Assembly (NCBI GenBank): GCA_963205175.1
Contig: CAUJIW010000183.1
Location: forward strand, 1 to 64,000
Reading direction: 5' to 3'
Source: Pseudomonadota bacterium
GTDB lineage: Bacteria; Pseudomonadota; Alphaproteobacteria; Sphingomonadales; Sphingomonadaceae
DNA length: 64,000 nt
A program made the position numbers and the translations under genes. Of this stretch, positions 1-64,000 are shown one piece after another (position 1 is the first letter of the stretch; the number at the start of each line of letters is the position of its first letter). The notes beneath the pieces were generated by a model. It had not been told where the DNA came from. It ran no database searches and worked only from the letters and a program-made list of their open reading frames with translations.

Positions 1-2
1 GC

Positions 3-380
3 TCGCGGCTCGAACCTGTCGCCCGTCGTCGTTATGTCGAACGTACCGGCATCGACGTGGTGCCGGTATGCCTGCAACATCGGGGGACGAACTGGTTGCG
101 CGCCAGTGCCGATGGTTTGTCGGCGGAGGGGGGGCGGCTGGTGGAGATCAAGTGCGGGGAATCGGTCTATCGCAAGACAGCCGAGGCCCGGCGGGTGCCG
201 AGACTCTACGTCGGACAGGTGCAGCATCAACTGGCGGTGACCGGCCTGGAGGCCGCCGACTTCTTCTGCCATTGGCCGGGCCTGCCCGACCTGCTCGTCA
301 CGGTGGCGCGCGACGAGGACTATATCGCGCGGCTGCTGGAGGCGGAACAACGCCTGTGGGAGGCGGTCATCGCGCCCTGA
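3..380 (+). CDS. YqaJ-like viral recombinase/exonuclease domain protein, 5' truncated
   Basis: The reading frame is open from base 3, so the true start lies left of the window; only the C-terminal 125 residues are visible. They show a YqaJ-type pattern: a Tyr-Val-Glu-Arg-Thr-Gly stretch, then SADGL, then VEIKC, in which the Asp and the ExK would be metal-binding residues of a PD-(D/E)XK nuclease core, followed by a QVQHQLAVTG segment typical of the family. YqaJ proteins are phage-type 5'-3' exonucleases used in recombination. No other phage gene is in the window, so a prophage edge or remnant beyond the left end is only an inference. The gene converges on the next one with an 11-base gap. Confidence 0.6.
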   Translation, partial: SRLEPVARRRYVERTGIDVVPVCLQHRGTNWLRASADGLSAEGGRLVEIKCGESVYRKTAEARRVPRLYVGQVQHQLAVTGLEAADFFCHWPGLPDLLVTVARDEDYIARLLEAEQRLWEAVIAP

Positions 381-391
381 CCGCCCGCCCG

Positions 392-652
392 TCAGAAGCC
401 GCAGAAGCGGTCGTCGAAGATGGTGAAGGCGATCATCGTGTAGGTGTCGCGGATGCCGGTGATGCCCTGCACGCGTTCGTTGACGAACTGGCCGATGTTG
501 ACGTCATCGGGCACGACGAACTGGGCCAGGATATCGTACTGGCCGCTGACGGAGGCCACTTCGACTGCTTCGGCGATCGTCTGGAGTAGCGCCTGCCCAA
601 CCGCATAGGTGTGCCCCAGCTCGCATTTGATGAACACGTAGAACTTGGCCAT
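392..652 (-). CDS. Stand-alone Lrp/AsnC ligand-binding (RAM) domain protein
   Basis: This 86-residue protein consists only of an Lrp/AsnC ligand-binding domain and has no helix-turn-helix. It has the usual pattern: a FYVFIKCELGH first strand, an AVEVASVSGQYDILAQFVV centre and a GITGIRDTYTMIAF last strand. The ATG at 652 is preceded by GAGGA and gives a typical start (MAKFYVF); an upstream extension of the frame adds a Cys/Arg-rich segment and is rejected. Such proteins form dimers or octamers that sense amino acids or related acids, sometimes with a partner DNA-binding Lrp. It lies downstream of the thiamine-diphosphate enzyme on the same strand (111-base gap), so it may belong to that transcription unit. 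Confidence 0.75.
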   Translation of the reverse strand: MAKFYVFIKCELGHTYAVGQALLQTIAEAVEVASVSGQYDILAQFVVPDDVNIGQFVNERVQGITGIRDTYTMIAFTIFDDRFCGF

Positions 653-763
653 GGCATCCTCGTCGCTTGCCCGGCAGCGCCGGCATGCTCCTTTGCCACA
701 GCGAAAGCGTGACTCCAACTCTCCTGACGTTTCGCCGGGTGACGTTTCGTCTGGGCAAGGCGG

Positions 764-2485
764 TCAAGCCGGCGGGGCGGCGAAGCTCACGCCGCGCAGG
801 ATGACCCCGGTCCAGAAATCATCCATCGGGTGGGCGGTGAAATCGACCTGCACGTCGATCACCGTCGGCTGGCGCGCGGCCTGGGCGCGGGCGAAAGCCG
901 CCGGCAGGTCCTCGATGGCGCCGATGCGTTCGCCCCGGCAGCCATAGCCTTCCGCGACCTTGGCGAAATCGACATCGGTGAGCTTGGTGCCGAAATTGCG
1001 GTTCTGGAACAGCTGCTCGCCCAGCGGCCGATACATGCCCCAGTGGGAATCGTTGGCGACGATGACGATGACGTTCAGGCCATAGCGCGCCGCGGTTTCC
1101 AGCTCCTGGCTGGTCATCGCCATGGCGCCGTCGCCGGCGATGCACACCACCGTGCGGTCAGGGTGCACCAGCTTGGCGGCATTGGCCATCGGCAGGCCGA
1201 AGCCCAGATGGCCCATGCCCGGCACGAACAGGTTGGCCCGCGGATCATCGGGATGAATGAAGGTATGGGTCCATTCCATGATCTGCCCGCCGTCGAAGCA
1301 GACGATGGCGTCCGGCGGCAGCAGGGCGGCGACCTGGCGGGCAAAGCTCGCCTCGTTGAGGATGTTGGTGCCCGGCGTCACGCGGGCATCGGCGATGTCC
1401 TCGACGCGCTGGCGATACCGCCGGCGCTCGGCCCGCAGGCTTTCTGGCCAGCGATCATCCATCGCCAGCGGCCTCCCTGCCAGCGCCGCCGCCAGCAGGT
1501 CCAGCGCCTCGCGGGCATCCGCCTGCAGCCCGAGCGCCAGCGGCACGTTGCGCCCGAGCGCCTCGTCGTCGATGTCGATCTGGACGATCTTCTGGCCGGC
1601 CGGCACCGGGTGGCTGGGCGGCTTGTTGACCGGCATCATGCTGGAGAACTTGCAGCCGAAGGCGACGATCAGGTCCGCTTCGTGGCAGGCCTTGGTGATC
1701 GAGGTGCCGCCCAGCACGCCGCCACTGCCGATATGCTCGGGCGCGTCATCCGGCACCGTGCCGCGCGCGTTGGGCGTTGCGGTCGCCGGGATGCCGGTTT
1801 GGCCCATCAGGGTGCGGAAGGCGGCCACCGCGTCGGAGCGCACGACGCCGCCACCGGCGATCAGCAGCGGCCTGCGGGCGCTGGCGATCATGTCGGCGAG
1901 CCGGGCGACGTCAGCGGCGTTGGGGGCTGGTCGCAGTCGGGCGATAGCCGGGATGCTGTCCACGTCATGCGAACAGGGGGCGGCGGCGACATCGCAGGGG
2001 ATGTCCAGATGCACGGGCCCCGGCCGGCCCGAGCGGGCGATATGGATGGCGCGCTCGATGAGTTCGCCGGCGCGCTCGGGATAGCGGATCTGCGCGCTCC
2101 ACTTGGTGATCGGTTTGTACAGCCCGATGTGGTCGGCGTTCTGCAACAGGTCGCGGGCCGGATCGACCGAATCCGCCTGGTTGTTGGGGGTGATGACCAG
2201 CAGCGGGACATTGTCGGCCCAGGCAGCGGCAACGCCCGGCACCATGTTGGTGGCGCCAGGGCCGACAGTGGCGAAACACACCGCCATGCCGTCGGTAAGC
2301 TTGGCCAGGGCATGCCCCATGTGACCGGCGGCTTCCTCGTGGCGGGTGGTGATGTAGGTGAACCATGGATCCTTGCCGGCGCCGTCCATCAGCAGGCCGA
2401 TCTGCGCGGCGGGCAGACCGAAGACATGGCGGATGCCGTGCTTCTTGAGGATCTTGATGAGAACACTGCTGACAGTTTCTGACAT
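764..2485 (-). CDS. Thiamine-diphosphate-dependent enzyme, acetolactate synthase-like
   Basis: This 573-residue protein has the three-domain layout of the acetolactate synthase/benzoylformate decarboxylase superfamily. The catalytic glutamate is E50 in TRHEEAAGHM, VGPGATNM follows, and the cofactor motif starts at GDG 451-453 with Asn 478 about 25 residues later. The ATG at 2485 follows GGGAGT; an upstream in-frame ATG overlaps the preceding gene and is less likely. The enzyme should act on a 2-oxo acid or a related C-C bond, but the substrate cannot be deduced. It is the last enzyme of a minus-strand series (SDR, SDR, VOC, this gene), which suggests C-C cleavage or ligation late in a catabolic route. 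Confidence 0.85.
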   Translation of the reverse strand: MSETVSSVLIKILKKHGIRHVFGLPAAQIGLLMDGAGKDPWFTYITTRHEEAAGHMGHALAKLTDGMAVCFATVGPGATNMVPGVAAAWADNVPLLVITPNNQADSVDPARDLLQNADHIGLYKPITKWSAQIRYPERAGELIERAIHIARSGRPGPVHLDIPCDVAAAPCSHDVDSIPAIARLRPAPNAADVARLADMIASARRPLLIAGGGVVRSDAVAAFRTLMGQTGIPATATPNARGTVPDDAPEHIGSGGVLGGTSITKACHEADLIVAFGCKFSSMMPVNKPPSHPVPAGQKIVQIDIDDEALGRNVPLALGLQADAREALDLLAAALAGRPLAMDDRWPESLRAERRRYRQRVEDIADARVTPGTNILNEASFARQVAALLPPDAIVCFDGGQIMEWTHTFIHPDDPRANLFVPGMGHLGFGLPMANAAKLVHPDRTVVCIAGDGAMAMTSQELETAARYGLNVIVIVANDSHWGMYRPLGEQLFQNRNFGTKLTDVDFAKVAEGYGCRGERIGAIEDLPAAFARAQAARQPTVIDVQVDFTAHPMDDFWTGVILRGVSFAAPPA

Positions 2486-2513
2486 GGCGGACTCCCGTTG
2501 CGCCGGATTGAAT

Positions 2514-3059
2514 TCAGCCGACGATGCGGACAGGGTCGCTGCCGTCCCAGCCGACATTGGCGAGGCGCATCGGCGTGAACAGCGCCTCGACCTTGGGCGT
2601 CACCTCGATCAGTTCGATCATGCCCGGCAGATCGCGCCGGCTGTCGACGTAGGCGGCGCGACCGCCCACCGCGACCTCGGCTTCCAGCGCCAGGTCATAG
2701 CCGTCGGCGAGATAGCCCTTGAGCACGTCGTCATAGCTCTGCGGCGTGCAGGCCACGGCGAAGTGGTGGAAGCCCCAGCCGCGCTGGTCGCGCACCTCGG
2801 TGTAAACGCTGGGCACGTCGTTGTTCTGCTGGATCAGCTCGAACATCATGCCGCCGGAAAAGCCGAGCGCCAGCGTCAGGTCGACATCGGTCGGCTGGCC
2901 GCGATAGCGCACCCAGTCGAAGGCGAAATGCTCGATGACGAACCACGGGCCGACATTGAGCTGTTTGGCGTAGGCCGGCAGGGCGGCCTTGATGTCCGGC
3001 ACGATGAAGGCCATCTGGATGACGCCGTTTTCCGGCTGGCCCCAGTTCCAATGCGGCAT
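2514..3059 (-). CDS. VOC-family (glyoxalase-like) metalloprotein
   Basis: This 181-residue protein has the two beta-alpha-beta-beta-beta modules of the vicinal-oxygen-chelate fold: module one begins at NGVIQMAFIVPDI and module two at GWGFHHFAVAC. Candidate metal ligands include His 99 or 100 and a Glu near the C-terminal PGMIELIEV segment. Members include methylmalonyl-CoA epimerases, ring-cleavage dioxygenases and lyases. The FELIQ and MIELIE positions resemble epimerase/lyase types more than extradiol dioxygenases, but this is a weak distinction. It sits between an SDR and the thiamine-diphosphate enzyme on the same strand with short gaps, so it probably acts in the same pathway. Confidence 0.75.
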   Translation of the reverse strand: MPHWNWGQPENGVIQMAFIVPDIKAALPAYAKQLNVGPWFVIEHFAFDWVRYRGQPTDVDLTLALGFSGGMMFELIQQNNDVPSVYTEVRDQRGWGFHHFAVACTPQSYDDVLKGYLADGYDLALEAEVAVGGRAAYVDSRRDLPGMIELIEVTPKVEALFTPMRLANVGWDGSDPVRIVG

Positions 3060-3092
3060 GAAGAGTCCTTTCCGTTTTCAGCTGCCCCGGTG

Positions 3093-3881
3093 TCAGCTGG
3101 CGAGGGTGAAGCCGCCGTCGATGGCAAGCGATTGCCCGGTCACGTAGCGGGCCTCGTCGGAGGCGAGGAACAGCACGGCGTTGGCGATGTCGACCGGCTC
3201 CTGGAACGCCCCCATCGGAATGTTCTGGGCAACGAATCCGGCGGCGAATTCTTCCTTCGAGACGCCTGTTTCGCTCGACAGTCGCTCGAACAGCGTCTCC
3301 AGCATCGGCGTGCGGACCTGGCCCGGGTGCACCGAATTGCAGCGGATCTTCTGTCCGCCGCGGGCACAGTGCAGCGCGATCGACTTGCTGAGATGCTCGA
3401 CCGCCGCTTTCGAGGCGCCATAGGCGGTGATGAACGGCGTGGGCACCAGGGCGGCCACCGACGAGAAGTTGATGATCGCGCCGCCGCCGGATTGGGCGAT
3501 GGGGTCGATGCCGTATTTGCAGCCAAGGAAGACGCCGGTGGCGTTGACCTCGAAAATGCGGTTCCAGTCGGCCAGCGGCGTGCCCTGCGGGTCCTTGGGG
3601 GCATCGGCGCGCCCTTCGGTGCCGGCGTTGTTGACCAGAATGTGCAGCGCGCCTTCCCGCGCCGCGATCGAGGCATAGAGGTCGAGCCACTGCTGCTCGC
3701 TGCTGACGTCGTGTCGCACGAAGCGCCCGCCGATACGCTGGGCCACCGCCTCGCCGGCGGGGTTGACGTCGCTGAGCACGACACGCGCGCCTTCTTCGGC
3801 CAGGCGTACGGCAATCGCCTCGCCCAGTCCCTGTGCCGCGCCGGTTACCAGCGCGATCTTGCCTTCAACGCGTCCTGTCAT
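3093..3881 (-). CDS. Short-chain dehydrogenase/reductase
   Basis: This 262-residue classical SDR has the cofactor motif TGAAQGLG at 13-20, NNAG at 84-87, the catalytic Ser near 140, Tyr 154 and Lys 158 (YGASK). Asp 38 after the second strand favours NAD(H) over NADP(H). It would oxidise a secondary alcohol or reduce a ketone. The start at 3881 is an ATG eleven bases downstream of the stop of the next SDR, so the two are probably cotranscribed. The neighbouring SDR is clearly related but not a recent copy. The substrate is unknown; the neighbouring TonB receptor and KshA/KstD-like genes make a hydroxysteroid-like alcohol possible, but that is inference. Confidence 0.88.
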
Positions 3882-3891
3882 GACTCACCTT

Positions 3892-4677
3892 TCAAAAATG
3901 GGCGGAAGGAGGGCCGGCCAGCTGGGCGCCATCGACCAGCAGACCGGAGCCGCTGATCATCGCAGCCTCGTCGGAGGCTGCAAACAGGCAGGCATTGGCG
4001 ATGTCCTGCGGCGTCGCCACCCGCCCGATGGGGACCAGACGCGCCATGCCCGCCAGCAGGTCGGCCCGCTGCGCACCGGCGGCCTCGGCCACCGGATCGA
4101 GCATTTCGGTATCCACATAGGTCGGGTGGATCGAGACGCAGCGGATCGGGTAGCGCTGCTCGGCACAATGCATGGCGACCGACTTGGTGAGCACGGTGAC
4201 GCCGCCCTTGCTGGCGCAATAGCCGGCGATGTCGGACGGGCCGACGATGCCGCCCATCGACGACATGTTGACAATGGCGCCGGCCCCGCCCGAGCGCACG
4301 ATGCCCTTGATGCCGTGTTTGCAGCCCAGCATCACGCCGGTGAGGTTGACGGCGATCATCGCGTGCCAGTCTTCCAGCGTCGTGTCCTCGATGCTGCCGC
4401 CGCGGCCGATGCCGGCAATGTTGGCGACGATGTCGAGCTTGCCGAAGCGGTCGATGGCGGCCTGGACGGCGGCCTCCCAGGCCGGCTCCGACGTCACGTC
4501 GAGCAGGTGGGCCTCGGCCTGTGCGCCGATAGTCCCGGCGACGCGCTGTGCCGCCGCGAGGTTGATGTCGGCGACGAACACGCTTGCGCCTTCCCGGGCG
4601 AAGGTGAGGGCGGTGGCGCGGCCGATGCCGGAGCCGCCGCCGGTCACCAGCGCCACCTTGTTCGCCAGTCTTGCCAT
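3892..4677 (-). CDS. Short-chain dehydrogenase/reductase
   Basis: This 261-residue classical SDR has TGGGSGIG at 12-19, NIAG (for NNAG) at 86-89, Ser 139/140, Tyr 153 and Lys 157 (YCASK). Asp 37 follows the second beta strand, as in NAD-dependent members. A dehydrogenase role on a secondary alcohol is expected; the long loop after the active site ([20 protein letters not shown]) would form the substrate pocket and is shared in style with 3-alpha/20-beta-hydroxysteroid dehydrogenase-like SDRs. The gene is first in the minus-strand set that continues through the next SDR, the VOC protein and the thiamine enzyme. The TonB receptor gene lies 184 bases upstream. Confidence 0.88.
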
Positions 4678-4792
4678 TGCCCTATTCTCCCCGGTTGCTG
4701 CTGTATCGGTCGGCTGAACGGTGGGTCAGGCCGGGGTGCGGGAGGGGGTGCTCCCGCGGCCGGGCCTGACGGCGTGATCGCCGGGGCAGGAA

Positions 4793-4831
4793 CCACCCGC
4801 GATGGCTGCTGGCGCAGCGCACCGCGGGTGG
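4793..4831. repeat. Inverted repeat downstream of the TonB receptor gene
   Basis: CCACCCGCG at 4793-4801 is exactly complementary to CGCGGGTGG at 4823-4831, with a 21-base loop. It lies just past the stop of the minus-strand TonB receptor gene, where a transcription end would be useful. No T-run follows on either strand, so it is at best a weak or Rho-assisted terminator. Confidence 0.3.
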
Positions 4832-4861
4832 CCATTCCTGATCCCGTTGGCGTCAGGCGCG

Positions 4862-7096
4862 TCAGAAGTTGACCTTGGCCTCCACACCGAACTGCCGGGG
4901 TTCGCCGTAGTTGTTCTCGACGAGCCCGAGCGGCGCGCCGGTGATGTCGAAGGCGTAGATCTTGCGGTTATCGTCCATCAGGTTCTTGACGAACACCGCC
5001 AGCTCGAAGCGCTCCCGCGGGTCGGTGTAGGCGATACGGGCGTTCACCAGCCAGTTGGAGGGCACCAGCGTCACCGGCGCGTTGCTGAGCTGCGAGTAGA
5101 ACTCGTCGGTGTAGACGCCGTTGAGGGTGGCGCGAACGGTACCGATGCTCAACTCGAACGCCTTGGTCGCCATCAGGCTCAAGGTGACGTCGGGGGACTG
5201 GGTCGCCTGACGATCACGGAAGCCGGTGCCGATGGGCACGTCCTCCACCTTGGTGTGCAGCAGGCTCAGGCCGGCATAGAGGGTGAGGCCGGCACCGGGC
5301 TGAACGGTGAACTCCGCGTCGGCGCCGTAGATGGTGGCGTCGGTGTTATACAGCGTGAAGTTCAGGCCGCGCTGGTCGAACGCCTGGAAGTCCTTGTAGT
5401 CATAATAGAAGGCGCTGAGGTTGAAGCGGGCCTTGCGATCCCAGAAGTCGAGCTTGTTGCCCACCTCGAAGGCGGTCAGCTTCTCGCCCTTGAAGCGGAC
5501 GCCGGCCACCGGCGCCAGACCGGCAAAGCCGGCGTTGTAGTTGAACGCCTTGTAGCCCCGGCTGATGCTGCCGTAGAGCAGCAGGCCGTCGACCGGCCGC
5601 CAGTCGAGTTCCAGCCGCCCCGACCAGCCGTTTTCCGCATGGCTGTCGTTGATGGTCCCGGCCTCGGCCATGGTGCCCGGCGCCGGCGCGAACAGCATGC
5701 CGCAGGCGTCCGGCAGGGTGACGCCGGTGCTGTCGGTATTGGTGCAGCTCTGGGTGTAGTGGTAATTCTTCTTGTCGCGGGTCCAGCGCAGGCCGGAGAC
5801 CACCGTCACCGTCGGGCTCAGCTCATAATCGACCTGGCCGAACACGGACCACGATTTGGTGGACAGGCTGTAGTCGGCCAGCATGGCGGCGCCGAAGTAC
5901 TGGACAGCGAAGCCCTGATTGTAGGTGCCATCAATATCGAGATAATAGACGCCGGTGGTCCAGTTCATCTTGTCGGTCGAACCGCTCAGCCGCAGTTCCT
6001 GCGAGAAATTGGTGCTGTCGGCGCGCTGGGTGAACACGGTGAACGGCACCGGCGACAGGTCGTTGTCTTCCCGGTAGTCGCTGTCGACTTCCGAGTAGGC
6101 GGTCAGCGAGGTCAGCACCACGCTGCCGAAATCGTACGACACATGCCCCGTGGTGCTCCACATCCGCTTGGCGACGCGGCCCGGCTCATCGAACGAGCCG
6201 GTGAAGGGATCGCCATCGGCATCCGTGTAACCGAACGAGGTCGGCTCGCCGGGCAGCGGCACACCCAGCCCGTCGGCGTTGGGCGTGCCGGCGGTCGCGT
6301 AGGCGCCGCCGGTGGTTGACGGCTTCAGCTTGTAATAGTCGGCGCTGATCAGGATATCGAGCTGCTCGTTGGGCGTGAACTGGATGTGCCCGCGCGCGGC
6401 CACGACATTTTCCTCGTTGAGGTCGGGACCGATGTCGTTCTTGTAATAGCCGTCGGACTTCGAGCGGTAGGCCGCGATACGCGCCTTCACCGTGTCGCTG
6501 AGCGGACCGCCGACAGCGCCCTCGAACGTCACGCTGTCCCGTTCGGCGACGGCGATCGAGGCGTAGCCGTCGAGTTCGTCAGTCGGCTTGTTGGTGACGA
6601 CGTGCAGCAGGCCGCCGGTCGCGTTGCGGCCGAACAGCGTGCCCTGCGGGCCTTTCAGCACTTCGACGCGCTGGACATCGAACATCTTCTGCGAGGTGGC
6701 GGAAATCGCCGGCAGATAGACCTCGTCGATGTAGAAGGAGTTCGGTGCCTCCAGGTGGCCGGCGAAGTCGTTCTGCGACACGCCGCGGATGGAAATCAGG
6801 CCGACCACCGGCGAGCCGGTATCGGTGAACGAGAAGCCGGGGACGACGCTGGTGAGGTCGTTGGGATCGGTGATCGCCAGATCCTCCATCGCCTCGCTGC
6901 CCAGCGCGGTCACGGCGATGCCGATGTCCTGGATGGCCGCTTCGCGACGGGTGGCGGTGACCACCATCTCCTGCAGCACCTCGGTGCTGGTTTCCGCATT
7001 GTCGTCGGCCCACGCCGGCGCCGCCAGCGCGATGGCGGATACCATGGCAAAGCCGGACTTCATGGCAATCGTGGTGAAACGCCTGGACGCGTTCAT
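4862..7096 (-). CDS. TonB-dependent outer-membrane receptor
   Basis: This 744-residue protein has a signal peptide ending near Ala 30 (APAWA), then a TonB-box-like segment and plug (EMVVTATRREAAIQD), plug motifs such as GLISIRGV and VEVLKGPQGTLFGRNATGG, and a long C-terminal barrel with repeated aromatic-ending strands and a terminal Phe (VEAKVNF). The ATG at 7096 follows GGGGAGGG; a longer frame to 7222 lacks a signal sequence and is rejected. It would import a large or scarce ligand across the outer membrane using TonB energy. The barrel resembles the receptors that accompany catabolic clusters in sphingomonads rather than well-known siderophore receptors. It is divergent from the cupin gene, so a shared regulatory region (7097-7280) is likely. 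Confidence 0.92.
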   Translation of the reverse strand: MNASRRFTTIAMKSGFAMVSAIALAAPAWADDNAETSTEVLQEMVVTATRREAAIQDIGIAVTALGSEAMEDLAITDPNDLTSVVPGFSFTDTGSPVVGLISIRGVSQNDFAGHLEAPNSFYIDEVYLPAISATSQKMFDVQRVEVLKGPQGTLFGRNATGGLLHVVTNKPTDELDGYASIAVAERDSVTFEGAVGGPLSDTVKARIAAYRSKSDGYYKNDIGPDLNEENVVAARGHIQFTPNEQLDILISADYYKLKPSTTGGAYATAGTPNADGLGVPLPGEPTSFGYTDADGDPFTGSFDEPGRVAKRMWSTTGHVSYDFGSVVLTSLTAYSEVDSDYREDNDLSPVPFTVFTQRADSTNFSQELRLSGSTDKMNWTTGVYYLDIDGTYNQGFAVQYFGAAMLADYSLSTKSWSVFGQVDYELSPTVTVVSGLRWTRDKKNYHYTQSCTNTDSTGVTLPDACGMLFAPAPGTMAEAGTINDSHAENGWSGRLELDWRPVDGLLLYGSISRGYKAFNYNAGFAGLAPVAGVRFKGEKLTAFEVGNKLDFWDRKARFNLSAFYYDYKDFQAFDQRGLNFTLYNTDATIYGADAEFTVQPGAGLTLYAGLSLLHTKVEDVPIGTGFRDRQATQSPDVTLSLMATKAFELSIGTVRATLNGVYTDEFYSQLSNAPVTLVPSNWLVNARIAYTDPRERFELAVFVKNLMDDNRKIYAFDITGAPLGLVENNYGEPRQFGVEAKVNF

Positions 7097-7280
7097 ATGC
7101 CCTCCCCAACTGGATGATCGTTGTTGTTGCCCGCACCCTAGCCGCTGCCCGGGGAGGGCCAATAGCGGGAAACCCCCATTGCCTCGTCGCATCGCCCGGC
7201 GTCTTTTTAGCGCGGCAAACAAGGGGGAGGTCCTGACGGATGACGACCTCCGCCGACGTCAACACATGGGGAGAAGCCGA

Positions 7281-7766
7281 ATGTCCGCCATCGTCCAGCA
7301 CACGTCCATGACCATCACCCAGCCGCACAAGCCGGCGTTCTTCGACACCAGCACCCTGCCGTGGAAGCCGTGGGTGATGGAGGGCACCCACTACAAGCTG
7401 CTCAGCATCAACCCGCGCACCGGCGGCTTCACCATGCTGCTCAAGGTCGATGCCGGCAACGAGGCGCCGGTGCATGGCCATCTCGGCACGGTGGAGGCCT
7501 ATATCGTCGAGGGCGGCTTCGGCTATGGCGCCGATCGCGGCCGGGTGGGCGCCTATGTGCTGGAGGAAGGCGGCATCAACCACCAGCCCGACACCGACAA
7601 TGACGGCGTGGTGATGTTCGCGGTCGCCCACGGCCCGCTGTGCGGCTTCAACGAGGATGGGTCAATCGCTGCGGTTGTCGATGGCAAGCTGATGTACCAA
7701 CGTGCGCGCGAACATGGCGTCGCCGGCCACATCGCCAAGCCGGAGCAGTGGACCGATATCGCCTGA
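7281..7766 (+). CDS. Cupin-domain protein, 2,4'-dihydroxyacetophenone dioxygenase-like
   Basis: This 161-residue single-domain cupin has motif one as HGH at 65-67 with Glu 72 and the second-motif histidine at His 101, a 3-His-1-Glu metal site. The general look (PWKPWVMEGTHYKLLSINP near the N-terminus) resembles the cupin family that includes 2,4'-dihydroxyacetophenone dioxygenase and acetylacetone-cleaving enzymes, which split C-C bonds next to ketones with one Fe(II). The exact substrate is not deducible. The ATG at 7281 follows GGGGAGAAG. Divergence from the TonB receptor and closeness to the LuxR gene place it in the same locus. An upstream frame extension to 6789 overlaps the receptor gene and is rejected. 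Confidence 0.75.
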   Translation: MSAIVQHTSMTITQPHKPAFFDTSTLPWKPWVMEGTHYKLLSINPRTGGFTMLLKVDAGNEAPVHGHLGTVEAYIVEGGFGYGADRGRVGAYVLEEGGINHQPDTDNDGVVMFAVAHGPLCGFNEDGSIAAVVDGKLMYQRAREHGVAGHIAKPEQWTDIA

Positions 7767-7900
7767 CTTCTCGCCGATACGCGCCGGGCCCGCTCGTCCC
7801 TGCCTTGCTCCATCCCGGCAGCGTCGATTACACTGTTGTTACCGATCGACGTCGGTGCTGGCATCGCGAAAACAAAAAGGCGGTGCAGGGGAGGACAGGT

Positions 7901-8986
7901 ATGGACGAGTTGCCCGCGCGCACGGCTGAAGAAACGCTCGACCTTTACGGGCGGATTCTCGGCTGTTCGGGATTTCGCGATCTCGGCCGGGACGTGCTGG
8001 CGCCACTGGCCCGCGAGGTCGGTGCCTCCAGCGCGGTTTTTTTGCAGTTCGTGCTGCGCCCGGGCGGGCCGGTGGTGGATCGCGGCATCACGTTCGCGCT
8101 CAATCCGCTGAGCCTTGCCAGCTATGTCGATCACTTCTACCGCTTCGACCCGGTGGCGCAGGCCTCGCGCATTCTCAACAGTTCGCCCAAGGCCGCCGAC
8201 GTAGTAACGCTGACCGAGCTCACTGATCCGCGCGAATTCCACCGCAGCGACTATTACCATGAGTTTCTGCACCGCTACGGCATCAATGATGTGCTCGGCC
8301 TGTTCATTCCGGTGCGGGCGCTCAACGACCAGATTCTCTGTGTCGGCCTGCATCGCCAGCGCGACCTTGAGCCGTTCACGCCCGCGGAGAGCCGCCGCCT
8401 GCGCCAGCTGAAATCGGTGGTGACCGCCACCTTGTCGCGCCTGTGCCTGGCCGGCGCGATGGAGGAAGTCGACGGGGCGATGGATGCGCTGGCGCAGGCG
8501 CGCCAGCCGGTCGGCCTGGTGATTTTCAACGGCCGGTTCGATGTGCTGCACGCCAACGAGAAGGGGCTGGCGGACCTCGGCGTCGTCGACCGGCAGACCA
8601 GCCGCGCCTGGCTGGAGGCCATCCGCACCGCCGCCGCCCGGTTGCCGGCGGACCGCACCGGGCCCATGCCGCTGGACGTTGCCGGCAGCGGCTTGAGTGC
8701 CCATTTGCATCGCCAGACGCTGGCCGATGGCGCCGTGCGGGTGATTGTCACCACCGTCGCGGCCGGCATGCGCTCGCGCCTGGAGGAACAGTGCCGGCGC
8801 TTCGATCTCAGTACACGGGAAATCGAGGTCGCCCATCTGCTGGGCGCCGGGCTGTCCAACGATGCCATCGGTGTGCGGCTGCAGATCAGCACCCGCACCG
8901 TCGAGAATCACCTGCGCTCGATGTACGGCAAGGCGCGCGCCTCCAGCCGCACCCAGTTTCTCGCCCAGATGTTTGGCGTGGCGTAA
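7901..8986 (+). CDS. LuxR-type helix-turn-helix transcriptional regulator
   Basis: This 361-residue protein has a C-terminal GerE/LuxR helix-turn-helix at about 303-358 (LSTREIEVAHLLGAGLSNDA, then ISTRTVENHLRSMYGKA). The first 300 residues form a sensory region with no clear match to the acyl-homoserine-lactone pocket (the WxxxY...D signature is not evident) and no luxI-like gene nearby. It more resembles the LuxR regulators with PAS/GAF-like sensors that sit beside TonB receptor and catabolic genes. The ATG at 7901 follows GGGGAGGACAGG. The stop is two bases from the convergent flavoprotein gene. It probably controls the surrounding catabolic genes, possibly through the dyad at 10290-10308, but this is inference. 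Confidence 0.85.
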   Translation: MDELPARTAEETLDLYGRILGCSGFRDLGRDVLAPLAREVGASSAVFLQFVLRPGGPVVDRGITFALNPLSLASYVDHFYRFDPVAQASRILNSSPKAADVVTLTELTDPREFHRSDYYHEFLHRYGINDVLGLFIPVRALNDQILCVGLHRQRDLEPFTPAESRRLRQLKSVVTATLSRLCLAGAMEEVDGAMDALAQARQPVGLVIFNGRFDVLHANEKGLADLGVVDRQTSRAWLEAIRTAAARLPADRTGPMPLDVAGSGLSAHLHRQTLADGAVRVIVTTVAAGMRSRLEEQCRRFDLSTREIEVAHLLGAGLSNDAIGVRLQISTRTVENHLRSMYGKARASSRTQFLAQMFGVA

Positions 8987-8988
8987 CG

Positions 8989-10170
8989 TCAGAGCGCTTG
9001 TGCGGCGGCCCAGGCGCTGGCCCACGCCCACTGGAAATTATAGCCGCCGAGCCAGCCGGTGACGTCCACCGCCTCGCCGATGGCGAAAAGCCCCGGCACC
9101 TGCCGGGCCTCCATGGTCTTGGACGACAGGTCCGCGGTGCTGAGGCCGCCGACCGTGACTTCCGCCTTGGCGAAGCCTTCCGTGCCGCTGGGGGTGAACG
9201 GCCAGTCGGCCAGACGCTGGGCGATCTCGCTCAGCGCCTTGTCGGTGAGGCCGCCCAGCTCCGACGGGCCGGCCGGCAGATCGAGTCGGTCGGCCAGCGC
9301 CTCGGCGAGCCGCTGCGGCAGCGGGGCCGCCAGTGTGGCGCGCAATGCGGCGCGCGGCCGGGCCCGCTTGGCGGCAACGAGCCAGTCGGTGTCGTGCCCG
9401 GGCAGGAAATTGACGCCGAGGCGGTCGCCGGGTTTCCAGTAGGATGAAATCTGCAGGATCGCCGGCCCCGACAGTCCCTTGTGGGTGAACAGCGCCGCCT
9501 CGCGGAAGCGGGTGCGCCCCAGGCTGACGATCACCTCGGTGGCGACGCCTGACAGCGCGCGGAACAGGGTGTCGTCGGCGCCCAGGGTCAGAGGCACCAG
9601 ACCCGGTCGTGGGGTGACCACGCCCAGTCCGAACCGGCGGCCGATGTCGTAGGCGACGCCCGTTGCACCCATCTTGGGGATCGAAGGCCCGCCCGTCGCG
9701 ATCACCAGCGCACGCGCGGCGAAGGTCGTGGTGTCGGTGCGGACGTGGAAGCGGTTGTCGCGGTGGTCGACGGCGCGGATCGCGCTGTCGACCCGCAGAT
9801 CCACCTGTCCGCGGCCGCATTCGTCGGCGAGCATGGCGACGATCTGCCGGGCGGAGCCGTCGCAGAACAGCTGCCCCAGCGTCTTCTCGTGCCAGGCGAT
9901 GCAGTGGCGGTCGACCAGCGCGATGAAATCGGCCGGCGTGAACCGGCCCAGCGCCGACTTGGCGAAGTGCGGGTTGTCCGACAGGTAGCGCTCGGCGCTG
10001 GCGTGCAGATTGGTGAAATTGCAGCGGCCACCGCCGGAAATGAGGATTTTCCGGCCCGGCTGGTCGGCGTGGTCGAGCAGCAGCACGCGCCGCCCGCGCT
10101 GGCCCGCCGTGGCCGCGCAGAACAGGCCCGCGGCGCCGGCCCCCAGAATGATCGCATCGAATTCGGTCAT
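8989..10170 (-). CDS. BaiN/YhiN (HI0933) family flavoprotein
   Basis: This 393-residue protein binds FAD: GAGAAG at 10-15 is the dinucleotide motif and GGGRCNFTN at 46-54 is the hallmark of the HI0933/YhiN/BaiN family, with RALVIATGG in the second half and a C-terminal GEAVDVTGWLGGYNFQWAW segment that closes the FAD site. Family members include BaiN, which reduces a double bond in bile-acid metabolism of gut bacteria, but most are uncharacterised. It is convergent with the LuxR gene and points away from the Rieske operon, so it may be independent housekeeping. The ATG at 10170 gives MTEFDAIILGAG; longer frames add Arg-rich sequence. Confidence 0.87.
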   Translation of the reverse strand: MTEFDAIILGAGAAGLFCAATAGQRGRRVLLLDHADQPGRKILISGGGRCNFTNLHASAERYLSDNPHFAKSALGRFTPADFIALVDRHCIAWHEKTLGQLFCDGSARQIVAMLADECGRGQVDLRVDSAIRAVDHRDNRFHVRTDTTTFAARALVIATGGPSIPKMGATGVAYDIGRRFGLGVVTPRPGLVPLTLGADDTLFRALSGVATEVIVSLGRTRFREAALFTHKGLSGPAILQISSYWKPGDRLGVNFLPGHDTDWLVAAKRARPRAALRATLAAPLPQRLAEALADRLDLPAGPSELGGLTDKALSEIAQRLADWPFTPSGTEGFAKAEVTVGGLSTADLSSKTMEARQVPGLFAIGEAVDVTGWLGGYNFQWAWASAWAAAQAL

Positions 10171-10534
10171 GCAGGGCTCTTGGCGGGGACGGCCGGGGAA
10201 GGCAAGGCCGCCGGCGCGGGCATGATTCGGCCCTCGGTATCTTCCGGCGATCGCGATGGCGCTGCCACGCCGCCGTCGCCGTCCTGTATATACACCCAAT
10301 GCGTGTATTTAGTGGAGCGCGCGAAGACCATAACCTCCTACAAAATCTACTATAAAGCGCAATTGTGGGGGTCGTGGTGTCTGATATGCCCATATTGCGC
10401 AAAATTTATCGTTGCATTCTTCGTATTACCATGAGTAGTAATGATCCCAACAAAGCTCGCTAAGAGTGTGAATTGACCCGTTCGTGTCGCCGGCGTGAAG
10501 CGTGCCGGTGCACCGTCAGGCCAGGGAGGGATGC
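10171..10534. other. Intergenic region, AT-rich, between divergent flavoprotein and Rieske genes
   Basis: No gene of credible length lies here. Bases from about 10285 to 10480 are much richer in A and T than the rest of the window and contain two dyads described separately. The region must hold the promoters of both the minus-strand BaiN-like gene and the plus-strand Rieske operon; no consensus -35/-10 pair is clear enough to name. Confidence 0.6.
10290..10308. promoter_or_regulatory. Possible operator dyad
   Basis: ATACAC at 10290-10295 pairs with GTGTAT at 10303-10308 across 7 bases, giving a 19-base dyad of a size often bound by dimeric regulators. A second dyad, GCGCAAT at 10357-10363 and ATTGCGC at 10394-10400, lies further in. 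Position upstream of the Rieske operon suggests control of that operon; the nearby LuxR gene is one candidate regulator. Confidence 0.3.
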
Positions 10535-11725
10535 ATGAACATCATGGTGGGCAAGCCGGCGGCGGCGGAACAGCAGGTGCCGGCCCGGGGCCGCAAGCGG
10601 CTGCGGGATCTGTTGTTGCAGCACCCCGACGTCGACCCCTATCCAGAGGGCTGGTTCGTCCTTGAATTCGCCGACAAGGTGCGCACCGACCGGCTGATTT
10701 CGAAGAAGTTCTTCGGTCAGGACGTGGTGATCTACCGTCACCCGGACTCCGGCCAGGTGATCTGCACCCAGGCGCACTGTCCGCATCTGGGCGCCCACTT
10801 CGACAGCTACAAGAACGGCGGCTGCCTGGAAGGCGGCATCATGGTCTGCCCCTACCACCATCTGCGCTTCGACCCGCAACGCCAGATCGAGAATGGCCGC
10901 CCGGGGCCGCTGCGGATCTACCCGACCATCGAATATCACGGCTTCGTGCTGGCGCTGCGGCAGCGGGACTGGACGGCGCCGCCGCTGCCGGTGCCCAATC
11001 TCGGCTTCTCCGAGGTCGACGAGGATGATTTCCTCTACGATACCCAGTCGGTCGGCGTGTTCAACGGCGACATGCTGGTGCCGCTGATGGCCAACGCCGA
11101 CTACATGCACTTCCAGACCGTGCACGGCACGCCGGAGCCGGTGTGCGATCACGCCTTCTCCGTCTCGCCCGATGGCCGGGAGTGCTATTTCAGTTTCGAG
11201 CTGCTGGCCCGCAACGTGCACAAGGTGGACGAGGCCTATCCACGCGCCGGTCGCCTGCGCGGACTGCGGCGGATGTTCGCCCGCCCGCCGGGGAGCAAGA
11301 AGGCGCTGCCGGAGGTGCTGACGCGGGTGACGGCGGCGGGCATCGGTCCCGGGCTTGCCAAGAGCCGCTGGTGGGAGCCGCAGTTCGGCATCGACCTGCT
11401 GTCCTGGCTGTATGTGACGCCGATCGACCCCTTCACCTATGAGCTGTTCATGTGCCATGGCGCGCGCACCATCAAGGCGTTCAAGACCCGCCCGGTGCAG
11501 AAGGCGCTCAATGCCGTGGGGCTGCAGGCGCACATGTTCGCCAACCACCTTTACGTCGGTCAGGAGGACCCGCCCTTCTACACCGCCGACAAGCTGCGGC
11601 TGTACCAGCCGGCCTACCGGGCGAAGGACCAGATCATCGACAAATATATCGGCTGGTGGAAGTCGACGTTCTTCACGCCCGAGTTCCAGCGGATGATCGA
11701 GGGCTACGACCTGGACTTCAGCTAG
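10535..11725 (+). CDS. Rieske [2Fe-2S] oxygenase, KshA/steroid-desaturase-like (first)
   Basis: This 396-residue protein has the Rieske cluster ligands C82-x-H84 and C105-x2-H108, in AHCPHLGAHF and CPYHH. The mononuclear iron site is D189-x2-H192-x4-H197. The CPHLGAH form of the cluster motif is typical of the KshA/cholesterol-7-desaturase (DAF-36/Neverland) branch of Rieske oxygenases, which hydroxylate or desaturate steroids. It needs an external ferredoxin reductase, and none is adjacent. The ATG at 10535 follows GGGAGGG; an upstream start at 10502 is less likely. It opens a co-directional run to 18509. The substrate class is inferred from motif similarity only. Confidence 0.85.
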   Translation: MNIMVGKPAAAEQQVPARGRKRLRDLLLQHPDVDPYPEGWFVLEFADKVRTDRLISKKFFGQDVVIYRHPDSGQVICTQAHCPHLGAHFDSYKNGGCLEGGIMVCPYHHLRFDPQRQIENGRPGPLRIYPTIEYHGFVLALRQRDWTAPPLPVPNLGFSEVDEDDFLYDTQSVGVFNGDMLVPLMANADYMHFQTVHGTPEPVCDHAFSVSPDGRECYFSFELLARNVHKVDEAYPRAGRLRGLRRMFARPPGSKKALPEVLTRVTAAGIGPGLAKSRWWEPQFGIDLLSWLYVTPIDPFTYELFMCHGARTIKAFKTRPVQKALNAVGLQAHMFANHLYVGQEDPPFYTADKLRLYQPAYRAKDQIIDKYIGWWKSTFFTPEFQRMIEGYDLDFS

Positions 11726-11789
11726 CCGACCGCGCCGGCCGCACGCGGCCAGCCGCTTCAACTGCCAACACCTGATTCGAGTAAACGCG

Positions 11790-13493
11790 ATGTGGGATGA
11801 CTCTCGCGATGTGGTCGTCGTGGGTTCGGGCAACGGTGCCCTGACGGCCGCCCTTTGCCTGCACGACATGGGCGTGCGCGATGTGATGGTCATCGAGAAA
11901 TCGATGGAGGTCGGCGGCACCAGCGCGCTGAGCGGTGGCGGCATCTGGGTGCCCGGCAATCACTATGCGGCGGCGGCGGGCATCGAGGATTCGCTCGACG
12001 AGGCCCGGGACTATGCCCTGGCGGCCAATGGCGCGGACGACGTGCCGGCACGCCTGGTGGAAACCTACATCGAGCAGGCCCCGCGCATGCTGCGCTTCCT
12101 GCATGAGCGCAGCCGGGTGCGCTATGTCTCGCTGGCGCATTATCCCGACTATTTCTCCGACCTGCCGGGCGCGCGCGCTGGCCATCGCTCGCTGGAGCCC
12201 GAACCGGTCGACATCACCCGGCTGGCGGACCGCGGCCGGCGCCTGAAGGACGGCCACCCGATCCTGCGCATTCTCAACCGCGTGCCGATGACCCAGACCG
12301 AGGCACACAGCTTCAACGTTCAGGCGCCGGGCTGGCAATGGGCCGCAGCAAAACTTTTGCTGCACTATTTTCTCGATCTGCCGCAGCGGCGGCACACCCG
12401 CCAGTCGCGCCGCGCCACCTGCGGCAGCGCCGGCGTCGCCCGGCTGCTGTGGTCGCTGGAAGAGCGCCAGGTGCCGGTGGCGCTGGGCGTCGAGCTCAAG
12501 GATCTGGTGGTGCAGCAGGGCCGGGTGACCGGCGTCGTCGTCGAGCAGGCCGGTCGTGTCCGGCGGATCGGCTGCCGACGGGCCGTGGTGCTGGCGACCG
12601 GCGGCTTCGAGCATGACCAGGCGCTGCGCGAGCAGTATCTGCCGCAACCGACGCAGGCTGCCTGGAGCACCACCCACAAGGCCAATACCGGCACGGCGGT
12701 GGCGCTGGCGCGCCGCCACGGTGCCCGGCTGCGCCGCATGGAAGGCGCCTGGTGGGTGCCGACCTTCCGAGTGCCGGGGATCGCCCACCCCTATCCGTCG
12801 ATCATGGAGAAATCCTACCCCGGCAGCTGCGTCGTCGATGCGCGCGGCCAGCGTGTCGCCAACGAGTCGATGAACTACCAGCTCTATGTGCGCGAATGCC
12901 ATCGCCTGCACGCCAGCGGCACCGACACCAGCCGGCTGTGGCTGATCTTTGATGCCGACTTCCGGCGCAAATACATCGTCAGCCCGATCCTGACCTCGCG
13001 GCTGATGCCGGACTGGATGATCCCGCGTGCCTATTTCTGCCCGGAATTCCTCACCCGCGCCGACAGCCTGGACGATCTCGCCCGCGCGGTGGGCATCGAT
13101 GCCGCCGGGCTGGGCGCCACCATCGCGCGGTTCAACGGCTTTGCCGCGTGCGGCGAGGATGCCGACTTCGGTCGCGGCAACAGCGTCTACGACCGCTACT
13201 ACGGCGACCCGGCGGTCACGCCCAACCCGTGTCTTGCGCCGATTGCCCGACCGCCGTTTTACGCGGTGCGGATTTATCTTGGCGAGTTCGGCACCAACGG
13301 CGGGCTGGACATCGACGAGAACGGCCAGGTGCTGGCCGACGACGGCCGGCCCATCGGCGGCCTGTACGCCAACGGCAATTGCGCGGCCGCCGTGCTGCCG
13401 TCCTACCCCGGCCCCGGCGCCACGCTCGGGCCGGCCATGACCTTCGCCTATCAGGCGGCCCGCCACATCGCCGGCTACAACATGGCGCCATGA
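11790..13493 (+). CDS. FAD-binding dehydrogenase, 3-ketosteroid dehydrogenase (KstD)-like
   Basis: This 567-residue flavoprotein of the fumarate reductase/succinate dehydrogenase/KstD family has GSGNGA at 12-17 for ADP binding, GGTSALSGGGIWVPGN near 42-57 as in 3-ketosteroid dehydrogenases, LATGGFE in the middle, and the C-terminal signature GGLYANGN...YPGPGATLGPAMTF that closes the flavin pocket. Known relatives introduce double bonds into ring A of 3-ketosteroids (delta-1 or delta-4). It lies 64 bases downstream of the first Rieske gene and 46 bases upstream of the carbamoyltransferase. No signal peptide is seen, so it should act in the cytoplasm. The ring position oxidised is not predictable. 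Confidence 0.85.
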   Translation: MWDDSRDVVVVGSGNGALTAALCLHDMGVRDVMVIEKSMEVGGTSALSGGGIWVPGNHYAAAAGIEDSLDEARDYALAANGADDVPARLVETYIEQAPRMLRFLHERSRVRYVSLAHYPDYFSDLPGARAGHRSLEPEPVDITRLADRGRRLKDGHPILRILNRVPMTQTEAHSFNVQAPGWQWAAAKLLLHYFLDLPQRRHTRQSRRATCGSAGVARLLWSLEERQVPVALGVELKDLVVQQGRVTGVVVEQAGRVRRIGCRRAVVLATGGFEHDQALREQYLPQPTQAAWSTTHKANTGTAVALARRHGARLRRMEGAWWVPTFRVPGIAHPYPSIMEKSYPGSCVVDARGQRVANESMNYQLYVRECHRLHASGTDTSRLWLIFDADFRRKYIVSPILTSRLMPDWMIPRAYFCPEFLTRADSLDDLARAVGIDAAGLGATIARFNGFAACGEDADFGRGNSVYDRYYGDPAVTPNPCLAPIARPPFYAVRIYLGEFGTNGGLDIDENGQVLADDGRPIGGLYANGNCAAAVLPSYPGPGATLGPAMTFAYQAARHIAGYNMAP

Positions 13494-13539
13494 CGGGTCG
13501 TCACGTCCGCCAACGCATCAACCGAGAAGAGGTGCTGAT

Positions 13540-15354
13540 ATGGGTTCGGTGAAGACATTTGTTGGCCTGTCCTGCACGGGGCACGACGGTGCCGTGGCCC
13601 TGGTCGAGAATCGCGCGCTGGCCTTTGCCGAGGCCGCCGAGCGGTATCGCCAGAGCAAGTTCGCGGTCGGCATGGCGCCCGACGACCACCATTACTGCCG
13701 CAACGTGCTGGCCCAACATGCCTCGGGCGACGAGATCGTGCTGGCCCGCAGCTGGAGCGCGCAGGCCGATGCCATCTGGCATGCCGAGAATGATCTGCTG
13801 CGCCAGAGCATCGCCGCGCTGCCGCAGCATCGCGACGTGCTGCAACAGCTGGTGACGTTCCACCGCGACAGCTGGGACCATTTCATGAAGCCCAGCATCG
13901 ACATCGCCGGCCATGGCCTGCATCGCGCCGCTGGCGCGCTGGGCCGCCGGGTGGTCGAGACCCGCGCCTATGACCATCATCTCTGCCACGCCGCGTTCGG
14001 CGCCTGGAGCAGCCCGTTCGAGCGGGCGGCGGTGATGGTGATGGACGGCCAGGGCGAGGGGCGCGGCACGGCGTTCTGGCACTATCGCGACGGCGATCTG
14101 CACCCCATCGAGACCGAACCCTATGGCGGGGCGCTGGTCGCCTGCTACGGCAGCCTCGGGCTTTACTATGGCATTCTCGTCTGCCTGGCCTGCGGCTTCG
14201 AGCCGGTGGCGGGCGAGGAATGGAAGATCATGGGGCTGGCGCCCTACGGCCGCACCGACGAGGCGCTCTACCGCCGCCTGCAGGCGCTCTACACGGTCGA
14301 TGGCCTGAGCGTGAACTGCACCGACCAGGCGGTGGACATCTTCCTTGAGCTGGCCGGTAACCCCGTCAGCCACAAGCGGGACTTCCAGAAGGCGGCGGAC
14401 TATGCCCACACCTTCCAGCGCTATTTCGCCGACATCTCGACCGCGCTGATCCGGGAGCTGGCCCGGCGTACCGGCGAGAAGGTGCTGGTGCTGGCCGGCG
14501 GCTGCGGCCTCAATTCCTCCTTCAACGGCCGCATTGCCGGGCTGGGGGCCTTCGATCAGCTGTTCGTGCCCTGCGCGCCGGCTGACGATGGCAACGCCGC
14601 CGGTGCCGCCATGCTGGCGGCGCGCGATCATGGCGAAGGGGTGATCGCCGGCGGTGACGCCCACACGCCCTATCTGGGTTCCAGCATCGACCTTCATGCG
14701 CTGGAGGCGATCCGTCGTCATGCACCGTTCCTGCCGTGGGCGCGCTTCGACGACGAGGCGGTGCTGGTGGCGGAAGCCGCCCGCCGTATCGCCGCCGGCC
14801 AGGTGGTGGGCTGGATGCAGGGCCGGGCGGAGTTCGGTCCGCGGGCGCTGGGCAACCGCAGCATTCTGGCCGATCCGCGCCGGGCGGAAATGAAGGACCG
14901 GGTCAACGCGGTGGTCAAGTTCCGCGAGGCGTTCCGGCCGTTCGCGCCCTCGGTGCTGCATGAGGCCGGTCCCGACTATTTCAGCGACTATCAGGACAGC
15001 CCGTACATGGAGCGCACGCTGACCTTCCGGCCGGAGATGGGCGCGCGGGTGCCGGCGGTCTGCCATGCCGACGGCACCGGGCGCGCTCAGAGCGTCACCC
15101 GTGCGCGCAATCCGCTCTACCACCGGCTGATCGAGGCGTTCGCCGCCCGCACCGGCGTGCCGATGCTGCTCAACACCAGCCTCAACGTGATGGGCAAGCC
15201 GATCGTCCACAGCATCGAGGATGGCGTGCAGACCTTCCTCGGCACCGGCATCGACTGCCTGTTCGTCGGCCCCTATCTGCTGGCCAAGGATCTGGCGACC
15301 CGGCCTGAGGGGGCCTCGGCGCCGGCCAGCCAGCTCGCCGGGGAGCTGGCGTGA
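13540..15354 (+). CDS. O-carbamoyltransferase (NodU/CmcH/TobZ family)
   Basis: This 604-residue protein has the full two-domain layout of the family. The N-terminal YgjD/Kae1-like half has GHDG (H15, D16), the metal-binding DHHLCHAA (H146, H147, H150), VMDGQGEG and EEWKIMGLAPYG; then come GGCGLN and PADDGN. The C-terminal half has QGRAEFGPRALGNRSILADP and FREAFRPFAPSVL. These enzymes use carbamoyl phosphate and ATP, through a carbamoyladenylate, to place a carbamoyl group on a hydroxyl of an antibiotic, sugar or Nod factor. RBS-like AGAGG precedes the ATG at 13540. Presence in the middle of steroid-type redox genes, with its stop overlapping the next start, is unusual and suggests carbamoylation of the pathway intermediate. 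Confidence 0.92.
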   Translation: MGSVKTFVGLSCTGHDGAVALVENRALAFAEAAERYRQSKFAVGMAPDDHHYCRNVLAQHASGDEIVLARSWSAQADAIWHAENDLLRQSIAALPQHRDVLQQLVTFHRDSWDHFMKPSIDIAGHGLHRAAGALGRRVVETRAYDHHLCHAAFGAWSSPFERAAVMVMDGQGEGRGTAFWHYRDGDLHPIETEPYGGALVACYGSLGLYYGILVCLACGFEPVAGEEWKIMGLAPYGRTDEALYRRLQALYTVDGLSVNCTDQAVDIFLELAGNPVSHKRDFQKAADYAHTFQRYFADISTALIRELARRTGEKVLVLAGGCGLNSSFNGRIAGLGAFDQLFVPCAPADDGNAAGAAMLAARDHGEGVIAGGDAHTPYLGSSIDLHALEAIRRHAPFLPWARFDDEAVLVAEAARRIAAGQVVGWMQGRAEFGPRALGNRSILADPRRAEMKDRVNAVVKFREAFRPFAPSVLHEAGPDYFSDYQDSPYMERTLTFRPEMGARVPAVCHADGTGRAQSVTRARNPLYHRLIEAFAARTGVPMLLNTSLNVMGKPIVHSIEDGVQTFLGTGIDCLFVGPYLLAKDLATRPEGASAPASQLAGELA

Positions 15355-16265
15355 TGTCCGCCGCCGAGTTCCCCCCCCGGAACACGCCCCGGCACGCGGG
15401 GTCGCCCGCGCCCGGGGGCGCCCCTGAGGCCGCCGCCGAACCGGGACGTGTGTGGTTCGTCACCGGCGCCTCGTCCGGTCTCGGTCAGGCGCTGGCCCGC
15501 CGCCTGCTGGCCGGCGGCGCCCGGGTGATCGTCTCCGCCCGCGATCCGGCGGCCATCGCGCCGCTTGCCGCGGCCTACCCCGAGCAGGCGCTGGCCCTGC
15601 GGCTGGACATCCGGGACGAGGCGATGGTGGCCGACGCGGTGGCGGCGGGCCTGGCGCGTTTCGGCACCATCGACGTGCTGGTGAACAATGCCGCCTTCGG
15701 CCTGTTCGGCGCCGTGGAGGAAGTGACGGAGGCGCAGGCGCGCGCCGTGTTCGACACCAATTTCTTCGGCACCTTGCGGATGATCCGCCACGTGCTGCCG
15801 GTGATGCGCGCCCGCGCGGCGGGACGGATCATCAACATCTCCTCCGCCGTGGCGCGGTTCGGCGTCGGCGGGCTGGGCCTTTATGCCGCGTCGAAATGCG
15901 CCATCGAGGGACTGTCGACGGCCCTGGTGGGCGAGCTGGCGCCGCTGGGCATCCACGTCATGGTCGCCGAGCCGGGCGCGCTGGCCACCGCGTTCGGCGC
16001 CAACATGGCGCACGCCGACAGCCTGCCGGCCTATGGCTTCATCCGCGAGCGCTGGGCGCAGTGGCTCGATCAGGCGCTGCTGGGCGACCTCGACCGGGCG
16101 GCGGCCGCCATCGTCGAGGCCGGCCTGATGAGCGCGCCGCCGGCCACTCTGGTGCTGGGCCAGGACGCGCTGCAGCTGGTCCGTGGCAAACTGGAGGCGG
16201 ACCTTGCCGAATGCCTGCGCTGGACCCCGCTGACACTGTCCATCACGCCGGGAGCCCAGGCATGA
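15354..16265 (+). CDS. Short-chain dehydrogenase/reductase in the Rieske/carbamoyltransferase operon
   Basis: This 303-residue classical SDR has TGASSGLG near 38-45, NNAA (variant of NNAG) near 106-109, Ser near 151-152, and YAASK as catalytic Tyr and Lys near 176-180. An Arg shortly after the second strand (VSARD) suggests NADP(H). The first 30 residues are a Pro/Ala-rich extension before the fold. Its ATG overlaps the stop of the carbamoyltransferase (a GTG three bases earlier is an alternative), and its own stop overlaps the OYE start, so translation is coupled. A hydroxyl/ketone interconversion on the shared substrate is the likely role. Confidence 0.88.
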   Translation: MSAAEFPPRNTPRHAGSPAPGGAPEAAAEPGRVWFVTGASSGLGQALARRLLAGGARVIVSARDPAAIAPLAAAYPEQALALRLDIRDEAMVADAVAAGLARFGTIDVLVNNAAFGLFGAVEEVTEAQARAVFDTNFFGTLRMIRHVLPVMRARAAGRIINISSAVARFGVGGLGLYAASKCAIEGLSTALVGELAPLGIHVMVAEPGALATAFGANMAHADSLPAYGFIRERWAQWLDQALLGDLDRAAAAIVEAGLMSAPPATLVLGQDALQLVRGKLEADLAECLRWTPLTLSITPGAQA

Positions 16266-17431
16266 ACGTCGCCGTCTCCATCGACGCCCGGACGGCGTTG
16301 CTGTTCTCGCCCTGCCGCCTCGCCGGCCTCGATCTGCGCAGCCGGATCGTCATGGCGCCGATGACCCGCTGCATGGCCGAGGACGGTGTGCCGGGTCCCG
16401 CCACCGCCAGCTACTACGCCCGGCGCGCGGCGGCCGACGTGGGCCTGATCATGAGCGAGGGCATCGGCGTCGATCATCCCGCCGCGCTGGGCGAGGGCAC
16501 GTTTGGCGAGCGCAACATGCCGGTGCTGCAGGGCGCGGCGGCGATCGCTGGCTGGCGGGCGGTCACCGATGCCGTGCATGCCGCCGGCGGGCTTATCTTC
16601 GCCCAGCTCTGGCATCAGGGCCCGCTGCGGCGCCCCGGCAGCGGGCCGCAGCCGCGCGCTGTCTCGTGCCGGCCCGATGGTCGCTGGGGCCCGCTCGACG
16701 GCAGCACCAGCGCGCCGCCGGATTACCTTGAGGCGGTGCGCCCGCCCACCGTGGCGATGACGGACAACGACATCGCCGACGTCATCGCCGCGTTCGGGCG
16801 TTCGGCCGCCCATGCGCAGACGGCCGGCTTCGACGGCATCGCCCTGCATGGCGCCCATGGCTACCTGATCGACAGCTTCCTGTGGCCCGAGACCAACAGT
16901 CGCGTCGACGCCTGGGGCCGCACGCTGGCGGCGCGGACCCGCTTCGCGGTGGCGGTGATCGAGGCGGTGCGCGCCGCCGCGCCGGCGCTGCCGGTGGCGT
17001 TTCGCTATTCGCAATGGAAGCTGCAGGACTATGACGCCCGGCTGGTCGACACGCCGGACATGCTGGCGGCACTGCTGGCGCCGCTGGTCGATGCGGGCGT
17101 CGACCTTTTCGATGTCAGCACGCGGGTGTTCCATCGCCCTGCCTTTGCCGGGTCGCCGCTGTCGCTGGCGGGCTGGACGCGCAGGCTTACCGGCGTGCCG
17201 GCGATCGCCGTCGGCGGCGTCGGCCTCAGCCGCGAGCTCAAGGACTCGCTGATGGCGGTGGTGCCGGCGGAGGACAATGTCGCCCGCGCCGTGGTGGCGA
17301 TCGAGCGCGGCGAGTTCGACCTGCTGGGGGTCGGCCGCGCGCTGCTCGCCGATCCCGACTGGGCTCGCAAGCTGCGCCAGGGGGCGCCGTTGCCGGCCTT
17401 CTCGCCCGCCGCCTTCGCCACCCTGATCTAG
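16262..17431 (+). CDS. Old Yellow Enzyme family NADH:flavin oxidoreductase
   Basis: This 389-residue FMN-binding TIM-barrel protein has MAPMTRCM near 31-38, QLWHQG near 115-120, and the substrate-binding pair HGAH (H196, H199) followed by GYLIDSFL. The His/His pair occurs in part of the family, where others have His/Asn. Near the C-terminus AVGGVG and LLGVGRALLADPDW bind the FMN phosphate. The family reduces activated C=C bonds of enones, steroids and similar compounds. The ATG overlaps the SDR stop (ATGA). In this operon it could reverse or redirect a double bond set by the KstD-like enzyme, or reduce another enone. The substrate is not predictable. Confidence 0.88.
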   Translation: MNVAVSIDARTALLFSPCRLAGLDLRSRIVMAPMTRCMAEDGVPGPATASYYARRAAADVGLIMSEGIGVDHPAALGEGTFGERNMPVLQGAAAIAGWRAVTDAVHAAGGLIFAQLWHQGPLRRPGSGPQPRAVSCRPDGRWGPLDGSTSAPPDYLEAVRPPTVAMTDNDIADVIAAFGRSAAHAQTAGFDGIALHGAHGYLIDSFLWPETNSRVDAWGRTLAARTRFAVAVIEAVRAAAPALPVAFRYSQWKLQDYDARLVDTPDMLAALLAPLVDAGVDLFDVSTRVFHRPAFAGSPLSLAGWTRRLTGVPAIAVGGVGLSRELKDSLMAVVPAEDNVARAVVAIERGEFDLLGVGRALLADPDWARKLRQGAPLPAFSPAAFATLI

Positions 17432-17436
17432 CGCCG

Positions 17437-17483
17437 CCCCGTCATCGGCCCTGTTTGCGGCCCCGTTATGGCCCTGTTTACGG
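17437..17483. repeat. Imperfect tandem repeat, two copies of about 24 bases
   Basis: Bases 17437-17460 and 17461-17483 repeat the pattern CCCCGT-AT-GGCCCTGTTT-CGG with three differences, one of them a single-base gap. The repeat fills the space between the OYE stop and the ribosome-binding site of the second Rieske gene. It looks like a local duplication; no hairpin or known binding site is obvious. Confidence 0.6.
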
Positions 17484-17498
17484 CAAGGAGACCTCGTC

Positions 17499-18509
17499 AT
17501 GGCCAGCATCGCCCCGTCGCCGCTTGCGCCCGCCCAACGCTATGGCCTGCCGATCCCGGTCGGCTGGTATCACCTGTGTCCGGCCGATGAGCTGGCGCCC
17601 GGCGCCGTGCGCACGCTGACGCTGTTCGGCGGCCAGTGGGTGCTGTTCCGCGATCAGGCCGGCACCGCCGGTGTGGTGGAGCCCTACTGCCGGCATCTGG
17701 GCGCCCATCTGGGTGTCGGCGGCGTCGTCGACGGGGCGCTGCTGCGCTGCCCGTTTCATAAGTGGGGCTACGACACCGCCGGCTTCTGCCGCGACATTCC
17801 CTATGCCCGCAAGATGCCGCCGGTGCTGGAACGCGCGCCGGCGCTGCGGGCACTGCCGGTGCGCGAGGCGGCCGGCGGCATCTGGGCCTGGTACCACCCG
17901 GCGGGCGCGGCGCCCGACTGGTCTCTCGACGCGCTGGTCGAGGCGGTGCCGGCGGACTGGCGGCAGCGGGCGGGGCCGGTGCACGACATCCACACCATCG
18001 CCCAGGAGATCGGCGAGAACAGCGTCGATGGCCCCCACCTGGTCTATGTCCACGGTCAGCCGGTGGTGCCCAACGGCCAGTCGCAGTACGCGGGACCGCT
18101 ACGCCAGACACTGATCAATACGCAGCTGCCGATCGAGGGCGAGGACGGCCAGATGCACAGCTGCGACTACCGGCTCAACCTCCAGCAATGGGGGCCGGGT
18201 CTGCAGATCCTGCGCCAGGAGCGCTATGTCAGCCTGCTCAACATCATGACCATCACGCCGCTCGACACCGCGCTGACGCGTCTGCGCTTCACCTTTTTCC
18301 ATCCGCCCTACGAGGATGGCTTCCGCCAGCGGATGATCGACGAGCTGATCGAGGAACAGGTCGGCCAACGCGGCGACTATGCGGGCGTTGAAGCGGACTT
18401 GCCGATCTGGGACAACAAGATCTATCGCGCCCAACCCCTGCTGTGCGATGGCGACGGGCCGATCCTGCAGTACCGCGCCTGGTTCCGGCAATTCTATCCT
18501 GTCGCGTGA
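17499..18509 (+). CDS. Rieske [2Fe-2S] oxygenase, KshA/steroid-desaturase-like (second)
   Basis: This 336-residue protein has C64-x-H66 and C84-x2-H87 as Rieske cluster ligands (YCRHLGAHLG, CPFHKWGY) and a textbook mononuclear iron site N174-x2-D177-x2-H180-x4-H185. The CxHLGAHLGxGG form matches the KshA/Neverland branch more closely than the first Rieske protein of this run, so the two are not recent duplicates and probably act at different positions. AAGGAG precedes the ATG at 17499. It is the last gene of the run; the next gene is an antiporter after 181 bases. Electron donors (ferredoxin and reductase) are not encoded in the run. Confidence 0.87.
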   Translation: MASIAPSPLAPAQRYGLPIPVGWYHLCPADELAPGAVRTLTLFGGQWVLFRDQAGTAGVVEPYCRHLGAHLGVGGVVDGALLRCPFHKWGYDTAGFCRDIPYARKMPPVLERAPALRALPVREAAGGIWAWYHPAGAAPDWSLDALVEAVPADWRQRAGPVHDIHTIAQEIGENSVDGPHLVYVHGQPVVPNGQSQYAGPLRQTLINTQLPIEGEDGQMHSCDYRLNLQQWGPGLQILRQERYVSLLNIMTITPLDTALTRLRFTFFHPPYEDGFRQRMIDELIEEQVGQRGDYAGVEADLPIWDNKIYRAQPLLCDGDGPILQYRAWFRQFYPVA

Positions 18510-18690
18510 CGGGGCGCCAACATAAGGCGGAGTGCCGTCGCAGCATGCCCGGCCTTGTCTGGAGGCGATGGCCTGCATATCTTTAAAGCCTGCGCAGCAA
18601 TGATGTTGGCAACACGGCGGTCGCCGTGAGGATGGGCTTTCTCCGCGACGGCGTCGCCAAAGGGGGCAAATAGGTGTCTGGCGATCGCTG

Positions 18691-20343
18691 ATGCAACATG
18701 GACCTCTCATCCCGACCATTGTGGCCGGCCTGACGGTCGCCTTCATTTTCGGCCTGCTTTCCCATCGGTTGCGTGTGTCGCCTCTCGCGGGATACCTGCT
18801 GGCGGGTATCATTGTCGGCCCCTTCACGCCGGGGTTTGTCGCCGATGGCGGACTGGCGGCGGAACTGGCGGAAATCGGTGTCATTCTGCTGATGTTCGGC
18901 GTCGGACTGCATTTCTCGCTGCGTGACCTGCTGTCTGTTCGTCATGTGGCGGTACCGGGCGCTATCGGCCAGATTGCGGTGGCCACGCTTGCCGGCGTCG
19001 GGCTGGCGATGCTGCTGGGCTGGTCACTGGGAGCGGGCATCGTCTTCGGCCTTGCGTTATCGGTGGCGAGCACGGTGGTGCTGCTCCGGGCCTTGCAGGT
19101 GCGCAATCTCCTCCACACCGAACGGGGGCGTATCGCCGTTGGCTGGTTGATCGTCGAGGATCTGGCGATGGTACTGGCGCTGGTTCTCTTGCCTGCCGTT
19201 GCCAGTGCCGCTACCGGCGCGGGCGTTACGTTCGGCGCATTTGTCGGCGCACTGGCGCTGACTTTGCTCAAGGTATCGGGTTTCGTTGCCTTCATGCTCC
19301 TGATTGCCCGTCGCGCCATTCCTGCACTGCTGCATTATGTCGCGCACACCGGTTCGCGGGAGCTCTTTCGCCTTGCGGTGCTCGTGATGTCGCTGGGGGT
19401 GGCCTTCGGGGCGGCGATGCTGTTTGACGTTTCGTTCGCGCTGGGAGCATTTTTTGCCGGGATCATCCTTGGTGAAACCCGGTTGAGCCAGCGGGCGGCA
19501 GAAGAGACAATGCCTCTGCGGGATGCCTTCGCGGTCTTGTTCTTTGTCTCGGTGGGTATGCTGTTTGATCCGCGGATCATCATCGAGCAACCGCTGCCGC
19601 TGCTGGCCACGGTGACCATCATCATCGTGGGCAAGTCGCTAGCGAGCTATGTCATCGTCCGCCTGTTCGGGCATCCGCATGGTACGGCGCTGGTTATATC
19701 GGCCAGCCTGGGTCAGATTGGCGAATTCTCGTTCATTCTTGCAGCCCTCGGGGTCAGCCTGAATTTGCTGCCGCCGGATGGGCAGGATCTGGTTCTTGCC
19801 GGCGCGATGTTTTCCATCCTCATCAATCCGTTCCTGTTCAACTGGATCGGCCGGCTCGATCCCGAGGCCCTGGGAGTTGCCGAGCAGTCAGCCCCCGGCA
19901 CGCCGCCGCCGGCCCCGGACGCTCATGGTGGTCATGTCGTCCTTGTCGGTTATGGCCGGGTCGGCCGGCGTGTTGGCCAGGCCCTCATGGTGAACCGGAC
20001 GAGGCTGGTGGTGATCGAGGAGATCGCCGAGCAGGCCGAGGCGGCGCGACGGGATGGCGCCGAGGTCATTGTGGGTAACGCCGCCAGTCCCGAAGTTCTC
20101 GCCAAGGCGGATCTCGCGAAAGCCGCCCAGTTGCTGGTGGCCATCCCGGAAGGGTTCGACGCTGGTCAGGTGGTGGAACAGGCCCGCCACGCCAGTGCTG
20201 ACCTGGCCATCATCGTGCGCGCCCACTCGGACGCCGAGGTGGCGCACCTGCGCCGCCTCGGCAGCACTCATGTGGTGATGAGCGAGGACGAGACCGCGCG
20301 CCGCATGTTAAGTCTGGCCATGCCGGCTACCGCCACCTTGTAG
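18691..20343 (+). CDS. Kef/YbaL-type cation:proton antiporter with TrkA-N domain
   Basis: This 550-residue protein has an N-terminal Na+/H+ exchanger domain with about 12 membrane segments (residues about 6-390) and a cytoplasmic TrkA-N (RCK) domain from about residue 412, starting HVVLVGYGRVGRR, which binds nucleotide. This layout matches the YbaL (RosB) branch of CPA2 antiporters, which exchange K+ or Na+ for H+. The first ATG of a plausible start is at 18691, without a strong ribosome-binding site. No KefF-like ancillary gene is adjacent. Base composition is slightly lower in GC than the preceding operon. It is convergent with the mutase gene. Confidence 0.9.
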   Translation: MQHGPLIPTIVAGLTVAFIFGLLSHRLRVSPLAGYLLAGIIVGPFTPGFVADGGLAAELAEIGVILLMFGVGLHFSLRDLLSVRHVAVPGAIGQIAVATLAGVGLAMLLGWSLGAGIVFGLALSVASTVVLLRALQVRNLLHTERGRIAVGWLIVEDLAMVLALVLLPAVASAATGAGVTFGAFVGALALTLLKVSGFVAFMLLIARRAIPALLHYVAHTGSRELFRLAVLVMSLGVAFGAAMLFDVSFALGAFFAGIILGETRLSQRAAEETMPLRDAFAVLFFVSVGMLFDPRIIIEQPLPLLATVTIIIVGKSLASYVIVRLFGHPHGTALVISASLGQIGEFSFILAALGVSLNLLPPDGQDLVLAGAMFSILINPFLFNWIGRLDPEALGVAEQSAPGTPPPAPDAHGGHVVLVGYGRVGRRVGQALMVNRTRLVVIEEIAEQAEAARRDGAEVIVGNAASPEVLAKADLAKAAQLLVAIPEGFDAGQVVEQARHASADLAIIVRAHSDAEVAHLRRLGSTHVVMSEDETARRMLSLAMPATATL

Positions 20344-20414
20344 GCGGGACGCGGAGGAGAGAGTTCACGTCCCCCCTTGTCGGGCTGACCTGTTGCGGTA
20401 CGGCAGCGGGGTCG

Positions 20415-22559
<2,145 letters not shown>

Positions 22560-22630
22560 GTGATCCTCGACTTCCGGTCCGCGCGTCGCCCGGGCCGAAT
22601 CCCCGCTGGACGCACCTATGCTCGATGATC

Positions 22631-22718
22631 GCATTGCAAATTTTGTGACAGATTTGAAGCGCCGAGATGCGAATATCGGCGGGCGGGCGCCCCGCAACCT
22701 GCAAAAATTGTAAAATGC
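22631..22718 (-). promoter_or_regulatory. AT-rich inverted repeat upstream of the mutase, possible ScfR/PccR-type operator
   Basis: GCATTGCAAATTTTG at 22631-22645 and GCAAAAATTGTAAAATGC at 22701-22718 form an imperfect inverted repeat 72 to 159 bases upstream of the mutase start. Read on the gene's strand, the halves contain TTTGCAAT and TTTTTGCA. Short-chain fatty acyl-CoA regulators such as PccR of Rhodobacter sphaeroides are known to recognise TTTGCAAA repeats near propionyl-CoA genes. The match is partial, so the assignment is inference. Confidence 0.35.
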
Positions 22719-22776
22719 GAGATCGACGCCGGATGCAAGCCATGCTGCCGCCGTCCGGCGTTGCACGGCTCGCCAT

Positions 22777-24693
22777 TCAGCCGATGCGGCCTCCATCATG
22801 ACGCGTGACCAGCACGACCGATGGACGCGGCGGCATGTCGGGCTGGAAGTCCGGCCACCGGGTGGCTGGGTTCTCGAACGACGAGTCGCGCCCGAAGGGA
22901 GCGTAATCCCGGGTGCCATCGGCTGCCGGGTGCTGGATGGACAGGAACAGCGCGCGGCCATCGGGCGTGAAGCAGGGGCCACAAAGCTCGGCGCCCACCG
23001 GCACGCGGAAGAACATGCGGCTGGTTGCTCGCAGAGCCCCGTCTGTTTCGATGGCGTAAAGACCGTCCGCGGTGCCCGTTTGTCCCCAGGCCGCCCCCTG
23101 GTCGGTGGCGACCCACAGACGGCCGTCGGCATCAATGGCACAGTTGTCTGGTGAGCCAAACCAGCCATTGGCGCTGGTCACCGGGTTGTAAGTGGCGCCA
23201 ACGGTGCCGACCGACGGGCTGCCACAGCGCAACAGGATCTCCCAGCGGAACGTGGTGGCGGCATGATCGCCATCCGGGGCCACCAGTTCGACGATATGGC
23301 CGAAGGTGTTCACGGCGCGCGGGTTGGCGGCATCAATCTCGCCGGCCTGGCGGCGAGTGTTGTTGGTGAGCATGACGTAGACCCGCCCATTGCTGGGGTG
23401 GGGCTGCACATCCTCCGGCCGGTCCATCGGTGTGGCACCCATCAGAGTCGCGGCCTTGCGGGCCTCGATGACCACGTCCGCCTGGCTGGCAAAGCCATTT
23501 TCAGCAGTCAGTGGCCCGTGTCCGAAGATCAGGGGCAACCAGGTGAGCGAGCCATCGGCATCGAAGCGGGCGGCGTAGAGCGTGCCGTCGTCCAGCAGGT
23601 CGACGTTGGCGGCGCGATTGCGCGGGTCGTAGCGCCCCTTGGTGACAAACTTGTAGACATACTGGAAGGTCTCGTCGTCGCCCGAATAGACCACGATCCG
23701 ACCGTCAGGGTTGATGACTGTTTCCGCCCCCTCGTGCTTGAAACGGCCAAGTGCGGTGCGCTTCCTCGGCGTTGACAACGGATTTTGCGGGTCGATTTCG
23801 ACAATCCAGCCGAAACGGTTGGGTTCGTTGGGCTCATGGCTGACGTCGAAACGCTTCTGGGCGAGGCTGAACCGGGAGAAGCCGCCGGCACCGATACCAT
23901 AGTTGAAATGATTTTCCGTCTCGCGATGACCTTCAGGCAGCACTCCCCGGAAATACTGGTCGAAGTTTTCCTCGCCGGTCAGGTAGGTGCCCCAGGGCGT
24001 CACGCCGCCGGCGCAGTTGTTCATGGTCCCGGTCACCATCCGGCCGGCGGGATCGGCGCCGGTCTTCATCCGGTCGTGGCCAGCGGCGGGGCCGCTGATG
24101 GCGATGGGGGTCGACCGGCAGCTGACGCGCCGGTTGAACCGGCTGTCGGCGACCGTTGCCCATCCCGCGCCATCGCGCCGCAGTTCGATAACCGAGACGC
24201 CATGGGCTGCCAGTTCGATCTGCGCCATTTCCGGCGTATAGGCCGACGGGTCCAGTGTGACGCCGTCGCCGGAGGACTTCATGAGTCCGGGGAACATCAG
24301 TTGCGGAATGGTGTACTCATGGTTGACGCATAGCAGTGCGCGATCAGCGCTGATCGGGATGAAACCGATGTAGTCGCAGTTGTAGCCGAACTGCATTTCC
24401 TGCGCGGCGGCGGTCTGGCGCATCGGATCGAAGGCAGGTGCGCCTGGAAGCACCGGGTCACCCCAGCGCAGCAGTATCGCGGCATCGTGGCCGGGCGCCA
24501 CATGGTGGGTTTCGTCGACGCCGTGGCTGATTTCGCCGAACTCGAAGGAGGGCGATGCTGCACCGGCGCGCACGTCGGCCGCGCGCAAGGGGCTGGGCAG
24601 GACAGCGAGTGCGGATGTGGCCAGCGCCGCTTTCAGGGCATCGCGGCGGCCAAAGCGATGCGTGACAATGTCGGCGAAGGGTAGACCAGCCAT
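22777..24693 (-). CDS. PhoX-like (DUF839) protein, Tat-exported
   Basis: This 638-residue protein begins with a twin-arginine signal ([18 protein letters not shown]; Arg 16-17) with cleavage near LRAAD. The mature part has PhoX-family hallmarks: [37 protein letters not shown] and [20 protein letters not shown]. PhoX enzymes are calcium- and iron-dependent periplasmic alkaline phosphatases that fold before Tat export. Some DUF839 proteins lack proven phosphatase activity, so the enzymatic role is likely rather than certain. It lies downstream of the GGDEF/EAL gene (73-base gap) on the same strand. No Pho box was recognised upstream, so control by phosphate is not shown. Confidence 0.85.
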
Positions 24694-24766
24694 GGGGGAG
24701 CCTCACGAGAGGAAGGGTAGAACGTGCCTTCCCTCTGGCAGGGCTCTGTGTCGGTTCGATGACAGA

Positions 24767-26782
24767 TCAGCAGCTCTTTGCGCCGATTGCCGTTCGTGGT
24801 GCGCCGGGCCGTGGCAGCAGATGTTCCGCCTGGTCGGCCGGTAGCGGCTTGCCAAGCAGGAAACCCTGCACTGTGTCGCAGCCGTGATCGCGCAGAAAGT
24901 CGAGTTGGGTGGTTGTCTCGACGCCTTCTGCCGTAACAGTGAGCTGGAGCGAGCGCGCGAGATCGATAATGGTGGTGACAATGGGGACGCCCTCGCCGTT
25001 ACCATCAAGGTCGTTGACGAACGCGCGATCGATCTTGAGTTTGCTGACGGGCAACTGCTTGAGTACTGCCAGCGAGGAATAGCCGGTGCCGAAATCGTCG
25101 ATCGCGACATGGACCCCCAGGGCGCGCAGCTGACGCAGCCGGTCCGCTGCCGCCACGGGGTCGGCCATCAGCGCGCTTTCCGTTACCTCCAGTTCAAGAC
25201 ACTGGGGGGGCAGGCCGGTATGCGCCAGTACGGCCGCCACCTGATCGATGAAGTTGTTGGTCTGGGTTTGCAGCGGCGACACATTGACCGCCACCATCAA
25301 TGTCGTGCCGGCCATCCGGTTCCACTGCGACACCTGCCGGGAGGCCTCGTGCAGCGCCCAGTTGCCCAGCGCGCCGATCATGCCGATGTCTTCGGCCAGC
25401 GGGATGAAGGTGGACGGCGGCACCATGCCGAGTTGCCGGTGCCGCCAGCGCATCAGCGCTTCAAAGCCTTGCAGGGTCTGGTCACGTGCGCTGAAGATCG
25501 GCTGATAGTGCAACAGCAGTTCACCCCGCTCGCAAGCCTGGCGCAGGTCACGGGTGAGCATGGATCGCAGGCGATAGGATTCGTTCATGCCGGCGGCGTA
25601 GAACTCGACGGGGTGATGACCCTGTTCGCGCGCTCGCCCCAGCGCCAGTTCAGCGTCGGACAGCAGGGTCTCCGGCGCCGCCGCGTCGGCCGGGAATACG
25701 GTGACCCCCATCGTTACGCGCAGGTGGACCGTCTCGCCGTTCAGCCGGTAGGGCTTGTTCACGGCCAGACTCAATCTTTCAGCAAGTTGCTGAGTGGTGG
25801 CGTTACCAATGAGCCCGCGGACCACCACGCCGAAGTCGTCCGGCCCCACGCGAGCGACAACACCCAGAGCGCCCGTGCCGCGTTCCAGCCGGCGGGCCAT
25901 TTTGCGCAGCAGCAGGTCGCCTGCGCGCATGCCGAGCTCGTTGTTGATTTCGCGGAAACGCTCGATGTTGAAGCGGGCCACCAGAACCTGCTCGTCCTTG
26001 AGCAACGGTCCGGTTGACATTTCACGCAGTTTTTCGATGAACATGACGCGATTGGGAAGTCCGGTCAGGGCGTCGAAGTGTATCAGTTGCTGGATGCGGA
26101 CATCCGCTTCCTTTGAATGGGTGATGTCTGTGGCAACGCCGACCAGGCAGGTTGGGACGTCATTGGCATCGCATATCACCCGACCGCGCATGCCGACCCA
26201 GCAGTAATGACCATCGCTGTGTCGCAGGCGATACTGGTCGGCCTGCTCCTTGAAGGGGCGATGCAGCATGCGCCGCATCGTTGCGGTGGCGCGCTCCCGA
26301 TCGTCGGGATGCATCCGCTGACGCAGAATGTCGGTTGGCAACGTTGCATCATTGGGTAATCCCAGCAACGTTTTCAATTGGGGCGACAGCACCAGGGTGC
26401 GGCTGTCGAGATGCCACTCCCATACGCCACTGCTGGTGGCCGAAAGCGCGAGTTCCAGCCGTTCGCCATAATGACGCAGCTGTGCCTGATGCACGCAAAT
26501 GCGCCGGCCTGTCACACACAGGACCGAATAGAGCAGGATGGCGGTCAGTCCGACATAGAACCAGCCCTTGTAGGTCTGCAGTATGGCGACCTGCTGGGCG
26601 GACATGGGCAGGCTGTTCACCAGGTGATCGCTGCCTGCAATCCACAAGGCTCCCACCAGTGCGTAGGCAAGCGCCAGTAGCGCTGGCAGGCGGCGATACC
26701 CGACTGTCCCGAGGACAATGCGCCGTGTCGCTTCGGCGGCGGTAGCCGGCATCTCAGCCGTGTCGGTATGCTTCGCGGTCAT
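24767..26782 (-). CDS. Membrane PAS-GGDEF-EAL protein with degenerate GGDEF, probable c-di-GMP phosphodiesterase
   Basis: This protein has 671 residues from the ATG at 26782; a TTG at 26824 would add 14. Two membrane segments (about 32-52 and 74-92) precede a PAS/PAC region (about 105-222), a GGDEF domain (about 235-395) and an EAL domain (about 405-660). The GGDEF motif reads GPDDF at 313-317 and the upstream metal Asp is replaced in RFNIERF, so cyclase activity is unlikely. The EAL domain keeps EALMRW (441-446), VTESA, DDFGTGYSS and AEGVET, so hydrolysis of c-di-GMP is expected. The degenerate GGDEF may bind GTP as a regulatory site. Output would be a motility or biofilm switch. Confidence 0.88.
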   Translation of the reverse strand: MTAKHTDTAEMPATAAEATRRIVLGTVGYRRLPALLALAYALVGALWIAGSDHLVNSLPMSAQQVAILQTYKGWFYVGLTAILLYSVLCVTGRRICVHQAQLRHYGERLELALSATSSGVWEWHLDSRTLVLSPQLKTLLGLPNDATLPTDILRQRMHPDDRERATATMRRMLHRPFKEQADQYRLRHSDGHYCWVGMRGRVICDANDVPTCLVGVATDITHSKEADVRIQQLIHFDALTGLPNRVMFIEKLREMSTGPLLKDEQVLVARFNIERFREINNELGMRAGDLLLRKMARRLERGTGALGVVARVGPDDFGVVVRGLIGNATTQQLAERLSLAVNKPYRLNGETVHLRVTMGVTVFPADAAAPETLLSDAELALGRAREQGHHPVEFYAAGMNESYRLRSMLTRDLRQACERGELLLHYQPIFSARDQTLQGFEALMRWRHRQLGMVPPSTFIPLAEDIGMIGALGNWALHEASRQVSQWNRMAGTTLMVAVNVSPLQTQTNNFIDQVAAVLAHTGLPPQCLELEVTESALMADPVAAADRLRQLRALGVHVAIDDFGTGYSSLAVLKQLPVSKLKIDRAFVNDLDGNGEGVPIVTTIIDLARSLQLTVTAEGVETTTQLDFLRDHGCDTVQGFLLGKPLPADQAEHLLPRPGAPRTAIGAKSC

Positions 26783-26965
26783 AGGCCTACGCAACCCCAA
26801 CAAAGTTGTGGCAGTCTCACTCAACCCAATCCCCAGTCGTCATAGTGTCGAGTCGAGGTGAAAGGACGGTTAATGGTCTCCCGACGCCGGGGCGATGGAC
26901 AGTTGGCCGTTGCCGGGGTTGGAGTAGAGTGAAGCTGATGTCGGCCCGACAAGGGGGAGGTACGG

Positions 26966-28762
26966 ATGACGAGAGGGCTGTTGGTTGCTGTCGGGCTGGT
27001 GTTGCTGTTGGGGGCGGGGCAACCGGCGTCGACGGCGGAGGTCCAAGGACGGCCAGAGTCTGAGGCGTTGGCCACACTGCTGGATGATCACTGGACCTAT
27101 GTCCTGAACGAAAATCCGGTGCTGGCGACGTCACTGGGCGTGCGCCGTTTGGATGGCAGGCTGGGTGATCAGTCGGTCGCGGCGATGGATCGCCAGAGGG
27201 CGTCGCTGGAGGCGCTGATCAGGCGGGCGGAGGCGATTGACCCTGCTCGACTGTCAGCGGCGGAGCGGGTCAATCGCGCCATCCTGATCCGCGATATGAA
27301 GACGGAACACGACGGCCTGGCTTTCGGTCAGCGGCTGATGCTGTTCACCACCTACAGCGCCTGGCATACCCAGTTTGCCGGCCTGCCCGATGCGGTGCCG
27401 TTTTTCACTCGCGCCGATTACGACAGCTATCTTGGCCGTCTGGCGGAATATCCGCGTCTGAACGCCGAGGGTATCGCCACGACACGCGCGGCCCTGTCGG
27501 GAGGGTTCGTCCAGCCCTGCGCGGCGATGGTGGGGTTCGAGAAGACCATCGAGGCCCACATTGTCGACGATGTTGACCAGTCGGTGTTCATGCGCCCGTT
27601 TGGCCGGCGGCCAGACAGCATTGACGATGCGGCCTGGGCAGACCTGAAAAAGCGGGCCCTGTCGCTGGTGCGAGACAAGGTCATCCCGGCCTATCGGGAT
27701 TTTCTGGCGTTCTACACCGGGGAATATGCGCCACGCTGCCGCCAAAGCGTTGGCGCGTCTGCCTTGCCGCAGGGAGCGGACTATTACCGTTATCGCGCCC
27801 GGGCGATGACGACGACCGAACTGACACCTGACCAGATTCATCGCATCGGTCTCGATGAGGTGGCGCGCATCCAGAAGGAAATGGACAAGGTGGCGTTCGC
27901 CGCCGGGTTTGCCGGTCGCCAGACCTACGCCCGCTATCTGCGGGAGGAGCCGCGTTTCTATGCACGGAGTCCCGATGAACTGCTGTTGCATGCCGGAGCG
28001 CTGGCCAAGCGGATCGACGGCGAGTTGCCAAGATTGTTTGGTCGACTGCCGCGCCTTCCCTATACGGTGAAGCCAATTCCGGCTGATCAGGCGGAAGGCA
28101 CGACGACGGCCTACTATGAACCCGGCGCCGGCTCGGCGGGCCGGGCCGGCGTGTACCGGGTGAATACCTCGCATCTTGATCAGCGACCGCTGTACGAACT
28201 GCCGTCGCTGACCGTGCATGAGGCCGTGCCGGGTCATCATCTGCAGATTGCTCTTCAGCAGGAGCTGAATCTTCCCGATTTCCGCAAGTACACCAGCTTC
28301 TTCACCGCGTTTGTCGAGGGCTGGGCGCTTTATGCTGAAACGCTTGGCCATGACATGGGGCTCTACGACAAACCGGAAACCCAGTTCGGGCGGTTGTCAT
28401 ACGAGATGTGGCGCGCGTGCCGTCTGGTGGTGGACACGGGACTGCACGCCAAGGGCTGGACCAAGCAGCAGGCGATCGATTTCATGACAGCCAACACGGC
28501 GCTCAGCCCGCACAACATCGAGGCGGAAGTGAACCGCTATATCACCTGGCCCGGTCAGGCGTTGGCGTATAAGATCGGCGAGTTGCGCATCCGCGCTCTC
28601 AAGGCGCGGGCGCAAGCGGCGCTGGGGCCGGCTTTCGATCTCAGAGCCTTTCACGATGCGGTGCTGGAGAATGGCGCGGTGCCGCTTGATGTGCTGGAGG
28701 CGCATATTGATGGCTGGATCGCGGGCCGGAAACAACGCCATCAACAGGAGGCAGGATCATGA
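26966..28762 (+). CDS. DUF885 family exported protein, metallopeptidase-like
   Basis: This 598-residue protein has a signal peptide of about 24 residues (LVAVGLVLLLGAG, cleaved near ASTAEV), so it acts outside the cytoplasm. The rest is DUF885, with HEAVPGHHLQ at about 418-427, an HExxxGH-type arrangement that would bind zinc, and a second conserved segment FVEGWALYAE that would supply a further Glu ligand. Families of this type resemble M32/M3-like gluzincins but their substrates are poorly known. GGGGGAGG precedes the ATG. Its stop overlaps the start of the GFA gene (ATGA), so the two are translationally coupled. Confidence 0.85.
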   Translation: MTRGLLVAVGLVLLLGAGQPASTAEVQGRPESEALATLLDDHWTYVLNENPVLATSLGVRRLDGRLGDQSVAAMDRQRASLEALIRRAEAIDPARLSAAERVNRAILIRDMKTEHDGLAFGQRLMLFTTYSAWHTQFAGLPDAVPFFTRADYDSYLGRLAEYPRLNAEGIATTRAALSGGFVQPCAAMVGFEKTIEAHIVDDVDQSVFMRPFGRRPDSIDDAAWADLKKRALSLVRDKVIPAYRDFLAFYTGEYAPRCRQSVGASALPQGADYYRYRARAMTTTELTPDQIHRIGLDEVARIQKEMDKVAFAAGFAGRQTYARYLREEPRFYARSPDELLLHAGALAKRIDGELPRLFGRLPRLPYTVKPIPADQAEGTTTAYYEPGAGSAGRAGVYRVNTSHLDQRPLYELPSLTVHEAVPGHHLQIALQQELNLPDFRKYTSFFTAFVEGWALYAETLGHDMGLYDKPETQFGRLSYEMWRACRLVVDTGLHAKGWTKQQAIDFMTANTALSPHNIEAEVNRYITWPGQALAYKIGELRIRALKARAQAALGPAFDLRAFHDAVLENGAVPLDVLEAHIDGWIAGRKQRHQQEAGS

Positions 28763-29217
28763 TTCTGACCGGTGGGTGCCAGTGCGGCGCCAAGCGCTAC
28801 CGCGTGGAAACCGAGTCGCCTGAGGCGTATTATTGCCACTGCCGCATGTGTCAGAAGGCGGTGGGCAACGTCTTTGCGGCGTTTGTCAATGTTCCCAAGG
28901 CCGCCGTCGACTGGGCGACGCTGGGCCCCGATCTCTACCATTCGTCACGCCTTGCGGAACGGGGTTTTTGCGCCCGTTGCGGCACGCCGCTGAGCTTCGC
29001 CTTTCCCGACTCCGATCGTATGGACTTGACGATCGGCAGCCTCGACGACCCGGTCGCCGTGCACCCCAGCAGCCATTTCGGCATCGAAAGCCGGGTGCCC
29101 GGATGGAGTCATGAGGATGGACTGCCAGGCAAGCGGGTCGACGACTCACCGGAGATCGTTGCCCGCTGGGAAGCGGCCTACGGCGTTGGCACCAGACCAG
29201 GCGAGATCAGGCCGTAA
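28759..29217 (+). CDS. GFA-domain (glutathione-dependent formaldehyde-activating enzyme-like) protein
   Basis: This 152-residue protein has the cysteine pattern of the GFA/CENP-V fold: C7-x-C9, C26-x-C28-x2-C31 and C71-x2-C74, which would bind two zinc ions. Founding members attach glutathione to formaldehyde, but most GFA proteins have no proven substrate and this name should be read as a fold label. It overlaps the DUF885 gene by four bases and probably shares its mRNA. It converges on the secreted-protein gene 17 bases away. Confidence 0.85.
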   Translation: MILTGGCQCGAKRYRVETESPEAYYCHCRMCQKAVGNVFAAFVNVPKAAVDWATLGPDLYHSSRLAERGFCARCGTPLSFAFPDSDRMDLTIGSLDDPVAVHPSSHFGIESRVPGWSHEDGLPGKRVDDSPEIVARWEAAYGVGTRPGEIRP

Positions 29218-29234
29218 ATCGGGAGGTGGCGTCC

Positions 29235-29912
29235 TCAGGCGGCGGCGATGCCTGCCCGCCGAAGGCCTTCGTCCAGCACTTCCTCGCGAACCCGCACGCT
29301 GTCGCCTACTTCGATGTGGGCCATTTCACGAAACAGTGTGTGGGCGCGCTGGCGGTCGACGACGTTGCGCGCCTTGAAGACGCCCATCGGATCGTCCGGG
29401 CGTATGCCCAATGCCTGACCGATGCGGGCGGCATAGCGGTCCACCTTCTGCCACATGGTTTCACAGCCCGGGGTCGCGCGGCCGCCTTTGCGGCACTCGG
29501 CGCTGAGCACATAGCGGGTCATGACCTGGCGGGGCGTGCGCAGCCCGTGCTTGAAACGGTAGGCCTGAAGGGTCAGGGCGACGGCGCGGGCGGCCTGTGT
29601 GCCGTTGTCGAAGACGGCCAGCCGCTGCTTGCCGACGCGGACCTGACCTTCCCACCTGGTTCCTTTCAGGCACCAGTAATTATTGTAGGCAAGGCAGACC
29701 TGGTTGGCTTCGGAGCGCGGCAACCTGGACAGGCTGCCTGGCGCGTAATGGCCCCCGCGCTGGCGGATCAGCAGGTGGGGATGGGTATCCGTGTGAACCG
29801 GCGTGGGCGCCGGTCGTGCGATGGCGTGTGGCGCCGTGGCGCCTGCTGTGGCCTGGTGCGGCCCAACGCCGAGCAAGAGCATCGCCGCAGTGGCGACACA
29901 GATGCGGAGCAT
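29235..29912 (-). CDS. Secreted cysteine-containing protein, paralogue A (family not named)
   Basis: This 225-residue protein has an N-terminal signal (VATAAMLLLGVG, cleaved near ATAGA). The mature part has Cys residues in CLAYNNYWCLKGTRW and ECRKGG...GC that could form disulfides. It shares most of its core with the neighbouring protein at 30217-30852, including RLAVF, TLQAYRFKHGL, LGI and LFREMAHIE. The order NN...W.G...AVF...RA..TL..Y...GL.T resembles phage structural protein P5-like sequences (NNPGNIR...W.G), in which the middle residues differ, so a shared ancestry is only a suggestion. I do not recognise a function. AAGGAG precedes the ATG at 29912. Confidence 0.75.
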   Translation of the reverse strand: MLRICVATAAMLLLGVGPHQATAGATAPHAIARPAPTPVHTDTHPHLLIRQRGGHYAPGSLSRLPRSEANQVCLAYNNYWCLKGTRWEGQVRVGKQRLAVFDNGTQAARAVALTLQAYRFKHGLRTPRQVMTRYVLSAECRKGGRATPGCETMWQKVDRYAARIGQALGIRPDDPMGVFKARNVVDRQRAHTLFREMAHIEVGDSVRVREEVLDEGLRRAGIAAA

Positions 29913-30216
29913 GGGTCATCTCCTTGGGTCAACTACATACAACTGTTGTTTTGACACACGCGAAAGCACGTCAAACAACGGGCTCCAAGAGCCTGAGATG
30001 TTGCACGGCAATCCATCGGCCGAAACATCCCGTCGTGCGCCGGCATTTGTCGCCAGACGCGGGCGTTGTTTGACGAATTCTTGACAATAATGCAAGTGCG
30101 CGCCGGTACTTTGTTGATTTCCCTTTGAATATCATCTGGTTGTCTATTGGTTAACGGTCGCCCCGGTACCGCGATCGCCGCCGGTTTTCCGTCAAAGCGG
30201 CGTGCTGCCGTGCCGA
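29913..30216. other. Intergenic region between the two secreted paralogues
   Basis: The 304 bases hold no credible gene. They are AT-rich for this genome, and should contain the promoter of paralogue A on the minus strand. They hold three copies of a GTTGTTTGAC-type motif (separate entry) and a small hairpin, GGCTC-CAA-GAGCC, at 29981-29993. Confidence 0.6.
29944..30075. promoter_or_regulatory. Repeated GTTGTTTGAC motif, possible operators
   Basis: CGTCAAACAACG at 29969-29980 is the exact complement of CGTTGTTTGACG at 30064-30075. A third, related copy with one extra T, GTTGTTTTGAC, is at 29945-29955. The copies lie upstream of paralogue A, the nearest about 30 bases from its start codon, and would suit a regulator that bends or loops the DNA. 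No regulator is known for this motif. Confidence 0.4.
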
Positions 30217-30852
30217 TTACCAGCTGATCCCGGCACGCGTCAGGCCCTCGTCGGTGACGGAGTCCCGAACGCGCAGCGTGGTGCCGATTTCGATGTGCGC
30301 GACCTCCCGGAAAAGGATGCGGGCACGTTCGATATTGACGCGCGTTCGATCGACAAAGACTCCGGTGTCCTCGTGCGGGCCGATGCCAAGCGCGCCGGCA
30401 AGGCGCCCGGCATGGCGGTCGACCAGCTTCCACATGCTGGCGCAGCCGGCCTTGCTTCTGCCGCCTTTCAGGCAGCCGGGGTTGAGGATGAACCGGCTCA
30501 TGATCTGGGTGGGTGTGCTCAGACCATGCTTGAAGCGATAGGCCTGCAGGGTGATGGCAAACGCGCGCGCGGCGTCGGCGGGGTCCGCGAACACAGCCAG
30601 CCGATGTGTGCCGACCTTGGTCTGGCCCCGCCACTGCGTGCCTTTGAGACACCAGAAGTTGTTGTATTTCAAACAAGGTTGCTCGGCCACGGTGCCGGGA
30701 AGGCCGACCAGAGGCGCCGGCGCGTATGCACCGTCGGGCTGGCGCACCAGCAATGCCGGGTCGACATCCGCCCGTGCCGGCGTGATGCCGAGGACGCAAA
30801 CGGCGGCGGACACGTAAAGGATGGTCAACGCAGCCAGTCGACACGGCCGCAT
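30217..30852 (-). CDS. Secreted cysteine-containing protein, paralogue B (family not named)
   Basis: This 211-residue protein starts at the ATG at 30852; a TTG at 30870 lies inside the HPr gene. A signal peptide (LAALTILYVSAAVCVLGI, cleaved near ARADV) precedes a core homologous to paralogue A: CLKYNNFWCLKGTQW, RLAVF, TLQAYRFKHGL, GCLKGGRSKAGC, LFREVAHIE. Conserved cysteines in both copies suggest two disulfides. The start is only five bases after the HPr stop, so it is probably translated from the same mRNA as the PTS genes, an odd place for an exported protein. The paralogues are clearly homologous but well diverged. Function unknown. Confidence 0.75.
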   Translation of the reverse strand: MRPCRLAALTILYVSAAVCVLGITPARADVDPALLVRQPDGAYAPAPLVGLPGTVAEQPCLKYNNFWCLKGTQWRGQTKVGTHRLAVFADPADAARAFAITLQAYRFKHGLSTPTQIMSRFILNPGCLKGGRSKAGCASMWKLVDRHAGRLAGALGIGPHEDTGVFVDRTRVNIERARILFREVAHIEIGTTLRVRDSVTDEGLTRAGISW

Positions 30853-30856
30853 GGTT

Positions 30857-31135
30857 CTAGTCTTCTTCAAACTTGGCCTCGACCAGGGCCACCAGCGATG
30901 CCAGCGCCTGGGGCGCCTCCGGCCCTGAGGCGGCGATCCGGATTTCCTCGCCGATGGCGGCGGCCAGCATCATCAGTCCCATGATCGAGGTTCCGACGAC
31001 GTCGGACCCATCCTTGCTGACGGTCACCTGCGCATTGAAACGGGAGGCGAGGGTGACAAACTTGGCGGATGCCCGGGCATGCAGCCCCCGCTTGTTCAGG
31101 ATGGTTACCGTTTGCGCCAGCGCCATGTCGCCCAT
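30857..31135 (-). CDS. ptsH: HPr phosphocarrier protein of the regulatory PTS
   Basis: This 92-residue protein has the HPr active-site segment NKRGLHARAS with phosphorylatable His 19, and the regulatory serine region GTSIMGLM with Ser 50 (equivalent to Ser 46), the target of the HprK kinase encoded at 32502-32927. It passes phosphate from PEP, through enzyme I, to EIIA proteins. Here it follows EIIA by two bases: its ATG at 31135 lies just after the EIIA stop; a GTG at 31141 is an alternative. Enzyme I is not in the window. Related alphaproteobacteria use this PTS for regulation rather than sugar uptake. Confidence 0.93.
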   Translation of the reverse strand: MGDMALAQTVTILNKRGLHARASAKFVTLASRFNAQVTVSKDGSDVVGTSIMGLMMLAAAIGEEIRIAASGPEAPQALASLVALVEAKFEED

Positions 31136-31137
31136 TA

Positions 31138-31539
31138 TCACACCCCGGCGAGAATCTTCGACGCGACGGAGATATATTTGCGTCCGGCTTCCTGGGCCGC
31201 CTCAACGGCGGCGGTCACGTCCATGGTCCGCCGTACGGTGGCCAGCCGGATCAGCATTGGCAGGTTGATGCCGGCGATGACCTCGACATTGGGCTTGCCC
31301 ATCAGCGAGATGGCGAGGTTGGAGGGGGTGCCGCCGAACATGTCGGTCAGCAGGATGACGCCGGTGCCGGAGTCCACGGCTTCCGCCGCCTCGGCGATGT
31401 CGCGTCGGCGCGCCTCCATGTCATCATCCGGGCCGATGCAGATGGCGCGAACCGCTTCCTGGGGGCCGACAACATGCTCCATGGCGGAGATGAACTCGGC
31501 GGCCAGGCGGCCATGGGTGACCAACACCAATCCAATCAT
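31138..31539 (-). CDS. manX: PTS EIIA component, mannose/fructose (ManX) type
   Basis: This 133-residue protein matches the EIIA-Man fold, with the phosphorylated histidine as His 9 in LVLVTHGRLA and the LTDMFGGTPSNLA segment typical of the family. It accepts phosphate from HPr. No EIIB, EIIC or EIID gene adjoins, so it cannot make a sugar transporter here and is likely a signalling output, as in other alphaproteobacteria with the rapZ-manX-ptsH order. It overlaps rapZ by four bases and is followed directly by ptsH. Confidence 0.93.
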   Translation of the reverse strand: MIGLVLVTHGRLAAEFISAMEHVVGPQEAVRAICIGPDDDMEARRRDIAEAAEAVDSGTGVILLTDMFGGTPSNLAISLMGKPNVEVIAGINLPMLIRLATVRRTMDVTAAVEAAQEAGRKYISVASKILAGV

Positions 31540-32492
31540 ACGACGATACTCTCTGGTCCCTCGGTCAATGGCTGGTCCGCGCCATGGGTCTGTGCCCGCA
31601 GGTCGCGGTGAACGACCGACAAGGCGTGACCCTCTCCCTTGAGCATTGCAGCCATTCGTTCCGTCACAAAGACCGATCGGTGCTTGCCACCGGTGCAGCC
31701 GAAAGCGACGGTGAGATAGGCTTTCCCTTCCTTCCGGTAAAGCGGAAGAAGGTAGGATACAAGGTCATGGAGGCGGCGAAACGATTCGCCGAAGGCCGGA
31801 TCGCCCTCAATATACTCCGCAACGCCTTGATCCAGGCCGGTCAGGGGTCGCAATTCATCCACCCAGTGCGGATTGGACAGGAAGCGCAGATCAAGAACGA
31901 GATCAGCGTCGCGCGGCACGCCGCGCGAGAACCCGAATGACATCAGTGTGAGCGTCAGTGATTCGGAGCGGGTCAGCGCGAAGCGATCGGCGATCGACCG
32001 GCGCAGCTGGTGGATGGTGTAGTCCGTCGTATCGAGTACCACGTCGGCCCAGCGGCGCAGCGGCGACATCAGCTCGCGCTCGCGCGCCACGCCATCCATC
32101 ACCGGGCGATCGAGGGCCAGGGGGTGGCGGCGTCGGGTCTCGGAGAAGCGGCGGGCGAGTTCCTCACCCGCGCAATCGAGAAACAGGACATGGACATCAA
32201 GGCCGCGCTTCTCACGCAACTCCTTGAGATGTTGTACGATTGCCTCGGCATCGAAGGCGCGGGTGCGACTGTCGATGCCAATGGCCAGCGGGCGCTCGGC
32301 GCCCTGGTCGGGGCGGATGTCCTCGGTGGCCAGCAGCTTGGTCAGCAGGCTGATCGGCAGGTTGTCGACCGCTTCATAGCCCAGATCCTCGACGGCCTTG
32401 AGGGCGGACGACTTGCCGGCGCCGGACATGCCGGTGACCAGCAATATTCGGGTCGATGGCGCCCGGCGGGCTGGCTTGCGACGTTTCGGCAT
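31536..32492 (-). CDS. rapZ: RapZ-like nucleotide-binding protein (RNase adaptor)
   Basis: This 318-residue protein has an N-terminal P-loop GMSGAGKS at 21-28, then DTTDYTIHQLR, and a C-terminal CTGGKHRSVFVTER segment that is highly conserved in RapZ/YvcJ. In E. coli RapZ senses glucosamine-6-phosphate and guides RNase E to a small RNA; in alphaproteobacteria its role is less clear, and the gene sits with PTS genes as here. The name is by family. The ATG is ten bases after the hprK stop, so the two are probably cotranscribed. Confidence 0.93.
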   Translation of the reverse strand: MPKRRKPARRAPSTRILLVTGMSGAGKSSALKAVEDLGYEAVDNLPISLLTKLLATEDIRPDQGAERPLAIGIDSRTRAFDAEAIVQHLKELREKRGLDVHVLFLDCAGEELARRFSETRRRHPLALDRPVMDGVARERELMSPLRRWADVVLDTTDYTIHQLRRSIADRFALTRSESLTLTLMSFGFSRGVPRDADLVLDLRFLSNPHWVDELRPLTGLDQGVAEYIEGDPAFGESFRRLHDLVSYLLPLYRKEGKAYLTVAFGCTGGKHRSVFVTERMAAMLKGEGHALSVVHRDLRAQTHGADQPLTEGPESIVV

Positions 32493-32501
32493 GGCGGCGT
32501 C

Positions 32502-32927
32502 TTATAGCGGAAGCCGGATGTCGCACAAAGCGATCTCGACCTTCAGCGGGGCATCATCACGCATGGCATCGATCCAGACCGATGGGACTTTGCTGCCGCC
32601 ATGCAGCCACCAGTGCGATTCAGGCAGTCGCTCATCCTCCACTCCCAGGTCCACCACCAGCGCCACAGGTGCCCGCCGCAGATAGGGCAGGCGGACAAGT
32701 CCGACGGCACGAACCTCCAGCAGGCCGGCGATGCGGGGCGGCGGGGCGGCGATCAGCCGGTCCCCATCGCACGACAGTGCGACATAATCGTCGGCAACCA
32801 GCATGGCGCCCCGGTCAATGAGGCGCAGCGCCAGATCGGACTTGCCAAACCCGGAGGGGCCGGTGAGCAACACCGCCCGCCCGCCGATCGCCACGCAGCT
32901 GCCATGGACATATGGTGAGCTTCCCAT
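32502..32927 (-). CDS. hprK: HPr kinase/phosphorylase, short alphaproteobacterial form
   Basis: This 141-residue protein contains only the catalytic domain of HprK, with P-loop GPSGFGKS at 23-30 and the downstream LADDYVAL-like segment (LVADDYVALSCDG). Full-length Gram-positive HprK has an extra N-terminal domain that is absent here, as is usual in alphaproteobacteria. It phosphorylates and dephosphorylates the serine of HPr. The ATG at 32927 is preceded by a weak site; the upstream frame to 33149 overlaps the kinase gene and is rejected. Confidence 0.9.
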   Translation of the reverse strand: MGSSPYVHGSCVAIGGRAVLLTGPSGFGKSDLALRLIDRGAMLVADDYVALSCDGDRLIAAPPPRIAGLLEVRAVGLVRLPYLRRAPVALVVDLGVEDERLPESHWWLHGGSKVPSVWIDAMRDDAPLKVEIALCDIRLPL

Positions 32928-32937
32928 TACCCGCCTC

Positions 32938-34548
32938 TCATCGGCCTGTGGCTGATCGGGGCAGCTCGACGATGAAGCGTGCCCCCAGTACCCGTCCATT
33001 GTCACGGCGGTTGAAGGCCTGGATGGTGCCGCCGTGCGCCTCGACGATCTGCTTGGAGATGGCAAGGCCAAGGCCGGAATGCTGGCCGAAATCCTCCCCC
33101 GAGGGGCGCTCGGAGTAGAATCGGCGGAAGATGTCGTGCAGGTTGCCATCGGGAATGCCCGGCCCGTCGTCGTCGACGATCAGCCTGACCTGGTCGGATG
33201 TCGCCGACAGCATGACGCGAACATTGCCGTCGGCGGGCGAGAAAGAGGTGGCATTGTCGATCAGGTTACGCACGACCTGTCCCAGACGAACCTCCATGCC
33301 CATGACCACTGCCGCTCCCTTGGGCGGGCGGGCGTAAGCGATGCTGACGCCCTGTTTCTGGCCGGTCAGCTTATACACATCGAGCAGCGTGGCAATCATT
33401 TCGCCCAGGTCAACCGGCTCGAATTTCACCCGCGACAGTTCGGCGTCCATGCGCGAGGCATCCGCGATGTCGGTGATGAGTCGGTCAAGGCGCGCCACAT
33501 CATCGCGGATGATCGCCAGCAGCTGGGCCTGCAGGGCCGGGTCCTTGACACGGCCCAGCGATTCGACGGCACTGCGCAGGGAGCTGAGCGGGTTCTTGAT
33601 CTCATGACTGACGTCGGCGGCGAACGATTCGATAGCGTCCATCCGGGAATGCAGGGCCTGTGTCATATCCGACAGCGCCCGCGCCAGCTGACCGATTTCA
33701 TCCGTGCGTCGGGGCAGGCGCGGCACAGCGACATCCCGGGCGCGGCCGAGCCTGACCCGGTCGGCGGCCAGCGCCAGCCGTCGAATCGGTCGGGCGATGG
33801 TGCGGGCGAGAAAGACCGAGAGGAACAGGGTCAGCGCGAACACCAGGCAGAACAGCTGGAACGAGGCCAGCCGCTCGGCCCGCACCACTTTGGTGATGTC
33901 GCGGGTGTCGCCCGTCAGCAGCACCACGCCGAGCACCTTGTGCACGCGCTGGATCGGCACCGCGATGCTGACCACGGTGGTTCCGGTCTCGGCGCGCCGG
34001 CGCAGTGCGCTGTCCGGCTGTCCCTGCATCGCCGTGGCGACTTCCGGCAGGCGCCGGATTTGCGCGGGCGACGGCTCGTCATAGGGGGGGAGCGTTGGTG
34101 ATGAACCGATCGTTTCGATCATCTGGTCAAGAAACTGCGCGGCCTCGCGTCGCCACCCCGGCTTCTTCAGCGACGTTGCCTCGACGCGATGTCCCGGCAC
34201 CACCAGCGCGCTGTCGGCAAGCAGCCGGCCGTCGGGGGTGAGGATGCGCACCCGGGCCAGGGCGTCGGTGGCCAGGGTCGCCAGAAGCTCGCTGGTCCGT
34301 CGCGGGTCCAGGGTGGGATCCAGTGGTTCCAGCGCCGCGATCTCGGCGAAGCTGTCGGCCATCAGCGCCGCTTGTGCCGACAGTTCTCCGCGTCGCTGTT
34401 CGATCAGGCGAATGCGGAATTCGTCGAGGTAGAGAACGCCGCCACCCAGCATGAGCAAGGCGAAGACGTTGACCGCGAGGATGCGGGCCGTCAGGGGCGA
34501 GAGGAAGCGGGGCTGCTGCGGTCGCGCGCTCGCGTCGCCACGGATCAT
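32938..34548 (-). CDS. chvG: ChvG-like sensor histidine kinase
   Basis: This 536-residue membrane protein has a first transmembrane segment near 22-42, a periplasmic loop, a second near 228-250, a HAMP linker, the H-box [12 protein letters not shown] with His near 314, and an ATPase domain with [14 protein letters not shown] and GLGLAIS. ChvG kinases in alphaproteobacteria respond to acid or envelope stress and act on ChvI. The stop is ten bases from hprK, and the start overlaps the regulator gene by four bases. The periplasmic region has no recognised ligand motif. Confidence 0.93.
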
Positions 34549-35246
34549 TCGTTAAACCGGTAGCCGACGCCGTACAGCGTCTCGATGCCGCGGAAATTAT
34601 CGTCGACGGCACGGAATTTCTTGCGCAACCGCTTGATGTGGCTGTCGATGGTGCGGTCATCGACATAGACGTCGTCGCTGTAGGCGGCGTCCATCAGCTG
34701 ATCGCGTGATTTGACGAAACCCGGCCGTTGGGCGAGGGCCTGCAGGATCAGGAATTCGGTGACGGTGAGCGAGACATCCTTGCCCTCCCAGGTCACTTCA
34801 TGTTTGGCCGGGTACATGGTGAGCCGGCCGCGCACCATGGCCTGTTCCTCCGGCTCGTTCTGGCCATCGGCATCGTGGCGGGCGCTGGCGCGACGCAAAA
34901 CAGCGCGGATGCGCTCGATCAACAGCCGTTGCGAGAATGGCTTGCCGATATAGTCGTCGGCACCCATGGCGAGACCCAGCGCCTCGTCGATCTCATCATC
35001 CTTCGAGGTCAGGAAGATGACGGGGATCCGAGATTTTTCGCGCAGCCGGCGCAGCAACTCCATGCCGTCCATGCGCGGCATCTTGATGTCGAGCACCGCC
35101 AGGTCGGGCGGGTTCTCCAGCAGGGCCTTGAGCGCTGTGGCACCATCGGAATAGACACGCACCGTATAACCCTCCGTCTGCAGCGCGATGCTGACGGAGG
35201 TCAGGATGTTGCGATCGTCATCGACGAGGGCGATGGTGGCGGACAC
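34545..35246 (-). CDS. chvI: ChvI-like response regulator (OmpR/PhoB type)
   Basis: This 233-residue protein has a receiver domain with phospho-acceptor Asp 53 in [11 protein letters not shown], acidic pocket residues D9-D11 and Lys 102, and a C-terminal winged helix (about 135-233) ending [15 protein letters not shown]. It partners the ChvG-like kinase. In alphaproteobacteria ChvI controls acid-response, envelope and symbiosis or virulence genes. Its position at the head of the chvI-chvG-hprK-rapZ-manX-ptsH unit suggests it heads one long transcript. The first gene upstream on the same strand is a hydrolase 75 bases away. Confidence 0.93.
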
Positions 35247-35285
35247 GGGTGGCTTGGTCCCACAAGGATATGGCAGTGATCTATT

Positions 35286-35305
35286 TGCCCGGGTAATCCC
35301 GGGGC
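35286..35305. terminator. Possible terminator hairpin after the hydrolase gene
   Basis: CCCGGG at 35288-35293 and 35298-35303, with TAAT between, form a six-base stem with a four-base loop between the hydrolase stop and the chvI start. No T-run follows, so strength is doubtful. Confidence 0.3.
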
Positions 35306-35321
35306 ATCAAGGCCCGGAGTC

Positions 35322-36185
35322 TCAACCCGGGATCACCCGTGCCAGCAGGGCGTCGATCGCCGTCCGGCTTGCGGGTTCGTCGAGCGTCGGGGCGTGGCCG
35401 ACACGCGGAATCTCGGTGAGCATCAGGTCGGGCCGTCGCTGGCGCATGCCGGCGCAGGTCGCCGCGCTCAGGATGTCGGAGGTGGCGCCGCGCACCACGG
35501 CCACGGGCAGGCCGGCCAGGGCGTCGAAGGCTGGCCACAGGTCCATGGCGACAGCACCGCTGGGCATCTTGAAGGGCGTGGCGATATCGGGGTCGTAGTC
35601 GACGGCGATCCGACCGTTGGGCTGCAGGTAGCAGGCGCGCTTGGCCATGCGCAGCCAGTCTTCCATGGTGAAATCGGGGTAGATGTCGGCCGCCAGCTCC
35701 CGCATTGCCCAGGCCGCGTGCATCCAGGTCGGCCAGGGCCCGGTTTTGCCGACGTAGCCGCGAATCCGCGCGAGGCCGGCCTCGTCGATCTCCGGCCCGA
35801 TGTCGTTGAGCAGGACGCCTGCCAGATGCTGATTGAGTGTGCCGGCCATCAGCATCGCCATGATGCCGCCCAGCGATGTCCCGATGACCACAAGCTTGCG
35901 GGCGCCGGCTTCCGCAAGCAGGGCTTCGATGTCCTGCAGGTAGACCAGCGGTGTGTAGGTGAGTGGATCCTTGGCGTAGCCGGAGTCGCCCCGGCCGCGC
36001 AGATCCAGGCACCACACCCGCCAGCTGCCCGCCAGCGCACCGGCGACGCCCTCGAAATCCCGGGCGTTGCGGGTCAGGCCGGGGATGCACAGCACGGTTG
36101 GCCGGTCATCGGGACCGGCATAATCGCGATAATGCAGGCGCAAGCCGTCACGCGACCAGAAATAGCGATCCTCGAACGCTTTCAT
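35322..36185 (-). CDS. Alpha/beta hydrolase
   Basis: This 287-residue protein has the fold and catalytic triad of the family: nucleophile Ser 104 in GTSLGG, a HG-like oxyanion region PGLTRN near 36-40, and His in RVGHAPTLDEP near 263, with an acidic residue near 235. It could be an esterase, lactonase or C-C hydrolase; the fold does not tell which. GGAGGAACG precedes the ATG at 36185. It is divergent from the TetR gene, whose product may control it. Confidence 0.85.
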   Translation of the reverse strand: MKAFEDRYFWSRDGLRLHYRDYAGPDDRPTVLCIPGLTRNARDFEGVAGALAGSWRVWCLDLRGRGDSGYAKDPLTYTPLVYLQDIEALLAEAGARKLVVIGTSLGGIMAMLMAGTLNQHLAGVLLNDIGPEIDEAGLARIRGYVGKTGPWPTWMHAAWAMRELAADIYPDFTMEDWLRMAKRACYLQPNGRIAVDYDPDIATPFKMPSGAVAMDLWPAFDALAGLPVAVVRGATSDILSAATCAGMRQRRPDLMLTEIPRVGHAPTLDEPASRTAIDALLARVIPG

Positions 36186-36272
36186 CGTTCCTCCGTTGCC
36201 CGCGCCGGGTGCCATATCTGCCGCTTATGGCGCGAACCCCGGCTCAGCCTCAAGCACTTGGACATTTTACCG

Positions 36273-36971
36273 ATGACCGTCAACGTTTCCCGTGATACCC
36301 CTGAGGCAGGCTCAATACATGGGCCGGTCATGCGTATCCTAGGTGAGGAGAGTCTGTTGGCGGAGCAACCGGTCGAACGCGCACGGCGCTACAAACCGGA
36401 AGAGACGCGGGAACGCATTCTCGATGCCGCCCGCACGCTGTTCCGGACGCGAGGCTACGTCAATACATCGACGGCGGATATCGCCGCCCACGCCGGAGTC
36501 GCCGAAGGCTCCATTTTCTACCACTACGGGTCGAAGCGGAACCTGCTGGCGGCGCTGGGCCGGGAGTGGGCGCAGAGTCTGATCGCCGCCATGCGGGGTG
36601 ACGCCAGGGACATGGCTGAACTGACACCGGCGATCACCATCCCCCGGGTGTTCGAGTTCTGCGCCACTTATGGCAAGCCCACCGACCTGATCGGTGTCGA
36701 GGAGGATGATCCGGAAGGTCAGCCATTCTCGACCGCTGCCCGCGAGGTGTCGGTCAAGTTCGTCGAGGACATGCTGCGCGCCACGGTGGGCTGCAAGGCG
36801 GATTGCCACGTCAACATTCCGCTGGCGGCCTCGTTCATCCATGCCGCGGTCCATGATGCGTTGATGCGCTGCTTCGGCCCGGAGCCCGATGCGCAGCCGG
36901 AAGACGTGATGGCCGAGTTGATCCGCTTTGTCGAATGCTCCTGCGGCTGGCATGGCAGGGTCGCTGCCTGA
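36273..36971 (+). CDS. TetR-family transcriptional regulator
   Basis: This 232-residue protein has an N-terminal TetR helix-turn-helix (RERILDAARTLFRTRGYVNT, then IAAHAGVAEGSIFYHYGSK) after about 45 extra residues, and a C-terminal ligand domain without a clear signature. The start is uncertain: ATG at 36273 is the first plausible one, ATG at 36330 is possible, and neither has a strong ribosome-binding site. It is divergent from the alpha/beta hydrolase gene with 87 bases between. The operator and ligand are unknown. Confidence 0.85.
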   Translation: MTVNVSRDTPEAGSIHGPVMRILGEESLLAEQPVERARRYKPEETRERILDAARTLFRTRGYVNTSTADIAAHAGVAEGSIFYHYGSKRNLLAALGREWAQSLIAAMRGDARDMAELTPAITIPRVFEFCATYGKPTDLIGVEEDDPEGQPFSTAAREVSVKFVEDMLRATVGCKADCHVNIPLAASFIHAAVHDALMRCFGPEPDAQPEDVMAELIRFVECSCGWHGRVAA

Positions 36972-37038
36972 ACAGCGCGATGACCGGTAATCCGGTGCCA
37001 GGGCTTTCCGCCGGCGGCCGACGCCTTATCTGACGATC

Positions 37039-38493
37039 ATGACCGTTCCCTCCCCTTCCACCCCGTTCTTCCGGCCCGAGCGGGCCATCGAAGCCCTGGG
37101 CGATGCCTTCTACGATGTCGTCGCGCCGGCCGGCTTCCCCCGCCACATCCTGCGCTTCCGCAACCAGCGCTGGGCCGAGCGGATGGGGCTGGGCGCGCTC
37201 GACGATGACCAGTGGATCGCCCACTTCGGCCGGTTCGAGCCGCTGCCGGGTTCGCTGCCGGCGCCGCTGGCGCTGCGCTACCACGGCCACCAGTTCCGGG
37301 TGTACAACCCGGACATCGGCGACGGCCGCGGCTTCCTGTTCGCCCAGCTGCGCGACCCACGCGACGGTCGTCTGCTCGACTTCGGCACCAAGGGCTCGGG
37401 CCAGACCCCCTACAGCCGGTTCGGCGACGGCCGGCTGACGCTCAAGGGCGGTGTGCGCGAGGTGCTGGCCACCGAGATGCTGGAGGCGCTGGGCGTCTCC
37501 ACCTCCAAGTCGTTCTCGCTGATCGAGACCGGCGAGGCGCTGAGCCGCCACGACGAGCCGTCGCCCACCCGGTCGTCGGTGCTGGTGCGGCTGTCCCACA
37601 GCCATATCCGCTACGGTACCTTCCAGCGGCTGGCGGCGTTGCAGGACCAGGCGTCGATGACCCGGCTGGTCGACTATGTGCTGGCGCAGTTCGTGCCCGG
37701 CGGGCCGGGGCCGGCGGCGACGCTCGATGACCGGGTGGCGGCGCTGATCGATTACGCGGTCGGTGGCGCGGCGGATCTGGCGGCGAGCTACATGGCGGCG
37801 GGCTTCGTCCATGGCGTGCTCAACACCGACAACATCAACATCACCGCCGAGAGCTTCGACTACGGCCCCTACCGCTTCGCGCCGGTATTCGACCCCGGCT
37901 TCACCGCCGCCTATTTCGACGAGCACGGCCTCTATGCCTACGGCCGGCAGATCGAGGCGCTGCACTGGAACGTCTATCAGCTGGCCCGCGCGCTGCTGCT
38001 GATCGTGCCCAAGGAGGCGCTGGTGCCGGCGCTGGAAACCTTTCCCGGTCGGCTGGAGGCGGCGATCACCGCCAGAATACTGGCCCGGCTGGGGGTGCGG
38101 TCGCGCGGTGCCGCCGCCGACCAGGCGTTGCTGGCGGCGATGGAGGGGGCGCTGGCGGGCACCGGTGTCGGCCTCGACCGCTTCTACTTCGACTGGTTCG
38201 GCGGTCCGGCCTCGGCCGCGCGGCGGGCGCGCTCGCCGGCCCGCGACAGCTATGCTGGCGAGGCCTTCATGCCTTTTGCCGCCGACATGGCCGACCGGGA
38301 ACCGGCGGCAGGTGTCACCGACCGGCTGGCCGCTGACTATTTCGCCGACGCCGCGCCTTGCAGTCTGTTGATCGACGAGATCGAGGCGATCTGGGCGGCG
38401 ATTGATGCCAGCGATGACTGGACGCCGTTCACTGCCAAGGTCGCGGCGATCCGCCGGATGGGCGCGGCGGCGGGCCTGGCAGGCGACCTGTAG
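37039..38493 (+). CDS. selO: SelO (YdiU/UPF0061) protein adenylyltransferase
   Basis: This 484-residue protein has the family hallmarks: TKGSGQTPYSRFGDGRLTLK near 117-136, GGVREVLATEM, then HGVLNTDNINITAESFDYG near 256-274 with the Asn and Asp that bind metal and nucleotide. SelO is a pseudokinase that transfers AMP from ATP to Ser, Thr or Tyr of target proteins and supports oxidative-stress tolerance. The length is close to E. coli YdiU. It has no operon partner and lies between the TetR and pyrophosphatase genes. Confidence 0.92.
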   Translation: MTVPSPSTPFFRPERAIEALGDAFYDVVAPAGFPRHILRFRNQRWAERMGLGALDDDQWIAHFGRFEPLPGSLPAPLALRYHGHQFRVYNPDIGDGRGFLFAQLRDPRDGRLLDFGTKGSGQTPYSRFGDGRLTLKGGVREVLATEMLEALGVSTSKSFSLIETGEALSRHDEPSPTRSSVLVRLSHSHIRYGTFQRLAALQDQASMTRLVDYVLAQFVPGGPGPAATLDDRVAALIDYAVGGAADLAASYMAAGFVHGVLNTDNINITAESFDYGPYRFAPVFDPGFTAAYFDEHGLYAYGRQIEALHWNVYQLARALLLIVPKEALVPALETFPGRLEAAITARILARLGVRSRGAAADQALLAAMEGALAGTGVGLDRFYFDWFGGPASAARRARSPARDSYAGEAFMPFAADMADREPAAGVTDRLAADYFADAAPCSLLIDEIEAIWAAIDASDDWTPFTAKVAAIRRMGAAAGLAGDL

Positions 38494-38631
38494 AACGGCA
38501 GACCGCAGGATTTCGGCCGGGTCCGTGCCGCGCTCCACCAATTGGGCATTGCCTTTTGCATGTGCGAAAGGCTATCGACCGGGCGCGTTTCCAATCTCCC
38601 CTCCGCGCGGAGGGCAGCTCCCGAGGTCAGT

Positions 38632-39165
38632 ATGGACATCCGCTTCATTCCGGTCGGCAAGAACCCGCCCCACGACATCAACGTCATCGTCGAGATCCCG
38701 CGCGGCGGCGAGCCGGTGAAGTACGAGATCGACAAGAAGTCGGGCGCGCTGTTCGTCGATCGCTTCCTCAACACCTCGATGGTCTATCCGGCCAACTACG
38801 GCTTCGTGCCGCACACCCTGTCGGAAGATGGCGACCCCATCGACGTGCTGGTGGTGAGCGAGACCGCTGTGGTGCCGGGTGCTGTCATTCCGGCGCGTCC
38901 GATCGGCGTTCTGCTGATGGAAGACGAGGCGGGGCCGGACGAGAAGATTCTCGCGGTGCCCGTCGACAAACTGCACCCCTTCTATGCCGGCGTGAAGGAT
39001 CACAGTGACCTGCCGCAGATCCTGCTCGACAAGGTTGCTCACTTCTTCCAGCATTACAAAGACTTGGAAAAGGGCAAGTGGGTCACCATCGTGAAGTGGG
39101 AAGGTGCTGACGTCGCCAAGGAGCGGATCGTCCAGGCCATCGAGCGCGCGGGCGGCAAGGTCTGA
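38632..39165 (+). CDS. ppa: Inorganic pyrophosphatase
   Basis: This 177-residue family I soluble pyrophosphatase has [29 protein letters not shown] and the catalytic signature [10 protein letters not shown], whose aspartates bind magnesium. It hydrolyses PPi to phosphate and so drives biosynthetic reactions. The ATG at 38632 follows CCGAGG; a longer frame from 38542 adds a poorly conserved leader. The gene ends 25 bases before a clear terminator. Confidence 0.95.
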
Positions 39166-39190
39166 TCCCGCCGTCTGGCAGACTGACGCG

Positions 39191-39218
39191 AAGGCCGGCC
39201 ATTGTGCCGGCCTTTGTC
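39191..39218 (+). terminator. Rho-independent terminator after ppa
   Basis: AAGGCCGGC at 39191-39199 pairs with GCCGGCCTT at 39206-39214 around a six-base loop, followed by TTTGTCGTT with several T. It marks the end of the ppa transcript and separates it from the thiamine-diphosphate enzyme. Confidence 0.8.
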
Positions 39219-39277
39219 GTTGACGGGGGGCAAGGCGTCGGTTGACTCCGGCCGGTTGGCATCGCACCACAGCGTGC

Positions 39278-40924
39278 ATGACCGAGACCCGCACCGCCGC
39301 CCAGATCCTTGTCGATTGCCTTGTCGCACAGGGCACCAGCCATGCCTTCTGCGTGCCGGGCGAGAGCTATCTCGCGGTGCTCGACGCGCTGTACGACGCC
39401 CGCAACAGCATCCAGCTCGTCACCGGCCGCCACGAGGCGGGTGTCGCCAATATGGCGGAAGCACATGGCAAACTGACCGGCCGGCCCGGTGTTGCGTTCG
39501 TCACCCGCGGACCCGGCGCCACCCATGCTGCCATCGGCGTGCATACCGCCAAACAGGACTCGACGCCGCTGATCCTGTTCATCGGCCAGATCGATCGCGC
39601 CACCCGCGACCGCGAGGCGTTCCAGGAAGTCGACTATCGGGCGATGTTCGGCACCGTCGCCAAGTGGGTCGCCGAGATCGACGATGCCTCCCGCATGGCC
39701 GAATATGTCACGCGGGCCTTCGCCGTGGCGATGAACGGCCGGCCGGGTCCGGTGGTGCTGGCGCTGCCGGAGGACATGCTGGTGGAAGCGGTGCCCGCGC
39801 GGGTGCCGCCGCGGGTCGAGCCGGTGCGTGCGGCGGCGGTGCCCGCCGACATCGCGCGCATCGAGGCGCTGCTGGCCCGCGCCCGGCGCCCGCTGGTGGT
39901 GCTGGGCGGTTCGGGCTGGAGCGCGGCCGGGCTGGCGGCGGTGCAGGCTTTCGCCGAGGCCAACCGGCTGCCGGTGGCCACCGGGTTCCGCCGCAAGGCG
40001 CTGATCGACAACCGCCACCCCTGCTACGTCGGTGAACTGGGGCTGGGCCCCAATCCCAAACTCGCCGCCCGGACCCGCGAGGCCGATCTGCTGATCGTGC
40101 TGGGCTCGCGCCTCTCCGAGGTGGTGACCAGCGGCTACACGCTGGTGGAGGCACCGCTGCCGCGCCAGACGCTGGTGCATGTCCACCCCGACAGCGGCGA
40201 GATCGGCCGCGTCTATCAGGCCGAGGTCGGCATCGCCGCCAGCCTCGACTGCGTGGCGGCCGCACTCGCCGCCGTGCGCGTCGACTCCGCCGCCTGGGCC
40301 GCCGACACGGCCACGGCCCGCGCCGACTACGAAGCCTGGGTGGCGCCGGTGGCGGTGGGCGAGGGCGTCAACCTTGCCGCCGTGATGGCGCATCTGGCCG
40401 AGGTGCTGCCCGAGGACGCCATCCTCACCAACGGCGCCGGCAATTTCGCCGCCTGGCTGCATCGCTTCTACGAGCACCGCAGGCCCGGCACCCAGCTGGC
40501 GCCCACCAATGGCGCCATGGGCTACGGCCTGCCGGCGGCGGTGGCGGCCAAGCTGGTGGACCCGGCGCGCACCGTCGTGTGCATCGCCGACGACGGCGAC
40601 TTCCAGATGTCGTTCCAGGAGCTGAGCACGGCAGCGCAATATGGTGCGGCGATCATCGTGCTGGTGGCCAACAACGGCGTCTATGGCACCATCCGCATGC
40701 ACCAGGACCGCGAGTATCCCGGGCGCGTTTCCGGCACCACCATGATGAACCCTGATTTCGCCGCTCTGGCCCGGGCTTATGGCGGGCATGGCGCGCGGGT
40801 CGAGCGCACCGAGGATTTCCCGGCAGCCTTCGCGCAGGCGCGCGCCGCCGGCACGCTGGCGGTGCTCGATCTGGCGGTCAGCCCCAAGTTCATTTCACCC
40901 ACCAAGACCCTTTCCGATCTCTGA
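39278..40924 (+). CDS. Thiamine-diphosphate-binding enzyme, acetolactate synthase-like (second)
   Basis: This 548-residue protein has the ThDP superfamily layout with catalytic Glu 53 in TGRHEAGVANM, RGPGATHA, and a cofactor motif reading ADDGDFQMSFQEL in place of the usual GDG, followed by ANNGVYGT about 27 residues later. It is therefore a clear relative, but the D-D-G form should be noted. The substrate is not known; a 2-oxo acid decarboxylase role is suggested because the next gene, 11 bases away, is an aldehyde dehydrogenase that would accept the product. It is only distantly similar to the enzyme at 764-2485. An alternative TTG start is at 39242. Confidence 0.85.
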   Translation: MTETRTAAQILVDCLVAQGTSHAFCVPGESYLAVLDALYDARNSIQLVTGRHEAGVANMAEAHGKLTGRPGVAFVTRGPGATHAAIGVHTAKQDSTPLILFIGQIDRATRDREAFQEVDYRAMFGTVAKWVAEIDDASRMAEYVTRAFAVAMNGRPGPVVLALPEDMLVEAVPARVPPRVEPVRAAAVPADIARIEALLARARRPLVVLGGSGWSAAGLAAVQAFAEANRLPVATGFRRKALIDNRHPCYVGELGLGPNPKLAARTREADLLIVLGSRLSEVVTSGYTLVEAPLPRQTLVHVHPDSGEIGRVYQAEVGIAASLDCVAAALAAVRVDSAAWAADTATARADYEAWVAPVAVGEGVNLAAVMAHLAEVLPEDAILTNGAGNFAAWLHRFYEHRRPGTQLAPTNGAMGYGLPAAVAAKLVDPARTVVCIADDGDFQMSFQELSTAAQYGAAIIVLVANNGVYGTIRMHQDREYPGRVSGTTMMNPDFAALARAYGGHGARVERTEDFPAAFAQARAAGTLAVLDLAVSPKFISPTKTLSDL

Positions 40925-40935
40925 AGGACCGACCG

Positions 40936-42435
40936 ATGGCCGACGTTTCCGCTCTCCTGACCGCCCTTGGCGTGTCGCCCGCCGCTTATGCCGACGGCGA
41001 CATCACTGCCCACTCGCCGGTCGACGGCTCGGTGACCGGTCGGGTCGCGATCGACAGCCTGGACGAGGTTGACGCCAAGATCGCCCGCAGCGTCGAGGCG
41101 TTCACCGCCTGGTCGACGGTGCCGGCGCCGGTGCGCGGCGAACTGGTGCGCCGGTTCGGCAACATGCTGCGCGACAACAAGGAGGCGCTGGGCCAGCTGG
41201 TGACCATCGAGACCGGCAAGCCGATCTCCGAGGGTCTGGGCGAGGTGCAGGAGATGATCGACATCTGCGACTTCGCGGTCGGTCTGTCGCGCCAGCTCTA
41301 CGGCCTGACCATCGCTTCCGAGCGCCCGAGCCATCACCTGCGCGAGATGTGGCACCCGCTGGGGCCGGTCGCCATCATTTCGGCGTTCAACTTCCCGGTC
41401 GCGGTGTGGTGCTGGAACGCCGCGCTGGCGCTGGTGTGCGGCAACAGCCTGCTGTGGAAGCCGTCGGAAAAGACGCCGCTGACCGCGCTGGCGGTGCAGG
41501 CGCTGTTCGAGCAGACGGCCGCGGCCTTCGACGAGGCGCCGGCCAACCTGTCGCAGGTCATCCAGGGCCGCGCCGATGTCGGCGCACGGCTGACCGCCGA
41601 TGGCCGGGTGCCGCTGGTCTCGGCCACCGGCAGCGTGCGCATGGGCCGCGCCGTCGCCCAGGCCGTCGCCGCCCGGTTGGGCCGCAGCCTGCTGGAGCTG
41701 GGGGGGAACGCCGCCACCATCGTCTGCCCGACCGCCGACCTCGATCTGGCGTTGCGCGCCATCACCTTCGGTGCCGCCGGCACCACCGGCCAGCGCTGCA
41801 CCACCATGCGGCGGCTGATCGTCCATGACTCGGTCTATGACGCGCTGGTGCCGCGCCTGGTGGCGGCCTACCAGAGTCTGTCGATCGGCGATCCGCTGGA
41901 CCCGAAGAACCTCATCGGCCCGCTGGTCGACGGCCAGGCGGTCGACGCCATGATGAGCGCGCTCGACCATGCGCGCGCCCAGGGCGGCACCGTGCTCACC
42001 GGCGGCCGCAGCATTCCGCGCGTGCCCGGCGGCCACTATGTCGAGCCGGCGCTGGTGGCGATGCCGGGCCAGACCGACATCGTCCGCGAGGAGACCTTCG
42101 CGCCGATCCTCTACATTCTCAAGTACAGCGATTTCGCCGAGGCGATCCGCCTGCAGCGCGACGTGCCGCAGGGTCTGTCGTCGTCGATCATCACCAACGA
42201 CATGCGCGAGGCGGAATATTTCACCTCGGCGCTGGGCAGCGACTGCGGCATCGCCAACGTCAACATGGGCACCTCGGGCGCCGAGATTGGCGGAGCCTTC
42301 GGCGGCGAGAAGGAGACCGGCGGCGGCCGCGAGTCCGGCTCGGATGCCTGGAAGAGCTACATGCGGCGCCAGACCCAGACCATCAATTACGGCCGGACGC
42401 TGCCACTGGCCCAGGGCGTCAAGTTCGACCTGTAA
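40936..42435 (+). CDS. amaB: Aldehyde dehydrogenase, ALDH7/AmaB-like
   Basis: This 499-residue NAD-dependent dehydrogenase has the catalytic Cys in TTGQRCTTMRR near 290, Glu in LELGGN near 255, AFNFPVAV for the cofactor site, and the C-terminal GGAFGGEKETGGGRESGSDAW signature of the ALDH7 family. Relatives oxidise 2-aminoadipic semialdehyde (piperideine-6-carboxylate), the last step of lysine or pipecolate breakdown. The symbol is by family and is provisional. GAAGGACC precedes the ATG, and the gene is probably cotranscribed with the thiamine-diphosphate enzyme. Confidence 0.88.
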   Translation: MADVSALLTALGVSPAAYADGDITAHSPVDGSVTGRVAIDSLDEVDAKIARSVEAFTAWSTVPAPVRGELVRRFGNMLRDNKEALGQLVTIETGKPISEGLGEVQEMIDICDFAVGLSRQLYGLTIASERPSHHLREMWHPLGPVAIISAFNFPVAVWCWNAALALVCGNSLLWKPSEKTPLTALAVQALFEQTAAAFDEAPANLSQVIQGRADVGARLTADGRVPLVSATGSVRMGRAVAQAVAARLGRSLLELGGNAATIVCPTADLDLALRAITFGAAGTTGQRCTTMRRLIVHDSVYDALVPRLVAAYQSLSIGDPLDPKNLIGPLVDGQAVDAMMSALDHARAQGGTVLTGGRSIPRVPGGHYVEPALVAMPGQTDIVREETFAPILYILKYSDFAEAIRLQRDVPQGLSSSIITNDMREAEYFTSALGSDCGIANVNMGTSGAEIGGAFGGEKETGGGRESGSDAWKSYMRRQTQTINYGRTLPLAQGVKFDL

Positions 42436-42441
42436 GGGGGC

Positions 42442-42477
42442 GGCCGGGGCGTCCCCTGTTCAGGCGACGCTCCGGCC
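42442..42477. terminator. Bidirectional terminator-like hairpin
   Basis: Bases 42442-42453 pair with 42466-42477 over 12 positions with one G-U wobble, in the 60-base gap between two convergent genes. Position supports transcription termination from both sides, although the flanks lack a long T-run. Confidence 0.5.
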
Positions 42478-42495
42478 AGCGACCAAGACAGCCCT

Positions 42496-43317
42496 TCAGG
42501 GCTTCACGAACTTCAGCGTCATGCGGTCGGATTCACCGATGGCGGCATAACGCGCCCGATCCTTGTCGCCTTCGGCGAAGCCGGGGGGCAGGGTCCAAAC
42601 GCCCTTGGCGTAGTCCTTGGTATCCTTCGGGTTGGCGTTGATCTCCGACCGGGCGGCCAGCTTGAACCCGGCGGCCTCCGCCATGCGGATCACCGCCGAT
42701 TCCTTGACATAGCCCTTGCTGCCCTTGGGGTCGTCGACGCCGCTCTCCGGCCAGCGATGCTCGACCACGCCCAGCACGCCGCCGGGTTTCAGCGCGGCGA
42801 AGAACTGCTTGAAGGCGGCGTCGGCCTGGCCGCCGCCCATCCAGTTATGGACGTTGCGGAAGGTCAGCACCATGTCGGCGCTGCCCGGCGCCACGGTGAG
42901 AGTCTTGCCGGGGACGAAGGTCGCCACCTCGGCCTTGCCGTAGACATCGGGCTGACCGGCCAGCTTGGTCAGGAAGGCGCCCAGCGTGCGGCGTCCATAG
43001 GTGCCGGCGTTGGGGTCGGCGTGGGCCAGCACCAGCTTGCCCTGGTCCTTGAGCCGCGGGGCGAGAATCTCGGTGTACCAGCCGCCGCCCGGCGCGATCT
43101 CCACCACGGTCATGTCCGGCTTGAGGCCGAAGAAGGCCAGTGTTTCCTTGGGATGCCGGAAGGCGTCGCGCCCCTTGTTCTCGGGCGACCGATGGTTACT
43201 GGCCAGCACCGAGTCGATGGCGGGGGTGGTCACGGCGGCAGTGTCGGCCGCCAGCGCGGGAGCGGCAAAAAAAGTGGTGGCGACTGCCGCCGCCACCGTC
43301 AGTGTACGGGCTAACAT
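42496..43317 (-). CDS. Exported class I methyltransferase (COG4798-like)
   Basis: This 273-residue protein has a signal peptide (RTLTVAAAVATTFFAAPALA, cleaved near Ala 24) followed by a Rossmann-like methyltransferase core. SAM-binding motif one is VVEIAPGGGWYTE (73-79 for E...G), and the LKPGGVLGVVEH segment is typical. Family members are annotated predicted methyltransferases, and export is odd because S-adenosylmethionine is cytoplasmic; the substrate and compartment remain unknown. GAGGGG precedes the ATG at 43317. Confidence 0.78.
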   Translation of the reverse strand: MLARTLTVAAAVATTFFAAPALAADTAAVTTPAIDSVLASNHRSPENKGRDAFRHPKETLAFFGLKPDMTVVEIAPGGGWYTEILAPRLKDQGKLVLAHADPNAGTYGRRTLGAFLTKLAGQPDVYGKAEVATFVPGKTLTVAPGSADMVLTFRNVHNWMGGGQADAAFKQFFAALKPGGVLGVVEHRWPESGVDDPKGSKGYVKESAVIRMAEAAGFKLAARSEINANPKDTKDYAKGVWTLPPGFAEGDKDRARYAAIGESDRMTLKFVKP

Positions 43318-43381
43318 GGATGATTCCCCTCGGTTGATCCCTTGTGTAACAGGGTAGCCCAATGGCGACCGAGGGCAAGGG

Positions 43382-43597
43382 ATGGACTGGCAGTCGACCG
43401 CATGGGCAATGGCATTCGTCGCAGCGGTGACGATAGCCGCCAACATCGCCGGCCGGCGACCGCGGCGGCTGGGACGGGTGGCGCTGATTCCGGCCGATGT
43501 CGTGCAACTGGTCGGGCTGATCCTGTTCCTGGTGCTGGCCGGGCACCTGTTCAACGAGCTGACCGGTCGTACCGTGCCGGCCCCTACGCCGTTCTGA
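43382..43597 (+). CDS. Small membrane protein, unknown function
   Basis: This 71-residue protein has two hydrophobic stretches, about 8-24 and 37-56 (ADVVQLVGLILFLVLAGHLF), separated by a basic loop GRRPRRLGR, so an inner-membrane hairpin is likely. GAGGGCAAGG lies upstream of the ATG at 43382. It overlaps the 3' end of the convergent CysG-like gene by 14 bases. I do not recognise a family; conservation elsewhere would be needed to confirm it is a gene. Confidence 0.5.
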   Translation: MDWQSTAWAMAFVAAVTIAANIAGRRPRRLGRVALIPADVVQLVGLILFLVLAGHLFNELTGRTVPAPTPF

Positions 43598-44405
43598 CCG
43601 TCAGCCGCAGCACCATGCCACCGGCCGCCAGTACCTCCGCCACCGTGATTTCCACCCCGGCTTCGGTCAGCCGCCGGCGCGCGGCGTCGCGCCGGGCGAG
43701 GTCGAGAATGGCCGCCGGCGCGTCCGCTTCATGCAGCAGCAGGTCGGCGCGCTGCAGCAGGCGCAGCTGGCGCAGGGTCACCCGGTCCGCCTGATCGCTG
43801 GCCAGTTCCAGCGTCTGGAGTTCGCCGGCGAAGGGCCGGTCGGCGCCGTCGAGCGCGCGCGCAATGGCGCTCTCGGGGTCCGGCTGGTCGCGCAGCGGGT
43901 CGAGCGCCCCGCCCGGCGCCAGCAGCCGGTCCCAGAAGGCGCGCCGCAGCACGGGCGTCGCCAGCCGCTCGGCGACCTTCGGTCGCCACTGGCTGATCGC
44001 CTCGGCGAGCGGACCCAGCGTCGCCGGCAGCCAGCTCTCCAGCCGCTCGCGCAGCGCCTTGGCCAGCGAGGCCGAGGCACCGCCGGTCGCGATCGCGATG
44101 GTCACGGTGCCGCGGTCGATCAGTGCCGGCACCTGGAAGTCGCACAACGCCGGCTGGTCGGTGACGTTGACCAGCAGGCCGGCCGCGCGCAGGTGCATGG
44201 CCCAAAGCTCGGCGAGCGCCACGTCCTCCAGCGCGACGAAGGCCAGCCGGGCGTCGGTGAGGGTGTCGAGCCGGTCACCGGCCAGGCGCTGGACATCGGC
44301 GCCGGCGGCTTCCAGCAGGCGTATCCGCGCCGCCGCCGGTTCGCCGTCGCCCACCACCAGCACGGGCTTGCCGCGAACGTCGAAACTGAGGGGAAGAACA
44401 CGCAT
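43584..44405 (-). CDS. cysG: Siroheme synthase N-terminal (precorrin-2 dehydrogenase) with truncated methyltransferase domain
   Basis: This 273-residue protein covers the Met8/CysG-N module: an NAD-binding start (VLVVGDGEPAAARIRLL), NVTDQPALCDFQVPA with Asp 83 as the catalytic residue, and IATGGASASLAKALRERLE. It then continues from about 193 into the beginning of a SUMT (CobA) domain (GELQTLELASDQADRVTLRQ), recognisable by register with the GPGDPDLLT region but with its glycines lost, and stops before the active part. The enzyme should still oxidise precorrin-2 and insert iron. Precorrin-2 would come from the separate cobA at 58878. The ATG at 44405 fits the family start. Confidence 0.8.
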   Translation of the reverse strand: MRVLPLSFDVRGKPVLVVGDGEPAAARIRLLEAAGADVQRLAGDRLDTLTDARLAFVALEDVALAELWAMHLRAAGLLVNVTDQPALCDFQVPALIDRGTVTIAIATGGASASLAKALRERLESWLPATLGPLAEAISQWRPKVAERLATPVLRRAFWDRLLAPGGALDPLRDQPDPESAIARALDGADRPFAGELQTLELASDQADRVTLRQLRLLQRADLLLHEADAPAAILDLARRDAARRRLTEAGVEITVAEVLAAGGMVLRLTVRTA

Positions 44406-44599
44406 GGAGCGGCGCCGCGTTGCCGGAGGGAGCCCCAATGTAGCCGATTTTGCCGGGAAGCCATCCGCCAATTGGCGGCTTAACCATCTTCTCCGACGCC
44501 TCTCCTGCCGGGTTAGAGGAATTTAACTCTTGACATATAGGAAAAAAACAATCACAAGGGTGGCAATGCCGGCGTGCCGGCAGCGCTCTTTCTCATTGT

Positions 44600-44635
44600 C
44601 GGTTATCAGGGCCGGGCCGGTTATCAGGGCCGGGC
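44600..44635. repeat. Perfect tandem duplication, 2 x 18 bases
   Basis: The unit at 44600-44617, CGGTTATCAGGGCCGGGC, is repeated exactly at 44618-44635. It lies in the 258-base non-coding stretch (44406-44663) between the HerA and CysG-like genes, downstream of the former and upstream of the latter. A recent slippage event is the simplest origin. Nothing else was recognised in this stretch except an AT-rich run near 44525-44555 that may belong to the cysG promoter. Confidence 0.75.
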
Positions 44636-44663
44636 ACCGCCCGGCGGGCTTTGGGGGGGCGGC

Positions 44664-46346
44664 CTACTTGCTCTGGGTGCGCCAGCGCCGGATGGTGCGC
44701 TGGATCAGCTCGCCCTCGCCGCCACTGCTGGCCCACAGGTCGGAGAACACCGGGTCTTCCGAGGCAGGGCGCTTTTCCGGTTCAAGATCGTCGAGCCGGG
44801 CACGGATGGGGATCGCCACGCCTTCGCCGCAGATGATGCATTCGCGGTTGCGCAGGCTGGGGATGGCGTCGAGGAAGCCGCGCGCGCCTTCCGGCATGGC
44901 GTTGCGGACATAGGCCTGGTCGCGGTCGTTGTTCAGGCGCATGGAAATGATGGTGCCGCACTGGGAGAGCACCGATTCCGACAGGTCCGACGGCCGCTGC
45001 GACACCAGCCCGAGCGACACGCCGTACTTGCGGCCTTCCTTGGCGATGCGTTCCAGCACCTTGCGGGCGGCCCCGAAGGTGTCGAGCCGCTCGGCCGGCA
45101 CATAGCGATGGGCTTCCTCGCACACCAGCAGGATCGGCCGCTGCGGCTCGAAACGCGACCAGATGGCGAAATCGAACACCAGGCGCGACAGCACCGCCAC
45201 CACGACGTTGACGATGTCCGACGGCACGCCGGAGAGGTCGATGATCGAGATCGGCTTGCCGTTGCCCGGCATCCGGAAGATGCGGGAGAGGAAATCGGCG
45301 AAATTGTCCTGCACCAGCAGGCCGGAGAACATGAAGCTGTAGCGCGGGTCGCCCTTCAGCTCCTCCAGCTTCGCCTTCAGCCGCAGATAGGGGATCACCT
45401 TCTCCGGCTTGTCGAGCTTGCCCATGTTGGTCTGGATGGCGTTCAGCAGGTCTGACAGCAGATAGGGCAGCGGGCTGTCCACGGTCACCTTGCCGAGGTC
45501 GGCGGCGATGCGCGACTTGGAGCGTGCCTGCGCCAGGCACTTCTGCAGGATGTCGATGTCGGCTTCCTTCTCCGGCGTGCGGGCGCCAACCAGCACCTCC
45601 ACATGCTCGTCGAAGTTCATCAGCCAGTAGGGCAGTTCGAGGTTGTTGACGTCATAGACCGCGCCGACCTGGGAGAACGCCTTGGCATATTCGCCATGCG
45701 GATCGAGCATCAGGATATGGCCGTTGGGCGCCTGCTCGATGATCCGGTGCAGCAGCAGTGCTGTGGTGGTGGATTTACCGGTACCGGTGGAGCCCAGCAG
45801 CGCGAAATGCTTGCCCAGCAGCGGATCGATGAACAGCGAGGCCCGCACGGTGTCGGTCGGGTAGACGGCACCGATCTCGATGTGCGGCCGGCCCTTGGCG
45901 GAGAAGATCTGCTCGACATCGGCCAGTGTCACCGGGCTCAGGGTGCTGCCGGGGATGGGGTAGCGGGTGATGCCGCGCTTGAACTCGCCGAGGCTGCCGG
46001 GCGTCGCGCCCGGTTTGCCTTCGCCGACGAAATCGAGGTCGGCGATGATCCGCGCGGAATCGGCGGCGTCGAGTCGCACCGCCCGCACCGTCGAGACCAC
46101 CCACAGGCCGTCGACCATGGTTTTGACCTGCGAGCCGACCTGGCCGGCCATGCGGGTGGCGAGGTCGTCATGCCCCGCTACCGTGTCGATGGCGGCGCGC
46201 GCCAGCGTGCAGACGGCGCGGCCGCCGCTGACTTCGGTGATCTGGCCAAGCACGGCCGGCGCGGCATTGGTCATCGGGCCGAACTCTTCCGACAGGCGAT
46301 GCAACCGCTCCGCGGCATCGAGATGGGCAAGATCGGTCGCGGTCAA
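44664..46346 (-). CDS. HerA-like ATPase / DNA translocase (DUF87)
   Basis: This 560-residue protein has an N-terminal HAS-barrel-like region, Walker A GSTGTGKS near 187-194 and Walker B PILLVCEEAHRYVP near 405, then SLGLVSQRPSDLS and ISMRLNNDRD, typical of HerA/FtsK-superfamily hexameric ATPases. HerA pumps DNA in repair or defence, usually with the nuclease NurA or another effector; no such gene adjoins. The start is a TTG at 46346 with GAGGGG seven bases upstream; an ATG at residue 25 would be the alternative. A role in genome repair or in envelope assembly is open. Confidence 0.85.
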   Translation of the reverse strand: MTATDLAHLDAAERLHRLSEEFGPMTNAAPAVLGQITEVSGGRAVCTLARAAIDTVAGHDDLATRMAGQVGSQVKTMVDGLWVVSTVRAVRLDAADSARIIADLDFVGEGKPGATPGSLGEFKRGITRYPIPGSTLSPVTLADVEQIFSAKGRPHIEIGAVYPTDTVRASLFIDPLLGKHFALLGSTGTGKSTTTALLLHRIIEQAPNGHILMLDPHGEYAKAFSQVGAVYDVNNLELPYWLMNFDEHVEVLVGARTPEKEADIDILQKCLAQARSKSRIAADLGKVTVDSPLPYLLSDLLNAIQTNMGKLDKPEKVIPYLRLKAKLEELKGDPRYSFMFSGLLVQDNFADFLSRIFRMPGNGKPISIIDLSGVPSDIVNVVVAVLSRLVFDFAIWSRFEPQRPILLVCEEAHRYVPAERLDTFGAARKVLERIAKEGRKYGVSLGLVSQRPSDLSESVLSQCGTIISMRLNNDRDQAYVRNAMPEGARGFLDAIPSLRNRECIICGEGVAIPIRARLDDLEPEKRPASEDPVFSDLWASSGGEGELIQRTIRRWRTQSK

Positions 46347-46448
46347 GGTGCACCCCTCACAGTGATTTGCAATCCTTGAGCGGTATCACCCGGCCCTTAA
46401 TGGTCGGTGAATTGTTACGACGCCGGCGCGCCGGACCGCCGTTATGTG

Positions 46449-47447
46449 TCAGGACAGGGGGTCGCTGCCGAGCAGGTCGTGCCGCGACAGCCAGTCGACG
46501 GTCTCCGCCAGGCAGGTGTCGAGATCGGGGGTGTCGTAGCCCAGTTCGGCCCGGGCCTTGGCGTCGTCGAAGTCCAGCTGCTGGCTGCCCAGCCACAGTG
46601 CGTCGCGGGTCAGGGCCGGCTCGCGGCCGCGAAACCGGGCGCGCCATTCATCGAGCGCGGTCGCCAGCCGCAGCCGCCAGCCGGGCATGGGCCCGCCAGG
46701 CACCGGTACGTCCAGCAGCGCCGCCAGTTTCTCCAGCATCTCCGCCTGGCTGGCGCGCGGTCCGCCCAGCAGGTAATTCTCGCCATTGCCGCCGCGTTCG
46801 GCGGCGGCGATCATGGCCCGGGCGACACTGGGGGCATGGGCGTAGCGCTGGATGCCCGGCAACACCGCCGGCAGCCGGTCGCTCAGCAGCTGCTGGCACA
46901 GGGTCAGCCATTGCCCGCGATCATACGGGCCGAGCAGCACGCCGGGGTTGACGATGATGCCCTCGACGCCGCGATTGCACAGGGTGCGCAGCATGTTCTC
47001 GGCCGCGACCTTGGCGGCGACGCCGCCGACCCAGAAGTCGGTGGAATATTGCGGGCTGGTCTCGGTGGCGACACGGCCGCGCCCGGGCATGAAAACATGG
47101 GCGCACGAGGCGTGGACCAGGCAGGAGGCGCCCATGTTCTGGGCGATGTAGTGGATGTTGCGCATCGACTTGACGTTGAAGCGCCGCTGCACGCCATTGC
47201 GCGGACGCCAGAGCGCGCGGTCGGCGGCGCAGTGGAACACCACGTCGGCACTGGCGGGCATGACGTTCATGATGCTGCGCCGGTCGAGCAGGTTGGCCGG
47301 CGCCAGTTCCGCGCCCAGGCTCGCCAGCGCGCTGGTCTCGGCACTATGCCGGTGCACCGCGATCACCCGCCAGCCCTGCGCTTTCAGCTCGCCCACCAGG
47401 TTATGGCCGAGAAAGCCGGTCGCGCCAAACACCAACGCTGTTGCCAT
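46449..47447 (-). CDS. NAD-dependent epimerase/dehydratase-like protein
   Basis: This 332-residue extended SDR has GATGFLG at 8-14 and a HASCAHVF segment in the expected Ser region. The place of the catalytic YxxxK reads GVAAK within WVGGVAAKVAAE, so the lysine is kept and the tyrosine is replaced by glycine. Either activity has changed, a nearby residue serves instead, or it is a binding protein. Similarity is to dihydroflavonol reductase/NAD-epimerase-type proteins near hopanoid or lipid genes. No neighbour points to a substrate. Confidence 0.82.
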   Translation of the reverse strand: MATALVFGATGFLGHNLVGELKAQGWRVIAVHRHSAETSALASLGAELAPANLLDRRSIMNVMPASADVVFHCAADRALWRPRNGVQRRFNVKSMRNIHYIAQNMGASCLVHASCAHVFMPGRGRVATETSPQYSTDFWVGGVAAKVAAENMLRTLCNRGVEGIIVNPGVLLGPYDRGQWLTLCQQLLSDRLPAVLPGIQRYAHAPSVARAMIAAAERGGNGENYLLGGPRASQAEMLEKLAALLDVPVPGGPMPGWRLRLATALDEWRARFRGREPALTRDALWLGSQQLDFDDAKARAELGYDTPDLDTCLAETVDWLSRHDLLGSDPLS

Positions 47448-47605
47448 GATGCCCCCTGCGTCCTTCCGGAGCGCCCCCTCGGCCCGCGCTCCCGGTCCGC
47501 GCGCCGCGCGGCCGGTGACTCGGGCCCTTGCGCATTGATCGCCAAATCAGCACCTGCCCGCAACCGTTTTGCGTGCGGAATCATGCCTAACGGCACCTGG
47601 CGACA

Positions 47606-48361
47606 CTATTTGCGCATGATCGCGCCGGCGACCCAGCCTGCCGCCAGGGCGATCGCCACCGCCAGCAGGCCGTAGGAGACGCTGTTTTCCTGGGCGAAGG
47701 TATAGACGGCCCGCTCGAAGCCGCTCTTGCCAACGGTCAGCGGCACCGAGGTCTGGGCGATCACCCGGCCTTTCTCGACCAGGAAGACATAGACGCGATA
47801 CTCGCCCACCGGCACGTCACCGGGCAGCCGGGCGCGGGCGCGGAACAGCACGCCCTCCACCACCCGGACGCCGCCGATGGTCTCGGTGAAGAGGCCGCCG
47901 CGCCGGCGCAGGTCGATCAGGCCGGCCTGGAACGTGCGCAGCTCCTCGGCGCTGCGTTCGGTTTCGGCCGGCGAGAAATGCAGGTTGTCGATGCCGAACT
48001 CGTAGATGGCGGCCATCCTCGGATCGACGAGGTCGCCGATCGGCCGTGTCGTCGAGACACTGTAGTAGCCGGGCACGGTCTGGAACCGCACCGAGCGGGT
48101 GTTGAGCCACACGCCGGCGACGCGCTCCTTCTGGCGCACCACCACCGGCTGGGCGGGGCTGCGCACGACCACCACCAGGTCGAGCTTCCGGTCGGGCCGC
48201 ATGGTGGTACGGTCGATGGCGCCGAACATCAGCAGATCGGCGCCGGCGAAGGTGTACTCGATGTCGATGCGGCTCTGCGACAGATCGGTGATCAGCCGCG
48301 GCCCCGCCGCCGCGCCGCCCAGCATGACCAGCAGCAACAGGCCGGCGAACGCGCGAATCAC
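47606..48361 (-). CDS. TIGR02186 family membrane protein
   Basis: This 251-residue protein has a signal sequence, a periplasmic domain of about 200 residues (RIDIEYTFAGADLLMFGAI, then LNTRSVRFQTVPGYY), and a C-terminal membrane anchor (GLLAVAIALAAGWVAGAIM). The family is paired with TauE/SafE-like transporters across alphaproteobacteria, as here, where the two genes overlap by four bases. The job is unknown; an accessory role in sulfur-compound or anion export is inferred from the pairing. Confidence 0.82.
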   Translation of the reverse strand: MIRAFAGLLLLVMLGGAAAGPRLITDLSQSRIDIEYTFAGADLLMFGAIDRTTMRPDRKLDLVVVVRSPAQPVVVRQKERVAGVWLNTRSVRFQTVPGYYSVSTTRPIGDLVDPRMAAIYEFGIDNLHFSPAETERSAEELRTFQAGLIDLRRRGGLFTETIGGVRVVEGVLFRARARLPGDVPVGEYRVYVFLVEKGRVIAQTSVPLTVGKSGFERAVYTFAQENSVSYGLLAVAIALAAGWVAGAIMRK

Positions 48362-49281
48362 AGCGCGGTCTCCAGCACCACGGAAAAAATCTCGCTGGGG
48401 CGGATCATCAGCTCCACCGCCAGTCGCGCCGACACCAGAAACACGATGAGGCCCAGCGCCGCCCGCAGGTGCTCGCCACCCAGCCGCTGCGCCACGCGGG
48501 CGCCGAACTGCGCGCCAACCACGCCGCCCACCAAGAGCAGGATGGCGAGGATGATGTCGACGCTCCGGGTATTGACCGCGTGCAGCACCGTCACCGCCGC
48601 GGTGACGAAGATGATCTGGAACAGCGAGGTGCCCACCACCACCGCCGTCGACATGCCGAGCAGGTAGATCATCGCCGGCACCAGCAGGAAGCCGCCGCCG
48701 ACTCCCATGATCGCGGTCATCATGCCCACCGCCGCCCCCAGTGCCAGCGGCGCCAGCGGGCTGATGTAGAGCCCCGAGCGCGGAAAGCGCATCCGGAACG
48801 GCAGCCGGTGCAGCAACCCGTGATGATGTCGCCGTGATGGCGGACGGGCGACGCCGCTGCGCGCGCGCAGGATGGCGCGGGTCGACTCCACCAGCATCAG
48901 TCCGCCGACGACACCGAGGAACAGCACGTAGGACACCGAAATGATGAAATCGATCTGGCCGACCGCCTTCAGCGCCTTGAACACGAACGAGCCCAGGGTC
49001 GAGCCGATGACGCCGCCGACGATGAGCACCACCCCCATTTTCGGATCGACGCCGCCGCGTCGCCAGTGGGCGCGCACCCCCGACAGCGAGGCGCCGGTGA
49101 TCTGGGTGGCGGCCGATGCCACCGCCACCGAAGGCGGGATGCCGTAGAAGATCAGCAGCGGCGTGGTCAGGAAACCACCGCCGACACCGAACATGCCGGA
49201 CAGAAAGCCGACCAGACCGCCCAGGCCAGCGATGACCAGCGCGTTCACCGACATTTCGGCGATGGGCAGGTAAAGGTCCAT
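48358..49281 (-). CDS. TauE/SafE family (DUF81) sulfite/sulfonate exporter-like protein
   Basis: This 307-residue protein has about eight membrane segments in two repeats, each beginning with the family glycine-rich motif (GGLVGFLSGMFGVGGGFLTTP near residue 19 and GMMTAIMGVGGGFLLVP near 192). Members export sulfite or sulfoacetate, or move other small anions. Its partner is the TIGR02186 gene. The ATG at 49281 gives MDLYLPIAEM; the open frame upstream to 49464 lacks hydrophobic sequence. The assimilatory sulfate genes at 59-63 kb make a sulfite role plausible. Confidence 0.85.
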   Translation of the reverse strand: MDLYLPIAEMSVNALVIAGLGGLVGFLSGMFGVGGGFLTTPLLIFYGIPPSVAVASAATQITGASLSGVRAHWRRGGVDPKMGVVLIVGGVIGSTLGSFVFKALKAVGQIDFIISVSYVLFLGVVGGLMLVESTRAILRARSGVARPPSRRHHHGLLHRLPFRMRFPRSGLYISPLAPLALGAAVGMMTAIMGVGGGFLLVPAMIYLLGMSTAVVVGTSLFQIIFVTAAVTVLHAVNTRSVDIILAILLLVGGVVGAQFGARVAQRLGGEHLRAALGLIVFLVSARLAVELMIRPSEIFSVVLETAL

Positions 49282-49500
49282 GGGAAGGCCGTGATGACTG
49301 AGCGCGGGCGTATCTTTAACCGGCAAATCATGGCGGTCGAGGGGCAGTGTCGAAATAATTGTGGCCGCCCCGCGGCCTGCGGTGCCGCTAGTGGTTGACG
49401 CTCCCATGCAGATATGAAACGCAGCCGGCGGGGGCTGCGCTTTATGCGTATCAATGCTCCGCAAAATATGTTAAGTGATACTCAGAAAACGAGGCAGGCC

Positions 49501-50283
49501 ATGCGCATGCGGGAGCTTGAACAACGAACCGGTGTGGGGCGGGAGACCATCCGCTTCTATATCCGCGAGGGCTTGCTGCCCGAGCCGGAGCGCGCCAGCC
49601 GCAACTCGGCGCGCTACTCGGAGGATCATGTGGTGCGCGTGAAGGCGATCAAGCGCCTGCAGGAAGAACGTTTCCTGCCGCTGTCGGTCATCAAGGCGCT
49701 GCTGAACGCCAACGAGACCGGCGGCGTCGATTACACCGCCTTCCCGAATCTCGACACACTGCTGCTGACCCGGCTCGACGCGCAGGCCGCCGACAGCCGG
49801 CGCACCCTCGCCGAGTTGAGCGAGCAGACGGGCCAGAGCGAGCACGAGATCCGCGAAATGGACCGCATCGGCCTCATCAGCATCGCCCCTGACGGCACGG
49901 TCGATGGCCGCGACGCCGCCATCGCCGCCCGCTGGAGCGAGCTGCGGTCGGTCGGCTTCACCCGCGAGCGCGGCTTCATGCCCGACGAAAGCCGCCTCTA
50001 TGTCGAGTTCGTCGAATGGCTGGCGGCGGAGGAAGTGCGGGTATTCTTCGGACACATGGTGGGCCAGGCGCTGGAAGAGGAGGCGGCGACCGCCGCCGAG
50101 CGCGGCATTGGCATCATCAACGACGTGTTGGGCATGATGCGGACGCGGGCCTTGCTGCGTCGCCTCCATGCCGTCCAGCACACAGACCAGGACCGGGCCA
50201 CGAGGAAAGGCCCGGCACAATCGCATGGGGATGGAGAGGAGACCATAAATGAGTCTGACGGACCGATATTCCTTAAAACCTGA
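49501..50283 (+). CDS. MerR-family transcriptional regulator
   Basis: This 260-residue protein starts with a MerR helix-turn-helix (RMRELEQRTGVGRETIRFYI) and coiled-coil dimer helix, followed by an effector domain without metal-binding cysteines. GAGGCAGG lies upstream of the ATG at 49501. It overlaps the di-iron protein gene by 35 bases, which suggests it controls that gene and itself. GTATCA at 49448-49453 and TGATAC at 49476-49481 form a dyad in its own leader that could be the operator. The ligand is unknown. Confidence 0.87.
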   Translation: MRMRELEQRTGVGRETIRFYIREGLLPEPERASRNSARYSEDHVVRVKAIKRLQEERFLPLSVIKALLNANETGGVDYTAFPNLDTLLLTRLDAQAADSRRTLAELSEQTGQSEHEIREMDRIGLISIAPDGTVDGRDAAIAARWSELRSVGFTRERGFMPDESRLYVEFVEWLAAEEVRVFFGHMVGQALEEEAATAAERGIGIINDVLGMMRTRALLRRLHAVQHTDQDRATRKGPAQSHGDGEETINESDGPIFLKT

Positions 50284-51322
50284 AGGCCTCGAACACCGGG
50301 TTGATGAAGCCTACGAGGCGATCTTCAACTGGCAGTACAGCGACTCGCGCACCGATCTGCTGCAGCTCTACGACAAGGGCAAGCGGATGCAGTGGGACGC
50401 CCAGACCCGCATCGACTGGAGCGGCGACATCGACGAGGGCAACCCGATGGGGATGCCGGAGGAGCTGTTCGCGCTGAAGGGGATGCCGCTCTACGAGAAG
50501 ATGTCGGACAAGGAAAAGGGTGTCGTCCGTCGTCATCACCAGTGCTGGACGCTGTCGCAGTTCCTGCACGGCGAGCAGGGTGCCTTGTTCTGCGCCGCCA
50601 AGATCGTGCAGTCGGTCCCCGACCTTGAGGCCAAGCTCTACGCCGCCTCGCAGACCATCGACGAGGCCCGCCACGTCGAGGCCTACAAGAAGCTGCTGGA
50701 GAAGTTCGAGCTGGCCTACCCGATGACCGGCCCGCTGCAGGAGCTGCTGGACCAGGTGCTGCGCGACAGCCGCTGGGACATGACCTACCTCGGCATGCAG
50801 GTGGTGATCGAGGGTCTGGCGCTGGCGGCCTTCGCCGGCATCCGTGACCACGCCACCAACCAGATGGCGGCCTCCGTCAACGCCTATGTGATGCAGGACG
50901 AGGCGCGCCACGTCGCCTTCGGCCGGCTGTCGCTGCGCGACTATTATCCGCAGCTCACCCAGAAGGAGCGCGATGAACGCGAGGAGTTCCTCGTCGAGGC
51001 CTGCTACCTGATGCGTGACCGCTTCGAATCGCGCGAAGTGTGGGCGCATCTCGACCTGCCGGTCGATGAGTGCGTCGAGCACATGAAGCACAGCGAAGGG
51101 CAGAAGATGTTCCGCACCTTCCTGTTCAACCGCATCGTGCCGGTGGTCAAGGACATCGGCCTGTGGGGGCCGCGGGTGGTCAAGGGCTATGAGCAGATGG
51201 GCGTGCTGGCGTTCGCCGATGTCAACGTCGACGCGCTGCAGGCGCAGGACGAGGAAATCGCCGCCCAGTTCGACGCCCGCCGCAAACATATCGAGGAAGT
51301 CGCCGCCGTCGCCGCCGAATGA
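50249..51322 (+). CDS. Ferritin-like di-iron carboxylate protein
   Basis: This 357-residue helical protein carries a full set of di-iron ligands: Glu 109, Glu 139-x2-His 142 (DEARH), Glu 188, and Glu 218-x2-His 221 (DEARH). The arrangement matches R2-like oxidases, AurF/CmlI-type N-oxygenases and related ferritin-like enzymes, which use O2. The long N-terminal region (1-100) is typical of the ferritin-like domain-containing proteins of aerobic alphaproteobacteria. The substrate is not known. The gene begins inside the end of the MerR gene, so expression is probably coupled. Confidence 0.8.
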   Translation: MSLTDRYSLKPEGLEHRVDEAYEAIFNWQYSDSRTDLLQLYDKGKRMQWDAQTRIDWSGDIDEGNPMGMPEELFALKGMPLYEKMSDKEKGVVRRHHQCWTLSQFLHGEQGALFCAAKIVQSVPDLEAKLYAASQTIDEARHVEAYKKLLEKFELAYPMTGPLQELLDQVLRDSRWDMTYLGMQVVIEGLALAAFAGIRDHATNQMAASVNAYVMQDEARHVAFGRLSLRDYYPQLTQKERDEREEFLVEACYLMRDRFESREVWAHLDLPVDECVEHMKHSEGQKMFRTFLFNRIVPVVKDIGLWGPRVVKGYEQMGVLAFADVNVDALQAQDEEIAAQFDARRKHIEEVAAVAAE

Positions 51323-51332
51323 GGCGCGCACG

Positions 51333-51389
51333 GTTCAGGGCTGCGGCCCGGCCTGAACAACGCCCCCGGTCCCCAGGATCGGGGGCGTT
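51333..51389. terminator. Double hairpin terminator between convergent genes
   Basis: GTTCAGG (51333-51339) pairs with CCTGAAC (51352-51358), and AACGCCCCCG (51359-51368) pairs exactly with CGGGGGCGTT (51380-51389). The second stem is followed by TTCGTCTG on the plus strand and preceded by AA on the minus, so it serves the di-iron gene and probably also the opposite Lrp gene. Confidence 0.75.
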
Positions 51390-51413
51390 CGTCTGTCCGC
51401 GCGTCAGTCACGG

Positions 51414-51887
51414 TCAGCGCGTCAGCGGATAGCCCGAGAAGCGCTTGGTCTCGGCCATGCGCACATGGCTGATGATCTTGGCCACGCCCGAGCCGTCCAC
51501 CAGCAGCCGGTCGGCGAGCTGGCGCCAGGCGTTGATGTCCGCCACCGCCACCTTGAGCAGGTAATCGAAGCCGCCGCTCACCTGGTCGGCCGCCACCACC
51601 TCCGGCAGGGCGGCGATCGCCGCCTCGAAGCGGGTGAAATCCTCCAGCCGGTGGTTGGCCAGCGTCACCTCGGCAAACACCACCAGCAGCGGCCGCACCC
51701 GCTCGACGTCAATCGCCGCGTGCGCGCCTTGCACGACGCCGGCCTTCTCCAGCCGCCGCACCCGGGCAAGGCAGGCGCTGGGCGACAGATGCACGGCATC
51801 GGCCAGGGCCTGGTTGGTCAGCCGCGCATTGGCCTGCAGCAGGGCCAGGATGCGCAGGTCGATGGCGTCGGGCGCAGAGTCTTTCAT
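51414..51887 (-). CDS. Lrp/AsnC-family transcriptional regulator
   Basis: This 157-residue protein has an N-terminal helix-turn-helix (IDLRILALLQANARLTNQAL, then LSPSACLARVRRLEKAGVV) and a C-terminal ligand-binding domain (VFAEVTL to VAVADINAW). It is divergent from the arginine succinyltransferase operon with 102 bases between, so it probably controls that operon in response to arginine, ornithine or glutamate. The ATG at 51887 gives the usual length; an ATG three codons earlier (51896) is possible. Confidence 0.9.
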   Translation of the reverse strand: MKDSAPDAIDLRILALLQANARLTNQALADAVHLSPSACLARVRRLEKAGVVQGAHAAIDVERVRPLLVVFAEVTLANHRLEDFTRFEAAIAALPEVVAADQVSGGFDYLLKVAVADINAWRQLADRLLVDGSGVAKIISHVRMAETKRFSGYPLTR

Positions 51888-51989
51888 GGCCGCCATGATG
51901 GCCCGCAGATTCTGCGGCGGCAAGCCCCGCCTTCCGTCACCCCTGCGGCCGCAAGCGTGACATACTGCGCGCCTGGGGAGACGTAGATC

Positions 51990-53231
51990 ATGCTGTCCAT
52001 CACCCGAGAGGAAGCCCGGCCGCTGGACTGGATCGCCGAGCGTCAGGCCGCGATGACCGAGACGGTAATGGCCTGGAGCGCCATCAATTCGGGCAGTCGC
52101 AACCTGGCCGGCCTCGACCGCATGGCCACCGCCCTGGAACAGGCTTTCGGCGCGCTGGGGCCGGTGCGGCTGGTGGCGCCCGAGCCGGTGTCGGCGCCTG
52201 ATAACGACGGCTGCCTGCAACCGCTGCCGCATGGCCGCATCTTCCACCTGACGGTCCGGCCGGAGGCTCGGCATCGGGTGCTGCTGGCCGGCCACATGGA
52301 CACCGTGTTCGCCGCCGACCACCCGTTCCAGGCCCCGCGCTGGCGCGAGCCGGGCGTGCTGAACGGCCCCGGCGTCGCCGACATGAAGGGCGGCCTGCTG
52401 GTGATGCTGCACGCCCTGCTGGCGCTCGAACAGTCACCGTGGGCCGGCGGCCTTGGCTACGAGGTGGTCATCAACGCCGACGAGGAGGTGTCCTCGCTGG
52501 GCTCGGCCGCGCTGCTGGCGGCGGCCGCCCGCCGCGCTGACATCGGCCTGGTCTATGAACCCGCCTTGCCGGATGGCCGGCTGGCCGGCGCCCGCAAGGG
52601 CATCGGCACCTACGCGGTGCTGGCGCAGGGCCGGGCCGCGCACGCCGGCCGCAACCCGGAGGCCGGTCGCAACGCGGTGCTGGCGGTGGCCGACCTGTTC
52701 GTGCGGCTGGCGCGGTTGCCGCGCGTGCGCGACGGGCTGACGGTCAATGTCGCGTCGCTGGGCGGCGGCGGGCCGACCAACGTGGTGCCGGCCCAGGCGG
52801 TGGGCCGCTTCGAGGTCCGTTGCTGGAGCCATGAGGATCGCCATTGGGCGCAGGCACAGGTGGCCGCCATTGTCGCCGAGGTCGCAGGCCATCATGACGT
52901 CAGCCTGACCGTGCACGGCGGCTTCAACCGGCCGCCCAAGCCGCTGGATGCGGTGCAGGCGGGGCTGTTCGAGGCCGTGAGGGGCTGCGGCGCCGATCTG
53001 GGTCTGGCCGTCGACTGGGCGCCCTCGGGCGGCTGCTGCGACGGCAACAACCTGGCGGCGCAGGGCCTGCCGGTGGTCGACAGTCTGGGTGTACGCGGCG
53101 GCGCCATTCACTCGGCGGAGGAATTCTTGATCGTTGACAGCATGACCGAGCGTGCCCGGCTGTCGGCGCTGCTGCTGATGCGGCTGGCCAGCGGCGCCCT
53201 CGCCTGGCCGGCCCGGGGGCCACGGCCATGA
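51990..53231 (+). CDS. M20-family metallohydrolase of the arginine succinyltransferase operon
   Basis: This 413-residue protein has the M20 zinc site: H102 and D104 in GHMDTVF, the bridging Asp in VADMKGG near 132, Glu pair in NADEEVSS near 168-169, and HSAEEF near the C-terminus. It lies directly ahead of astA and overlaps its start by four bases. In the classical pathway AstE removes succinate from N-succinylglutamate; here an M20 amidohydrolase occupies that place, so it may perform the desuccinylation instead. That assignment is inference from position and chemistry. Confidence 0.83.
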   Translation: MLSITREEARPLDWIAERQAAMTETVMAWSAINSGSRNLAGLDRMATALEQAFGALGPVRLVAPEPVSAPDNDGCLQPLPHGRIFHLTVRPEARHRVLLAGHMDTVFAADHPFQAPRWREPGVLNGPGVADMKGGLLVMLHALLALEQSPWAGGLGYEVVINADEEVSSLGSAALLAAAARRADIGLVYEPALPDGRLAGARKGIGTYAVLAQGRAAHAGRNPEAGRNAVLAVADLFVRLARLPRVRDGLTVNVASLGGGGPTNVVPAQAVGRFEVRCWSHEDRHWAQAQVAAIVAEVAGHHDVSLTVHGGFNRPPKPLDAVQAGLFEAVRGCGADLGLAVDWAPSGGCCDGNNLAAQGLPVVDSLGVRGGAIHSAEEFLIVDSMTERARLSALLLMRLASGALAWPARGPRP

Positions 53232-54247
53232 CGACATCTTCCCGACACCGGGTCCGCCCGGCGCGCGCCGACGACGTTGACGCCTTGCTGGCGCTGGCGC
53301 GTCAGACCGGCGGCGGTCTCACCAACCTGCCGCCCGATCGCGACGATCTTGCCCGCCGCGTCGCCGCCAGCATGGCCGGCGACGACCTCACCCTGCTGGT
53401 GCTGGAGGACGTGCCGGCGGCGCGGGTCATCGGCACCGCCGGGCTGTTCTCGCGGCTCGGGCGGACCTGGCCGTTCTACAGCTACAAGATCAACCGCCTG
53501 TCGCAGACCTGCAAGGAACTGGGCAAGACCCTGACCTCCGAGGTGCTGCATCTGGTCAATGACTTCGACGGCTGTTCCGAGGTCGGCGGCCTGTTCGTCG
53601 ACCCCGCCGCGCGCGCGAGCGGCATCGGCCGGCTGATCGCCCGCAGCCGCTACCTCTACATGGCGGCCCACCGCGACCGCTTCGCCGCCCGGGTGATCGC
53701 CGACCTGCGCGGCTACCAGGCCGAGGACGGCAGCTGGCCGTTCTGGGAGGGACTGGGTCGCCACTTCTTCGACATGCCGTTCGAGGAGGCCGACCGCTTC
53801 AATGGCCTGCACGGCAACCAGTTCATCGCCGACCTGATGCCGAAATATCCCATCTACGTCCGCCTGCTGCCGCCCGCCGCCCAGGCCGCCCTCGGCCGGC
53901 CGCACCGCGACGGCGAACGGGCGCTGGCGCTGCTGGCGGAGGAGGGCTTCCGCCAGGAGGGTTATGTCGACATCTTCGACGCCGGCCCCACCGTGGTCGC
54001 CTATGTCGATGATCTCAAGGCCCTGCGCGAACAACGCCGGGCCGTGGTCGCCGAGATCGGCGGCATTCCCGGCGGGCGGGCGCCGGCGCTGGTGGCGGCC
54101 GGCGAGAATCAGGAGTTCCGCGCCGCCCGTGGCGGCGTGCTGCCGCTGGCGGGCGACCAGGCGCGGGTGACACCCGAGCTGGCCGCCACCCTGTCCCTCG
54201 AACCAGGCATGGAGACGCGTCATGTCGCTTTCTGCGGCGCCGCTGGC
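53228..54247 (+). CDS. astA: Arginine N-succinyltransferase, with no in-frame stop near its expected end
   Basis: The first 330-340 codons match AstA: RPARADDVDALLALARQTGG at the start, LTSEVLHLVNDFDGCSEVGG, GLFVDPAARASGIGRLIA, and a C-terminal half comparable with E. coli AstA (344 residues). It transfers succinyl from succinyl-CoA to arginine. Oddly, the reading frame has no stop at the expected end; it stays open through the whole of astD (in a different frame) and joins the astB frame, ending at 56977, a 1249-codon frame. The end given here is the expected domain boundary, not a stop codon. See findings. Confidence 0.8.
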
Positions 54248-55658
54248 CGAGCTGGTCTCGACCGACCCCTGCACCGGCGACGTGCTGTGGCGCGGCCCGA
54301 TGGCCGGCATCACGGACGTAGGCGCCGCGCTGGAGGCGGCCCGCGCCGCCCAGCCGGCCTGGGCCCTGCTGCCGGACGACGCCCGCGACACCGTCGCCCG
54401 CCGCTTCGCCGCGCTGGCCCGGGCGGACAGGGAACCGCTGGCGGCGCTGATCGCCCGCGAGACCGGCAAGCCGCTGTGGGAGGCGCGCACCGAGGTCGAC
54501 TCGGTGGCGGCCAAGGTGGACATCGCCATCGCCGTGCGCGACGCCCGCGCCGGGTCACGCTCCAGCGAAGCCGCCGGCATCACCAGCGCGCTGGCGCACA
54601 AGCCACACGGCGTGCTGGCGGTGCTGGGGCCGTACAATTTCCCGATGCACCTGGCCAACGGCCACATCGTGCCGGCGCTGATCGCCGGCAACGCGGTGGT
54701 GTTCAAGCCCAGCGAACTGACGCCCGCCTGCGGCCTGGCGATGGTCGACCTGTGGCGCCGCGCCGGCCTGCCCGACGGGCTCATGGGGGTGGTGACCGGC
54801 GGCGCCGAGACCGGCCGGCTGCTCAGCAGCCACCCGGACATCGACGGACTGCTGTTCACTGGCAGCGCGACGACAGGCCGGCTGCTCGCCCGCCAGTTCG
54901 CCGAGACGCCGCACAAGATGCTGGCGCTGGAAATGGGCGGCAACGCGCCGCTGGTGGTGTGGGACGTGGCCGACCTCGACGCCGCCGCCCATGTCATCGC
55001 CCAGTCGGCCTATCTGTCGGCGGGCCAGCGCTGCACCTGCGCCCGGCGACTGATCCTGCCCGCCGGCGCCGCCGGCAACGCCGTGCTCGAAGCACTGGTG
55101 GCGGTGGTCGACCGGTTGATCGTCGGCGCGCCGTTCGACGAGCCGCCACCGTTCATGGGGCCGGTGATCGACGTCCAGGCCGCCAGCCGGCTGTGCGCCG
55201 CCGAGGATGCCCTGATGGCGCGCGGCGGCCGCGCCATCCGCCGGCTGGCTCTCCCCGGCCGGCCACTGCCGTTCCTGGCGCCGGCGCTGATCGACGTCAC
55301 CCATGTCGCCGACCGGCCGGACGAGGAGCATTTCGGCCCGCTGCTGCAGGTGGTCCACGTCACCGACTTCGCCGCCGCGCTGGACGAGGCCAACGCCACG
55401 CGCTTCGGCCTGGCCGCCGGCCTGATCAGCGACGACGAGGCGTTGTGGCGGCGCTTCTGGGCCACCAGCCGCGCCGGCGTGGTCAACTGGAACCGGCCGA
55501 CCACCGGCGCCTCCTCCGCCCTGCCGTTCGGCGGCGTCGGCGACTCCGGCAACCATCGCCCCAGTGCCGCCTATGCCGCCGACTATTGCGCCTGGCCGGT
55601 CGCCAGCCTGACCCAGCCCGTCGCGCAGGCCCCCATCACCACCGGATTGCGTCCATGA
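54222..55658 (+). CDS. astD: Succinylglutamate-semialdehyde dehydrogenase
   Basis: This 478-residue NAD-dependent aldehyde dehydrogenase has PYNFPMHLANGH in the cofactor region, FTGSATTGR, Glu in LALEMGGNAP near 236, catalytic Cys in SAGQRCTCARR near 270, and a PFGGVGDSGNH C-terminal motif as in AstD. It oxidises N-succinylglutamate semialdehyde to N-succinylglutamate. GGAGACGCGTC precedes the ATG. Its start lies inside the frame of astA and its stop overlaps the astB start by four bases. Confidence 0.92.
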   Translation: MSLSAAPLAELVSTDPCTGDVLWRGPMAGITDVGAALEAARAAQPAWALLPDDARDTVARRFAALARADREPLAALIARETGKPLWEARTEVDSVAAKVDIAIAVRDARAGSRSSEAAGITSALAHKPHGVLAVLGPYNFPMHLANGHIVPALIAGNAVVFKPSELTPACGLAMVDLWRRAGLPDGLMGVVTGGAETGRLLSSHPDIDGLLFTGSATTGRLLARQFAETPHKMLALEMGGNAPLVVWDVADLDAAAHVIAQSAYLSAGQRCTCARRLILPAGAAGNAVLEALVAVVDRLIVGAPFDEPPPFMGPVIDVQAASRLCAAEDALMARGGRAIRRLALPGRPLPFLAPALIDVTHVADRPDEEHFGPLLQVVHVTDFAAALDEANATRFGLAAGLISDDEALWRRFWATSRAGVVNWNRPTTGASSALPFGGVGDSGNHRPSAAYAADYCAWPVASLTQPVAQAPITTGLRP

Positions 55659-56977
55659 GCCACGACAACGACACGCGCCGCCACGTCGAGGTCAACTTCG
55701 ACGGCCTGATCGGCCCGACCCATAATTACGCCGGCCTGAGTCTGGGCAACGTCGCCTCGGCCAGCAATGCCGGCGAAACCAGCCGGCCGCGCCAGGCCGC
55801 GCTGCAGGGACTGGCCAAGATGCGGGCGCTGCTGGCGCTCGGGCTGCCGCAGGGCTTCCTGCCGCCGCACGACCGGCCCAATGTCGCGGCCCTGCGCCAG
55901 CTCGGCTTCGCCGGCGACGATGGCGCGGTGTGCGCGGCCGCCTTCGCCGCCGACCCGGCGCTGTTCCGGCTGCTGTGCTCGGCCTCGCCGATGTGGACCG
56001 CCAACGCCGCCACCGTGTCGCCGGCACCCGACACGGCGGACGGCCGGGTGCATTTCAGCGTCGCCAACCTCGCCACCATGGCCCACCGGGCGACCGAGGC
56101 CGAGGAGACCGCCGGTTGGCTGCGTCTGGCTTTCGCTGATCCGCGCTTCTTTCAGGTCCATGACGCGCTGCCGTGGGGCCAGCATCTCGCCGACGAGGGC
56201 GCGGCCAACCACATGCGGCTGTGCCCGCACCACGGCGCGCCGGGTGTCGAGGTGTTCGTTTATGGCGAGGATGTTGCTGGCGATCAGCCGGGCGGCCGCT
56301 TCCCCGCCCGCCAGCGCCGCCGGGCCAGCGAGGCGGTGGCGCGCCGGCACGGACTGGCGCCGGCACAGGCGCTGTTCGTCGCCCAGTCGGACACCGCGAT
56401 CCAGGCCGGGGCCTTTCACAACGATGTGGTGGCGGTCGCCAACGAACGGGTGCTGTTCGCCCACGAACAGGCCTTCGCCGACCCCGGCCGGCTGTACACC
56501 GACCTGCGCGCGGCACTGCCGGAGGCGGTGATCGTCGAGGTGCCGGCGGCCCGCGTCAGCCTGGCGGACGCCATCGGTTCCTACCTGTTCAACTCCCAGC
56601 TCGTCACCCTGCCGGATGGCACGATGGCGCTGGTGCTGCCGCGCGAGTGCGAGCAGAACCCGCGCGTCTGGGCCTATGTGCAGGACCTGCTGGGCGAGGC
56701 GACGCCGATCCGGCGCGCCATTGTCATCGATGTGCGGGAGAGCATGCGCAATGGCGGCGGGCCTGCCTGCCTGCGGTTGCGCGTCGCCTTGAGCCCGGCG
56801 GCACTGGCCGCCGTCGATCCGCGCTTCCTGCTTGACGAGGCCCGCTGCGACCGGCTGGCCCGCGTCGTCGAGGCGCAATGGCCGGAGACCATCGGGCCGG
56901 ACGATCTCGCCAACCCCGACCTGTGGCGCCAGGCCCGCGCCGCCCGCCAGGCGCTGCTCGCCGCCGCCGGGTTCTGA
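55655..56977 (+). CDS. astB: N-succinylarginine dihydrolase
   Basis: This 440-residue amidinotransferase-fold enzyme begins VEVNFDGLIGPTHNYAGLS, with NYAGLSLGN as in AstB, and has the active-site Cys in GGPACLRLRV near 371, plus the expected His and Glu regions. It turns succinylarginine into succinylornithine, two ammonia and CO2. The ATG at 55655 overlaps the astD stop. Its frame is the one left open from astA. The aminotransferase AstC is not in this cluster. Confidence 0.93.
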   Translation: MSHDNDTRRHVEVNFDGLIGPTHNYAGLSLGNVASASNAGETSRPRQAALQGLAKMRALLALGLPQGFLPPHDRPNVAALRQLGFAGDDGAVCAAAFAADPALFRLLCSASPMWTANAATVSPAPDTADGRVHFSVANLATMAHRATEAEETAGWLRLAFADPRFFQVHDALPWGQHLADEGAANHMRLCPHHGAPGVEVFVYGEDVAGDQPGGRFPARQRRRASEAVARRHGLAPAQALFVAQSDTAIQAGAFHNDVVAVANERVLFAHEQAFADPGRLYTDLRAALPEAVIVEVPAARVSLADAIGSYLFNSQLVTLPDGTMALVLPRECEQNPRVWAYVQDLLGEATPIRRAIVIDVRESMRNGGGPACLRLRVALSPAALAAVDPRFLLDEARCDRLARVVEAQWPETIGPDDLANPDLWRQARAARQALLAAAGF

Positions 56978-57022
56978 CGGCGGGGCCCGCCTGTCCCAAC
57001 GGCCCTGCTTGTTCGGGCGGTC

Positions 57023-57730
57023 CTACTGGTTGGTCAGCGCCTTGAGCAGGGCCTTGCCGGCCTTCACCGGATCGGCCCGCAACGCTTTCTCCTCCGCCGC
57101 CATGGCCTGGAAGATGCCGTCGGTCGCCTTGTCGGTGACGTAGTTGGTAAGGTCAGCGTCGGTCATGCCCAGCGGCAGCGGTACGGACCTGGTCAGCTTG
57201 GCGAACTGGCGCGTCGCCCCGGCGTCGCGCAGCGCCTTATCGACCAGCGGCCGCATCTTGCCGCGCAGCGTGTCGCCGGCCGAGTCGCGGAAATACTGGG
57301 TGGCGGCCCCGTCACCGCCGGTGAGGATGCCGGCGGCGTCCTGCCAGCTCATGTCGTCGACGGCCTTGCGGAACACCGGCTTGGCGACCGCCGTCGCCCG
57401 CTCGGCGGCTGTGTTGAGCGATCGCTTCAGGCCATCGGTCAGCCCGACCTTGTCGGTGTATTTCAGCAGCTTGTCGGCCTTCTTGAGCGGCCCCGGCAGG
57501 GCGATGCGCGCCAGCGGGTCGTTCCAGAAGCCGCCCGACTTGCCCAGCCGGTCAAGCGCGGCATCGGACGCGCCGCCGATCAGTTCCTTGACGGCATCGC
57601 CGGCGCCACCGAGCGCGGCGGGCGCCACCTCGGCCGCCCGTGCCGCCGGCAGACCGGCGGGCAGGCCCAGCGCGACAACGGCCAGACCAAGCCCCAGCAG
57701 GGCGACTCGCCTCCGGTTTCCGTGCGCCAT
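57023..57730 (-). CDS. DUF4197 family exported protein
   Basis: This 235-residue protein has a basic start and hydrophobic signal (RRRVALLGLGLAVVALGLP, cleaved near ARAAE), then the conserved DUF4197 helical body: GASDAALDRLGKSGGFWNDP, RIALPGPL, VDKALRDAGA and TDGIFQAMAAEE. The family is periplasmic or lipoprotein-associated in many Gram-negatives and has no established function. The ATG at 57730 follows GGGGAGAC. It is convergent with astB. Confidence 0.82.
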   Translation of the reverse strand: MAHGNRRRVALLGLGLAVVALGLPAGLPAARAAEVAPAALGGAGDAVKELIGGASDAALDRLGKSGGFWNDPLARIALPGPLKKADKLLKYTDKVGLTDGLKRSLNTAAERATAVAKPVFRKAVDDMSWQDAAGILTGGDGAATQYFRDSAGDTLRGKMRPLVDKALRDAGATRQFAKLTRSVPLPLGMTDADLTNYVTDKATDGIFQAMAAEEKALRADPVKAGKALLKALTNQ

Positions 57731-57819
57731 GACAACGTCTCCCCTCATTCACCAGATGGGTGAAGCATAACGCACGGACCGTCGACCGCCAGCAAAACCG
57801 GGGCCTGGCCGACGGGTTG

Positions 57820-58653
57820 TCAGTGCGAGATCAGCAGCGGCAGCCTGGTGTCCAGCAACACGTCGCGGGTGGCGCCGCCCAGCAGCATCTCCCACATCCG
57901 CGAGTGACCGTAGGCGCCCATCACCATGACGTCGCAGCCGATGTCCACCGCGAACTGCTGGAGCGCCTGGCCCAGCGCCCGGCCGGCGCTGGGAATGCGA
58001 TGCACGTTCACCGTGTCGACATGGCGCGCCAGGTGGGCCGCCAGATCCGCGCCCGGCTCGGCACCGTGACCGTCGTCCGACGGCGCGGGGTCCACCAGCA
58101 CGACGTTGACGTCGGTCGCCTGGGTGATCAGCCCCATGCCGTCATGCACGGCGCGGATCGCCTCGCGGCTGGCGTTCCAGGCAATCGCCACCTTGGCCAG
58201 CGGCAGCTTGGCGCCTTCCGGCACAATGAGGATTGGCCGGCCGGCGTGGAACAGTACGGTCTGGACCAGGCGGTCCCAGAAGCGGCCATCGGGGTACGCG
58301 GCGCGGGCCGAGACCAGCACCATGTCGGCGTAGCGCGAGTGCACCACCGCGTCCATCGGCAGGATATCGACGTCCACCACCAGTGTGCGCACCTCGCCGG
58401 AGACACCGGCCTTGCCCATGGCGGCCTCGATCGCCTCGGCGGCCGCCCTGGCCTTCTTGGTCTGGCGCTCGACCTCGCTCTGGTAGGCCTCGTAGATGAC
58501 CGTGCCGAGCAGATACTCCTGATACAGGGGCACGCCGCCGCAGACCACGACGTTGAGATAAGCCCCGCGCGCTGCCGCCAGGTCGAGGCCCAGCTTCAGC
58601 GCCGGTTCCTCGGCGCCGTTGTCGCCCACCAGCACGACGATGTCCTTCAGCAT
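57820..58653 (-). CDS. Universal stress protein, tandem domain
   Basis: This 277-residue protein has two UspA-like domains: residues about 1-145 (DIVVLVGDN start, degenerate) and 150-277 (VAIAWNASREAIRAVHDG start). The second keeps the ATP-binding pattern MGAYGHSRMWEMLLGGAT. Universal stress proteins protect cells under growth arrest or stress, by unclear means. The gene stands alone and is divergent from cobA with 224 bases between, which hold no recognised gene or motif. Confidence 0.87.
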   Translation of the reverse strand: MLKDIVVLVGDNGAEEPALKLGLDLAAARGAYLNVVVCGGVPLYQEYLLGTVIYEAYQSEVERQTKKARAAAEAIEAAMGKAGVSGEVRTLVVDVDILPMDAVVHSRYADMVLVSARAAYPDGRFWDRLVQTVLFHAGRPILIVPEGAKLPLAKVAIAWNASREAIRAVHDGMGLITQATDVNVVLVDPAPSDDGHGAEPGADLAAHLARHVDTVNVHRIPSAGRALGQALQQFAVDIGCDVMVMGAYGHSRMWEMLLGGATRDVLLDTRLPLLISH

Positions 58654-58877
58654 GCTTCCCTCCTTGTCAGGCTGTCACGCTACCCTAGGGCGTGAAGGCG
58701 ACAGCCGCGTTGCGTTGAATCAACTTCCCCCGCCGCCCGAGGGCGTCTCAACCGCTTGTCACCACACGATGATTTGCCCCGATACAAGCTGGACTACGCC
58801 AGCCCCAAGAAAAGCTCGTTTGCCCATGATGGCATGGTCCGCCAAATGTGCACGCTCAGGAGTGAGGAGTCCATGCC

Positions 58878-59765
58878 ATGACTCAGAAGGCCGGGAAGGG
58901 CTGGAGCGATATCGTGACCGGCCACACCGCCCGTTATACAGCGTCCATCGCCGATCTGCTGGCGGTGGACGGCCTGCGCGCGCAGGCCCCCGGCCGGATC
59001 ATCCTCGTCGGTGCCGGCCCCGGCGACCCCGACCTGCTGACCGTGAAGGCGGTCAGGGCGCTGGCGCTGGCCGACGTCGTGGTCCATGACGGCCTGGTCG
59101 ATGCCCGCATCCTGGCGATGGCGCCGGCGGGTGCCGAGATGATCTCGGTCGCCAAGGCGCGCTCGCGCCACACCATGGCGCAGACCGACATCAACGCCCT
59201 GCTGGTGGCCAAGGCGCGTGCCGGCCATGTGGTGGTGCGCCTGAAGGGCGGCGATCCGTTCGTCTTCGGGCGCGGTGGCGAGGAGGTCGAGGCCGCCCGC
59301 GATGCCGGCATCGCCGTCGAGGTGGTGCCCGGCGTCACCGCCGCGCTGGGCTGCGCCGCCGAGAGCCTGCTGCCGCTCACCCACCGCGATCATGCCAGCG
59401 CCGTCACCTTCGTTGCCGGCCAGTGCAAGGGGCTCGCCGAACAGGACTGGCGCGGCCTCGCCGGCGAGGGCCGCACGCTGGTGGTGTACATGGGCATCGC
59501 CGCCGCCGCCGACATCGCCGCCAAGCTGGTCGCCGACGGCCTGTCGCCGCACACCCCGGCCGCCGTGCTGGAAGGCGGCACCCGCCCCGACGCCCGCACC
59601 TTCCGCACCACGCTGGCCGACCTGCCGGCGACGCTGGCGGCCAACGCCGTGCGCAGCCCGGCGCTGCTGGTGGTGGGCGCCGTCGCCCGCCTGGCGGTGG
59701 AACGCCCCGGCGTGCTGGCGCCGTTCGTCCCCTCCACGCTCAGCCTGGCGCTGGCCGCTGAATAA
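58878..59765 (+). CDS. cobA: Uroporphyrinogen-III C-methyltransferase
   Basis: This 295-residue SUMT has GRIILVGAGPGDPDLLT near 39-55, VVRLKGGDPFVFGRGGEE near 116-133 and VVPGVTAALGCAAE, the three SAM- and porphyrin-binding motifs, after a 38-residue N-terminal extension. It makes precorrin-2 for siroheme and cobalamin. It heads the sulfite-reduction operon, whose enzyme needs siroheme; the remaining siroheme steps may be supplied by the CysG-like gene at 43584-44405. Confidence 0.93.
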   Translation: MTQKAGKGWSDIVTGHTARYTASIADLLAVDGLRAQAPGRIILVGAGPGDPDLLTVKAVRALALADVVVHDGLVDARILAMAPAGAEMISVAKARSRHTMAQTDINALLVAKARAGHVVVRLKGGDPFVFGRGGEEVEAARDAGIAVEVVPGVTAALGCAAESLLPLTHRDHASAVTFVAGQCKGLAEQDWRGLAGEGRTLVVYMGIAAAADIAAKLVADGLSPHTPAAVLEGGTRPDARTFRTTLADLPATLAANAVRSPALLVVGAVARLAVERPGVLAPFVPSTLSLALAAE

Positions 59766-59782
59766 ACACCGAGACCAGGAAC

Positions 59783-60064
59783 ATGTCCCAGATCATCACT
59801 GCCAATGACCTGCCGACCGGCGACGTCGTCTACTGGACCGGCGCCGGCTGGACCCGTGACGCCCGCGAGGCGGCACTCGTCACCGACACCGCCGCCGCCG
59901 AGGCGCTGGGCAAGGCCGAAGTGAAGGCCCGCCGTGTCATCGACCCCTATCTCATCGACATCGAACTCGTCGACGGCAAGCCGTGGCCGACCCGCTATCG
60001 GGAAATCGTCCGCGCCTCCGGCCCGTCGGTGCGCACCGATCTCGGCAAGCAAGCGGAGCTTTGA
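59783..60064 (+). CDS. DUF2849 family small protein
   Basis: This 93-residue protein has the family pattern TGDVVYWTGAGWTRDARE and DPYLIDIELVDGKPWPTRYRE. DUF2849 genes sit between cobA and the sulfite reductase in many alphaproteobacteria. No cofactor motif is seen. It may help siroheme delivery or complex assembly, which is inference. It is 17 bases from cobA and three from the reductase gene. Confidence 0.85.
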   Translation: MSQIITANDLPTGDVVYWTGAGWTRDAREAALVTDTAAAEALGKAEVKARRVIDPYLIDIELVDGKPWPTRYREIVRASGPSVRTDLGKQAEL

Positions 60065-60067
60065 GCC

Positions 60068-61717
60068 ATGTACCAGTATGACAGCTTCGACGCCGCCATC
60101 GTCCAGACCCGGGTCGAGCAGTTTCGCGACCAGGTGGCCCGCCGCCTGTCGGGCGAACTCTCGGAAGAGCAGTTCCGCCCGCTGCGGCTGATGAACGGCT
60201 TCTACCTCCAGCTCCACGCCTACATGCTGCGGGTGGCGGTGCCCTATGGCACCCTGTCCTCGACGCAGCTGCGGGCGCTGGCCCACATCGCCCGCAAGTA
60301 TGACAAGGGCTACGGCCATTTCACCACCCGGCAGAACATCCAGTACAACTGGATCCGGCTGGAGGACGGACCGGACATCCTCGCCGACCTGGCGGCCGTC
60401 GAGATGCACGCCATCCAGACCTCGGGCAACTGCATCCGCAACATCACCACCGACCAGTTCGCCGGTGCCGTCGCCGGCGAGGTGGTGGACCCGCGCATCT
60501 GGTCGGAAGTGCTGCGCCAGTGGTCGACCTTCCACCCGGAATTCTCGTTCCTGCCGCGCAAGTTCAAGATCGCCGTCACCGCCACCGAGCAGGACCGCGC
60601 CGCCGTGCAGTGGCACGACATCGGCATCGAGATCCTGAAGAACGCGGCCGGCGAGATCGGCTTCAAGGTGCTGGCCGGCGGCGGCATGGGCCGGACGCCG
60701 ATCATCGCCAAGGTGGTGCGCGAGTGGCTGCCGGCCGAGCACTTCCTGAGCTACATCGAGGCGATCATGCGGGTCTACAACCGCTATGGCCGGCGCGACA
60801 ACATCTACAAGGCACGCATCAAGATCCTCGTGCACGAGATCGGCATCGAGAAGTTCCGCGAGGAGGTCGAGGCCGAGTGGCAGCAGGTACTGCCGACCCA
60901 CATCGACGTGCCGGCGGCGGAAGTCGCGCGCATCGCCGCCTATTTCACGCCCCCGGCGTTCGAGACCATCGTGCCGCCGGTGGCGGCGCATGAGGCGGCG
61001 CTGAAGGCCGATCCCGCCTTCGCCCACTGGGTGGCGCGCAACGTGGTGGCCCACAAGGTGCCGGGCTACGCCATCGCCACCATCAGCCTGAAACCGGTGG
61101 GCGGCATCCCCGGTGACGCGTCCGCCGACCAGATGGACGCCATTGCCGATCTCGCCGACCAGTACAGCTTCGGCGACGTGCGGGTGACCCACGAGCAGAA
61201 CCTGGTGCTGCCGCATGTCCGCCTGGCCGACCTGCACGCCGTGTGGCGCAAGCTGGTGGAGATCGAGGTCGCCACGCCCAACGCCGGGCTGGTCTCCGAC
61301 ATCATCGCCTGCCCGGGCCTCGACTATTGCACGCTCGCCAATGCCCGCTCGATCCCCATCGCGCAGGACATCGCCAACCGCTTCGCCGACCTGGAGCGCC
61401 AGCGCGACATCGGCGAGCTGAAGATCAAGATCTCCGGCTGCATCAACGCCTGCGGCCACCATCACGCCGGCCACATCGGCATCCTCGGCGTCGACCGCAA
61501 GGGCGTCGAGAACTACCAGATCTCGCTGGGCGGTTCGGGCGCGGAAGATGCCAGCCTCGGCGAGCTGATCGGCCCCGGCTTCAACGATGCCGGTGTCGTC
61601 GATGCCGTCGAGAAGCTGATCGAGAAGTACCGCGCGATCCGGCAGGAGGGCGAGCGTTTCCTCGACACCTACCGCCGGGTCGGCGCCCAGCCGTTCAAGG
61701 AGGCCGTCTATGGCTAG
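60068..61717 (+). CDS. cysI: Nitrite/sulfite reductase hemoprotein
   Basis: This 549-residue siroheme-[4Fe-4S] enzyme has the cluster ligands C415-x5-C421 and C458-x3-C462 (ACPGLDYC, SGCINACGHH) and two ferredoxin-like half domains. GGCGMGRTP and GGIPGDA are usual binding segments. In this context it should reduce sulfite to sulfide; the family also includes nitrite reductases. No flavoprotein CysJ adjoins, so electrons probably come from ferredoxin. It overlaps the DUF934 gene by eight bases. Confidence 0.92.
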   Translation: MYQYDSFDAAIVQTRVEQFRDQVARRLSGELSEEQFRPLRLMNGFYLQLHAYMLRVAVPYGTLSSTQLRALAHIARKYDKGYGHFTTRQNIQYNWIRLEDGPDILADLAAVEMHAIQTSGNCIRNITTDQFAGAVAGEVVDPRIWSEVLRQWSTFHPEFSFLPRKFKIAVTATEQDRAAVQWHDIGIEILKNAAGEIGFKVLAGGGMGRTPIIAKVVREWLPAEHFLSYIEAIMRVYNRYGRRDNIYKARIKILVHEIGIEKFREEVEAEWQQVLPTHIDVPAAEVARIAAYFTPPAFETIVPPVAAHEAALKADPAFAHWVARNVVAHKVPGYAIATISLKPVGGIPGDASADQMDAIADLADQYSFGDVRVTHEQNLVLPHVRLADLHAVWRKLVEIEVATPNAGLVSDIIACPGLDYCTLANARSIPIAQDIANRFADLERQRDIGELKIKISGCINACGHHHAGHIGILGVDRKGVENYQISLGGSGAEDASLGELIGPGFNDAGVVDAVEKLIEKYRAIRQEGERFLDTYRRVGAQPFKEAVYG

Positions 61718-62261
61718 AGTGGAAATCAAGCGCAAGTCGGCCGAGGAAGCGACCGCCGCCGGCGAGATCGTCAGCGGCGGCATCACCCTGCGCTTCCGTG
61801 ACGACGCCGACCATGACTGGCGGCATGTCGAGGGCGATGCCGACCTGCCGGACGGCGGCGCCGTGGTGGTGCCGCTGGCGCGCCTGGCGGAAACGCTCGA
61901 CCTCAACCGCTTCGCGGCCGTCGGCGTGCGGCTGGCGCCAGCCGACGACGCCCGGGCGCTGGCCCCCTATCTGACCCGGCTGGCGCTGGTGGAGATCGGC
62001 TTCCTCACCTTCCGCGACGGTCGCGGCTATTCGGCGGCGCGTATCCTGCGCGACGACCTGAAGTTCTCCGGCGAGATCCGCGCCGTCGGCCAGGTGCTGG
62101 CCGACCAGCTGTTCTTCATGGTCCGCTGCGGGTTCGATGCGCTGGAGCTGGACCCCAGCGTGCGCGAGGAAACCGCGCTGCGTGAGCTGGAGCGCTTCCA
62201 GCTCGTCTACCAGAAAGCCGCCGACGCCCGGGCGCCGGTGTGGGCCGTGCGGGGAGGCTGA
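61710..62261 (+). CDS. DUF934 family protein of the sulfite reduction operon
   Basis: This 183-residue protein is a DUF934 member (GGAVVVPLARLAETLDLNRF, ALVEIGFLTFRDGRGYSAAR, RDDLKFSGEIRAVGQVLADQ). It is always near sulfite reductase genes in alphaproteobacteria and probably assists the reductase, perhaps as an electron-transfer or assembly factor; no cofactor motif is seen. Its start lies inside the cysI end. Confidence 0.87.
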   Translation: MARVEIKRKSAEEATAAGEIVSGGITLRFRDDADHDWRHVEGDADLPDGGAVVVPLARLAETLDLNRFAAVGVRLAPADDARALAPYLTRLALVEIGFLTFRDGRGYSAARILRDDLKFSGEIRAVGQVLADQLFFMVRCGFDALELDPSVREETALRELERFQLVYQKAADARAPVWAVRGG

Positions 62262-62263
62262 AC

Positions 62264-63043
62264 ATGTCCAGCCTGAGCGCCACGGTTGCCACGGACGCGG
62301 CGGTGGCGCCGGTGGGGCCGCGCGCCTTCACCCAGGCGGACGCCGACCGGCTCAACGCGATCTACGACCAGGTGCCGGCGGCGGAAATGCTGCACCGGCT
62401 GCTCACCGGCGAGCTGGCCGGCCAGGTCTCGGTGGTGTCTTCCTTCGGCACCGAATCCTCGGTACTGCTGCACATGCTGGCGGCCGCCGACCCCACCGCG
62501 CCGGTGCTGTTCGTCGACACGCTGCGCCTGTTCCCCGAGACGCTGCGCTACCGTGACCAGCTGGTCCGGCTGCTCGGGCTGACCGGCGTGCATACGCTGG
62601 AACCGGAGCCGGTGGCGCTGGCGGCCGCCGATCCCAAGTATCTGCTGTGGTCCTACGATCCCGATGCCTGCTGCGCGGTGCGCAAGGTGGCGCCGCTGGC
62701 GCGCGGGCTGGAGGGCGTGACCGCCTGGGTGTCGGGTCGCAAGGCGTTCCAGTCCTCGACCCGATCCCACCTGCCGCTGTTCGAAATCGCCGACGGCCGG
62801 CTGAAGATCAACCCGCTGGCCCGCTGGACCAAGGCCGACCTCGACGCCTACATGGACCGCTACAACCTGCCGCGTCACCCGCTGGAGGCCGACGGCTACC
62901 TGTCGATCGGCTGCATGCCGTGCACCACGCCGGTGAAACCGGGCGAGGATCCGCGCGCCGGGCGCTGGCGTGGCTGGGACAAGACCGAATGCGGCATCCA
63001 CCTGCCCGGCCTCGACAAGCCGGAGGATGAGCCGGTTTTCTGA
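62264..63043 (+). CDS. cysH: Adenylyl/phosphoadenylyl-sulfate reductase, [4Fe-4S] type
   Basis: This 259-residue protein has the adenylyl-sulfate site SSFGTESSVLLHM near 59-71, VDTLRLFPET, and the cluster cysteines C136-C137 (ACCAVRK) with C217-x2-C220 (GCMPC). The catalytic Cys is C243 in ECGIHL. The cluster indicates use of APS, perhaps PAPS too, with thioredoxin as donor. Product sulfite goes to the CysI-like enzyme. GGGGAGGC precedes the ATG at 62264; a longer frame from 62240 is less likely. Confidence 0.93.
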   Translation: MSSLSATVATDAAVAPVGPRAFTQADADRLNAIYDQVPAAEMLHRLLTGELAGQVSVVSSFGTESSVLLHMLAAADPTAPVLFVDTLRLFPETLRYRDQLVRLLGLTGVHTLEPEPVALAAADPKYLLWSYDPDACCAVRKVAPLARGLEGVTAWVSGRKAFQSSTRSHLPLFEIADGRLKINPLARWTKADLDAYMDRYNLPRHPLEADGYLSIGCMPCTTPVKPGEDPRAGRWRGWDKTECGIHLPGLDKPEDEPVF

Positions 63044-63164
63044 GCCGCGGCATCGGTGGTCCCGCCGCCCCGGCGACAGGCTGAGCCGACAGGACGGCAA
63101 AACGTGACCGGCGTCAGCCGTGTGGCCTTGCAGTCGCCACGAACTGGGGCTACGGCGGGAACAC

Positions 63165-64000
63165 ATGGCGAAGCAGCCTTCCTCGGATAGTCCCAGGCCC
63201 CGTCGCGCCGCGCGCCGGCGCAAGCCGGTGTGGCTGATCCTGCTCCAGGCGGGCGGCGCGCTGGCGGCCGTCACGGCGCTCGCCCTGACCTTCGTGGTCT
63301 GGCTGGCGGCCCAGTCGCTGCCCAGTTTCGATACCCTCGTCCGCGAGCCGCGCGGCCAGATGATCGTCGTCAAGGCCTCCGATGGCTCGACGCTGATCAC
63401 CTTCGGCCCGTCCTACGGCGAATGGCTGTCGTCCGCCGACCTGCCGCTGAGCATCAAGACCGCCATGGTGGCGATCGAGGACCGGCGCTTCTATCATCAC
63501 CCCGGTATCGACCCCATCGGCATCGCCCGCGCCATGGCCCGGAACGCCAGGGCGGGCCGTTTCGTCCAGGGCGGGTCCACCATCACCCAGCAGGTGGTGA
63601 AGAACATCTTCCTCACCTCCGAGCGCACGTTCGCCCGCAAGGCCCGCGAAATGGTGCTGGCGCTGGCGCTGGAGTGGAAGTTCTCCAAACCGCAGATTCT
63701 CGAACTCTACCTCAACCGGGTCTATTTCGGCGGCGGCGCCTATGGCGTCGATGCCGCCTCGCGCAAGTTCTTCGGTCATTCCGCCCGCCAGCTCAGCCTC
63801 GGCGAGGCGGCGATCATCGCCGGCCTGGTCAAGGCGCCGACCCGCTACGCACCGTCGTCCGACCCCGAGCAGGCCCGGCAACGGGCGAAGCTGGTGGTGG
63901 CGGCGCTGGTGGATGCCAACTTGCTGGATGCGGGTGACGTCGACAACGCGCTGATCGACCGGGTGCGCTTTGTGCCGCAGCCGCGCGAGAACAACGTGCG
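63165..64000 (+). CDS. Penicillin-binding protein 1A-family transglycosylase, 3' truncated
   Basis: The frame starts ATG GCG at 63165 after GGCGGGAA and is open to the window end (278 codons). It has a basic N-terminus (RRAARRRK), one membrane segment (about 22-48), then the glycosyltransferase-51 motifs EDRRFYHHPGID (catalytic Glu), QGGSTITQQ, RKAREMVLALALE and LELYLNRVYFGGGAYGVDAAS. It polymerises lipid II in cell-wall synthesis. The transpeptidase domain, if present, lies beyond the window. Confidence 0.9.
   Translation, partial: MAKQPSSDSPRPRRAARRRKPVWLILLQAGGALAAVTALALTFVVWLAAQSLPSFDTLVREPRGQMIVVKASDGSTLITFGPSYGEWLSSADLPLSIKTAMVAIEDRRFYHHPGIDPIGIARAMARNARAGRFVQGGSTITQQVVKNIFLTSERTFARKAREMVLALALEWKFSKPQILELYLNRVYFGGGAYGVDAASRKFFGHSARQLSLGEAAIIAGLVKAPTRYAPSSDPEQARQRAKLVVAALVDANLLDAGDVDNALIDRVRFVPQPRENNV

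What the first reader, a model, noticed from the sequence alone, without database searches (positions are those of the whole stretch)
10535..18509. O-carbamoyltransferase inside a steroid-type redox operon
Six co-directional genes (Rieske, KstD-like FAD enzyme, carbamoyltransferase, SDR, OYE, Rieske) include three with overlapping or touching ends around the carbamoyltransferase. Seen: complete catalytic motifs for every enzyme. Known: KshA-like Rieske enzymes, KstD, OYE and SDR act on steroids and other polycyclics, while NodU/CmcH-type enzymes carbamoylate hydroxyls of antibiotics and Nod factors. I know of no described steroid or terpenoid pathway that joins the two. Inference: a hydroxyl of a polycyclic substrate is carbamoylated to activate, protect or mark it, or the locus makes a carbamoylated metabolite.
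Basis: partly seen in the sequence, partly recalled or inferred. Interest (0 to 1): 0.75.

Follow-up and report, generated by a model that had tools for sequence, protein, structure and literature searches.

The report
Carbamoyltransferase operon in steroid-degrading bacteria
A small, rare and conserved set of genes couples steroid-style oxidising and reducing enzymes to an enzyme that attaches a carbamate group to hydroxyls, and it turns up only in bacteria that also carry steroid-breakdown genes, which hints at an undescribed way of handling a steroid-like molecule.

Summary
Window 10535-18509 encodes six intact co-directional genes: Rieske, KstD-like, carbamoyltransferase (CarbT), SDR, OYE, Rieske (KshA_C). 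CarbT/SDR and SDR/OYE overlap by 4 bp. The core order Rieske-KstD-CarbT-OYE-Rieske is conserved at 53-74% identity in Pseudomonas vancouverensis DhA-51 and a second Pseudomonas, without the SDR and under purifying selection. About 84,980 species genomes yielded only DhA-51 by CarbT pattern scan. All three carriers also encode separate 9,10-seco steroid-degradation genes (second KstD, another KshA, HsaA and HsaC relatives), which fits the 'steroid-type' reading. The cluster KstD keeps all four catalytic residues of delta1-ketosteroid dehydrogenases. CarbT folds like TobZ/NovN/GdmN/VtdB and keeps the residues probed by mutation in TobZ. However, the second Rieske is not the KshA orthologue, the first Rieske is an orphan, no electron-transfer partner is present, and substrate and product are unknown. 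Rieske-CarbT pairing is known outside steroids (saxitoxin). Best reading: an accessory module that carbamoylates a hydroxyl of a steroid-like polycycle. Whether for catabolism or for making a carbamoylated metabolite is open.

The parts
10535..11725 (+). Rieske1: orphan Rieske non-heme iron oxygenase, 396 aa
   Evidence: PF00355 46 bits; 74% identical to the DhA-51 orthologue, start codon aligned; best PDB relative only 32 bits; CPH...CPYH and DYMHFQTVH read in the sequence
11790..13493 (+). KstD-like FAD dehydrogenase, 567 aa
   Evidence: 472 bits to 7p18 (3-oxosteroid 1-dehydrogenase), next KstDs 237 bits; Y119/Y318/Y487/G491 equivalents conserved in the printed alignment; PRK12844 493 bits but below its cut-off 789
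13540..15354 (+). CarbT: TobZ/NodU-type O-carbamoyltransferase, 604 aa
   Evidence: PF02543 + PF16861; only PF02543 gene in its genome; AlphaFold pLDDT 93.6; Foldseek best hits NovN, TobZ, GdmN, VtdB at E 1e-43 to 1e-40; H15, K460, M490, S547 conserved
15351..16265 (+). SDR, 304 aa, 4-bp overlaps on both sides; absent from the Pseudomonas clusters
   Evidence: PF00106 164 bits; not found in the L026 or L136 clusters
16262..17431 (+). OYE-family ene-reductase, 389 aa
   Evidence: PF00724 177 bits; relatives SYE1, OPR3, GTN reductase; 63.5-67% to Pseudomonas orthologues
17499..18509 (+). Rieske2: KshA_C-domain Rieske oxygenase, 336 aa, not the KshA orthologue
   Evidence: PF19298 90 bits against 182 bits for another KshA of the same genome; 27-29% to the other KshAs and 53-55% to the cluster orthologues

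Best explanation
The operon is an accessory module that remodels a steroid-like (3-oxo polycyclic) molecule, and CarbT attaches a carbamoyl group, through carbamoyl-adenylate made from carbamoyl phosphate and ATP, to one of its hydroxyls. Shown: intact genes, conserved order in very different genomes (the window's and two Pseudomonas), purifying selection, TobZ-type fold and residues, delta1-KstD catalytic residues, and steroid-degradation genes elsewhere in every carrier. Inferred: KstD inserts a ring-A double bond; the two Rieske oxygenases hydroxylate the skeleton, using a reductase encoded elsewhere; OYE reduces an enone; SDR (where present) interconverts a hydroxyl and a ketone; CarbT caps a new or pre-existing hydroxyl. 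My preferred but unproven purpose is catabolic: the carbamate protects the hydroxyl or serves as a leaving group or recognition handle, so that a steroid the main pathway cannot take is brought into the 9,10-seco route.
For: Core order Rieske1-KstD-CarbT-OYE-Rieske2 conserved in DhA-51 and a second Pseudomonas, with CarbT overlapping the next gene by 4 bp in both the window and DhA-51. dN/dS 0.04-0.12 for the five genes between the two Pseudomonas, 0.066 for CarbT. Each carrier has a second KstD with a KshA nearby, plus HsaA and/or HsaC relatives and acetaldehyde dehydrogenase or aldolase genes; the KshA of G574 scores 396 bits to KshA of known structure. Among 399 Pseudomonas genomes, 27 have a KshA_C hit of at least 260 bits, and both cluster carriers are among them (naive P 0.004). 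In G574 the cluster lies about 80 kb from the steroid genes. KstD catalytic residues intact. CarbT fold and residues intact.
Against: No experiment or metabolite links the operon to steroids. The two Pseudomonas carriers may share ancestry, so the association is weaker than the naive P. Related carbamoyltransferases sit in natural-product-like loci (fatty-acid type in Rugamonas, PKS in Azospirillum), not catabolic ones. Rieske2 is not KshA, and Rieske1 is unlike any steroid oxygenase of known structure. OYE and SDR are broad families that say little about substrate. DhA-51 is listed as a dehydroabietic-acid degrader (PMC6891630), so a diterpenoid is possible.
Confidence: 0.45

Rival explanations
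1. A small tailoring cluster that makes and keeps (or releases) a carbamoylated steroid- or terpenoid-like metabolite, for example a signal or antibacterial compound, rather than degrading a substrate.
For: Characterised members of this carbamoyltransferase family make natural products (NovN, TobZ, GdmN, VtdB). Uncharacterised relatives lie in fatty-acid-type and PKS loci. A separate KstD and KshA_C gene next to a complete catabolic set elsewhere would suit a separate product.
Against: No scaffold-building enzyme, exporter or resistance gene in the operon. All carriers hold catabolic steroid genes.
Confidence: 0.25
2. The substrate is a non-steroid polycycle, such as a plant diterpenoid resin acid, with the carbamoyl group added during its degradation or detoxification.
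For: DhA-51 is listed as a dehydroabietic-acid degrader (PMC6891630). Rieske1 has no steroid relative of known structure. OYE relatives include enzymes for oxylipins, nitrate esters and artemisinic aldehyde.
Against: The KstD resembles 3-oxosteroid dehydrogenases throughout its length, and resin acids lack the 3-oxo group it needs (own knowledge). A paper search joining resin acid, Rieske and carbamoyltransferase gave none. Presence of resin-acid (dit) genes in the carriers was not tested.
Confidence: 0.2
3. CarbT inactivates a toxic polycyclic alcohol by carbamoylation and the redox enzymes are incidental neighbours.
For: The cluster is rare and accessory; carbamoylation changes polarity and hydrogen bonding (own knowledge).
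Against: Two redox genes are more conserved than CarbT itself (Rieske1 74%, KstD 69%, CarbT 66%), order is kept, and CarbT overlaps the next gene in the window and in DhA-51.
Confidence: 0.08

Closest known systems
TobZ/NovN/GdmN/VtdB O-carbamoyltransferases (NodU/CmcH family)
   Same: Both Pfam domains, whole fold (Foldseek E 1e-43 to 1e-40), HxxxH motif, TobZ H14/K443/M473/S530 equivalents
   Different: Only about 30% identity; distinct clade with no characterised member in the tree built here; partners are steroid-type redox enzymes
Saxitoxin tailoring genes (Rieske sxtH/sxtT, carbamoyltransferase sxtI, sxtU)
   Same: Rieske oxygenases together with an O-carbamoyltransferase (PMC3037375); SxtT recognises the carbamate of its substrate (PMC8752792). 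A Planktothrix plasmid carries a 42%-identical carbamoyltransferase beside a Rieske gene
   Different: No scaffold genes in the operon; KstD is steroid-type and an OYE is present; carriers are steroid degraders by gene content
9,10-seco steroid degradation (KstD, KshAB, Hsa proteins)
   Same: KstD and KshA_C-type Rieske enzymes; such gene sets exist elsewhere in the carriers
   Different: The cluster lacks hsa genes and KshB, and adds CarbT, an OYE and an orphan Rieske; the word carbamoyl does not occur in the pathway review read here (PMC8399759)
3-oxosteroid 1-dehydrogenase of PDB 7p18
   Same: Full-length match, 472 bits; catalytic residues kept
   Different: Different operon; substrate untested

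Membership tests
TobZ/NodU-type O-carbamoyltransferase | N-terminal Kae1-like and C-terminal YrdC-like domains | tested here: met
   PF02543 108 bits and PF16861 229 bits; Foldseek whole-length to TobZ, NovN, GdmN, VtdB
TobZ/NodU-type O-carbamoyltransferase | Metal-binding HxxxH and residues probed by TobZ mutants (H14, K443, M473, S530) | tested here: met
   H146, H150, K460, M490, S547 invariant and H15 nearly so in 58 sequences; spacings 460-490-547 equal TobZ 443-473-530 (TobZ variants named)
TobZ/NodU-type O-carbamoyltransferase | Transfers carbamoyl from carbamoyl-AMP to a hydroxyl | not testable with these tools
   needs an enzyme assay
delta1-3-ketosteroid dehydrogenase (KstD) | Catalytic Tyr119, Tyr318, Tyr487, Gly491 (Rhodococcus KstD1 numbering; roles from own knowledge) | tested here: met
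   alignment: YPDYF, NESMNY, YPGPG
delta1-3-ketosteroid dehydrogenase (KstD) | Reaches the NCBIfam equivalog cut-off | tested here: not met
   493 bits against 789; the other KstDs of the carriers also miss it, with 509 and 599 bits
KshA 3-ketosteroid 9alpha-hydroxylase | KshA_C domain over the gathering cut-off | tested here: met
   Rieske2 90 bits, cut-off 23.3
KshA 3-ketosteroid 9alpha-hydroxylase | Orthology to characterised KshA | tested here: not met
   108 bits to KshA structures against 396 bits for the separate KshA of G574; 27-29% identity to the other KshAs
Saxitoxin-type cluster | Rieske and carbamoyltransferase together | tested here: met
   this operon; pairing described in PMC3037375
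Saxitoxin-type cluster | Scaffold genes (sxtA, sxtG) | tested here: inconclusive
   none in the operon or its immediate neighbours; whole genome not searched
9,10-seco steroid degradation cluster | hsaA/hsaC/hsaD in the locus | tested here: not met
   not in the operon; relatives present elsewhere in the genome

The most novel reading that the evidence does not exclude
Some steroid-degrading bacteria use enzymatic O-carbamoylation of a steroid hydroxyl as an activation, leaving-group or recognition step, a reaction not described in steroid metabolism in the literature searched here.
Probability: 0.3. Interest if true: 0.75.

Novelty: new variant of a known kind. Interest (0 to 1): 0.55.

Why it matters
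If true, it adds a carbamate-forming step to steroid or terpenoid metabolism, gives an enzyme that could carbamoylate drug-like polycyclic alcohols, and defines a testable five-gene cassette in a culturable strain (P. vancouverensis DhA-51).

Tried and rejected
An AlphaFold model of Rieske1 from a two-row alignment was useless (pLDDT 29). Literature searches joining carbamoyltransferase with resin acid, steroid degradation or ketosteroid terms gave nothing relevant. A chance grouping was rejected because order and selection are conserved. A recent transfer was rejected: identity to Pseudomonas is only 53-74%, and the cluster GC is close to that of its flanks in each host. Rieske2 as plain KshA was rejected. 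The LysR gene beside the cluster in both Pseudomonas was not found in 7 other KshA-bearing Pseudomonas, so there it probably belongs to the cassette, but it is not in the window. The plasmid idea got no support: no plasmid record carries a close Rieske1 or CarbT.

Full report
Observation. Six co-directional genes fill 10535-18509 on the + strand. Rieske1 begins at the ATG at 10535, which aligns with its orthologue in P. vancouverensis DhA-51. CarbT and SDR, and SDR and OYE, overlap by 4 bp. Every gene is intact and its catalytic motifs can be read. CarbT is the only member of its family (PF02543) in the genome.

Conservation. A pattern-based scan of one genome for each of 84,980 species with CarbT returned 77 loci. 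Only one, P. vancouverensis DhA-51 (L026), holds the partners: Rieske1 72%, KstD 70%, CarbT 67%, OYE 65%, Rieske2 54%, in the same order but without the SDR. A search of 399 Pseudomonas genomes with Rieske1 found a second carrier, G574, with the same five genes. No other carrier appeared in 398 genomes of the window's family or 385 of its class. In both Pseudomonas the cassette follows a divergent LysR gene that 7 other KshA-bearing Pseudomonas lack. Between the two Pseudomonas dN/dS is 0.035-0.119 for the five genes, 0.066 for CarbT. The operon is therefore rare, not recently transferred between the two groups, and selected as a unit.

Steroid context. All three carriers have a second KstD (42-43% to the cluster KstD) near a KshA_C protein that scores 182 bits (window genome) or 262 bits (Pseudomonas), against 92-112 bits for the cluster Rieske2. 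The G574 KshA matches KshA of known structure at 396 bits. Near these or elsewhere in the same genomes are relatives of HsaA (361-400 bits, window genome and G574), HsaC (about 310 bits, both Pseudomonas), HsaD (window genome), acetaldehyde dehydrogenase and hydroxy-oxovalerate aldolase. The Hsa scores are below the strict NCBIfam cut-offs, so these assignments rest on family and company. In G574 the steroid genes lie about 80 kb from the cassette. Of 399 Pseudomonas genomes 27 have a KshA_C hit of 260 bits or more, and both carriers are among them (counted by hand; naive probability 0.004). The two carriers may be related, so this is suggestive, not decisive.

Enzymes. The KstD matches PDB 7p18 (3-oxosteroid 1-dehydrogenase) along its length at 472 bits, twice the score of other KstDs. 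The residues equivalent to Tyr119, Tyr318, Tyr487 and Gly491 of Rhodococcus KstD1 are kept (residue roles from own knowledge). CarbT was modelled at mean pLDDT 93.6, and Foldseek places it with NovN, TobZ, GdmN and VtdB over its whole length. The residues altered in the TobZ variants listed there (H14, K443, M473, S530) correspond to H15, K460, M490 and S547, with identical spacing for the last three. In the tree the three cluster CarbTs form their own long-branched clade far from NovN and VtdB. A few otherwise common residues are changed only there (R41 to F, R276 to V, P17 to G); this is a lead, not evidence. The nearest uncharacterised relative in Rugamonas stands with an AMP ligase, a ketosynthase-III-like protein, desaturases and a hydrolase, and the one in Azospirillum between long genes that read as polyketide synthases (by eye).

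What it is not. Rieske2 is not the KshA orthologue: it shares 27-29% with the other KshAs and 53-55% with its cluster orthologues, and it has a closer paralogue (40%) in another locus of the window's genome. Rieske1 matches only the Rieske domain. No ferredoxin or reductase is in the operon, so both oxygenases must borrow one.

Precedent. Saxitoxin clusters join Rieske oxygenases and an O-carbamoyltransferase (PMC3037375), and SxtT contacts the carbamate of its substrate through Arg204 (PMC8752792). A Planktothrix plasmid carries a carbamoyltransferase 42% identical to CarbT 244 bp from a Rieske gene; I did not open that region. OYE-family flavoenzymes act on steroid ring A in bile-acid degraders, but those are larger enzymes (PMC8399759). 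I found no paper that reports carbamoylation in steroid degradation, in an open-access library only.

Conclusion. What CarbT modifies, and whether the purpose is degradation or making a carbamoylated product, cannot be settled from sequence.

Noticed in passing
window 53228-56977: One uninterrupted 1249-aa frame spans astA and astB, with astD (54222-55658) in another frame between them; it looks like a fusion but is the ordinary astA-astD-astB order.
   Followed up: yes
window 764-8986: Upstream of the operon lie a TPP-dependent enzyme, an SDR, a TonB-dependent receptor, a cupin protein and a LuxR regulator, possibly another catabolic locus.
   Followed up: partly
L146:8095-9195: The window's genome holds a second Rieske2-like oxygenase (40%) beside an MFS-like transporter, an amidohydrolase-like gene, a LysR and an SDR (by eye): another catabolic locus.
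   Followed up: partly
L103:9965-11988: Burkholderia cenocepacia plasmid NZ_CP091014.1 has two tandem KshA-like Rieske genes that carry no annotation in the PLSDB table.
   Followed up: no
L027, L028, L035: Sister carbamoyltransferases in Rugamonas, Paracidovorax and Variovorax; the Rugamonas one lies in what looks like a fatty-acid-derived product cluster (AMP ligase, ketosynthase III-like, desaturases, hydrolase).
   Followed up: partly
L049:8658-13698: The Methylococcus capsulatus carbamoyltransferase is followed by a haem-oxygenase-like iron redox enzyme and preceded by a desaturase; function unknown.
   Followed up: no
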